A stretch of DNA of 38,925 nt from Betaproteobacteria bacterium (GTDB taxonomy: Bacteria; Pseudomonadota; Gammaproteobacteria; Burkholderiales; Casimicrobiaceae), in assembly GCA_018971195.1 (NCBI GenBank), contig JAGXBK010000009.1, positions 1 through 38,925 of the forward strand, in the 5' to 3' direction. The notes under the pieces are model-generated. The model worked only from the letters and a program-made list of their open reading frames with translations. It was not told the DNA's origin and did no database searches. Of the stretch, positions 1 through 38,925 are shown piece after piece. Position numbers and translations under genes: made by a program. Within the stretch, counting starts at the first letter, position 1. The number at the start of each line of letters is the position of its first letter.

Positions 1-1319
1 CCCCGCTGCCACCGGAAGTCGTCGCGCAGCTCCAGGCCATGACGATCAACCGCACGCCCGTTGCGGAGCTCGTGCGCGACAGCCTCGAACGCTTGCGCGA
101 CATCCGCGCAAGCGACCTTCCGGCAGACCAGAAGCAGGCGCAGCTCAAGGTCGCGCAGCGCGCCGTCAGCGCCCCGGCTCGCGAGGCCGCCGAGCAGCAG
201 CTGCTGTACGCGCTCTATTCGCCCAACCAGCTTCAGGAGCAACTGGTCTGGTTCTGGATGAACCATTTCTCGGTCTTTCAGTTCAAGGGAATGCTGCGGC
301 CGATGATGGGCGACTATTACACGAGGGTGATCAAGCCGCACGCGCTCGGGCGCTTCCGGGATCTGTTCAGGTCCACGGTCTTCAGCCCGCAGATGCTCAT
401 CTATCTCGACAACGCGCGCAATGCGCGCGGCCACGTCAACGAGAACTACGCGCGCGAGATCATGGAGCTGCACACGCTGGGCGTCGACGCCGGCTATACG
501 CAGCAGGACGTCACCAATCTCGCACGCGTGCTGACCGGGCTCGGCGTGAATCCGCTGGGTCGGCCGCGGCAGATGCGACCCATGCTGCACGGCGGGTTCG
601 AGCACCAGGACCTGGTCGTGTTCAACCCATCGCGTCACGATCCAGACCCGAAAGTGGTGCTCGGGCACACCTTCGCCGGCCACGGACTGGACGAGATCGA
701 CGCGGTGATCGACCTGCTCGCCGCCCATCCTGCCACCGCGCGGCACATCACCACCAAGCTCGCGCAATGCTTCGTGGCTGATCGACCCCCCGCTGCCCTG
801 ATCGACCGGATGGTCGCGGGCTGGACGCGCAGCGAAGGAGATCTCGCGGTCGTGCTCGAGGCAATGTTCACGGCACCCGAATTCGCAGCGTCCCTCGGCA
901 GCATGTTCAAGGATCCGATCCACTACGTCGTCTCATCCGTGCGCCTCGCCTACGAGGGTCGCGTCATCCGAAATGCAGGACCCATGGTGGCTTGGCTGTA
1001 CCGACTGGGCGAGCCGCTGTACGGTCGGCAGACGCCCGACGGCTACCCGGTGGATGCCGGTGCCTGGAACAGTCCGGGGCAGATGACGACGCGATTCGAG
1101 CTGGCGCGAATGATCGGCAGCGGCCCGGCGGGGCTGTTCACGACCGACGTCCCCGGTGCGCGTCCGGTGGCGGCGTTCCCGCAGCTCGCCAACGCATTGT
1201 TCTACGACGCGATCCAGCCAACGCTCGCGCCGGCCACCCGCGAGGCGCTCGCCCAGGCGACGAGCCCGCAGCAATGGAATGCGCTGCTGTTGTCGTCGCC
1301 CGAGTTCATGCACCGCTAA
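1..1319 (+). CDS. DUF1800 family protein, 5' end cut by window edge
   Basis: C-terminal part of a DUF1800 protein. The frame is open from position 3 to the stop at 1319, and the residues before the ATG at 39 (LPPEVVAQLQ) look like coding sequence, so the true start probably lies left of the window. The family signature is clear: a WFWMNHF segment near residue 75 and YAREIMELHTLG followed by YTQQDV near residues 140-160, with an LTG shortly after. DUF1800 proteins have no firmly assigned biochemical role. In many proteobacteria and planctomycetes the gene sits directly before a DUF1501 gene, as here (28 bp gap), which suggests the two products act together outside the cytoplasm. Family call is confident; function is unknown. 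Confidence 0.9.
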   Translation, partial: PLPPEVVAQLQAMTINRTPVAELVRDSLERLRDIRASDLPADQKQAQLKVAQRAVSAPAREAAEQQLLYALYSPNQLQEQLVWFWMNHFSVFQFKGMLRPMMGDYYTRVIKPHALGRFRDLFRSTVFSPQMLIYLDNARNARGHVNENYAREIMELHTLGVDAGYTQQDVTNLARVLTGLGVNPLGRPRQMRPMLHGGFEHQDLVVFNPSRHDPDPKVVLGHTFAGHGLDEIDAVIDLLAAHPATARHITTKLAQCFVADRPPAALIDRMVAGWTRSEGDLAVVLEAMFTAPEFAASLGSMFKDPIHYVVSSVRLAYEGRVIRNAGPMVAWLYRLGEPLYGRQTPDGYPVDAGAWNSPGQMTTRFELARMIGSGPAGLFTTDVPGARPVAAFPQLANALFYDAIQPTLAPATREALAQATSPQQWNALLLSSPEFMHR

Positions 1320-1347
1320 ACCGGGAAGATCCACGAGGAGACTTGCC

Positions 1348-2574
1348 ATGCAACGTCGCCGATTCCTCCGCCTTCTGCCGGCCGCGCCGTTGACCACCGC
1401 CGCCGCCAGGCTGTGGGCGGCCCCGTCGATCCATGAGGAGACGCCGCGGTTCCTGCTGGTGTTCCTGCGCGGCGGCTACGACGCCACCAATTTCCTGGTG
1501 CCCTATGCCAGCGACTTCTACTACGAGAGCAGGCCCGGCATCGCGGTGCCGCGCCCGGGCAGCGGCAACGCCGCAGCGGTTGCGCTGGATGCGGATTGGG
1601 CCCTTCATCCTGCGCTGACCGACACCCTGCTGCCGATGTACCGACAAAAGCAGGCCGCATTCGTGCCATTCGCCGGGACACGGGATATGAGCCGCAGCCA
1701 TTTCGAAACGCAGGATCACATCGAGCTGGGGCAGGGTTCGCGCGCTCGCGATTTTCGCAACGGCTTTCTCAACCGCCTGGCGACCGTGGTCGGAAGCCGG
1801 GCCCAACCCATGGCCTTCACCGCACAGCTACCGCTGAGCCTTCAGGGGCCGGACCGCGTCCCGAACATGGCGATGACCGTTGTCGGCCCCCGGGACGTGG
1901 ACGCGCGCAGCAGCGACCTGATCGCGCAGATGTATCGCGGCACCGACATGGGGCCCGCGGTGCGGGAGGGCTTCGCCGTGGGCAGGGAGGTCGCCGCCGA
2001 CATGCGCGATGCGGCGGCGTCGGGCTACGCGGCGGAGATGGTGGCGGCGAGCCGCGGGGCGACCAACCCGCGCAGCTTCGCCGCGCAGGCCTCGCGCATC
2101 GGCACGCTGATGCGCATGCGGTTCAACATCGGATTCGTCGACATCGGCGGCTGGGACACACACGTCGGCGAAGCGGGTCGCAACGGTTCCGAAGGCCAGC
2201 TTGCGCAACGCCTTGCCGAACTGGGGAGCGGTCTCGCCGCCCTTCCGCACGCGATGGGGCCGGCCTGGAATCAGACCGTAGTCGTGGTCCTGAGCGAATT
2301 CGGCCGCACCTTTCGCGAAAACGGTAACCGCGGGACCGATCATGGGCACGGCACCGTGCATTGGGTGCTGGGCGGCGCCGTGCGCGGTGAGCGCATTGCC
2401 GGCGAACAGCTGCGGATCGCGCCGGACACGCTCAATCAAAACCGCGACTGGCCGGTGCTGACCGACTATCGCGATCTTCTGGGTGGTATCTTCCGGAAGC
2501 AGTGGGGCCTCGGTCCATCGCAGCTCGACATCGTGTTTCCGGGCGCGACGCCGGTGGATCTGCGGCTGGTCTGA
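1348..2574 (+). CDS. DUF1501 family protein with Tat-type signal
   Basis: A 408-residue DUF1501 protein (alkaline-phosphatase/sulfatase-like fold by family). The ATG at 1348 is chosen because GAGGAG lies 7 bp upstream and because it gives an N-terminus with a twin-arginine motif (RRRFLRL) followed by an Ala-rich hydrophobic stretch ending AAP, so export by Tat is likely. Further motifs are FLRGGYDA near residue 40, GGWDTH in the middle, and LSEFGRTFREN followed by DHGHG in the C-terminal third, all typical of the family. It follows the DUF1800 gene closely and is probably co-transcribed with it. Substrate and reaction are not known. Confidence 0.9.
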   Translation: MQRRRFLRLLPAAPLTTAAARLWAAPSIHEETPRFLLVFLRGGYDATNFLVPYASDFYYESRPGIAVPRPGSGNAAAVALDADWALHPALTDTLLPMYRQKQAAFVPFAGTRDMSRSHFETQDHIELGQGSRARDFRNGFLNRLATVVGSRAQPMAFTAQLPLSLQGPDRVPNMAMTVVGPRDVDARSSDLIAQMYRGTDMGPAVREGFAVGREVAADMRDAAASGYAAEMVAASRGATNPRSFAAQASRIGTLMRMRFNIGFVDIGGWDTHVGEAGRNGSEGQLAQRLAELGSGLAALPHAMGPAWNQTVVVVLSEFGRTFRENGNRGTDHGHGTVHWVLGGAVRGERIAGEQLRIAPDTLNQNRDWPVLTDYRDLLGGIFRKQWGLGPSQLDIVFPGATPVDLRLV

Positions 2575-2679
2575 GCGCGGTCGGCTGGGCGATTCGCAGG
2601 AATCCGGGGCGCGGCATTCGCGCGGCCCGACGCCCGCGCGCTCCAGTCGCGCGCCACGCAGCTTCGTTTCGGCGCGCCG

Positions 2680-3636
2680 ATGAACCGATTGAGCGAATCG
2701 CCAAGGCGTCACGATGTCGTGACGATCCCGATCATCTGGGTCGCGGTCGTCCTGTCGATGCTCGTCCACCTCGCCGTGTTGTGGTTCGGGCTGGCACGGC
2801 TGCGCGATCTTGCGAAGGAAGGGCCGGAACCGGGAACATCCAGCGCCCTGGCGGTGGAGCTCGCACCTCGCGCGAGCCGGGACGCGAATACTGCTGGGGC
2901 CGCGCTGCCGCCGACGATCGCATCGCGCGCGGCACCACGCGCGGCCACGGCGCCGCACGCCGCTGCCCGGCCTCCGCGTGCAAGGCCAACGCCATCGCGG
3001 CCGACCTTGTCGAAACGCCGCAGGGAATCCGTGATCGCACTCGACGAGGGCGCCGGGCGGCCCCTGCCTCCCGCCGGGGCGAGCGAAGTCGCGCCCGAGG
3101 CTCCGGTCCGCCCTGCACCTGGTCCCGCCACGATGCCTCCGCCGCCCGCCGAGGACCTGTCGGCCTACATCGAGCGGCAGCGGCGTGCCCGTGGCGAAAC
3201 GACGACACGGCCCGTCGCCGGTGGCACGAACGCGGCCGCGGAGAGCGATCTGGAACGCCGCGACCGGATCGTGGCTGCGAACCTTGGCCTGAACCGAACG
3301 CCGACGTTCGGTCACGACCCGCGGAACGCAGGCGGAATCTTCGAGATCAAGGAATTGAACTACGACGACGCGGAGTTCTGGTTCTTCGGATTCGACAAGG
3401 ACATCGACCGCAACGCCAGGCAATTGATCGAGGTCCGCAGGGGCGACAATCCCGACATCCGGACCGCCGTCGTGCGCAAGATGATCAGCATCATTCGCGA
3501 GAACGTCACCGGCGACTTCCTGTGGGTGTCGCAGCGGCTGGGCCGCCAGGTCAGTCTGTCTGCGCGCCCCGGCGACAACGCGGAGCTCGAGGATTTCATC
3601 ATGCGCGACATCTTCCCCGGGGCCCGCCCGCCGTAA
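2680..3636 (+). CDS. Membrane-anchored TonB-like protein of unknown function
   Basis: 318 residues, not matched to a named family with certainty. Layout: a short cytoplasmic N-terminus, one membrane segment at about residues 15-38, a long Pro/Ala/Arg-rich region of low complexity (about 45-190), and a compact C-terminal domain (about 200-318) with the conserved-looking stretch DDAEFWFFGFDKD. This resembles the architecture of TonB/TolA proteins: N-terminal anchor, periplasm-spanning Pro-rich arm, small C-terminal domain. I see no ExbB/ExbD partner nearby. It starts 105 bp after the DUF1501 gene and could be in the same transcript. A hairpin follows the stop. Function unassigned; the architecture call is inference. 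Confidence 0.7.
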   Translation: MNRLSESPRRHDVVTIPIIWVAVVLSMLVHLAVLWFGLARLRDLAKEGPEPGTSSALAVELAPRASRDANTAGAALPPTIASRAAPRAATAPHAAARPPRARPTPSRPTLSKRRRESVIALDEGAGRPLPPAGASEVAPEAPVRPAPGPATMPPPPAEDLSAYIERQRRARGETTTRPVAGGTNAAAESDLERRDRIVAANLGLNRTPTFGHDPRNAGGIFEIKELNYDDAEFWFFGFDKDIDRNARQLIEVRRGDNPDIRTAVVRKMISIIRENVTGDFLWVSQRLGRQVSLSARPGDNAELEDFIMRDIFPGARPP

Positions 3637-3674
3637 CCTTTCGACCCGGAAATTTCGCGACGGTACCCCCTGGC

Positions 3675-3694
3675 CCGCCGCGGCTGCGCGGCGG
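3675..3694. terminator. GC-rich hairpin, possible terminator
   Basis: A perfect 8-bp stem (CCGCCGCG / CGCGGCGG) with a 4-nt loop, 38 bp after the stop of the TonB-like gene and before the YeiH gene. No T-run follows, so it is at best a weak or Rho-assisted terminator. Confidence 0.4.
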
Positions 3695-3883
3695 CGCGAT
3701 CGACGCCCGGCGAGGAAAGAACGTTGGCCGAAATCCTGACGTATGATAGCCGCGCCGGACGGGGAGTGTCCGGCGATTGGGCACGCTCAGCGCCTTCATG
3801 CCACGCACCGGGCGCGGACCCTGCCACGACATCGATGACATCGCGGGCTCGACATCTAAAACTACAGCCGGAGGACGCAGGTC

Positions 3884-5278
3884 ATGACGACGACTCAGGA
3901 GGCATGGAACGAAAGCGGTGAAGGTAGGAAACCGGAGCCGATGGGCTGGAAAGAGCTGTACCTGAAGGAGGACTGGTGGGCGATCTGGCTCGGCCTGGGC
4001 ATGATGATCGCAGCGATCCTGATATTCCAGGGCGGCGGCAGCGGGCTGTTGAAGGCGCTGGCAATCAATCCCGGCGGCCTCAAGTGGAGCTCCCTGGGCC
4101 AGCTCGGCGCGCATTTCTCCCAGAACGCCAGCCTGTACCTGTACCAGTTCCTGTTCTGGCTGGTGCTGTTCGGGGTCAGCACGGCGATCATGGGCGTGCC
4201 ATCGAGGCAGTTCATTCCGGCGTTCATCGTCCTGTACCTGCTGTCGATCGTGATGTTCGCGATCGCCGGCTGGGCGAACGCGGCGAAGTTCAACCTCGAG
4301 GCGCCGCTGGTCGCGCTGGTCCTCGGGCTGCTCCTCGCCAACGTGTTTCGCCTTCCCAAGTGGATGGACAGCGCGTTTCGGGTCGAATATTTCATCAAGC
4401 TCGGGATCGTGCTGCTCGGGGCGACATTCCCGATCACGCTGGTGCTGACCGCCGGACCGGTGGCGATCGCGCAGGCGACGGCCATCTCGCTCGTGACCTG
4501 CCTCGTGATCTACTTCGTCGCCACGCGCACCTTCGGGCTCGACCGGCGGCTCGCGGCGGTGATCGGCGTCGGCGGCGCGGTTTGCGGCGTGTCCGCATCG
4601 ATGGCGATCGCGGCGTCGGTCAACGCGAAGAAGGAGCATCTGTACACGTCGGTCACGCTGGTCGTCGGGTGGGCGCTGGTCATGATCCTGGTGCTGCCTT
4701 TCGCTTCCAGCGCGATGGGACTCCATCCGGGCGTCGCCGGCGCCTGGATCGGCACCTCGGAGTTCGCCGACGCAGCCGGATTCGCAGCGGCGAGCACCTA
4801 CGGCCACATGGCGGGCAACGAGGACGCGGCAATCAAGGCATTCGTGCTGATGAAGGTCATCGGCCGCGACCTGTGGATCGGCATCTGGTCGATCGTCTGG
4901 GCAGCGATCGCGACCATCGTGTGGGAAAAGAAGGAAACCGGACGCAGGCCGGATGCGCGGGAAATCTGGTGGCGGTTTCCGAAGTTCGTCATCGGCTTCT
5001 TCGCCGCTTCGATGCTCATGACGGCATTCACCGGCAGTTTCAGCCCTGCGGATTTCAACAGCGCGGTGCGGCCCAACCTGCTCCTGCCGCTCGTTTCGCT
5101 ACGCACCTGGGCGTTCATCTTCTGCTTTCTGAGCATCGGACTGACGACGCGCTTCCGCGATTTGCAGGCGGTGGGATGGAAGACCTTCTGGGCCTTCACC
5201 ATCGGCGTCGCGGTGAACGTGACGCTCGGCTACATCCTGTCGGTGCATGTGTTCGGCAGCTACTGGGCGTCGATCTGA
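3884..5278 (+). CDS. YeiH/UPF0324 family putative sulfate exporter
   Basis: 464-residue polytopic membrane protein of the UPF0324 (YeiH, Cons_hypoth698) family. Many hydrophobic segments run from about residue 30 to the C-terminus. Family landmarks include FIKLGIVLLGATFP, the GVGGAVCGVSASMAI loop, and the GTSEFADAAGFAAAS segment followed by a conserved VLMKVIGRDLW. Members are annotated as putative sulfate exporters, but direct evidence is limited. At 464 residues it is longer than the common ~340-residue YeiH form, because of an N-terminal extension with extra membrane segments (about 30-160). The start at 3884 has GGAGG 11 bp upstream. A TATGAT hexamer at 3742-3747 could be its -10 element, though no good -35 is visible. 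Confidence 0.85.
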   Translation: MTTTQEAWNESGEGRKPEPMGWKELYLKEDWWAIWLGLGMMIAAILIFQGGGSGLLKALAINPGGLKWSSLGQLGAHFSQNASLYLYQFLFWLVLFGVSTAIMGVPSRQFIPAFIVLYLLSIVMFAIAGWANAAKFNLEAPLVALVLGLLLANVFRLPKWMDSAFRVEYFIKLGIVLLGATFPITLVLTAGPVAIAQATAISLVTCLVIYFVATRTFGLDRRLAAVIGVGGAVCGVSASMAIAASVNAKKEHLYTSVTLVVGWALVMILVLPFASSAMGLHPGVAGAWIGTSEFADAAGFAAASTYGHMAGNEDAAIKAFVLMKVIGRDLWIGIWSIVWAAIATIVWEKKETGRRPDAREIWWRFPKFVIGFFAASMLMTAFTGSFSPADFNSAVRPNLLLPLVSLRTWAFIFCFLSIGLTTRFRDLQAVGWKTFWAFTIGVAVNVTLGYILSVHVFGSYWASI

Positions 5279-5294
5279 CGCATCCGCTGCACTG

Positions 5295-5525
5295 ATGGGC
5301 GCCACGCAACGGTGCTGCGGCGCGTGCCGGTACTTCACCGGCGCGCCCGCGGCGCTGGAGCGCGCGGTTCCGGGACTCAACATCCTGAGCTCCGCCTATG
5401 GGTCGGTGCGCGGCGACACGGGCCTGTGCGAGCGCCATGATTCGTTCGTCACCGGCAGCACCGCCGCCTGTCCGGCCTTTGCGGACCGCGCGCGGCGCGA
5501 AAGCGGCGCGCCGCAGGACCCGTAG
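5295..5525 (+). CDS. Small Cys-rich protein, possible Fe-S or zinc site
   Basis: 76 residues, beginning at the ATG 16 bp after the YeiH stop; an earlier in-frame ATG (5247) would overlap the YeiH gene and was not chosen. Cysteines at about 7, 8, 11, 45 and 59 form the pattern C-x2-C-x2-F ... G-L-C ... C-x2-F. This spacing is reminiscent of small high-potential-type 4Fe-4S proteins such as the accessory subunits of benzylsuccinate synthase, but that is pattern resemblance only. No signal peptide. It is probably co-transcribed with the YeiH gene. I do not recognise a named family; function unknown. Confidence 0.55.
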   Translation: MGATQRCCGACRYFTGAPAALERAVPGLNILSSAYGSVRGDTGLCERHDSFVTGSTAACPAFADRARRESGAPQDP

Positions 5526-5548
5526 GCGGGCGGCCGCTGTGCGGCGCG

Positions 5549-6010
5549 TCACGCGGCGGCAGGCTTGCCCGCTGCGGCTTGCACCGTGCGGGCCTGCAGG
5601 ATGTCCTCGACGAGCTTCGCGGTCTCGCGCCGCGGTGCGTCGTCGATGAATCCGACGACGCCGAGCGAGCGAAGATGATCGATCAGCGTCGCGTTGCCGC
5701 GCACCTCGGGCGCCAGCGTGACGATGACCGCCGGCGGCTCGACGCGGATGGTCTCGTGTGCGAGCAGCACGCGGTGCAGCTGCATCACGGTCACCCCGTC
5801 CTTCGCCGGCAGGTCGAGCTCCAGCACCAGCAGGTCGAAACGCGTGTACTCCAGCTCCACGAGCGCCGCCTCGCCGTCTGAGGCTTCCATGACGGCGACG
5901 CTCTCCGTCTCGATCATCGTGCGCAGGACATGACGGACATCGCCACGCCGGTGCGCGATCAGCACGCGCGAGCGCGGCCCGGTCGGAAGCGGAATGACGT
6001 TCGAGGTCAT
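5549..6010 (-). CDS. Degenerate response-regulator receiver domain protein
   Basis: 153 residues from the ATG at 6010; the frame stays open upstream to 6130, but the shorter start gives a normal receiver N-terminus. No clear Shine-Dalgarno sequence precedes it. The whole protein is one CheY-like receiver: VLIAHRRGDVR near 16-26, EASDGEAALVELE near 42-54, LLVLELDLPAKDG at 60-72, VIVTLAP at 95-101, GFIDDAP at 120-126. The key phosphorylation residues look lost: the acidic pair after beta-1 is replaced by A-H-R, the aspartate acceptor position holds Glu64, and no Lys occupies the beta-5 position. It probably cannot be phosphorylated in the usual way. No histidine kinase is adjacent and there is no output domain. 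Confidence 0.8.
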   Translation of the reverse strand: MTSNVIPLPTGPRSRVLIAHRRGDVRHVLRTMIETESVAVMEASDGEAALVELEYTRFDLLVLELDLPAKDGVTVMQLHRVLLAHETIRVEPPAVIVTLAPEVRGNATLIDHLRSLGVVGFIDDAPRRETAKLVEDILQARTVQAAAGKPAAA

Positions 6011-6178
6011 CGTTGTTGTTGTGCCGTCCGTGGCGGGCGATACACCACAACTTCGCGTCGCACGTCGTGTGCCCCGTTTGCAGCCCGGCTGCGCCACGAC
6101 CCCCTTTTGGGACGCAATTATTCCCCACATTCGGCCCGGGCGAAACCGAATATTCGCAGCGCGGCTCCGGGCGCGCCG

Positions 6179-8878
6179 TCAGTGCCGGCCCGGCGCCGGA
6201 CCCTGCACGACCTGCACCAGATGCTGGGGTTGCAGGTATCGCTCGAACGCGTGCTGCACCTGCTGCGCGGTCAGGTCGAGGTAGGACTTCGCTGCCACCA
6301 TCGGCTGATCCAGCGGCTCGCCCAGGTAGCTCCAGGTCAGCAGCGAGCGGGCGATGCGGTCGACGCTGGCGACTTCCAGAGGGATCGAACGGATCTGATA
6401 CTGGCGCGCGTTGGTCAGCTCTTTATCGTTGACCGGAGTCTGCTGCATCGCCTTGATGTTCGCGAGCACCAGGGCGTCCGTCGCTGCCACGCGGTCGGGG
6501 TCGCTGCCGTATCGGACGTAGAAGGTCGAGCGCGAGCGGTCGAATTGCATCCCTGATCGCGCATCGTAGGCATAACCATGCCGCACGCGGATGTCCTGCA
6601 TCAGGCGCGAGGCGAAGCCGTTTCCGCCCAGCACGTCGTTGCCGAGCTCGAGTGCGTAGCGATCCGGATTGCGCAGGTCGAGATCCAGCATCTGGCCCAT
6701 CAGCACCTGGTCCTGGGAGGCATAGGGATTGGGCACGACGGTGTAGCCTGGCGGGTTGATCGGCACCTTGGGCGCAATCACGTCGGGTTTCGCGCCGTGC
6801 GCTTTCCAGGCGCCGAAATACCGGGTGACGGTCGCCTTCGCCTGCGCGGGCGAGACATCGCCGACCACGACGATGGTCGTGAGATCGGGGCGGTAAGTGT
6901 CGGCGAGATAGCCGCGGGCGTCGTTCAGCGTGAGGGCGTCGACCGTGGCGGGGGTCGCTTCGCGGAGGTGGGGATCGCCCGCCGGCAGCAGGCCTTGCCG
7001 CAGCGCGCGGAGCATCCTGTATTGCGGCGACTCGAGCTCGCCGGCCAGCGCGCGCGCCAGGATCTGCCGCTGGATCGCGAACGCCTGCTCCGGCAGCGCA
7101 GGGTGCAGCTCGTTGTCCGCCAACAACTGCATTCCACGATCGAAGTCGATGCTCGGCACCGCGAGACTGAAGTCGTCCCCGCCGGACTCGCTGGCCGCGA
7201 TCGCATCCAGCGCCTTGTGGAATGCGCTGCGGTCGAGCGTGGCCGTGCCGTAATCGAACAACGAGGCGAGCAGGCGGCCGACGCCTTCCTGGCCCTTCGG
7301 CTCCTGCAGCCCGGCATCATGATCGACGTGGCCCACGACGGTCACGGTCTTGCTGACAGTCTCCGGCTGCACGATCAGCGTTATCCCGTTTTCGAGCTTC
7401 ATCTGCGTCGGGTCGAGCGTCCAGTGCGGCATCACGAGTCTGCTGAGCGCCTTGGCGGCCCAGTCCGGCAGCGCCACGTCCAGCTTGTCGTCGCCGGCGA
7501 ACGATTCGCTGCCGCCGAAACCCGAACTGTTCGGGGGACGCTTGCCATCCGGATCCGGGGTGAGCACGATGGTGATGCGCCCGTTCGGCCGCAGATATTG
7601 GCGAGCGACGCGATCCACATCGGCTGCCGTCACGCGCTGGATCTGCTCCTCCGCAGCCTCCGGCGAGTCCAGTCCCTGCCAGGCGAGCGCCTGCGACCAT
7701 GCGCTCGCGACGCTGGTCGCGCTGTTCTTGTTGAACTCGAACTGCGCGAGCTCGGAGCGCTTGGCGGCCTCGACCAGGTCGGACGGTACGCCGCGCTCGA
7801 GCAATGCGCCGACCACCCGGTCGAGGCGCGCGCGCGCCCGCTGGGGGTCCCCGCTTTTGGCGAACCCGACCTCGACGATGCCGATGCCGCCGCGCTTGAA
7901 CGGCTGCAGTCCTGCGTCGGCGCTCAGCACCTTGCCTTGGGCTGCCAGCTCGGACAGCGCGCTGCGCGGGTTGTTGAGCACGTCGAGCAGCACCTGCGCC
8001 GCCGCATTGTCCGGGGATTCGAGGCCCGGCATCCGGTAGAGGAACTGCACGGTACCGGTGCCCGCGGGCGTCGTGCGCGCGATGGTCTGGGCCTTGACCG
8101 GCCCGAGGACCACCGGCTTGCGCGAGGGTGTCGGCCGGGACGGGATCGATCCGAACAGCGCCTTGACCTCGGCCAGCGTCGCCTGCGGGTCGACGTCGCC
8201 GACGATCACGTAGATCGCGTTGTTCGGTCGATACCAGGCGTCGTAGAACCGTCGCAATGTCGTCGGCGTGGTCCGGTCGAACGATGGCCGCGTGCCCAGC
8301 GGATCCTCGGCGTAGCCGGTGCCTGCGTACAGGAGATTCTCGGCCTGCTCGAACGCGAGGAAGCCCGGATCCGAGATGTCCCCCGAGACTTCCTGCTCGA
8401 TCGCGCCTTTTTCGAGGCGCCAGTCCTTGTCGGACAGCAGTGCGCCGCGCATGCGTCCTGCCTCGATGCGCAGCGCCAAGTCCAGATAGGCGGCGGGCGC
8501 GGCGAACGAAAACTGGGTCGCGTCGTTGGTGGTGAAGGCGTTGTTGTCGCCCCCCATCTTGCCGGTGATCTCGTTCAGCTGCGCGCCGGTCAGCCCCTTG
8601 CTGTCGCGGAACATCATGTGCTCCAGCGCGTGCGCCGTTCCCGGAAAGCCGGGCGGCGTCTCGTAGCCGCCGGCGAGGTAGGTCATCTGGGTCGTGACCG
8701 TCGGCGCAAGCGTGTCGCGCACGATCACCACGCGCAGGCCGTTGCCGAGCGTGGCGCGCAGCACCCCGCCACCCTGCAGGGGCGCGACGTGCGTGGGAGC
8801 CTCCGCCGCGCCGACATGGTGCGCAACTGCGACCAGTCCCGCCGCGAGCATCAGGCCGAAGGCCAGCTGACCCCTCAT
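6179..8878 (-). CDS. M16 family zinc metallopeptidase, two-domain, exported
   Basis: 899 residues. The ATG at 8878 is chosen because AAGGAG lies just upstream and because it begins with a signal peptide (about 1-24, ending VGAAEA). The N-terminal catalytic half carries the inverted zinc motif HALEH at 83-87, with the third ligand expected at Glu163 (EQEVSGD), the spacing known for pitrilysin/insulinase-type enzymes. The second, non-catalytic half (from about 480) includes RHGYAYDARSG, which corresponds to the substrate-contacting Arg/Tyr segment of the family. Predicted to act in the periplasm on peptides or small proteins. It stands alone between the receiver gene downstream and the gamma-carbonic anhydrase gene upstream, all on the minus strand. 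Confidence 0.92.
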   Translation of the reverse strand: MRGQLAFGLMLAAGLVAVAHHVGAAEAPTHVAPLQGGGVLRATLGNGLRVVIVRDTLAPTVTTQMTYLAGGYETPPGFPGTAHALEHMMFRDSKGLTGAQLNEITGKMGGDNNAFTTNDATQFSFAAPAAYLDLALRIEAGRMRGALLSDKDWRLEKGAIEQEVSGDISDPGFLAFEQAENLLYAGTGYAEDPLGTRPSFDRTTPTTLRRFYDAWYRPNNAIYVIVGDVDPQATLAEVKALFGSIPSRPTPSRKPVVLGPVKAQTIARTTPAGTGTVQFLYRMPGLESPDNAAAQVLLDVLNNPRSALSELAAQGKVLSADAGLQPFKRGGIGIVEVGFAKSGDPQRARARLDRVVGALLERGVPSDLVEAAKRSELAQFEFNKNSATSVASAWSQALAWQGLDSPEAAEEQIQRVTAADVDRVARQYLRPNGRITIVLTPDPDGKRPPNSSGFGGSESFAGDDKLDVALPDWAAKALSRLVMPHWTLDPTQMKLENGITLIVQPETVSKTVTVVGHVDHDAGLQEPKGQEGVGRLLASLFDYGTATLDRSAFHKALDAIAASESGGDDFSLAVPSIDFDRGMQLLADNELHPALPEQAFAIQRQILARALAGELESPQYRMLRALRQGLLPAGDPHLREATPATVDALTLNDARGYLADTYRPDLTTIVVVGDVSPAQAKATVTRYFGAWKAHGAKPDVIAPKVPINPPGYTVVPNPYASQDQVLMGQMLDLDLRNPDRYALELGNDVLGGNGFASRLMQDIRVRHGYAYDARSGMQFDRSRSTFYVRYGSDPDRVAATDALVLANIKAMQQTPVNDKELTNARQYQIRSIPLEVASVDRIARSLLTWSYLGEPLDQPMVAAKSYLDLTAQQVQHAFERYLQPQHLVQVVQGPAPGRH

Positions 8879-9050
8879 ATCGATTTCTCCTTGCGTATCG
8901 GAAGCGCCGGTAGGACACCGGACGCAACCCATCGGTTCACGGCGTGCTTCGACAGCGCTCGTCCGCAGCCGGCGATCGGACAAGCCGGATGACCGGATCG
9001 GCGCTGCTGCGTGCGAAGCAGGCGGCCGGCGCTGCCCGCGCGGTGCCGCA

Positions 9051-9575
9051 TCAATCGATCGGCTGCAGATCGTTCCGGTACCAGTCGCCGCGCTTGACGT
9101 AGGTATCGACGTTCACGCGCATCGCGGCGAGCTCGTCCTCGCGCAGCGTGCGCAGGGCTTTCGCCGGGACGCCGACGACCAGCGAGCGGTCGGGAAAGAC
9201 CTTGCCCTCTGGGATGACGGCGCCGGCGGCGACCAGGCAGTCGCGGCCGATCACGGCCTTGTTGTAGACGATGGCCTGGATTCCGACCAGCGTGCCGTCG
9301 CCGATCGTGCAGCCGTGGAGCATCGCCTGGTGCCCGATTGTCACGTCCTTGCCGATGCTCATCGGAATGCCCGGGTCGACGTGCAGGACCGCGCCGTCCT
9401 GCACGTTGGTGTTGTCGCCGACGCGGATCGTATCGTCGTCGCCGCGAATGACCGCGCCCGGCCAGACGCTTGCGCGCTCGCCCAGCGTCACGCTTCCGAT
9501 GACCGTCGCGCCCGGCGCCACGTAGGCGGAAGCCGGGATGCGGGGCGTCGCATCGCCAAGTCGATAGACGGCCAT
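9051..9575 (-). CDS. Gamma-class carbonic anhydrase family protein
   Basis: 174 residues forming a left-handed beta-helix of hexapeptide repeats. It begins with PRIPASAYVAPGATVIGSV, and the isoleucine-rich repeats continue to about residue 140, followed by a C-terminal helix. The three metal-binding histidines of the gamma class are present: His65 (GAVLHVD), His82 and His87 (GHQAMLHGC). Family members are YrdA/PaaY-like proteins; some are carbonic anhydrases and others have weak or no activity, so hydration of CO2 is likely but not certain. The ATG at 9575 matches the usual family N-terminus, although no strong ribosome binding site precedes it. Confidence 0.92.
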   Translation of the reverse strand: MAVYRLGDATPRIPASAYVAPGATVIGSVTLGERASVWPGAVIRGDDDTIRVGDNTNVQDGAVLHVDPGIPMSIGKDVTIGHQAMLHGCTIGDGTLVGIQAIVYNKAVIGRDCLVAAGAVIPEGKVFPDRSLVVGVPAKALRTLREDELAAMRVNVDTYVKRGDWYRNDLQPID

Positions 9576-9591
9576 CGTCTTCGGGAGTGAT

Positions 9592-9726
9592 CTACAACCT
9601 GCCCCTGCGCCTGGTGATGATCTTCGAATCGTCCGGCGTGAAGCTGAAATGCCAGCAACGCTTGCGCAATGGGCACTTCGCAACCTGCGCGCACGTCTTT
9701 GTGTCGCATACCGCTTTTGCGTTCAT
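9592..9726 (-). CDS. Possible small Cys-rich peptide gene
   Basis: A 44-codon ORF ending 16 bp before the gamma-carbonic anhydrase start on the same strand. The product has four cysteines (about 7, 12, 18, 24) followed by Trp-His and a basic tail (TRRRGRL), which could suit a small metal-binding peptide. GGAG occurs upstream of the ATG but 11 bp away. Third-position GC content looks lower than in the surrounding genes. I do not recognise it; it may be non-coding leader sequence. Confidence 0.3.
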   Translation of the reverse strand: MNAKAVCDTKTCAQVAKCPLRKRCWHFSFTPDDSKIITRRRGRL

Positions 9727-10072
9727 CGAATCCTGTGCTCCAATACGAAGGCCCGAACCCGGGCGTCGCGCCGCCATCATATCGCCTGGCTCCGTTATCG
9801 ACCATTCGGCTGCCTCGAACCCGCGTGCCAGACTCGACCATCCGGCCAGCTCCAACCCGCGTGCCATACCGGAATCCGTCCCTCGCGCCGACTCCCACGG
9901 CGGCGTCGACTCCGCGCCATGACCGGCTGATCGTCGCGCTGATCGCGCGGAGGCTCAGGGGCCGGTCCCCGCCGCTGCCGGACTCGATGCCGGGACGGCG
10001 TGTTCCAGCGCATGCTGCCGGGCCGCAGCGCAGCACCACCGCGCCGCCCATGACCTCGGCCTGGTTGCGGTC
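9727..10072. other. Intergenic region ahead of the molybdenum hydroxylase genes
   Basis: About 350 bp without a convincing gene. It contains a two-copy 36-bp tandem repeat (listed separately) and presumably the promoters for the plus-strand hydroxylase genes and any minus-strand transcript towards the carbonic anhydrase. No strong -35/-10 pair was recognised by eye. Confidence 0.5.
9798..9869. repeat. Two-copy 36-bp tandem direct repeat
   Basis: Copies at 9798-9833 and 9834-9869, each beginning TCGACCAT and ending AACCCGCGTGCCA-AC. The first 8 bases and most of the last 16 are the same, while the middle differs at several positions. A length of 36 divisible by three would be compatible with coding, but no convincing ORF covers it. 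Confidence 0.75.
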
Positions 10073-10552
10073 GTGACGCTGCGCACGCTACGCGTGAACG
10101 GGATCGACCGCGAGGTGACGGCGGCACCCGATACGCCGCTGCTGTACATCCTGCGCAACGACCTCGGCCTCAAGGGCACTCGCTTCGGCTGTGGTGAAGG
10201 GCAGTGCGGGGCATGCACGGTGATTCTCGACGGTCGCGCCGTCCCATCCTGCGACCTGCCGCTGTGGTCGGCCGAGGGTCACGAGATCACGACCGTCGAG
10301 GGCATCGGCAGGGAAGGCGCGCTGCACCCGGTGCAGCAGGCGTTCATCGACGTCCAGGCTGCGCAGTGCGGCTACTGCTGCGATGGCATCGTGATGGCCG
10401 CGGTCGCATTGCTCGATCGCGTGCGCGATCCGAGCGACGAGGCGATCGTCGCCGCGCTCGAGCGCCACCTCTGCCGCTGCGGAGCGCATACACGGATCCT
10501 GCGCGCGATCCGGGTCGCGGCCGCCTCGATCGCTGAATCCGCGGCGCCATGA
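10073..10552 (+). CDS. (2Fe-2S)-binding subunit of a molybdenum hydroxylase
   Basis: 159 residues with a GTG start at 10073. This is the small iron-sulfur subunit of the xanthine oxidase/isoquinoline oxidoreductase class. The N-terminal plant-type ferredoxin domain has Cys40, Cys45, Cys48 (CGEGQCGAC) and Cys60. The C-terminal four-helix domain holds the second cluster with Cys99 and Cys102 (CGYCCDG), Cys134 and Cys136 (CRC). It passes electrons from the molybdenum centre to an external acceptor. Its stop overlaps the ATG of the large subunit by 4 bp (ATGA), so translation is coupled. No FAD subunit is present, as in two-subunit IorAB or nicotinate-type enzymes. Confidence 0.93.
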   Translation: MTLRTLRVNGIDREVTAAPDTPLLYILRNDLGLKGTRFGCGEGQCGACTVILDGRAVPSCDLPLWSAEGHEITTVEGIGREGALHPVQQAFIDVQAAQCGYCCDGIVMAAVALLDRVRDPSDEAIVAALERHLCRCGAHTRILRAIRVAAASIAESAAP

Positions 10553-12660
10553 GTCACCCGGCGCTTCCACGCAGCCTCGCCGCGACGCCGCGACTCGACC
10601 GCTGGGTCCGTTTCGACGACGAGCTTGCGGTGACCGTCTGGAGCGGCAAGGTCGAGATCGGGCAGGGAATCGCAACTGCAATCGCGCAGATCGCGGCGGA
10701 GGAGCTCGATGTCGACATCCGGCGCGTCAACGTGGTCGCGGGCGACACCACGCAGTCCCCCGACGAGGGCTACACGTCGGGAAGCCAGTCGATCGAGATC
10801 GGCGGCATGGCGATGCGCCAGGCATGCGCGGAAGTGCGCGCGCTCTTCGTCGCGGAGGCCGCGCGCAGGTTCGAGGTGTCGGTGGCGGCGCTGCGCGTGT
10901 GCGATGGGTCGATCGGCGTCGCGGGTACGGACCTGGCGACGAGCTACTGGGAGCTTGCGGCGCAGGTCGATCTCGCACGCGATGCCTCCGGCGTCGCGCA
11001 GCCGAAGGCGGCCGCGCTGCACACGGTTGCCGGCAGCAGCGTGCAGCGGCGCGATCTGCCGGCCAAGCTGACCGGCGGTGCATATGTCCACGACATGGCC
11101 CTTCCCGGCATGGTCCATGGCCGCGTGCTGCGGCCCCCCTCGCGGGGCGCCAGGCTGGAAGGTCTCGACACCGGGACGATCCGGGCAATGCCCGGGGTGG
11201 TCGCCGTGGTCGTGAACGGCAGCTTCGTCGGCATCTGCGCCGAGCGCGAAGAGCAGGCGATCGCGGCGCTGAAAGCCGCCCGCGCCGCCGCGTCGTGGCG
11301 CGAGCGCAGATCGCTGCCGCAATCCACCGACGTGCGCGATTTTCTCCCGGCGATGCGCGCCGAGCGCACGATCGTCGGCAGGAAAGGCGACCTGCCAGTC
11401 GCGGGCGTGGCGCGACGCCTGGCGGCGCGCTATTCGAAGCCTTACCTCGCGCACGCGTCGATCGGGCCATCCTGCGCACTGGCGCGCATGCAGGACGGGC
11501 ACCTGACCGTCTGGTCGCACACCCAGGGGCCGCACCGGCTGCGCAACCAGATCGCGCGCGCCATGGCCCTGCGCCCGGCGGACGTCGACGTCGTTCATGC
11601 CGACGGAGCGGGTTGCTACGGGCACAACGGCGCCGACGACGTCGCGCTCGACGCGGCGCTCCTGGCGCAGGCCTGCGGCCGCCCGGTGCTGATGCAGTGG
11701 ACGCGCGAAGACGAGCTCGCGTCGTCGCCCTTCGGCTCGGCGATGCTTGTCGACATTTCGGCATCGCTGGACGGCGACGGCGAGGTGATCGGATGGGCGC
11801 ACGAGATCTGGAGTCATCCGCACAGCAGCCGACCGGGATCGGGGGAGGGCGTCGACCTGCTCGCGGCCTGGGATATCGACCCGCCGTTCGCGCCGTCGAA
11901 GCCCAAGGACGTGCCGCTGCCCGGCGGCGGCGCGACGAGGAACGCAGTCCCGGCCTACGATTTCCCGGCACACGAGATCGCATGCAACCTGGTCCGCGAA
12001 TCGCCGCTGCGGGTGTCGGCATTGCGCTCGCTTGGTGCGTACGCGAACGTATTCGCGATCGAGTCGTTCATCGACGAGCTGGCGGCGGCTGCGAACCAGG
12101 ATCCGGTCGCGTTCAGGCTCAAGCATCTGAGGGAGCCGCGGGCACGCGCAGTGATCGAGACCGCTGCGAAGGCTGCAGCGTGGACGCCCGGCCGGCAAGG
12201 CGACGGCATCCGGGGACGCGGGATCGGCTTCGCCCGCTACAAGAATACCAGCGCCTGGTGCGCGGTGATCGCCGAGGTCGCCGTCGGCGCCAGGCTCGAG
12301 GTGCAGCGTGTAATCGCCGCTGTCGACGCGGGCGAGGCGATCAATCCCGACGCCCTGGTGAATCAGGTCGAGGGTGGAATCATCCAGGCGATCAGCTGGA
12401 CGCTGAAGGAACAGGTGCTGTGGGATTCGACGCGCGTGTCGGCGCGCTCCTGGGACAGCTATCCGATCCTGCGCTTCGACGAGGTACCCGATATCGCGGT
12501 GACGGTCGTCAGCCGGCCGGATGCGCCGCCGCTCGGGGTCGGCGAGTGCGCCGCAGGCCCGACTGCTGCCGCGCTCGCGAACGCGTTGTACGATGCCATG
12601 GGCCTGCGCGTGCGGGACCTGCCGCTCACGCCGGAGCGCATCGCCCGCGCGATGGAGTAG
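10549..12660 (+). CDS. Molybdopterin-binding subunit of an IorB-like hydroxylase
   Basis: 703 residues, the catalytic subunit partnered with the preceding iron-sulfur protein. The N-terminal part has KVEIGQGIATAIAQIAAEEL and GDTTQSPDEGYTSGSQS, segments typical of the IorB/NicB group, in which the cofactor-binding domain order differs from xanthine dehydrogenase. The conserved catalytic glutamate of molybdenum hydroxylases is expected at Glu666 in LGVGECAAGP near the C-terminus. The reaction would be hydroxylation of an N-heterocycle or aldehyde with water as oxygen donor; the substrate cannot be read from sequence. It lacks the C-terminal cytochrome domains of NicB, so the electron acceptor is unclear. 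No Moco insertion chaperone (XdhC) is nearby. It ends 4 bp from the convergent radical SAM gene. Confidence 0.9.
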   Translation: MSHPALPRSLAATPRLDRWVRFDDELAVTVWSGKVEIGQGIATAIAQIAAEELDVDIRRVNVVAGDTTQSPDEGYTSGSQSIEIGGMAMRQACAEVRALFVAEAARRFEVSVAALRVCDGSIGVAGTDLATSYWELAAQVDLARDASGVAQPKAAALHTVAGSSVQRRDLPAKLTGGAYVHDMALPGMVHGRVLRPPSRGARLEGLDTGTIRAMPGVVAVVVNGSFVGICAEREEQAIAALKAARAAASWRERRSLPQSTDVRDFLPAMRAERTIVGRKGDLPVAGVARRLAARYSKPYLAHASIGPSCALARMQDGHLTVWSHTQGPHRLRNQIARAMALRPADVDVVHADGAGCYGHNGADDVALDAALLAQACGRPVLMQWTREDELASSPFGSAMLVDISASLDGDGEVIGWAHEIWSHPHSSRPGSGEGVDLLAAWDIDPPFAPSKPKDVPLPGGGATRNAVPAYDFPAHEIACNLVRESPLRVSALRSLGAYANVFAIESFIDELAAAANQDPVAFRLKHLREPRARAVIETAAKAAAWTPGRQGDGIRGRGIGFARYKNTSAWCAVIAEVAVGARLEVQRVIAAVDAGEAINPDALVNQVEGGIIQAISWTLKEQVLWDSTRVSARSWDSYPILRFDEVPDIAVTVVSRPDAPPLGVGECAAGPTAAALANALYDAMGLRVRDLPLTPERIARAME

Positions 12661-12664
12661 CCGA

Positions 12665-14536
12665 TTACGCCCTGTCCGGCACCAGGACGAGGTTGAACCG
12701 CGACGAATCGACGCGCACCAGCTGCTGCAATCGCTGGTTCAGCATGACGAAGACTCGATCGCCGTGGTGGGCGAGGCGCGCCAGCAGGCGCTCGACGTCG
12801 AACGCCTCCTGCGCCGGAAGTGAATCGATGTTGAGCCTCAAGGTCGCCCCCTGGAAGCTCAGCAGCCGGTCGAGATGCCTGCCGAGGCGCAGGAAGAACC
12901 GCCTGCCGGTGAGGGCCTCCAGTGACAGAGTCAACTCGATCCGGGCCGCTCGCGCCGCCAGCGACACGCGGCCGAGACGAATCTGCGTGGCAACGAGCTT
13001 GCGCATTGCCGCGAGCCTGCGGTCGAGCAGCGCATGCGGGCGCTGCTGCGCGTGCTCGAAATGGCGCTGCACGTAGTCGCGCATTGAAAGCCCCGCGATC
13101 CAGTCGACGATCGCCAGCGGCAGCTTGCGCGGCGCTCGCCAGGGGATCGACCGCAGGAATTGGTGGATGCGCCGCGGACCACCCGGGGCAATGCCTTTCG
13201 CGAGCAGCCTCAGCACGATCGCGATGCGCTGCAATGCCGGGTACTCGCCGTCGTAGACGGGGCGGCCGAGGTGCCGCAGCTTGTTGCGAATGCGTTCGGC
13301 AATCGCGCGGTCCTCGAGCAGCCGCCGATACAGCCGCTTGTAGGCATCGATCAGCTGGTCGTAGGTGATCCGCTTGGGGACGACGTTGGTCGCGAGCTTC
13401 GTGTTGTCGGCGAGATCGAGATTCCCGCGCAGCCGCCCCTCGCGCTCGAGCCGCTCGTAGAGAGGCGTCCGCGGGAGGGCGGTCAGCAGTCCCACCATCG
13501 CCGCCTGAATGCCCGAATCCATGATGAACCGGTACTGGGTCTCGAAGCTCTCGAGCGTGTCGTTGTCGAAGCCGACGATGAAGCCTCCCAGGACGTCGAT
13601 TCCGAAACCGTAGATCGCGCGTACCGATTGCAGCATGTCCTGCTGGGTGTTCTGGGTCTTGCGCGTGTCCTTCAGCGTCTGCGGATCGGAGGACTCGATG
13701 CCGATGAACACCCAGCCGAAATTCGCGTCGCGCATCAGCTGCATGAGCTCGACATCCTGCGCGAGGTTGATCGACGCCTCGGTGCCGAAGCGGAAGCGAT
13801 AGCGGTGGCGCGCCTGGTAATCGATCAGCCTGCGCAGCAGCTCCTTGGCGACCGCCCGGTTGCCGATCAGGTTGTCGTCGACGAAGAAGACGTTGCGCAC
13901 GCCCAGCGCGCGCAAGGCGTCGAGCTCCCGTTCGACCTGCGCCAGCGGCTTGGTGCGCGGCTTGCGCCCGAACATCACGATGATGTCGCAGAACTCGCAG
14001 CGGTAGGGACAGCCGCGGGAAAATTGCACGGTCGCGGTCGAGTAGCGGTCGAGCTTGAGGAGATCGAAGCGCGGGGTCGGGGAGTCGGTGAGCGCGACGA
14101 CCCCGGTCTCCCGGTACATCGGACCGGCGTGGCCGGCCTCGAAGTCGGCACAGAAGCGCGGCCAGGTGTACTCGGCTTCGCCGGCGACGACGGTGTCGGC
14201 GAGGGCCGCGTAGCGCTCGGGGCAAAGCGAAGCGAAGCTGCCGCCGGCGACGACAGGGTAATGCCGCTCGCGGTAATAGCGCAGCAGCTCGCTCTGGCGC
14301 GCGAACTGCACGCCCATGCCGCACACGCCGATCAGGTCGACGTCGGGCGCCAGCGGTATCGATTCTATGTTCTCGTCGACGATCTCCACATTCCACGTCG
14401 GGGGACACAGGGCCGCGAGCGTGGCGAGCCCCAGCGGCGGATTGATCGCGCGCTTGGACGGCAGGATGCCGTCGATCGCCCACTTGAAGCTCCAGAAACT
14501 CTCGGGATACTTCGGATTGATCAGCAGCAGTCGCAT
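12665..14536 (-). CDS. Cobalamin-binding-domain radical SAM protein
   Basis: 623 residues. An N-terminal B12-binding-like domain (about 1-140; begins MRLLLINPKYPE and includes PVVAGGSF) is followed by a radical SAM domain with the cluster motif C176-P-Y-R-C180-E-F-C183. The segment after it (GFGIDVLGGFIVGFDND, DTKLATNVVP-like region) matches the arrangement with a DUF4070-type domain seen in a large family that includes hopanoid methylases, but the family is broad and the substrate here is unknown. The last ~150 residues form a basic, helical extension beyond the usual length. No hopanoid genes are adjacent, so a hopanoid role is not supported. A GGGGGCGG stretch precedes the start; no strong ribosome binding site. 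Confidence 0.85.
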   Translation of the reverse strand: MRLLLINPKYPESFWSFKWAIDGILPSKRAINPPLGLATLAALCPPTWNVEIVDENIESIPLAPDVDLIGVCGMGVQFARQSELLRYYRERHYPVVAGGSFASLCPERYAALADTVVAGEAEYTWPRFCADFEAGHAGPMYRETGVVALTDSPTPRFDLLKLDRYSTATVQFSRGCPYRCEFCDIIVMFGRKPRTKPLAQVERELDALRALGVRNVFFVDDNLIGNRAVAKELLRRLIDYQARHRYRFRFGTEASINLAQDVELMQLMRDANFGWVFIGIESSDPQTLKDTRKTQNTQQDMLQSVRAIYGFGIDVLGGFIVGFDNDTLESFETQYRFIMDSGIQAAMVGLLTALPRTPLYERLEREGRLRGNLDLADNTKLATNVVPKRITYDQLIDAYKRLYRRLLEDRAIAERIRNKLRHLGRPVYDGEYPALQRIAIVLRLLAKGIAPGGPRRIHQFLRSIPWRAPRKLPLAIVDWIAGLSMRDYVQRHFEHAQQRPHALLDRRLAAMRKLVATQIRLGRVSLAARAARIELTLSLEALTGRRFFLRLGRHLDRLLSFQGATLRLNIDSLPAQEAFDVERLLARLAHHGDRVFVMLNQRLQQLVRVDSSRFNLVLVPDRA

Positions 14537-14682
14537 GCGGAACCGCCCCCGGTTGGCGTCCGCGCGCGAGGACGCAGGGCGGACCGAAACTGCAACGCTA
14601 GACCGGTCGCTCCCGCGTCGCCTTGATGCGCGTCAACCACGGGGCGACGCGCAGCGTGCCGCGCCGGCGCCCCGACGGGGGA

Positions 14683-15075
14683 TCAGAGCAGGGTGAAGAA
14701 CCCGGCCGGCGATTTCGTGATTGCGACGGAGACGATCCACGCGAAGGTCGCCAGCGCGCCGACGAATGCCGTCGAACGGACGCCGGGCGTCCTGCCGTAC
14801 CGGAGCGCGATGCTGCCCAGGACGATGTAGACGACCAGGCCGGCCACCTTGGCGCCGAGCCAGGCATGCGAACCCGATGCGCCGAGCAGCGCGGCCAGCG
14901 CAAGGCCCGATGCGAGCAGCACGGTGTCGACCACGTGGGGCACGATGCGCACCCAGCGCCGGCGCAGCATCCCGGGCGAGAGCCACAGCCATGCGCCGCG
15001 GATGCCGAACAGCGCGAAGCTGGCCGCGACGCTCGTCATGTGGACGCCTTTGATCGATGCGTAGAGGCCCTCCAT
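14683..15075 (-). CDS. SirB family membrane protein
   Basis: 130 residues, start at ATG 15075 (MEGLYASIKGVHMTSVAAS), which is the normal N-terminus of the SirB family. Four hydrophobic segments are seen: about 11-32, 45-68, 74-92 and 105-125. The RIVPHVVDT segment with conserved His and Asp lies at the start of the second. The family name comes from a Salmonella locus affecting invasion gene expression; in most bacteria the role is unknown, and it is an inner-membrane protein. The next gene on the same strand starts 325 bp upstream with its stop only 25 bp away, so the two may be co-transcribed. Confidence 0.8.
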   Translation of the reverse strand: MEGLYASIKGVHMTSVAASFALFGIRGAWLWLSPGMLRRRWVRIVPHVVDTVLLASGLALAALLGASGSHAWLGAKVAGLVVYIVLGSIALRYGRTPGVRSTAFVGALATFAWIVSVAITKSPAGFFTLL

Positions 15076-15100
15076 GCCCGGATTATCGCAGACCCGGGCG

Positions 15101-15400
15101 TCAGGCCGGCCGGCCCGGCTCGGCGGGGTGGTCGGCCAGCACGCGTCGCGCCTGCTCCTGCAGGCTGCGAAACGAGCGTTCCCACTCCCCGGGACGCGGC
15201 GTCGTATGGGCGAGCTGGCGCACCACGGCCCCGAGCGCCCGCGCCTTCTGCCTTGCGCCCTCGGCATCCGCGAGCGCCGCGGCATGCTCGTGCGCGTAGA
15301 CGAACTCCACGCGACGGTCCTGGCAGACGCCGATGCACGGCTGAGGCGCCTCGACCCGCCCGCAGCCGATGCATTGCCATGCTTTCACCGTATCGAACAT
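15101..15400 (-). CDS. Conserved-type small Cys protein of unknown function
   Basis: 99 residues. Near the N-terminus are a CxxC pair (Cys10, Cys13) and a C-x3-C pair (Cys22, Cys26), which could bind zinc or form disulfides. The rest is a helical, Ala/Arg-rich region (about 38-99) that may form a coiled coil. No signal peptide or membrane segment. It stops 25 bp before the SirB-type gene on the same strand. I do not recognise a named family. Confidence 0.65.
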   Translation of the reverse strand: MFDTVKAWQCIGCGRVEAPQPCIGVCQDRRVEFVYAHEHAAALADAEGARQKARALGAVVRQLAHTTPRPGEWERSFRSLQEQARRVLADHPAEPGRPA

Positions 15401-15526
15401 GAGCGGACCCCGAGGTTCACGACGGAGACCATTCTAGGGTCGATCGCAGCGTCGTTGGCCGCGCGCAGGCCCCGTCTTGGATCATCCTTGATCCGCGTCA
15501 AGCGCGCCGGGGCCGTCGCGGTGGAA

Positions 15527-16228
15527 TCAGCGCTTCCAGAGCGCGATGGTCGCGACGTATCCGGCCGGCACGGCGGCGGAGTGCAGCGTCCACCGCGCCG
15601 GCTCGTAGGGAACCGGCCCGCTGCGCAGCCGCGGCCCTTCGTGCAGCGCGACGTCGAGGGACCCGAAAGGCGCCGACAGTGCATCGCCGGTCGCCTTGCT
15701 CATCGCTTCCTTGCACGTCCACAGCCTCAGCACGCGCCTGCGCGCGGAATCGGCGTCGACATCGGCGAGGCTGCGGCGCTCGGCATCGGTGAGGAACTTG
15801 CGCGCAATCCCGGGTACGTTGATCGCCCGGTCGAGCCGCTCGACGTCGACTCCGATGCGGGCGCCCCGGGTCGCCCCGATCAATGCCACCCCCGCCGTGT
15901 GCGACACGTTGAAATCGAGCGTCGAATCGCATTCGAGGCGGGGACGACCACGCTCACCGCGAACGATCGGAACGTCCCGCGCCGTCATCGACAACAGCGT
16001 GCCGAGGACGGCGCGCAGGGACGCGCGACCGACGACGTAGCGGTCGCGCAGTGCCGGCATTCCGAACCGGTCGGCGCGTGCGACCTCGGCCGCCGAGAGC
16101 CAGCTCTCGAGAAGCGGCATCCGCTCGGGTGGCGCCGCGAGAGCACACCACCAGAGACTCACGCCGTCGTCGGGTGACGCCAGGGCCACCGGGGTCGCGG
16201 CGTCACGAAGGTCTGCGTTGCCGGTCAA
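15527..16228 (-). CDS. 4'-phosphopantetheinyl transferase (Sfp type)
   Basis: 233 residues from a TTG at 16228. It transfers the phosphopantetheine arm of CoA to a carrier-protein serine (acyl, peptidyl or aryl carrier). Motifs in order: GRPRL at 94-98, FNVSHT at 106-111, the magnesium-binding GVDVE at 126-130, and WTCKEAMSKATGDAL at 170-184, the last being the Sfp-group signature. The start is uncertain. No ATG fits well: the frame is open to an ATG at 16285 inside the divergent promoter region, and GTG codons close to SLWWCAL are alternatives. The TTG is preferred for GACGAGAA upstream, but only weakly. Target carrier protein is not in the window. It is divergent from the acyltransferase gene. 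Confidence 0.88.
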   Translation of the reverse strand: MTGNADLRDAATPVALASPDDGVSLWWCALAAPPERMPLLESWLSAAEVARADRFGMPALRDRYVVGRASLRAVLGTLLSMTARDVPIVRGERGRPRLECDSTLDFNVSHTAGVALIGATRGARIGVDVERLDRAINVPGIARKFLTDAERRSLADVDADSARRRVLRLWTCKEAMSKATGDALSAPFGSLDVALHEGPRLRSGPVPYEPARWTLHSAAVPAGYVATIALWKR

Positions 16229-16320
16229 GAGGTTCTCGTCTAAGCTCGAGCTGGAATGTCGCCGACAGGTTCGCGCCCGCCCCAACGCGGGCGCAGTCGT
16301 ATCGGCCCCACGCGAACCGC

Positions 16321-17244
16321 ATGCGTTACATACTCAAGTTTCTCACGCGCCTCCCGCTTCCACTGCTCTATATGCTGGGAAGCTTTGCGTATTTCGTGGC
16401 TTTCCACGTACTGCGCTGGCACCGCGATCTGGCCGCGCGCAACCTCGCCAACTCGTTCCCCGGGAAATCCGACCGGGAACGCGCACAGATCCTGCGTCAG
16501 TCCTACGTCAACCTCGGACAGACGCTCGCCGAGACGTTCTGGGGATTCGGCGCCAGCGCCGAGGAATTGACCCGGCGCGTCGAGATCGAGAATCCGGAAC
16601 TGATCGAGCGCTACGTCTCCCAAGGGAGACCGGTGCTGGTGCTGGCGGCGCATGTCTGCAACTGGGAATGGCTGCTGCCAGCGACAGGCGCACAGTTCTC
16701 GATCCCGATCGACGCAGTCTACAAGCCACTGCGGGTTGCGAGCCTCGATGAGTTCATCAGGAGCGCGCGCAGCCGGTTCGGCGGCAAGCCGATTCCGATC
16801 CAATCGTTCCTGTTCGAATTGATGCGACGCGCGGGCGAGGCGCGCGCCTATGCGATGGTTGCGGACCAGACGCCGCCACGCAACATGGACAAGTTCTGGA
16901 CGCGATTTCTCAATCAGGACACGGCTTTTTTCGTCGGCGCCGACAAGATCGCAAGGTTTCTGGAGGCCCCGGTGCTCTACGTGGCGATGCGCCGGGTGAG
17001 CAAGGGTCACTACGTCGTGCGACTGCACGTGCTCGCGGAACCTCCGTACGAGCATGGCGGCAGCCTCCAGGTCGTCGAGAGGTATGCGCGCCAGCTCGAG
17101 TCGGAGATTCAGGCGAGTCCTGCCGACTGGCTCTGGGTTCACAACAAATGGAAGTACCCGAAGCCGGTCGATGATCCGGCGCATTCCCCTCGGAAAGCCC
17201 CACTGCGCGACCGAGTGGGAACCGCGGGAACGCATGGCGGGTGA
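16321..17244 (+). CDS. LpxL/LpxM-family lysophospholipid acyltransferase
   Basis: 307 residues. Homologous to lipid A late acyltransferases (LABLAT family), which add secondary acyl chains to Kdo2-lipid IVA at the inner membrane. An N-terminal hydrophobic segment lies at about 8-30. The catalytic H-x4-E dyad is His111 and Glu116 in AAHVCNWEW, matching the His/Glu pair known in LpxL. RAYAMVADQTPP and the C-terminal ADWLWVHNKWKYP are further family blocks. The start at 16321 follows no strong ribosome binding site, but begins with the expected hydrophobic helix. Which acyl position or lipid is modified cannot be told; ornithine-lipid or other acyltransferase roles occur in related proteins. Divergent from the phosphopantetheinyl transferase gene. 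Confidence 0.88.
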   Translation: MRYILKFLTRLPLPLLYMLGSFAYFVAFHVLRWHRDLAARNLANSFPGKSDRERAQILRQSYVNLGQTLAETFWGFGASAEELTRRVEIENPELIERYVSQGRPVLVLAAHVCNWEWLLPATGAQFSIPIDAVYKPLRVASLDEFIRSARSRFGGKPIPIQSFLFELMRRAGEARAYAMVADQTPPRNMDKFWTRFLNQDTAFFVGADKIARFLEAPVLYVAMRRVSKGHYVVRLHVLAEPPYEHGGSLQVVERYARQLESEIQASPADWLWVHNKWKYPKPVDDPAHSPRKAPLRDRVGTAGTHGG

Positions 17245-17535
17245 TGCGTCGCAGCGCAGCGCATGGAAATCCGATGGCGGTGTCGGAGATACACCGACAG
17301 CGGTTTCATCCTCGATGACAAGAACGGCCACGTCGGCCAGGGGTCGAATCAAATGATTCCACCGCTCGGCGGATCGACGGCGATATAGGCCGGGAAGAGA
17401 AGTGGTTCCGGGCGTGAAGTGCCGGCGGTCACGATGAGAGACTGCAGCCGACCATCGCCGGACCTGCATTTCCACAGTGCCGTTCGCGGGTTGCGCGAAT
17501 CTGCCTGCGAATGGCGAAACGGAAGGAGCTTTACC

Positions 17536-18054
17536 ATGAAAAATCCGATCACGTCCATGCTGGTGCTGGTGGGCACGACGTCCGTGCTGGGTTTCCTTGC
17601 CGCGGCTCCGCTCGCGCACGCGTCGGCGCCGTCCTGGGACCGGATCTGGACGCCGAACAGTGTGACGGCATGCAAGCGCCTGCCGCTCAGCGAATGGGGA
17701 ATCTGCAAGGCCGAAGTCGTTGCTCGGGAACGCGGATCGCTCGCGGCCACGCAGAGCCGATATCCGGCAAGCTACACGGCTGCGGTTGCCGCCTGCGCGA
17801 AATTGCCGCACAGCGAGCAGGGAATCTGCGACGCCGGTGCGCCGATGCATGCCCGGCTTCAAACCGGCGCGTCGGCGACCGCTCAGCAGCTTCAACCGAT
17901 GGCCTCGGCCCCGCTCGCGAGCGGCATTGCGCCTTCGGGCAACGAGATCGACTCGAGGTATCGGGCGGCGCTCGACGCTTGCCATGCGCTGCCGCACAGC
18001 GAGCACTCGAGTTGTGAGTCGGAGGCGACCTTGCTGCCGCACGCCATCGGGTAG
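17536..18054 (+). CDS. Secreted protein with three C-x10-C repeats
   Basis: 172 residues with an excellent ribosome binding site (AAGGAG) before the ATG at 17536. A signal peptide spans about 1-30 (cleavage expected near AHAS-A). The mature part carries three copies of a short motif: Cys46-Cys57 (CKRLPLSEWGIC), Cys87-Cys98 (CAKLPHSEQGIC) and Cys149-Cys160 (CHALPHSEHSSC). Each has two cysteines ten residues apart, with Leu-Pro-x-Ser-Glu between them, which suggests three small disulfide- or metal-stabilised hairpins in the periplasm. Linkers are Ala/Ser/Gln-rich. I do not recognise the family. It appears to be a single-gene unit; 291 bp upstream and 154 bp downstream are free of genes. Confidence 0.75.
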   Translation: MKNPITSMLVLVGTTSVLGFLAAAPLAHASAPSWDRIWTPNSVTACKRLPLSEWGICKAEVVARERGSLAATQSRYPASYTAAVAACAKLPHSEQGICDAGAPMHARLQTGASATAQQLQPMASAPLASGIAPSGNEIDSRYRAALDACHALPHSEHSSCESEATLLPHAIG

Positions 18055-18208
18055 CGTGTCCGGGCAGGTCACCGTTGCGGGCCGCTCCTGATGGTCGGAT
18101 CCTTGCAATCGCGGCCACCGCCGCAATATCCTGCATCGAGTCGTCGCAGGCTTCGATGTTCGGTGGGGCAGGATTGCGGCGACAACCGACCCGGGGGAGC
18201 GGACCGAG

Positions 18209-19093
18209 ATGGCAAGTGTTCAGGGAGCATCAGCATTAGGTGGCCAGACGGGAACGCGACGCGTGGTATCGCGCACGATCCGGGGCCGGGCGGTCAGCGA
18301 CGGCGCCGGGGTGCGGCTGACACGCGTGATCGGGGGACCGGATCTGCCGGATCTCGACCCATTCCTGCTACTCGATGAATTCCGGTCCGACGACCCGGGC
18401 GACTATCTCGCCGGCTTTCCGGATCATCCGCACCGCGGATTCGAGACGGTCACCTACATGCTCGCCGGGCGGATGCGCCATGGTGACAACAAGGGCAATA
18501 CCGGGCTGCTTCGCGCCGGCAGCGTGCAGTGGATGACGGCGGGCCGTGGCATTGTCCACTCGGAAATGCCTGAGCAGGAAGATGGCCTGATGTGGGGGTT
18601 CCAGCTCTGGGTCAACCTGCCGCTCGAGCACAAGATGGCGCCGCCGCGCTACCAGGACATCGCGCCCGAGCGCATACCCGAAGTCGTCCTTGGGGGTGGC
18701 GCGCGCGCGCGCGTCGTCGCAGGTCGCCTGCGGGACGCCGAGGGCCCGGTCCGGGGTGTTGCGACCGAGCCGCACTATTTCGATGTCGCGCTGCCGGCAG
18801 GTTCTGCCGCCGATGTCGCGCTGCCTCGGGACCATCAGGCCTTTGCCTACGTCTTCGACGGTGAGGTCCGGATCGGACCGGTGGATTCCGCGACAGGTCT
18901 CGCGCGCGGCGAGCTCGGCGTGCTCTCGTCGGGCGAGCAGCTGCGGCTCGCCGCCGGCGCCAACGGCGGGCGGCTGCTCGTCGTTGCGGGCCGCCCGCTG
19001 GGCGAGCCCATCGTCCGCTACGGGCCGTTCGTGATGAACACGCGCGACCAGATCCACGAAGCGATCGAGGATTTCAGCCAGGGTCGCTTCTGA
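18209..19093 (+). CDS. Pirin family protein
   Basis: 294 residues, a bicupin of the pirin family. The metal-binding set of the N-terminal cupin is present: His73 and His75 (PDHPHRGFET), His117 and Glu119 (GIVHSEMP). The C-terminal cupin (about 180-290) includes FAYVFDGEV and LLVVAGRPLGEP. Bacterial pirins are iron proteins with varied reported roles, including quercetinase-like dioxygenase activity and regulatory binding; the actual role here is unknown. The ATG at 18209 has GGGGAG upstream. It is followed by the TetR gene in the same direction, 74 bp later. Confidence 0.92.
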   Translation: MASVQGASALGGQTGTRRVVSRTIRGRAVSDGAGVRLTRVIGGPDLPDLDPFLLLDEFRSDDPGDYLAGFPDHPHRGFETVTYMLAGRMRHGDNKGNTGLLRAGSVQWMTAGRGIVHSEMPEQEDGLMWGFQLWVNLPLEHKMAPPRYQDIAPERIPEVVLGGGARARVVAGRLRDAEGPVRGVATEPHYFDVALPAGSAADVALPRDHQAFAYVFDGEVRIGPVDSATGLARGELGVLSSGEQLRLAAGANGGRLLVVAGRPLGEPIVRYGPFVMNTRDQIHEAIEDFSQGRF

Positions 19094-19167
19094 CTTGCGG
19101 GGCGGCCCTGACCAGGCTCCGCGCGACGACAATTCGCTCCGTTCCCCGCTGCGTGCGGCGCGTGCTA

Positions 19168-19884
19168 ATGTGCGCTCCGAAATCGGCCCTGCAAGCGCCG
19201 ATCGAGGGACACGCGTTGGTCACCGCCGCAAGCACGAAAGACGCCCGCGCAAAGGCCTCTCGGGTCAACGACCCGGAGCAGACGAAGCGCGACATCGTCA
19301 CGATCGCGACCGAGGAATTCGCCGAAAAGGGCCTGAGCGGCGCGCGCATCGACGAGATCGCCGCGCGCACGCGCACCAGCAAGCGGATGATCTACTACTA
19401 CTTCGGCAGCAAGGAAGGCCTGTACATCGCCGCGCTGGAGGATGCCTACCGCAGCATCCGCAACATCGAGCGCGACGTCGACGTGGACCACCTGCCTCCG
19501 GACGATGCCCTGCGCGAACTGGTCCGCTTCAGCTTCGACCGGCACCAGCAGAACCCGAACTTCGTGCGCATCGTCATGAACGAGAACCTGCATCGAGGCA
19601 GGTATCTCGCGCAGTCGCGGACGATCGCGCGCCTGAACGTTCCGGCGATCGACACGATCAGGCGCATCGTCGAGCGCGGCAAGGCGGCGGGCGTCATTCG
19701 CGAAGACGTCGACCCGACCGACCTGCACATGTCGATCAGCGCGCTGTGTTTCTACAGCGTCTCGAACCGTTACTCGTTCGCGACCATATTCAAGGCAGAC
19801 ATGACATCGCCCGCGGCGCTGGCCGCGCGCAGGGAGAGCATCGTCGCTACGATCCTCGCGTCCGTCAGCCCCGTGGCGCGCTGA
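19168..19884 (+). CDS. TetR family transcriptional regulator
   Basis: 238 residues from the ATG at 19168. The TetR DNA-binding domain occupies about 40-85: TKRDIVTIATEEFAEKG, then the helix-turn-helix ARIDEIAARTRTSKRMIYYYFGSKEGLY. The rest is a helical ligand domain resembling those of TetR proteins near aromatic-degradation genes, though the ligand is unknown. The start is ambiguous: a TTG at 19216 has a good GAGGGA ribosome binding site 6 bp upstream and would remove 16 residues outside the domain, while the ATG has none. It is preceded by the pirin gene and converges on the IclR gene, with a strong hairpin between them. Confidence 0.9.
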   Translation: MCAPKSALQAPIEGHALVTAASTKDARAKASRVNDPEQTKRDIVTIATEEFAEKGLSGARIDEIAARTRTSKRMIYYYFGSKEGLYIAALEDAYRSIRNIERDVDVDHLPPDDALRELVRFSFDRHQQNPNFVRIVMNENLHRGRYLAQSRTIARLNVPAIDTIRRIVERGKAAGVIREDVDPTDLHMSISALCFYSVSNRYSFATIFKADMTSPAALAARRESIVATILASVSPVAR

Positions 19885-19918
19885 GCTTGCGACATGGCCC
19901 GACGCTCGGACTCACGAT

Positions 19919-19952
19919 CCGGCGACACCCTCGCCGGCGCGAGCGTCGCCGG
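19919..19952. terminator. Strong nested hairpin between convergent regulators
   Basis: CCGGCGAC pairs perfectly with GTCGCCGG, and inside it CTCGC pairs with GCGAG around a CGGC loop. It lies between the convergent TetR and IclR stop codons, so it can serve both strands. No T-run on either side. Confidence 0.55.
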
Positions 19953-19965
19953 GGCCCTCCCGCGG

Positions 19966-20832
19966 TCAGGCTGCAATGAGGCCGAGCTCGGCGGCCGCAT
20001 CGCGCAGCGCCGGGAGGAAGGACCGCTGCATTTCGGCGACGGAGACGCGCGACGCCTGCGTACCGATGTTGATTGCCGCAACGACGCGCGACCGGGAATC
20101 CTTCACCGGAACCGCGATCGACCGTAATCCGATCTCGAGCTCCTGATCGACCAGCGCGTAGCCGACGTCGCGGACTCCGGCGAGCACCTCGGCGAGGCGT
20201 TCGCGGGAGACGATCGTGCGCCCGGTGTGCGGCGCCAGCTTGACGCGGCGCAGGTAGGACGCGAGATCGTCGGGCGCGAGGCCCGCGAGCAGCACGCGAC
20301 CCATCGACGTGCAGTGAGCGGGCAGACGGCTTCCGACGCCGAGGTCGATCGACAGCAGCCGCTTGCCCGACGCCGACCTCGCCACGTAGAGGATCTCGTC
20401 GCTGTCCATGATGGCGAGCGAACAGGATTCGTAAAGCGCGGCGCTCACGCGATCGAGGACCGGCTGCGCGGCCATGACCAGAGGCGTCGAGGACAGGTAG
20501 GCGTGGCCCAGCGACAGGATCTGGGGACGCAGCGCGAACGTCCTTTCGTCCTCCGCGGCGACATAGCCGAGCTTCTCCAGCGTGTAGAGACAGCGCCGCA
20601 CCGCGGCCCGCGGGATGCCCGTTCGCAGGCTGAGCTGCGCGATGGAGAGTCCGCGCTGTTGCTGGGAGAACCCGCGGACGACCGCGAGCCCCCGCGCGAG
20701 CGACGTCATGAAATCCGGGTCCCCTGCGTAGGCGGCGATCTGGTCCGCGGTCCAGGTATCGGCCGGCTCCGTGGCCGCAGGCTTTCGCGAAGTCGTGTTC
20801 GGGCTGCGCAAGTTGGCTCGCGTCGGTTGCAT
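19966..20832 (-). CDS. IclR family regulator, PcaR/PcaU/PobR type
   Basis: 288 residues from the ATG at 20832; a GTG at 20868 is an alternative but lies inside the inverted repeat described separately. An N-terminal winged helix-turn-helix covers about 42-105 (SLARGLAVVRGF, LSIAQLSLRTGIPRAAVRRCLYTLEKLGY), and the effector-binding domain follows (about 120-285), with SCSLAIMDSDEILYVAR, LPAHCTSMGRVLLAGL and VAAINIGTQ. This is the form typical of regulators of protocatechuate and p-hydroxybenzoate catabolism (PcaR, PcaU, PobR). Its position, divergent from the first catabolic unit and near a PcaR-like operator, suggests that it controls the pca/qui genes with an aromatic or beta-ketoadipate-type effector; the effector itself is inference. 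Confidence 0.9.
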   Translation of the reverse strand: MQPTRANLRSPNTTSRKPAATEPADTWTADQIAAYAGDPDFMTSLARGLAVVRGFSQQQRGLSIAQLSLRTGIPRAAVRRCLYTLEKLGYVAAEDERTFALRPQILSLGHAYLSSTPLVMAAQPVLDRVSAALYESCSLAIMDSDEILYVARSASGKRLLSIDLGVGSRLPAHCTSMGRVLLAGLAPDDLASYLRRVKLAPHTGRTIVSRERLAEVLAGVRDVGYALVDQELEIGLRSIAVPVKDSRSRVVAAINIGTQASRVSVAEMQRSFLPALRDAAAELGLIAA

Positions 20833-20854
20833 CTCGTGGCGGACACGAAGTGTG

Positions 20855-20882
20855 CGATTATCGCCCACATTTTCGATAATCG
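20855..20882. promoter_or_regulatory. Perfect inverted repeat, probable IclR/PcaR-type operator
   Basis: CGATTATCG (20855-20863) and CGATAATCG (20874-20882) are perfect complements separated by 10 bp, with 19 bp between centres, about two helical turns. Read outwards, each arm resembles the PcaR box of Pseudomonas putida as I recall it (GTTCGATAATCGCAC): the minus-strand arm reads GGGCGATAATCGCAC. It lies between the divergent IclR gene and the QuiC-like gene, next to a -35 candidate. Confidence 0.7.
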
Positions 20883-20885
20883 CCG

Positions 20886-20914
20886 TTGACGATCGAGATA
20901 TTATGTACTAACTT
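20886..20914 (+). promoter_or_regulatory. Candidate sigma-70 promoter for the first catabolic unit
   Basis: TTGACG (20886-20891), a 17-bp spacer, then TAACTT (20909-20914). The surrounding 40 bp are much more AT-rich than the rest of the window. The -35 begins 4 bp after the inverted repeat, so a regulator bound there would contact RNA polymerase. The -10 is a poor match, so this is tentative. Confidence 0.45.
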
Positions 20915-21020
20915 GTTCGTTAATAGACAAAACCCGTTCGATGCCACGCTTTGGGGCGTATCGTTGTGATCCCTTTCGCGCGGCCGCAGGACAACGTCCA
21001 CCCGAAGGCGCGTTGTAACG

Positions 21021-21857
21021 ATGGACATGCATCGATTCGCAATCGACACCGTCACCCTGGCGGGACCGCTGGAGGACAAGCTCGCCGCCACGCGCGACGC
21101 GGGTTTCGCGGGCGTCGAGATCTGGGCGAAGGACCTGGTGTCGCACCCCGGCGGCGTCAAGGGTGCGGTCGCCGCGATCCGCGAAAGCAGGCTGCGCGTC
21201 ACCAGCTTCCAGTTGCTTCGCGACTACGAAGGCCTCGAGGCACACCTGCACACGTACAAGATCGACATCGCCAAGTCCATGCTCGATCTTATGGATGCAA
21301 TCGGCGCGCCCATGCTGGTGGTGGCGTCGACGACGTCTCCGTATGCGTCGGGAGACATGGACAAGACTGTTGCGGACCTGCGGGCACTGGCGACGCTGGC
21401 GACCCCGCGGGAGGTCCGCGTCGCGTTCGGTGCCCCGGCGTGGGCGCGGTGGATCAACGAATATCCGGTGGTGTGGGAGGTGGTACGGCGCGCCGATTGC
21501 TCGAATCTCGGAGTGCTCATCAACACGTTCCACCTGCTCGCGCGTGGCACGCCGCTGGACGCGCTCGATGCGATCCCGGGCGACAAGATCTTCCTGGTCC
21601 AGCTCGCCGATTACCTCGGGGATCTGCGCGACATCACCGAGACCGCCGATCACCGGCGGTCGTTCCCGAACGAAAGCGCGCACCGGGAGACGATCGCCGC
21701 GATCATCCGCAAGATGCACCGCGCGGGTTACGCCGGAGATTACGTGTTCGAGGTCTTCAACGACGAGTATCTGCATCTCGCGCCGGCGTCGATCCTTGCG
21801 CGGGCGCGCAGGGCGGCCGAATGGCTGCTGGCCGAGACCTCCCGGACGCAGCAATGA
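21021..21857 (+). CDS. QuiC-like TIM-barrel protein lacking two metal ligands
   Basis: 278 residues of the xylose-isomerase-like TIM-barrel superfamily, aligning without gaps around the active site to the N-terminal domain of the full quiC product in this window. Dehydroshikimate dehydratases bind a divalent metal through Glu, Asp, Gln and Glu. Here the first is Gly137 (VAFGAPAW instead of GYEALAW) and the second is Asn168 (LINTFH instead of ILDSFH); Gln194 (VQLAD) and Glu244 (FEVFND) remain. It lacks the C-terminal VOC domain. It may be a pseudoenzyme, a partner or an enzyme of altered chemistry. First gene after the putative operator, followed at 81 bp by the shikimate-dehydrogenase gene. 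Confidence 0.85.
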   Translation: MDMHRFAIDTVTLAGPLEDKLAATRDAGFAGVEIWAKDLVSHPGGVKGAVAAIRESRLRVTSFQLLRDYEGLEAHLHTYKIDIAKSMLDLMDAIGAPMLVVASTTSPYASGDMDKTVADLRALATLATPREVRVAFGAPAWARWINEYPVVWEVVRRADCSNLGVLINTFHLLARGTPLDALDAIPGDKIFLVQLADYLGDLRDITETADHRRSFPNESAHRETIAAIIRKMHRAGYAGDYVFEVFNDEYLHLAPASILARARRAAEWLLAETSRTQQ

Positions 21858-21938
21858 CGCCGGGATGGAGCGGACGCGGCAGGTGGCGTGGCGATGCTGC
21901 GAACGCTACCCGATCAACAGGATCCGGGAAGGTAAGCA

Positions 21939-22781
21939 ATGGTCGAAGCTAAGAAGTATGGATTGGCGGGCGTCATGGGCTGGCCGGTCGGGCATTCGCG
22001 CTCACCGATGCTGCACGGGTATTGGCTGCAGAAGTACAGTCTGCCCGGTGCCTACGTGCTGCTCCCCGTGCAGCCGGAGCGGCTTCCCGCCGCCCTGAAG
22101 GGATTGGCCGCACTGGGCTTCGCCGGATGCAACGTCACGATTCCTCACAAGGTAGCGGCAATGGAGCTCGTCGACCGGGTCGACCCGCTCGCGCGCAGGA
22201 TCGGCGCGATCAACACGGTCGTCGTCGAAGGCGACGGTACGCTCACTGGCTACAACAACGACGGCTACGGCTATGTGCAGAGCCTGCGTGACACGCAGCC
22301 CGACTGGCGCGCCGATGCCGGGCCGGCGCTGGTGCTGGGCGCGGGAGGCGCCGCGCGCGCCATCGTCGCGAGCCTCGTCGATGCAGGGGCGCGCGACCTG
22401 CGGATCTGCAACCGGACACCGGCACGCGCCGAGGCGATCGCAAAGGCGATCGGGGGTCCGATATCGGTGGTGCCCTGGGAGCGACGGAATGCGGCGATCG
22501 CCGACGTCGCGCTGCTCGTCAACACGACCAGCCAGGGCATGTCCGGGCAGCCTCCGCTGGACCTCGACCTCGCAGCCCTGTCGCGGAATGCGCTGGTGTC
22601 GGATGCAATCTACATCCCGCTCGAGACACCGCTGCTCGCTGCGGCGCGGGCACGCGGCAACCGGACGGTCAACGGGCTGGGCATGCTGCTGAACCAGGCG
22701 CGACCGGCATTCAACGCGTGGTTCGGCGTCATGCCCGAGATCACTTCCGAGCTGCGCCGGATGATCGAAGCGACCGTCTGA
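21939..22781 (+). CDS. aroE: Shikimate (or quinate/shikimate) dehydrogenase homologue
   Basis: 280 residues. Shikimate dehydrogenases interconvert shikimate and 3-dehydroshikimate with NADP(H). All hallmarks are present: HSRSP at 19-23 (substrate serines), NVTIPHK with catalytic Lys71, YNNDGYG with catalytic Asp108, the nucleotide loop GAGGAA at 134-139, NRTPAR at 158-163, and NGLGMLLNQARPAF near the C-terminus. The NRTxxR motif is the form associated with NADP preference in AroE. The setting inside a catabolic cluster suggests oxidation of shikimate to 3-dehydroshikimate, rather than the biosynthetic direction, so it is probably an additional copy to the housekeeping AroE. AAGG precedes the ATG. 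The next gene follows after 52 bp. Confidence 0.9.
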   Translation: MVEAKKYGLAGVMGWPVGHSRSPMLHGYWLQKYSLPGAYVLLPVQPERLPAALKGLAALGFAGCNVTIPHKVAAMELVDRVDPLARRIGAINTVVVEGDGTLTGYNNDGYGYVQSLRDTQPDWRADAGPALVLGAGGAARAIVASLVDAGARDLRICNRTPARAEAIAKAIGGPISVVPWERRNAAIADVALLVNTTSQGMSGQPPLDLDLAALSRNALVSDAIYIPLETPLLAAARARGNRTVNGLGMLLNQARPAFNAWFGVMPEITSELRRMIEATV

Positions 22782-22833
22782 TCCCGCTGCGACCCACCGA
22801 CTGGCGCCCGACGACCTCCATTCGCAGGCGAAC

Positions 22834-23601
22834 ATGATGATGCCGCTCTTTTCGCTCGCCGGCCGGGTTGCGCTGATCACGGGGTCGTCTCGCGGACTCG
22901 GCCTCGCGATGGCCGAAGGACTGGCCGAGGCAGGCGCGACCGTCGTCCTGAACGGCCGCGACCCGGCCACGCTCGAGGCGCGCGCGCGGGAACTCGCCAC
23001 CCGTGGGCTGGCGGCGACGACCGCCCCATTCGATGTCGTCGATGATGCGGCGGCCCGCACCGGGGTCGATGCCGTCGTCGCACGGCACGGCAGGCTCGAC
23101 ATCCTGGTTGCCAATGCCGGGATCCATCACTCGCGGCCATTGCCCGACTGGGAACTCGCGGACTGGCGCCGGGTGATGAATGCCAACCTCGACGCCTGCT
23201 TCGTTCTCGCACAACGCGCCGCGCTGCCGATGATGCGCCAGCGTCACGGACGCATCCTGTTCACGACCTCGCTTACCGGCATCCTCGGGCGCCCGACGAT
23301 CCACGCCTACTCCGCGTCGAAAGCGGGGCTCGCCGGTCTTGCGCGCTCGCTTGCCGCCGAGCTGGGGGAGCACGGGATCACCTGCAACGCCATCGCGCCG
23401 GGCTATTTCGAGACCGACTTGAGCGCCGGCTTGCGCAAGGACGCGGCGTTCGTCGAGCGGATCAATGCGCGCGTCCCTCTGCGGCGCTGGGGCAAGCCCC
23501 GCGACCTCGCGGGCATCGCCGTGTTCCTCGCCTCCGACGCGGCCGCCTATGTCAGCGGCCAGCAGATCGTCGTCGACGGCGGCATGGGAAGCGTGCTGTG
23601 A
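22834..23601 (+). CDS. Short-chain dehydrogenase/reductase (SDR)
   Basis: 255 residues of the classical SDR family. The cofactor motif is TGSSRGLG at 16-23, NAG at 94-96, and the catalytic residues are Ser146 (TTSLTG), Tyr159 and Lys163 (YSASK). The C-terminus GQQIVVDGGM is standard. It resembles gluconate 5-dehydrogenase-type SDRs, but the substrate is not predictable. Its place after the shikimate dehydrogenase gene suggests oxidation of an alicyclic alcohol that enters the same route. The start is one of three consecutive ATG-type codons (ATGATGATG), so it could be one or two residues shorter or longer. It is the last gene of this plus-strand unit and converges with the GlcG-like gene, 68 bp away. 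Confidence 0.9.
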   Translation: MMMPLFSLAGRVALITGSSRGLGLAMAEGLAEAGATVVLNGRDPATLEARARELATRGLAATTAPFDVVDDAAARTGVDAVVARHGRLDILVANAGIHHSRPLPDWELADWRRVMNANLDACFVLAQRAALPMMRQRHGRILFTTSLTGILGRPTIHAYSASKAGLAGLARSLAAELGEHGITCNAIAPGYFETDLSAGLRKDAAFVERINARVPLRRWGKPRDLAGIAVFLASDAAAYVSGQQIVVDGGMGSVL

Positions 23602-23669
23602 TGAGCTATTGCCGGGTCGGCATGCCGCGTGAGCTGCCGCAAGGCGCGGGCGCGGGCGGGGGCGGGGGC

Positions 23670-24107
23670 TCAGGCTGCGGGTTCGGCCGCGTAGCCGCGG
23701 CCGGCGAGCGCGGCGATCGCCAGCATCGCGAGCGCCTCGTCCTCCTCGTCGGACAGCGCACTGACGGCGATGGCCCCGGCAACTTGGGCGCCCGCCCAGA
23801 CCGGGACCCCGCCGCCAAAACCCGTCAGCCGCGGATCGCCGTAATAGCCGATGTCGATGCCTCTCGCCCGCACCCCGGCACCCAGCACGCGCGTGGGCCG
23901 GCGCAGGCGCGCTGCCGTCCATGCCTTGTTCGTGGCCACGGCGATCGAGCTGAGCGGGGCGCCGTCCAGGCGCACGAGTGCCAGCAGCTCGCCGTGGGCA
24001 TCGGCCACTGCGATGACCGCCGCCTTGCCCCGCCGCGCGAGCTCGTCGCGTATCGTGTCGACGGCGATCGCCGCGTCTTCGTGTCCCAGCACCGGCTGCG
24101 TTCCCAC
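23670..24107 (-). CDS. GlcG/HbpS-like (DUF336) heme-binding-type protein
   Basis: 145 residues with a GTG start at 24107, chosen for the AGGAGA box 6 bp upstream; the frame continues upstream but has no better start. The sequence fits the GlcG/HbpS family: AVIAVADAHGELLALVRLDGAP (split between about 29 and 50), a central SIAVATNKAWTA, and GIPV-like FGGGVPVWAG followed by AGAIAVSALSDEEDEALA. Members are small cytoplasmic or exported proteins, some heme-binding, and are common beside catabolic genes with unclear roles. It is the only minus-strand gene inside the catabolic island, and shares a 194-bp upstream region with the ABC importer operon. Confidence 0.85.
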   Translation of the reverse strand: MGTQPVLGHEDAAIAVDTIRDELARRGKAAVIAVADAHGELLALVRLDGAPLSSIAVATNKAWTAARLRRPTRVLGAGVRARGIDIGYYGDPRLTGFGGGVPVWAGAQVAGAIAVSALSDEEDEALAMLAIAALAGRGYAAEPAA

Positions 24108-24237
24108 GGGGCTTCTCCTGTTCAGAGCGTCGCATCGGATCGCGAGGGCGCGTCGAGCCTGCGGTGGCAGCGCGCCTTGCGCGGCACCATGATAACCGCG
24201 CGTTGCCACGGCAGCCGCGAGGTGATTCACCCGATTT

Positions 24238-24263
24238 CGCGCCGGGCGCTTGCGCCTGGCGCG
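24238..24263. repeat. 26-bp near-perfect palindrome before the importer operon
   Basis: Two 12-bp arms, CGCGCCGGGCGC and GCGCCTGGCGCG, are complementary at 11 of 12 positions (the remaining pair is G-T) and are separated by TT. It lies 38 bp before the ATG of the binding-protein gene. It could be an operator in the divergent promoter region or an mRNA leader hairpin. Confidence 0.6.
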
Positions 24264-24301
24264 GTGTGCAGTAGCAGTTTCCCCCAACCCAGGAGGCAGC
24301 A

Positions 24302-25444
24302 ATGAAACGATTTGCAGGATGGATAGGCGCGATGGTGCTCGGCGTCGCCGCGACCGCGGCTGCGCAGAACGGCCCGGTACCGATCGTCGGGCTGGTCGAA
24401 CTGTCGGGCCCCGGTGCGGTATCCGGAACCAACTTCAATGATGGCGTCAGGATGGCAGTGGAGGAGATCAACGCCAAAGGCGGGATCCTCGGCCGCAAGA
24501 TCGACTACACGTACAACGACACGCAATCCAATCCCGGCGTGGCCAAGGCGCTCGCCCAGAAGGCGGTCGACCAGAACGCGTACGTGGTGATGGGGCCGGT
24601 GTTCTCGGGCTCGATCTTCGTCAGCATGGACGTGACGCGGAAAGCGGAAATCACCAACTTCACCGGTGGCGAGGCGGCGAACATCACCCAGCAAGGCAAT
24701 CCTTACATCTTCCGCACGTCGTTCACGCAGGCCAACGCAATGCCGCGGGTGGCGCGCTACATGAAGAACGCGCTCAAGCTGAAGTCCGTCGACATCATCT
24801 GGGTCAACAACGACTTCGGCAAGGGCGGCCACGACGAGTTCCTCAAGGCGATCAAGGCCGACGGGATCAAGCTCGGTGCCGACGTTTCCACGGACCAGGG
24901 GCAGGTCGACTTCTCGGGCGCCGTGCTGAAGGTCAAGCAGTCCGGCTCCGACGGAGTGTTCGTCTACGTGAACGAGGAGGAGTCGGCGAGGGCCCTGCGT
25001 GAGCTCGCGAAGCAGGGCTACAACAAGCCGCGCATCGGAGAGACGACGCTCACCGGCCAGAAGGTGATCGAGCTCGCCGGGAGTGCCGCCGACGGCGCGA
25101 TCGCCCACGTCGGCCTGAGCCCCGACGCCCCGATTCCCGCGGTCCGCGCGTTCGCCGAGAGGTTCCAGAAGGAATTCAAGTACAAGCCCGACCACAACGG
25201 CATCAAGGGCTACACGGCGATGTATATCGTGAAGGCGATGACCGAGAAGATCGGCAAGTTCGACACCAAGGCGCTGGCCGCCGCGCTGCACGGCGCGAAG
25301 ATCCTGGTCAAGGATCATCCTGGCGTGCTGATGGACGTCTCGTTCGACAAGAACGGCGACATCGACCGCGAGAGCTTCATGACCAAGGTCGAGAACGGCA
25401 AGCAGGTCGTGTTCGAGACGCTGCCGCCGCTGCATCCGTTCTGA
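24302..25444 (+). CDS. ABC transporter substrate-binding protein (LivK type)
   Basis: 380 residues. Periplasmic binding protein of the branched-chain amino acid type (type I fold, Peripla_BP_6), which captures the ligand for the importer encoded by the next four genes. A signal peptide covers about 1-21 (cleavage near TAAAQ). GLVELSGPGAVSGTNFNDGV and EINAKGGILGRKI near the start are typical. This class also serves aromatic and hydroaromatic acids, and the position between shikimate-type and pca genes suggests such a ligand; that is inference. GGAGG lies 7 bp before the ATG. A strong hairpin separates it from the permease genes, a common way of raising binding-protein output. Confidence 0.93.
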   Translation: MKRFAGWIGAMVLGVAATAAAQNGPVPIVGLVELSGPGAVSGTNFNDGVRMAVEEINAKGGILGRKIDYTYNDTQSNPGVAKALAQKAVDQNAYVVMGPVFSGSIFVSMDVTRKAEITNFTGGEAANITQQGNPYIFRTSFTQANAMPRVARYMKNALKLKSVDIIWVNNDFGKGGHDEFLKAIKADGIKLGADVSTDQGQVDFSGAVLKVKQSGSDGVFVYVNEEESARALRELAKQGYNKPRIGETTLTGQKVIELAGSAADGAIAHVGLSPDAPIPAVRAFAERFQKEFKYKPDHNGIKGYTAMYIVKAMTEKIGKFDTKALAAALHGAKILVKDHPGVLMDVSFDKNGDIDRESFMTKVENGKQVVFETLPPLHPF

Positions 25445-25459
25445 TCGGGCCGCACTGGC

Positions 25460-25490
25460 GGCGCCTTGCGCGCGACGCGCGCAGGGCGCC
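25460..25490 (+). promoter_or_regulatory. Strong stem-loop between binding-protein and permease genes
   Basis: Two 15-nt arms (25460-25474 and 25476-25490) are complementary except at one position, which can form a G-U pair. No T-run follows. Such hairpins after a binding-protein gene usually protect the upstream mRNA and reduce read-through to the permease genes. Confidence 0.65.
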
Positions 25491-25541
25491 GCGGCTGCGG
25501 AGGGTCCAAGCCGGCCGCGGGCCCACTCCGGAGGTCAAGCC

Positions 25542-26417
25542 ATGGTCGATCTGATCCAGCTCATCGTGTCGGGTACCGCGACCGGCGCCATCTACGCGCT
25601 GGCGGCGCTCGGCTTCACGCTGCTGTGGCAGGCATCGGGAACCATCAACTTCGCCCAGGGCGAGTTCGTGATGCTCCCTGCGTTCACGATGCTGATCTGC
25701 ACGACGCGCGGCGTGCCGCTGTGGCTCGCCTTCCTGGTGGCTTGCGTCGTCTCGGCGATCCTTCTCGGCATCGGTTTCAAGCGCATTGTCGTCGACCCCC
25801 TGATCAGACACGGCGTGATCCCGCTGGTGATCGCGACCCTGGGCCTCTCGATCGGGCTGAAGCAGCTGGTCAAGGCCAGCTACGCGGCCGAAGCGCAGCC
25901 TTTCCCGAGCGTGTTCCCCGCGGGCCAGTTCCCACTCTTCGGCACCCACGTCTCCTATTCCGACGTCGGGACACTCCTGATCGCGGGTCTGATCGTCATC
26001 AGCCTGCAGCTGTTCCTGAAGCGCACCGTCACCGGGCGTGCGATGCAGGCCTGCGCCCAGAACATGGACGCTGCCAAGGTGCTCGGCATCAACGTGAAGA
26101 CGATGGTGCTCTACGTATTCATCATCAACGCCGTGCTGGCCGCCGTCGCCTCGCTGCTGATCTCGCCCACCTACCTGGCCAAGTTCGACATGGGCGATTC
26201 GATCGGGCAGAAGGCCTTCTTCGCCGCCATTATCGGTGGCTTCAACCAGACCAGCGGGGCGCTGCTGGGCGGGGTGCTGATCGGGGTGCTCGAGAACCTG
26301 ATCGGCTTCTATGTCTCGCCTGCCTACAAGGAGGGCGTGGCCCTCGTGCTGTTCATGGTGGTGATCCTGTTCCGCCCCGAGGGTCTGCTCGGCAAGGCAG
26401 AGGAGCGCAAGGTATGA
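25542..26417 (+). CDS. Branched-chain-type ABC transporter permease (LivH type)
   Basis: 291 residues, an inner-membrane permease of the LivH family with about eight hydrophobic segments. The N-terminal ATGAIYALAALGFTLLWQ, the FAQGEFVMLPAFT segment, and GRAMQACAQNMDAAKVLGIN (cytoplasmic loop contacting the ATPase) are characteristic. It also has IIGGFNQTSGALLGG and the C-terminal LVLFMVVILFRPEGL. GGAGG precedes the ATG. Its TGA overlaps the ATG of the next permease by 4 bp. Functions with the adjacent LivM-type permease as a heterodimer. Confidence 0.94.
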   Translation: MVDLIQLIVSGTATGAIYALAALGFTLLWQASGTINFAQGEFVMLPAFTMLICTTRGVPLWLAFLVACVVSAILLGIGFKRIVVDPLIRHGVIPLVIATLGLSIGLKQLVKASYAAEAQPFPSVFPAGQFPLFGTHVSYSDVGTLLIAGLIVISLQLFLKRTVTGRAMQACAQNMDAAKVLGINVKTMVLYVFIINAVLAAVASLLISPTYLAKFDMGDSIGQKAFFAAIIGGFNQTSGALLGGVLIGVLENLIGFYVSPAYKEGVALVLFMVVILFRPEGLLGKAEERKV

Positions 26418-27352
26418 ACGCGAAGACCGGCAAGCTGGCGCTGGTTGTCGGGATCGCCGCGTTCGCGATCCTCCCGCTGTTCCTCAAGGGCTACGGCGTC
26501 TACCTCTGTGCGCTGTTCTGCGTGTACCTGATGGCGACGCTCGGCCTGAACCTGACGGTCGGCTACGCGGGCCAGATGTCGCTCGGGCAGGCCGCGTTCT
26601 TCGGCATCGGCGCGTACCACGCCGCCATCCTGCTCAAGCTCGGCTGGCCCTTCTTCCTGGTGCTCCCGATCGCCGCGGTCGCCTGCTTCCTCGTGGGTCT
26701 GCTGCTCGGCTTCCCCGCGCTGCGGGTGCAGCACCACTACCTCGCGTTCGCGACGCTGGGCTTCAACATCCTCGTGTTCCTGATCATGCGCAACGAGGCG
26801 ACGATCACCGGGGGGCCCCTCGGGATCTCGGGCATCCCGCGGCCATCGCTGTTCGGGATTTCGCTGGACGCGGATCTCCGGTACTTCTGGTTCACGCTGT
26901 TCTTCACCGTGGTCCTGGCGGCCATCCTCTGGTGGCTGCTGCGATCGCCCTGGGGCCGGGCGTTCGCGGCGCTGCGCGACAACCCGATCCGCGCCGAGAG
27001 CCTCGGCATCAACATCACTGCCTACACGCTGTTCGCTTTCGCGATTGGCGCCGCGTGCGCTGGCGTAGCCGGAGTGTTCTACGCGTCGCTGCTGCAGTTC
27101 ATCGAGCCGTCGTCCTTCCAGTTCTCGTATTCGTTGATGATGCTGCTGGCGGTGATCGTCGGTGGGTCCGGGCGGTTCTTCGGACCGGTGCTGGGCACGG
27201 TGATCATCGTCCTGCTGCCGGAATGGCTGCGCTTCATGCAGAACTGGTACCTCGCGGTCTTCGGATTCGCGATCGTCGCGTTGATGATCTTCCTGCCCGG
27301 AGGGCTGCTGTCGCTTCCCGAGCGGCTCGGGTGGAAGGGGGCGTCGAAATGA
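26414..27352 (+). CDS. Branched-chain-type ABC transporter permease (LivM type)
   Basis: 312 residues, the second inner-membrane permease. Family blocks: LNLTVGYAGQMSLGQAAFFGIGAY (from about residue 45), the FPALRVQHHYLAFATLGF stretch, and FAALRDNPIRAESLGIN, the loop that contacts the ATPase. It closes with ERLGWKGASK. Start and stop overlap the neighbouring genes by 4 bp each (ATGA), a sign of tight translational coupling in this importer operon. Confidence 0.94.
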   Translation: MNAKTGKLALVVGIAAFAILPLFLKGYGVYLCALFCVYLMATLGLNLTVGYAGQMSLGQAAFFGIGAYHAAILLKLGWPFFLVLPIAAVACFLVGLLLGFPALRVQHHYLAFATLGFNILVFLIMRNEATITGGPLGISGIPRPSLFGISLDADLRYFWFTLFFTVVLAAILWWLLRSPWGRAFAALRDNPIRAESLGINITAYTLFAFAIGAACAGVAGVFYASLLQFIEPSSFQFSYSLMMLLAVIVGGSGRFFGPVLGTVIIVLLPEWLRFMQNWYLAVFGFAIVALMIFLPGGLLSLPERLGWKGASK

Positions 27353-28101
27353 CGACCACGCCCAGCTTCCTCGAGGTCAAGGATGTCCGCAAGGCCTACG
27401 GCGCGATCAAGGCCGTCGACGGCGTCAGCTTCTCGGTCGGCCCCGGCGAGATCGTCGGTGTCATCGGCCCGAACGGATCGGGCAAGACGACGCTGTTCAA
27501 CAGCATCCTCGGGCAGATCAAGCCGACCTCGGGCGGCGTCGAGTTCTGCGGCGAGGACATTACCGGAATGTCGCCGCTGGAGCTGGCGCGGCGCGGCGTC
27601 GGCCGCACGTTCCAGACGCTGCAGGTGTTCACGCATCTTTCGGTGCGCGACAACCTGATCGCGGCGGCACAGGAATTCAAGTCCACGATGCCGGCCCGAC
27701 TGTTCGCTGCGCCCGACGCGGGGCTCGGGCACCACGCCGACGAGATGATCGAGATGTTCCGCCTCAAGCATGTCGCGCACCTGAAGGCCGGCACGCTGTC
27801 CTACGGACAGCAGAAGCTGATCGACATCGCGATGGCGTTCATGCCCGCGCCGCGGCTCGTCCTGCTGGACGAGCCCTGCGCGGGCGTCAATCCGAGCCTC
27901 GTCGACCAGTTGCGAGAGCTGCTGTGCGAGCTCAACCGGACGCAGGGCGGAAGCTTCGTCGTCATCGAGCACAACATGGATTTCATCATGAAGCTCTGTC
28001 CGCACGTGATCTGCATGGTCGAAGGCAAAGTGCTGGCCGAGGGCCCGCCTGCCGAAGTGCAGGCCAACCGGCATGTGCTCGAGGCCTATCTTGGAAACTG
28101 A
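27349..28101 (+). CDS. ABC transporter ATP-binding protein (LivG type)
   Basis: 250 residues. Walker A is GPNGSGKTT at 40-48, the signature motif is LSYGQQ at 150-155, Walker B is VLLDEP at 171-176, and the switch histidine is His208 (VIEHNMDF). The helical insertion with RTFQTLQVFTHLSVRDNL and the C-terminal ANRHVLEAYLGN are LivG features. One of two ATPases that power the importer. It overlaps the LivM-type gene by 4 bp. Confidence 0.94.
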   Translation: MTTTPSFLEVKDVRKAYGAIKAVDGVSFSVGPGEIVGVIGPNGSGKTTLFNSILGQIKPTSGGVEFCGEDITGMSPLELARRGVGRTFQTLQVFTHLSVRDNLIAAAQEFKSTMPARLFAAPDAGLGHHADEMIEMFRLKHVAHLKAGTLSYGQQKLIDIAMAFMPAPRLVLLDEPCAGVNPSLVDQLRELLCELNRTQGGSFVVIEHNMDFIMKLCPHVICMVEGKVLAEGPPAEVQANRHVLEAYLGN

Positions 28102-28149
28102 GCGCGAAACCGAGTGGGTGGTCGGACGGGAAACCGGGAGCTGATCGAC

Positions 28150-28890
28150 ATGGCGAACGAGAAGATCATCGAATTCGACAAGGTCGTTGCCGGCTATTCA
28201 CCCAGCCTGACGATCCTCAATGAAACGACGCTCGACGCGCGCAAGGGCGAGATCACGCTGCTGATCGGCCCCAACGGCGCCGGCAAGTCGACGGTGCTGA
28301 AGACGCTGTTCGGTATGCTCGTACCGCGCTCGGGTGAGGTCCGCTTCGAGGGCCGGCGCGTCAACGGCAAATCGCAGCGCGAGCTCCTTGCCCAGGGCAT
28401 TGCCTTCGTGCCGCAGGGCCGCAATCTCTTCGGTTCGCTGTCGGTGCGACACAACCTCGAGCTCGGCGGCATCACGCTGCCGCGCGGGGACCTGCCGGGG
28501 CGTATCGAGGAGGTGTTGACGCGGTTTCCCAGGATCCGCGAGCGCATCGACAACCAGGCCTCGACGATGTCCGGCGGCGAGCAGAAGCAGCTCGAGGTCG
28601 GCCGCGCGCTGCTGCTGCGCCCCCGGGTGCTGCTGATCGACGAGCCGTCGATCGGGCTTTCGCCGAAGCTGGTCCAGGAAGTGATGACGCTGCTGCGCCA
28701 GCTCGCGGACGCCGGCACGACGGTGCTGATGGTCGAGCAGAACGTCCGCACCGCGCTCAAGTACTCGAACCGCGCCCTGGTGCTGGAGATGGGGAGGCTC
28801 GCCCTCGACCGACCGGCATCGGAGGTGCTGAACGACCCCGACCTCAATCGCCTGTTTCTCGGTGGCCACGCCAGGCCCGCGGCGGCCTGA
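28150..28890 (+). CDS. ABC transporter ATP-binding protein (LivF type)
   Basis: 246 residues. Walker A GPNGAGKST at 40-48, IAFVPQGRNLFGSLSV (Q-loop region) at about 84-99, signature SGGEQ at 141-145, Walker B LLIDEP at 161-166. The ATG at 28150 is used because GGGAG lies upstream and the N-terminus then aligns with LivF proteins; an in-frame start at 28114 is possible. It is the second ATPase and closes the importer gene set. A gap of 137 bp, with no promoter recognised, leads to the next catabolic gene. Confidence 0.94.
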   Translation: MANEKIIEFDKVVAGYSPSLTILNETTLDARKGEITLLIGPNGAGKSTVLKTLFGMLVPRSGEVRFEGRRVNGKSQRELLAQGIAFVPQGRNLFGSLSVRHNLELGGITLPRGDLPGRIEEVLTRFPRIRERIDNQASTMSGGEQKQLEVGRALLLRPRVLLIDEPSIGLSPKLVQEVMTLLRQLADAGTTVLMVEQNVRTALKYSNRALVLEMGRLALDRPASEVLNDPDLNRLFLGGHARPAAA

Positions 28891-29027
28891 AGCCCGCCCC
28901 GTCTTCACACCCGACTGGCTGACGGTGATGGATTCGACGATCTGCATCGCTGCTGCGTTCTCGCCGATGCGCTGATCGTGGCACGGCACCCGGGCGCGAC
29001 CCGACGATCCACGAGTCCACGACGACC

Positions 29028-29837
29028 ATGCAACGCGCCATCGGCCTGGCCGCCTTGACGGTCCTCGAGCTCGCACCACCGGACATCGTGTCCTGCGCTT
29101 CGCAGGCGGGCTACGACTTCGTGGGCTTGCGGCTGCTGCCCGCGACGGAGGCCGAGACGCGGCATCCGATCGTCGGCGACACGCCGCTGGTTCGCGAGAC
29201 CGCGATGCGGCTCGCCGACACGGGCTTGTACGTCCTGGACATCGAGCTCTTCCGCCTTGCGCCCGACACCGACGTGCGCGACTATCGGGCCGCGCTCGAG
29301 ACAGGTGCGCGGCTCGGGGCGCGCGAAGCGCTGGTGGCCGGGAGCGATCCGGACCCTTTGCGCCTTGTCGATCGCTTCGGCGCGCTCTGTGCACTCGCCG
29401 CCGAGTTCGGCATGGGTGTGGGTCTGGAGCCGATGCCCTGGACCGACATACGCGATTACGTGCAGGGGGCGAGGATCGTCGAGGCGGTCGGTTGCGACAA
29501 CGCCGGCCTGGTGATCGACCCGATTCATTTCGATCGCGCCGGCAGCCGCCCGGACCAGATCGCATTGGCCCCCCCGCGGTGCCTGCGCTACATGCAGCTT
29601 TGCGATGCCCCCGCCGAGCGACCCGCCGACATCGAGACGGTGATCCATCAGGCGCGCGCGGAGCGGCTGATGCCGGGAGACGGGGGACTGGATCTGCGCG
29701 GCATCCTGCGCGCGGCGCCGGCGGACATACCGGTCAGCGTCGAAGTCCCGATGCGCACACTCGCGCGCTCGGTGCCCGCGGCCCGGCGGGCGCGCGAGAT
29801 CCTTGCGAAGACCCGTCGGCTGCTGGACTCACTCTGA
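29028..29837 (+). CDS. Xylose-isomerase-like TIM-barrel protein
   Basis: 269 residues, sugar phosphate isomerase/epimerase superfamily (AP endonuclease family 2 fold). The presumed metal ligands are all present with the same spacing as in the quiC product: Glu134 (GLEPMPW), Asp164 (VIDPIHFD), Gln190 (YMQLCDAP) and Glu239 (VEVPM). An active metal-dependent lyase or isomerase is therefore likely. Sequence similarity to quiC outside these residues is low, so it is not simply another dehydroshikimate dehydratase. Substrate unknown; the cluster suggests a hydroaromatic or related sugar acid. It sits between the importer and quiC in the same direction. Confidence 0.85.
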   Translation: MQRAIGLAALTVLELAPPDIVSCASQAGYDFVGLRLLPATEAETRHPIVGDTPLVRETAMRLADTGLYVLDIELFRLAPDTDVRDYRAALETGARLGAREALVAGSDPDPLRLVDRFGALCALAAEFGMGVGLEPMPWTDIRDYVQGARIVEAVGCDNAGLVIDPIHFDRAGSRPDQIALAPPRCLRYMQLCDAPAERPADIETVIHQARAERLMPGDGGLDLRGILRAAPADIPVSVEVPMRTLARSVPAARRAREILAKTRRLLDSL

Positions 29838-29880
29838 CCTGCGGTCTGTGGCCGCCTGCCAACCCATCGAGAAGCAACCG

Positions 29881-30057
29881 ATGCAGACAATGCCGGCCGT
29901 CAATGGCTCCAACCTGAAGCTGCCCGGCATGCGCGAGCCGTTTCGCCGCCTCGCGCACCTGTCGCTGTCGGCAACCGGCGTCATGGCGGGATGCGGCGTC
30001 GCCGGATACGGGTCGGGAATCGCCCGCCCGGTGCGAATCCCGGACGGGCGGGCCTGA
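29881..30057 (+). CDS. Possible small ORF immediately before quiC
   Basis: 58 codons from ATG 29881 to TGA 30057, ending 4 bp before the quiC start. GAGAAG lies 7 bp upstream. Nearly all third codon positions are G or C, as in true genes here, which favours coding. The product is basic with a short Gly/Ala/Cys stretch (VMAGCGVAGYG); no family recognised. The last third overlaps a hairpin (30022-30053). It could be a leader peptide or a chance ORF in GC-rich DNA. Confidence 0.35.
   Translation: MQTMPAVNGSNLKLPGMREPFRRLAHLSLSATGVMAGCGVAGYGSGIARPVRIPDGRA
30022..30053 (+). promoter_or_regulatory. Hairpin just upstream of quiC
   Basis: Perfect 9-bp stem GCCCGCCCG / CGGGCGGGC with a 14-nt loop, ending 8 bp before the quiC ATG, so it overlaps the region where the ribosome binding site should be. 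It may modulate quiC translation or act as a weak terminator. Confidence 0.45.
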
Positions 30058-30061
30058 GCTC

Positions 30062-31987
30062 ATGCGCAAGTGCATCGCGACGGTGTCGGTTTCAGGCACG
30101 CTGGGCGACAAGCTCGACGCCATCGCGGCTGCGCGCTTCGATGCAATCGAGGTGTTCGAGAACGACCTGATGTATTTCCGGGGCTCGCCGCGCGATGTCG
30201 CCAGGATGGCAGCGGACCGGGGCCTGGGCATCGACTTGTACCAGCCGTTCCGCGAGTTCGAGGGCGCCGGAGACGAGCAGTTCAAGCGCAATCTCGACCG
30301 CGCCGAGCGCAAGTTCGACGTGATGGAGGCGCTCGGCGCGCCGATGCTGCTGGTCTGCTCGAACGTGTCGCCGCTCGCGATCGACGACGACGCGCGCGCC
30401 GCCGCCCAGTTGCACGAGCTCGCCGAGCGGGCGGCGCGGCGCAACCTGCGCATCGGCTACGAGGCGCTCGCCTGGGGCGCGCACGTCAACCGCTACGGGC
30501 ACTCGTGGAAGATCGTCCGCGAGGCCGACCATCCGCACCTGGGCGTGATCCTCGACAGCTTCCACATCCTGTCGGTGGGCGACGATCCGGCGGCCATTGC
30601 GCAGATCCCCGGCGACCGGATCTTCTTCCTGCAGATGGCCGATGCGCCGCGGCTTGCGATGGACGTGCTGCAGTGGAGCCGGCACTACCGGAATTTCCCC
30701 GGGCAGGGACAGCTCGACCTGCCGCGCTTCTTGGAGCATGTGCTGGTCGCCGGCTACACCGGATCGCTGTCGCTCGAGATCTTCAACGACGTGTTCCGCG
30801 AGGCGCCCAACCGTTCGACGGCCATCGACGCGATGCGCTCGCTGCAGTGGCTCGAGGAGCAGACGCGGCTGCGCCTGCTCGACGCCGCATCGGACATTCC
30901 CCATCCCGCCGACGTCCGTGCCAGGACCGTGCGCCGTGTCGAGCTTCTCGACCTGCCGGTCGCGCCGGTGCTGACCGGGGTCGCTTTCCTCGAGTTCGCC
31001 GTCGACGAGGCGGCCGAGTGGCTGCTCGCCAATGTGCTCGAGACGCTGGGCTTCCATCGCGCCGGCAGGCACCGGTCCAAGAACGTCACGCTGTACCGGC
31101 AGGGATCGATCAACCTGATTCTCAACGCCGAACCGGCGTCGGTCGCGCGCGAATACTTCGCCGAGCATGGCGCTTCGGTCTGCGCAGTCGGCCTCACGAC
31201 CGACGACGCGGTGCGGGCGCAGAGCCGGGCGATCGCGCTGCACTGCCCGCGCTTCGACAGCCGGCTCGGGCCCAACGAGCTGCGGGTTCCGGCCATCCGC
31301 GCGCCCAACGACAGCGTCGTCTACTTCGTGCCCGCCGAGCTCGGCTCGGGGGCGCTCTTCGAGAGCGACTTCGACCTGCGCGACGAAGCGGCCCCCCGTG
31401 CAGCCGGCGCCGGGCTGACCCGCATCGACCACATCGCCACCGGCCTGCCGGTCGAGGAGCTCGATACCTGGATCCTGTTCTACCGCGCAGTCCTCGGCAT
31501 GGTGCCGGGCGAGAGCCTCGAGCTCTCCGATCCGTTCGGGCTGATCCGCAGCAGCGGCGTCGCGAGCGGCAACCGCAGCGTGCGCGCGGTGCTGAACGTG
31601 TCGCAGAGCCAGAGCACCGTCACCGCGAAGACCGTCTCGCTCGCCGGCGGGGCGAGCATCCACCACGTCGCCTTCGCGTCCTCCGACATGTTCGAGACGA
31701 TGGCCGCGCTGGTCGCCAAGGGTGCGAAGTTCGTCATGGTCTCGGCCAACTACTACGACGATCTCGTCGCGCGTTTTGCGCTGCCCGAGGCGCAGGTGGC
31801 GAGGATGCGGGAGTTCGGCGTGCTGTACGAGCGCACGGGCGATGGCGAGTATTTCCACGCCTACACCGAGCGTTTCGCCGATCGCTTCTTCTTCGAGATC
31901 GTGCAGCGCGTCGGCGGCTACGACGGCTACGGCGCGCTCAATGCGCCTGCCCGCATGGCATCGCAGCTTCAGCCGCCAGCGTCGTGA
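30062..31987 (+). CDS. quiC: 3-dehydroshikimate dehydratase, two-domain (QuiC)
   Basis: 641 residues. Converts 3-dehydroshikimate to protocatechuate, linking hydroaromatic substrates to the beta-ketoadipate pathway. The N-terminal TIM barrel (about 1-280) has the metal ligands Glu134 (GYEALAW), Asp165 (ILDSFH), Gln191 (FFLQMAD) and Glu239 (SLEIFND), the set known for bacterial QuiC enzymes. The C-terminal half (about 300-640) is a double VOC domain like 4-hydroxyphenylpyruvate dioxygenase, retaining a metal triad at His457 (IDHIATGL), His534/535 (SIHHVAF) and Glu612 (FFEIVQR). This fusion is known in QuiC1-type enzymes; the role of the second domain is not settled. Start matches the normal family N-terminus. 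The pca genes follow after 40 bp. Confidence 0.93.
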   Translation: MRKCIATVSVSGTLGDKLDAIAAARFDAIEVFENDLMYFRGSPRDVARMAADRGLGIDLYQPFREFEGAGDEQFKRNLDRAERKFDVMEALGAPMLLVCSNVSPLAIDDDARAAAQLHELAERAARRNLRIGYEALAWGAHVNRYGHSWKIVREADHPHLGVILDSFHILSVGDDPAAIAQIPGDRIFFLQMADAPRLAMDVLQWSRHYRNFPGQGQLDLPRFLEHVLVAGYTGSLSLEIFNDVFREAPNRSTAIDAMRSLQWLEEQTRLRLLDAASDIPHPADVRARTVRRVELLDLPVAPVLTGVAFLEFAVDEAAEWLLANVLETLGFHRAGRHRSKNVTLYRQGSINLILNAEPASVAREYFAEHGASVCAVGLTTDDAVRAQSRAIALHCPRFDSRLGPNELRVPAIRAPNDSVVYFVPAELGSGALFESDFDLRDEAAPRAAGAGLTRIDHIATGLPVEELDTWILFYRAVLGMVPGESLELSDPFGLIRSSGVASGNRSVRAVLNVSQSQSTVTAKTVSLAGGASIHHVAFASSDMFETMAALVAKGAKFVMVSANYYDDLVARFALPEAQVARMREFGVLYERTGDGEYFHAYTERFADRFFFEIVQRVGGYDGYGALNAPARMASQLQPPAS

Positions 31988-31995
31988 ACCTTTCC

Positions 31996-32010
31996 CGCAC
32001 CTGCGGTGCG
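31996..32010 (+). promoter_or_regulatory. Small hairpin between quiC and pcaI
   Basis: CGCACC / GGTGCG perfect 6-bp stem with a 3-nt loop in the 40-bp gap before pcaI. It may influence mRNA processing between the two genes; no terminator features. Confidence 0.3.
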
Positions 32011-32027
32011 ACAACTTCTGGAAACCA

Positions 32028-32726
32028 ATGATCGACAAGACCATGGCCACCGTTGCCGAAGCGATCGCCGACATCAAGGACGGCGCAACCGTCATGATCG
32101 GCGGCTTCGGTTCCGCGGGAATGCCTTCGGAGCTCATCGACGCGCTGATCGCGCAGGGCGCGCGCGAGCTCACGATCGTCAACAACAATGCGGGCAATGG
32201 CGACGCCGGTCTCGCGCTGCTGCTCAAGGCGAGGCGCGTGCGCAAGATCATCTGCTCGTTCCCGCGCCAGACCGATTCCTGGCATTTCGACACCCTCTAC
32301 CGGGCGGGTGAGATCGAGCTCGAGCTGGTGCCGCAGGGCAATCTGGCCGAGCGCATTCGCGCGGCAGGTGCGGGCATCGGCGCGTTCTACACGCCGACCG
32401 GATTCGGAACGCTGCTCGCGCAGGGCAAGGAGACCCGGGAAATCGACGGCCGCCACTACGTCCTCGAGTACCCGATACGCGCCGACTTTGCGCTGGTCAA
32501 GGCGCTTGCCGGAGACCGCTGGGGGAATCTCGTCTACCGCAAGACTGCGCGCAACTTCGGCCCGATCATGGCGACTGCCGCCCGTTGTACGATCGCGCAG
32601 GTACAGCGGATCGTCCCGCTCGGAGCGCTCGACCCCGAGGCCGTCGTGACGCCGGGCATTTTCGTCCATCGCGTCGTCTGCGTGCCCGCCGGGGCGACGG
32701 GAGCGACGCACGGAGCCGCTGCGTGA
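32028..32726 (+). CDS. pcaI: 3-oxoadipate CoA-transferase, subunit A
   Basis: 232 residues. Alpha subunit of the enzyme moving CoA from succinyl-CoA to beta-ketoadipate. The glycine-rich GGFGSAGMP at 25-33 is the CoA-transferase family I alpha signature. NNNAGNGDAGLALLL, ICSFPRQTDSWHFD and EYPIRADFALVKA are typical PcaI blocks. The start at ATG 32028 follows GGAAA. It is 22 bp from pcaJ. With the other pca genes in order this assignment is secure. Confidence 0.95.
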   Translation: MIDKTMATVAEAIADIKDGATVMIGGFGSAGMPSELIDALIAQGARELTIVNNNAGNGDAGLALLLKARRVRKIICSFPRQTDSWHFDTLYRAGEIELELVPQGNLAERIRAAGAGIGAFYTPTGFGTLLAQGKETREIDGRHYVLEYPIRADFALVKALAGDRWGNLVYRKTARNFGPIMATAARCTIAQVQRIVPLGALDPEAVVTPGIFVHRVVCVPAGATGATHGAAA

Positions 32727-32748
32727 ACGAGACCACCAGGACACGACG

Positions 32749-33384
32749 ATGAACCGCTATACCCGCGACCAGATGGCCGCCCGCGTCGCCCGGGACATCC
32801 GGGACGGTGCCTATGTCAATCTCGGAATCGGCTTGCCGACGCTGGTCGCCAACCACCTTCCGAAGGATCGCGAGATCATCCTGCACACCGAGAATGGACT
32901 GCTCGGCATGGGGCCGGCGCCCGCGCCGGGCGCGGAGGATCCCGACCTGATCAACGCCGGCAAGCAGCCGGTCACCGAGCTGCCGGGCGCCTCGTTCTTC
33001 CATCACGCGGATTCGTTCGCGATGATGCGCGGCGGCCACCTCGATTGCTGCGTGCTGGGCGCGTTCCAGGTCTCCGTCGGCGGGGATCTCGCGAACTGGC
33101 ACACTGGTGCGCCGGAAGCCATTCCCGCGGTCGGCGGCGCGATGGACCTCGCTCTGGGCGCGAAAAGCGTCTATGTGATGATGGAGCACCTGACCAAGGG
33201 CGGCGAAAGCAAGATCGTCACGCAGTGCACGTATCCGGTCACGGCGCTGCACTGCGTCAGCCGCATCTACACCGATCTGGCGGTGCTCGAAGTGACGTCA
33301 CAGGGCCTGCGGGCCGTCGACATCGTCGACGGGCTGTCGCTGCCGGAGCTGGCGCGCCTGTCGGGTGTGCCGATCAACGGCTAG
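32749..33384 (+). CDS. pcaJ: 3-oxoadipate CoA-transferase, subunit B
   Basis: 211 residues. Beta subunit, carrying the catalytic glutamate Glu48 in LHTENGLLGMGP, and the glycine motif NLGIGLP at 24-30. LDCCVLGAFQV and HLTKGGESKIV are further family features. Forms a heterotetramer with the pcaI product. The next gene starts 10 bp downstream. Confidence 0.95.
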   Translation: MNRYTRDQMAARVARDIRDGAYVNLGIGLPTLVANHLPKDREIILHTENGLLGMGPAPAPGAEDPDLINAGKQPVTELPGASFFHHADSFAMMRGGHLDCCVLGAFQVSVGGDLANWHTGAPEAIPAVGGAMDLALGAKSVYVMMEHLTKGGESKIVTQCTYPVTALHCVSRIYTDLAVLEVTSQGLRAVDIVDGLSLPELARLSGVPING

Positions 33385-33394
33385 GATGGAGATC

Positions 33395-35997
<2,603 letters not shown>

Positions 35998-36018
35998 CGC
36001 CAAGCGGATACCTCGCCA

Positions 36019-37350
36019 ATGCCCGACACGCTGTTCACCACCGACGCGATGCGCATGGTCTTCTCGGACCGGGCGCGCATCCAGCGCATGCTGGATTTCG
36101 AGGCTGCGCTAGCGCAGGCGGAAGCCGCGGTCGGCGTGATCCCGGAGGGCGCGGCCGATGCGATCGCTGCCTGCTGCCACGCGGACAGGTTCGACGCCGA
36201 GGCACTTGCGGCGGCCGCCCGGAGTGCAGGAAACCTCGCAATCCCGCTGGTCGCTGCCCTGACGAGCAATGTCGCCGCGGCCGATCCGGTCGCGCGCGGG
36301 TATGTCCACTGGGGGGCGACGAGCCAGGACGTCATCGACACCGCGCTGGTGCTGCAGCTGCGCGATGCGCTGGCATTGATCGACGCCGACGTCGAGCGAC
36401 TGGCAGCGGCGCTCGCGGTCCAGGCGCGCCACCACGCGACGACGGTCCTCGCCGGGCGCACCTGGCTGCAGCAGGCGATCCCGGTCACGCTGGGCGTCAA
36501 GCTTGCCGGATTCGTCAGCGCGCTGGACCGACACCGGCTGCGGCTCTCCGAGGCACGTGGTCGGGCACTCGTCCTGCAGTTCGGCGGCGCGGTGGGAACG
36601 CTGGCGTCGCTGGGCGATCGCGGAATCGCGGTCGGCGAGGCGCTGGCCCTGCGGCTGGCGCTGCCGCTGCCCGACCTGCCGTGGCACACCCAGCGCGACC
36701 GCGTCTGCGAAATCGCCGCGGTGCTGGGCCTGCTCGCGGCCACGCTCGGCAAGCTTGCCCGCGACCTGGCACTGCTCGCACAGACCGAGGTCGCCGAGAT
36801 GTTCGAGCCCGCGGCGCCGGGACGCGGCGGCTCGTCGACCATGCCGCACAAGCGCAATCCGGTCGGCGCGTCGGTCGCGATCGCCGCGGCGCTGCGCAGT
36901 CCGGGATTGGTGGCGACCATGCTGAGCGCCGCTGCGCAGGAACACGAGCGCGGGCTGGGCAACTGGCCGGCCGAATGGGAGACGCTGCCGGAGATCGCGC
37001 TGCTGGTTGCGGGCGCGCTCGCCGCGATGGCCGACGTCGCGCCGGGACTCGATGTCGATGCGGAGCGGATGCGGGCGAACCTCGGGCTTACCCAGGGCCA
37101 GATCTTCGCCGAAGCGGTGCAGATGGCGCTCGCACCGGCGCTCGGCCGCGACCACGCTCACGCGCTGGTCGCCGACGCTTGCAGGCGCGCCGCGAAGGAG
37201 CGTGTCCACCTGCGCGACGTGCTGCGTGCGGTCCCCGAGGTTTCGTCGGCGCTGGACGCGAGTGCCCTCGACCGCTTGTTCGATCCCGCGGACTACCTCG
37301 GCGAAAGCGGCCGCTACATCGAGCGCGCGCTCGCTGCGCACCGGTCCTGA
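36019..37350 (+). CDS. pcaB: 3-carboxy-cis,cis-muconate cycloisomerase
   Basis: 443 residues of the fumarase/aspartase superfamily. Converts 3-carboxy-cis,cis-muconate to 4-carboxymuconolactone. The superfamily signature GSSTMPHKRNP occurs at 271-281; other conserved parts are GATSQDVIDTALVLQLRD near 100 and GRTWLQQAIPVTLG near 150. It begins with DTLFTTDAMRMVFSDRARIQ, the usual cycloisomerase N-terminus. It lies 21 bp after pcaG and 15 bp before pcaD. Confidence 0.94.
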   Translation: MPDTLFTTDAMRMVFSDRARIQRMLDFEAALAQAEAAVGVIPEGAADAIAACCHADRFDAEALAAAARSAGNLAIPLVAALTSNVAAADPVARGYVHWGATSQDVIDTALVLQLRDALALIDADVERLAAALAVQARHHATTVLAGRTWLQQAIPVTLGVKLAGFVSALDRHRLRLSEARGRALVLQFGGAVGTLASLGDRGIAVGEALALRLALPLPDLPWHTQRDRVCEIAAVLGLLAATLGKLARDLALLAQTEVAEMFEPAAPGRGGSSTMPHKRNPVGASVAIAAALRSPGLVATMLSAAAQEHERGLGNWPAEWETLPEIALLVAGALAAMADVAPGLDVDAERMRANLGLTQGQIFAEAVQMALAPALGRDHAHALVADACRRAAKERVHLRDVLRAVPEVSSALDASALDRLFDPADYLGESGRYIERALAAHRS

Positions 37351-37365
37351 AGGAGCGACGCGAAC

Positions 37366-38154
37366 ATGCCCTTCGCCAAAGCCGGCGGCATCCGCCTGCA
37401 CTACCGGATCGACGGTGATGCCGCCGCGCCGCCACTCGTCCTTTCCAATTCGCTCGGGGCCACGCTCGAGATGTGGGAGCCGCAGATGGCGCCGCTCGCC
37501 GCGCGCTTTCGCGTCATCCGCTACGACACCCGGGGCCACGGCGATTCCGAAGTGACGCCGGGACCCTACACGATCGCGATGCTGGGAGCCGACGTGGCGG
37601 CGCTGCTCGACGCGCTCGCCATCCCGCGCGCGCATTTCTGCGGCCTGTCGATGGGTGGGATGACGGGCATGTGGCTCGGCGTGAACGCGCCGGAGCGCGT
37701 CGACCGGCTGGTGCTCGCCAACACCGCCGCGAAGATCGGCACCGCCGACATGTGGAATGCGCGCATCGACGCGATCCGCAAGGGCGGCATGGCCTCCGTC
37801 GCGCCGGGCGTGCTGGCGCGCTGGTTCACGCCGGCGCTGCTCCTGCATCCGACGCCGATGGTTACCGGACTGCGGGCGAGCTTCGAGCGCACGTCGGCGG
37901 ACGGCTATGTCGCCTGCTGCGCGGCGGTCCGCGACACGGACCAGCGCGACGCGCTGTCGCGCATCCGGGTTCCCACGCTGGTCATCGCGGGCAGCGTGGA
38001 TCAGTCGACGCCGCCGGACGACGGGCGCTACGTCGCCGAGCACATTCCCGGAGCACGCTATGTCGAGCTGCAGGCCCCGCACCTGTCGAACGTGGAGGCG
38101 GCGTCCGCGTTCACGCAGGCGATTCTGCAATTCCTGACCGCAAGCAAGGAGTGA
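37366..38154 (+). CDS. pcaD: 3-oxoadipate enol-lactonase
   Basis: 262 residues, alpha/beta-hydrolase. Opens 3-oxoadipate enol-lactone to beta-ketoadipate. Catalytic triad: Ser95 (CGLSMGGMTG), Asp212 (AGSVDQSTPP) and His239 (QAPHLSNVE). The oxyanion region LSNSLGATLEMWEPQ and RYDTRGHGDSE are typical of PcaD. GGAGCGACGCGAAC precedes the ATG. PcaD is separate from PcaC here, unlike the fused PcaL of some bacteria. Confidence 0.95.
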   Translation: MPFAKAGGIRLHYRIDGDAAAPPLVLSNSLGATLEMWEPQMAPLAARFRVIRYDTRGHGDSEVTPGPYTIAMLGADVAALLDALAIPRAHFCGLSMGGMTGMWLGVNAPERVDRLVLANTAAKIGTADMWNARIDAIRKGGMASVAPGVLARWFTPALLLHPTPMVTGLRASFERTSADGYVACCAAVRDTDQRDALSRIRVPTLVIAGSVDQSTPPDDGRYVAEHIPGARYVELQAPHLSNVEAASAFTQAILQFLTASKE

Positions 38155-38159
38155 CGACG

Positions 38160-38549
38160 ATGGATGAAACAGAACGCTACGACCGCGGCATGGTCGTGCG
38201 GCGCGCCGTGCTGGGCGATGCCCACGTCGACCGGACGCTGGCCAAGCGCAACGAGTTCAACGCCGATTTCCAGGAGCTGATCACCCGCTACGCGTGGGGC
38301 GAGATCTGGTCGCGGCCCGAGCTCTCGAGGCACACGCGCAGCCTGCTGACCCTCGCGATGATGGTCGCGCTGAACCGCGGCGACGAGTTGAGGCTGCACC
38401 TGCGAGGAGCGTTCAACAACGGCGTGACCCAGGACGAGATCAAGGAAGTGCTGCTGCACTGCGCGATCTACGCGGGCGTTCCCGCCGCCAATTCCGCGTA
38501 CCACATGGCGGAGGAGGTTTTCGCACAGATGCATCCGCCGCCGGAGTAG
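38160..38549 (+). CDS. pcaC: 4-carboxymuconolactone decarboxylase
   Basis: 129 residues of the CMD/AhpD family. Decarboxylates 4-carboxymuconolactone to 3-oxoadipate enol-lactone. The sequence has the compact PcaC form: VRRAVLGDAHVDRTLAKRN, ITRYAWGEIWSRPEL and the C-terminal EVLLHCAIYAGVPAANSAYH. It starts 5 bp after pcaD and is the last gene of the operon. A strong hairpin follows 51 bp later. Confidence 0.95.
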   Translation: MDETERYDRGMVVRRAVLGDAHVDRTLAKRNEFNADFQELITRYAWGEIWSRPELSRHTRSLLTLAMMVALNRGDELRLHLRGAFNNGVTQDEIKEVLLHCAIYAGVPAANSAYHMAEEVFAQMHPPPE

Positions 38550-38599
38550 GGCCGCCGGAGGGAGATCGCCCGCTTGCCCGCGAGCCCCGGCCACGGGTT

Positions 38600-38623
38600 C
38601 CGCCGGACTCGCCGGTCCGGCGG
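38600..38623. terminator. Strong hairpin after pcaC, likely bidirectional
   Basis: Perfect 9-bp stem CCGCCGGAC / GTCCGGCGG with a 6-nt loop, between pcaC and the convergent minus-strand small ORF. No T-run follows in either direction, so it may work with Rho. Confidence 0.55.
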
Positions 38624-38667
38624 ACGTCGTCTGCCAGTTGCGGTGGCCGGTTGTCGCGCGTGACCAG

Positions 38668-38808
38668 TCAAGGGTGATGCTTGCGTCGGCAACACTCCCC
38701 GATCGCGCTGGCCACTGCGATCGCGAACGGCAAAGCGAGCAGGAACGCGAACTCCGGCGACACCGTCTCCCACCAAGCCAGCCAATCCTGCCACCAGTCG
38801 CGGATCAT
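38668..38808 (-). CDS. Small single-membrane-segment protein
   Basis: 46 residues on the minus strand, ATG at 38808 with an ideal ribosome binding site (AAGGAGG) 4-5 bp upstream. The N-terminus is unusually Trp-rich (DWWQDWLAWW), then one membrane segment (about 18-37) and a basic tail (CCRRKHHP). The start lies 11 bp after the stop of another membrane-protein gene on the same strand, so the two are probably co-transcribed. It resembles small accessory subunits of membrane complexes in layout only. No family recognised. Confidence 0.5.
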   Translation of the reverse strand: MIRDWWQDWLAWWETVSPEFAFLLALPFAIAVASAIGECCRRKHHP

Positions 38809-38819
38809 GGGGACCTCCT

Positions 38820-38925
38820 TCAGAGCAGCCGGAACGCAAGCACCGCGACGAGCGTCGGAGGCAGTGCCGCCACCAGCAACCCGAGCGGATGTATGGACTC
38901 GTCCTCGAAGTGGCTTCGGAGGATC
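38820..38925 (-). CDS. C-terminal end of a membrane protein, cut by window edge
   Basis: The last 34 codons of a minus-strand gene running off the right edge; the stop is at 38820-38822. The visible end is FEDESIHPLG followed by a hydrophobic stretch (GLLVAALPPTLVAVLAF), suggesting a terminal transmembrane helix. Too short to identify. Confidence 0.45.
   Translation of the reverse strand, partial: ILRSHFEDESIHPLGLLVAALPPTLVAVLAFRLL

Follow-up and report, generated by a model that had tools for sequence, protein, structure and literature searches.

A QuiC-like TIM-barrel protein that lacks two metal ligands is maintained by selection in a quinate-degradation cluster of Burkholderiales

Within a quinate-degradation cluster of the window, by which we mean the whole 38,925-nucleotide stretch of DNA from an uncultured betaproteobacterium that is analysed here, lies a gene for a single-domain relative of the 3-dehydroshikimate dehydratase QuiC in which Gly137 and Asn168 stand in place of two metal ligands (Table 1). 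Judged from its sequence and from its relatives, this protein, here called the Gly/Asn protein, most likely serves a new purpose and no longer the reaction of its ancestor. In Burkholderiales, a protein annotated as "QuiC-like" cannot be assumed from that label alone to have dehydroshikimate dehydratase activity.

The gene is an intact frame encoding 278 residues, and the product is a xylose-isomerase-like TIM barrel that matches Pfam AP_endonuc_2 (PF01261) with 84.2 bits against a cut-off of 31.1, so that profile and fold both place it in this superfamily. The equivalog profile for two-domain QuiC, NF042435, is matched over positions 3-255 of 635 with 164.4 bits; this falls below the cut-off of 1200 bits, which a protein of single-domain length could hardly reach, and the C-terminal HPPD-like domain of two-domain QuiC is absent. 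Pairwise alignment with the window's own QuiC pairs Glu134 with Gly137, Asp165 with Asn168, Gln191 with Gln194 and Glu239 with Glu244, exactly the two losses and two retentions that the preliminary description had read by eye; its claim of an active site aligned without gaps holds through the Gln but not beyond, as a two-residue indel precedes the final Glu. A profile of the five orthologues compared with the solved QuiC1 structure (5HMQ, the first match) gave the identical ligand pairing, and misalignment at the ligand positions is ruled out by the agreement of the pairwise, multiple and profile-to-5HMQ alignments. Where TIM-barrel dehydratases carry Glu, Asp, Gln/His and Glu, this protein carries Gly137, Asn168, Gln194 and Glu244. 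At the other active-site positions, taken from the residue list in the available part of PMC7442255, the dehydratase residues Arg64, His168 and Arg210 are present as Arg67, His171 and Arg213, of which the first is Lys in one orthologue, while Leu97, Leu136 and Ser206 are replaced by Val100, Pro139 and Ala209, the last of which is also found in most single-domain relatives. AlphaFold, run on an input alignment of 37 sequences, predicts an intact fold (mean pLDDT 92.2, pTM 0.91), and the best PDB matches of the predicted model are six 5HMQ chains with TM scores of 0.90-0.91 by query length.

Table 1. Features of the window discussed in the text
Feature	Coordinates	Strand	Basis or remarks
PcaR/PcaU/PobR-type IclR regulator, divergent	19966..20868	-	TIGR02431, 309.4 bits (cut-off 284.75)
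Operator/promoter stretch	20852..20922		CGATTATCG and CGATAATCG arms, TTGAC box, TAAC-N6-GTTA palindrome
QuiC-like single-domain TIM barrel	21021..21857	+	G137 and N168 for two metal ligands; Q194, E244, H171, R67, R213 kept
AroE-type shikimate dehydrogenase	21939..22781	+	NF001312, 356.6 bits (cut-off 295)
SDR oxidoreductase	22834..23601	+	profile scan and synteny
LivKHMGF-type ABC transporter genes	24302..28890	+	LivK by scan, other names by reading
TIM2, second short TIM barrel, AP_endonuc_2	29028..29837	+	ligand set looks complete by eye
Canonical two-domain QuiC (3-dehydroshikimate dehydratase), 641 aa	30062..31987	+	E134, D165, Q191, E239 all present
beta-Ketoadipate genes pcaI, J, F, H, G, B, D, C	31977..38549	+	names by reading

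Homologues were collected from a scan of species genomes (59 loci), from the window's own family (matches at 1e-30 in 42/64 genomes, in two of these through QuiC only), from an order-level sample (23/399 genomes at 1e-60) and from a phylum-level sample (70/398 genomes at 1e-40, with residues read in the 30 matches that had loci). The merged set held 140 distinct rows, and three poorly aligned ones with odd frame ends (L069, L120, L113), which read directly as Glu/Asp/His/Gln/Glu, were dropped to leave 137 in the tree. At the five positions examined, the 108 single-domain rows comprise 84 with Glu/Asp/His/Gln/Glu, 13 with Lys/Asp/Asp/Gln/Asp, 5 with Gly/Asn/His/Gln/Glu and 6 singletons. The pair Gly137/Asn168 occurs in all five distinct orthologues, which come from five genomes of one genus, the window included. 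Among the 103 other single-domain rows, position 168 is always Asp and never Asn, position 137 carries 87 Glu, 14 Lys, one Gly (L094) and one Val, position 194 is Gln in 102, and position 244 carries 86 Glu, 14 Asp, two Gln and one Leu; the canonical ligand set is kept in 29/29 two-domain QuiC rows, with neither Gly137 nor Asn168 in any of them. The loci examined from the 399 order-level and 398 phylum-level genomes yielded no Gly/Asn protein from any other genus. The 318 matches in plasmid records all fell below 60% identity.

The ten pairwise comparisons among the orthologues gave dN/dS values of 0.09-0.18 (0.14 and 0.19 for two QuiC pairs), and none of the five has an internal stop; the gene is under purifying selection. 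That the contigs are MAG-derived and that a nearby aroQ looks like a relic both in the window and in one of the other genomes (G063) could point to a decaying duplicate or an assembly artefact, but the same changes recur in five separate genomes in frames with these dN/dS values and without internal stops, which makes this reading highly improbable; sequencing error or a pseudogene is ruled out by the shared Gly/Asn pair, the open frames and the same ratios. The earlier view that the fold has been conserved by selection while the ligands were lost is thus borne out. Constraint may be concentrated at the strand ends: when these are taken as the three residues before to six after each strand C-terminal end, within the aligned stretch 36-270, 55/66 such positions are invariant among the five orthologues compared with 102/169 elsewhere (p 0.0007). 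This is only suggestive of an extra constraint in the clade, because the comparison set of five QuiC proteins from the family is not significant in the same test (42/66 vs 87/169, p 0.11). Residues fixed in the clade and rare among relatives include Pro139, Trp144, Asp210, Arg212, Asn217 and Ser219, which sit on the loop of Arg213 and beside the positions of the former ligands; Trp144 and Arg212 also occur in L094 and L102.

The preliminary description had compared the protein with two-domain QuiC, whereas by sequence its nearest kin is a single-domain lineage that resembles a split QuiC. In two trees built without the trait columns the five-row Gly/Asn clade has supports of 100 and 98/100 and lies inside the single-domain group, which is split from two-domain QuiC at a support of 100; by common ancestry the protein is therefore a member of the single-domain lineage and not of two-domain QuiC. 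To QuiC1/QsuB (5HMQ) it is similar in its TIM barrel, in having the equivalents of Arg64, His168, Gln191, Arg210 and Glu239 and in its place in the same kind of catabolic cluster, but it lacks the HPPD domain and the Glu134 and Asp165 ligands and is 34% identical over 275 columns. Single-domain relatives from Comamonadaceae, Rhodoferax (L062) and others are 44-52% identical, fall in one tree group with it and are likewise clustered with a Liv transporter, some of them also with aroQ; unlike the Gly/Asn protein, they keep Glu/Asp/Gln/Glu and a separate HPPD-domain gene. In Rhodoferax the order is Liv transporter, HPPD-domain gene, TIM barrel, PcaB-like gene and AroQ. Directly upstream, 78/84 of the Glu/Asp/His/Gln/Glu rows have a gene that matches the C-terminal region of QuiC, four of the six exceptions having less than 1 kb of upstream sequence, and so do 13/13 of the Lys rows; the three upstream genes that were scanned all match the HPPD N-terminal domain (Glyoxalase_5). 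Directly upstream of the Gly/Asn rows such a gene was found in 0/5, with at least 1.5 kb read in four and a single base in one, and none was found within the 997 and 500 upstream bases of L094 and L102, respectively. The Glu/Asp lineage thus looks like a split QuiC, and its members would presumably be active dehydratases. L094, which reads Gly/Asp/Asp, is the sister of the Gly/Asn clade in the best tree (support 88, and 63/74), a placement that these values do not firmly establish.

A second departure from the canonical site is seen in a clade of 13 rows with Glu134 changed to Lys, His168 to Asp and Glu239 to Asp, and with Glu in place of Gln64 and Cys102. Like the Gly/Asn clade, this Lys-type clade consists of single-domain relatives with an altered metal site; it keeps Asp168 and the upstream HPPD-domain gene and has a separate origin, since a common origin of the two clades is rejected (p-AU 0.0006). 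One member is encoded in the window's own genome (L092:8647-9450, equal to G000:C4:20640-21446), near genes for citryl-CoA lyase, a thiamine-diphosphate enzyme, another TIM barrel and a type I dehydroquinate dehydratase. The Glu/Asp relatives, the Gly/Asp protein of L094, the Gly/Asn clade and the independent Lys clade form a natural series, which would represent a metal-dependent TIM-barrel dehydratase family losing its metal site while under selection in catabolic clusters, and which makes the question of how a metalloenzyme turns into a metal-free enzyme or binder directly testable. A broader proposal, that this single-domain offshoot gave up or substituted its metal on two or more occasions, once by removal in the Gly/Asn proteins and once by a Lys-centred site with extra acids, giving metal-free enzymes for other ring acids of quinate-type catabolism, seems to us rather unlikely as a whole. 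Lone active-site changes were also seen in L124 (G212; Val137/Gln244), L132 (G406; Lys137/Leu244), L047 (Gln171/Gln244), L102 (Gln171) and L077 (Arg194), and in none of the 29 two-domain QuiC rows.

A complete two-domain QuiC is present in 3/5 genomes of the Gly/Asn clade (G000, G043, G060). In a fourth (G054) QuiC is cut by the contig start, with residues 360-641 left and followed by pcaI. In the fifth (G063, 66% complete) only QuiC residues 546-637 are found (L157:1438-1782, G063:C306), where an aroQ start of 29 residues passes directly into about 92 last residues of quiC, through either a deletion or a misassembly; the rest of this 66% complete genome showed no QuiC dehydratase domain, so the Gly/Asn protein cannot be taken as dispensable there. 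The genome that holds L094 (G027) has both QuiC domains, in two frames. Among other genomes with a single-domain copy, QuiC occurs in 1/34 of the family (G025) and 3/17 of the order, 4/51 together, and in these four the single-domain copy keeps its ligands. Fisher tests against 4/51 give 0.0002 when 5/6 are counted and 0.02 when only the three complete ones are, with related genomes in the counts; because of this relatedness, the Gly/Asn clade being one genus, the link can only be indicative. Altered single-domain copies also occur in genomes without QuiC (10/13 Lys rows, L124 and L132). The association of an altered copy with the presence of QuiC, and with it the idea that gaining QuiC freed the single-domain copy to change, is suggestive and not clean.

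The same fold is found in AsbF-type dehydratases and in sugar-phosphate isomerases/epimerases such as IolI (1i60), to which the Gly/Asn protein is 18% identical. IolI has intact metal ligands, unlike the Gly/Asn protein. The same is true of AsbF, and the available part of PMC9324987 describes Glu, Asp and Glu as the metal-coordinating residues common to AsbF, Qa-4 and QsuB, with no activity seen there without added metal. Because two of these shared ligands are lost, we are fairly confident that ordinary dehydration by the Gly/Asn protein is unlikely. The protein could in principle still be a metal-dependent dehydroshikimate dehydratase that holds its metal on Gln194, Glu244 and new or backbone ligands: the pocket arginines and histidine are the same, the Gln and the second Glu are kept, and G063 shows the QuiC remnant only. 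We consider this improbable, as each of the two missing residues binds metal in all three classes of dehydratase compared in PMC9324987, no Asp, Glu or His has been gained relative to the Glu/Asp relatives at the inspected strand-end positions except Glu33, which QuiC also has, and a complete QuiC is encoded in three of the five genomes. No metal-less relative was listed in the literature searched.

Our leading explanation, to which we give a little less than an even chance, is that the protein is an ex-dehydratase paralogue that has given up metal-dependent dehydration and most likely still binds a ring acid, either for metal-free chemistry or for binding only. It would have arisen from the split lineage, in which the TIM-barrel gene is preceded by a separate HPPD-domain gene, and would have lost both this partner and the Glu and Asp ligands, with the supply of protocatechuate left to the full two-domain QuiC that is mostly present beside it. 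The retained barrel, the presumed ring-acid contacts Arg67, His171 and Arg213, and the one remaining acid, Glu244, suggest that a quinate- or shikimate-type ring acid is still the ligand. Within this explanation we slightly favour metal-free acid-base chemistry by Glu244 and His171, because both are invariant across the five orthologues while nearby residues have been replaced. Against the loss of the metal site, a metal might still be bound by Gln194 and Glu244, perhaps helped by His171 or Asn168.

A pure pseudoenzyme, binding dehydroshikimate, protocatechuate or quinate without turnover and tuning QuiC, AroE, the transporter or the regulator, is a serious possibility that we hold more tentatively. 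The protein combines lost catalytic residues with purifying selection, the combination by which pseudoenzymes are recognized. Moreover, the cluster of one orthologous locus (L097) covers the steps from dehydroquinate to beta-ketoadipate, with pca names assigned by reading, so that no reaction is left over there for the Gly/Asn protein, and no missing pathway step was found for it in that locus. There is a precedent in the fungal quinate repressor, which derives from shikimate-pathway enzyme domains. Activator and repressor roles in the fungal quinate system are described in the available part of PMC12610400. A mere binder, however, need not keep both Glu244 and His171, no partner was identified, and the IclR regulator has a ligand domain of its own. 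The preliminary suggestion of a pseudoenzyme, regulator or new chemistry is thus upheld as far as ligand loss under selection goes, but the sequence cannot choose among these and gives a regulator no specific support.

The surroundings of the gene are conserved in part. An IclR gene lies on the upstream side in 4/4 orthologous loci whose contig reaches that far (the contig of L100 ends too early), and it is the direct neighbour of the TIM-barrel gene in three of them (window, L098, L097). In these three the gene is also, as first described, the first after the operator, but in L101 two short frames intervene, one of them weakly resembling NAD-binding proteins and shikimate dehydrogenase, in the second case with a score under the cut-off. 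By eye, operator-like elements are common to the four orthologous loci that include the stretch, and its arms extend into the initial codons of the IclR frame as called; the operator reading follows what we take to be the PcaR-box pattern. The TAAC-N6-GTTA palindrome, at 20909-20922 before the TIM-barrel gene, is separate from the IclR-type arms and also common to the four loci. A TetR-like gene, so named by reading, lies at 19153-19884. Shikimate dehydrogenase, said earlier to stand beside the gene, is next downstream in 3/5 orthologous loci and elsewhere is not, so aroE is not a constant partner even though Gly/Asn is conserved in all five. The SDR gene follows aroE also in L100 and is not at that place in L097 and L101, the contig of L098 ending earlier. 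The Liv transporter is downstream in 4/4 loci whose contig reaches it, and the order of the pca genes is the same in L097.

Between the transporter and quiC, TIM2 is xylose-isomerase-like and distant from both other barrels of the window; it is also present in L097, L099, L101 and several Lys-type clusters. Between TIM2 and quiC, the stretch 29881-30057 resembles, by eye, both ends of the type II dehydroquinate dehydratase AroQ with the middle missing, so that aroQ in the window looks like a relic only. Pfam DHquinase_II had no match in the window's genome, whereas 7/14 control genomes match; a type I AroD is encoded on contig C4 of the window's genome. In L099 and L097 a complete aroQ occupies the place of the relic-like stretch.
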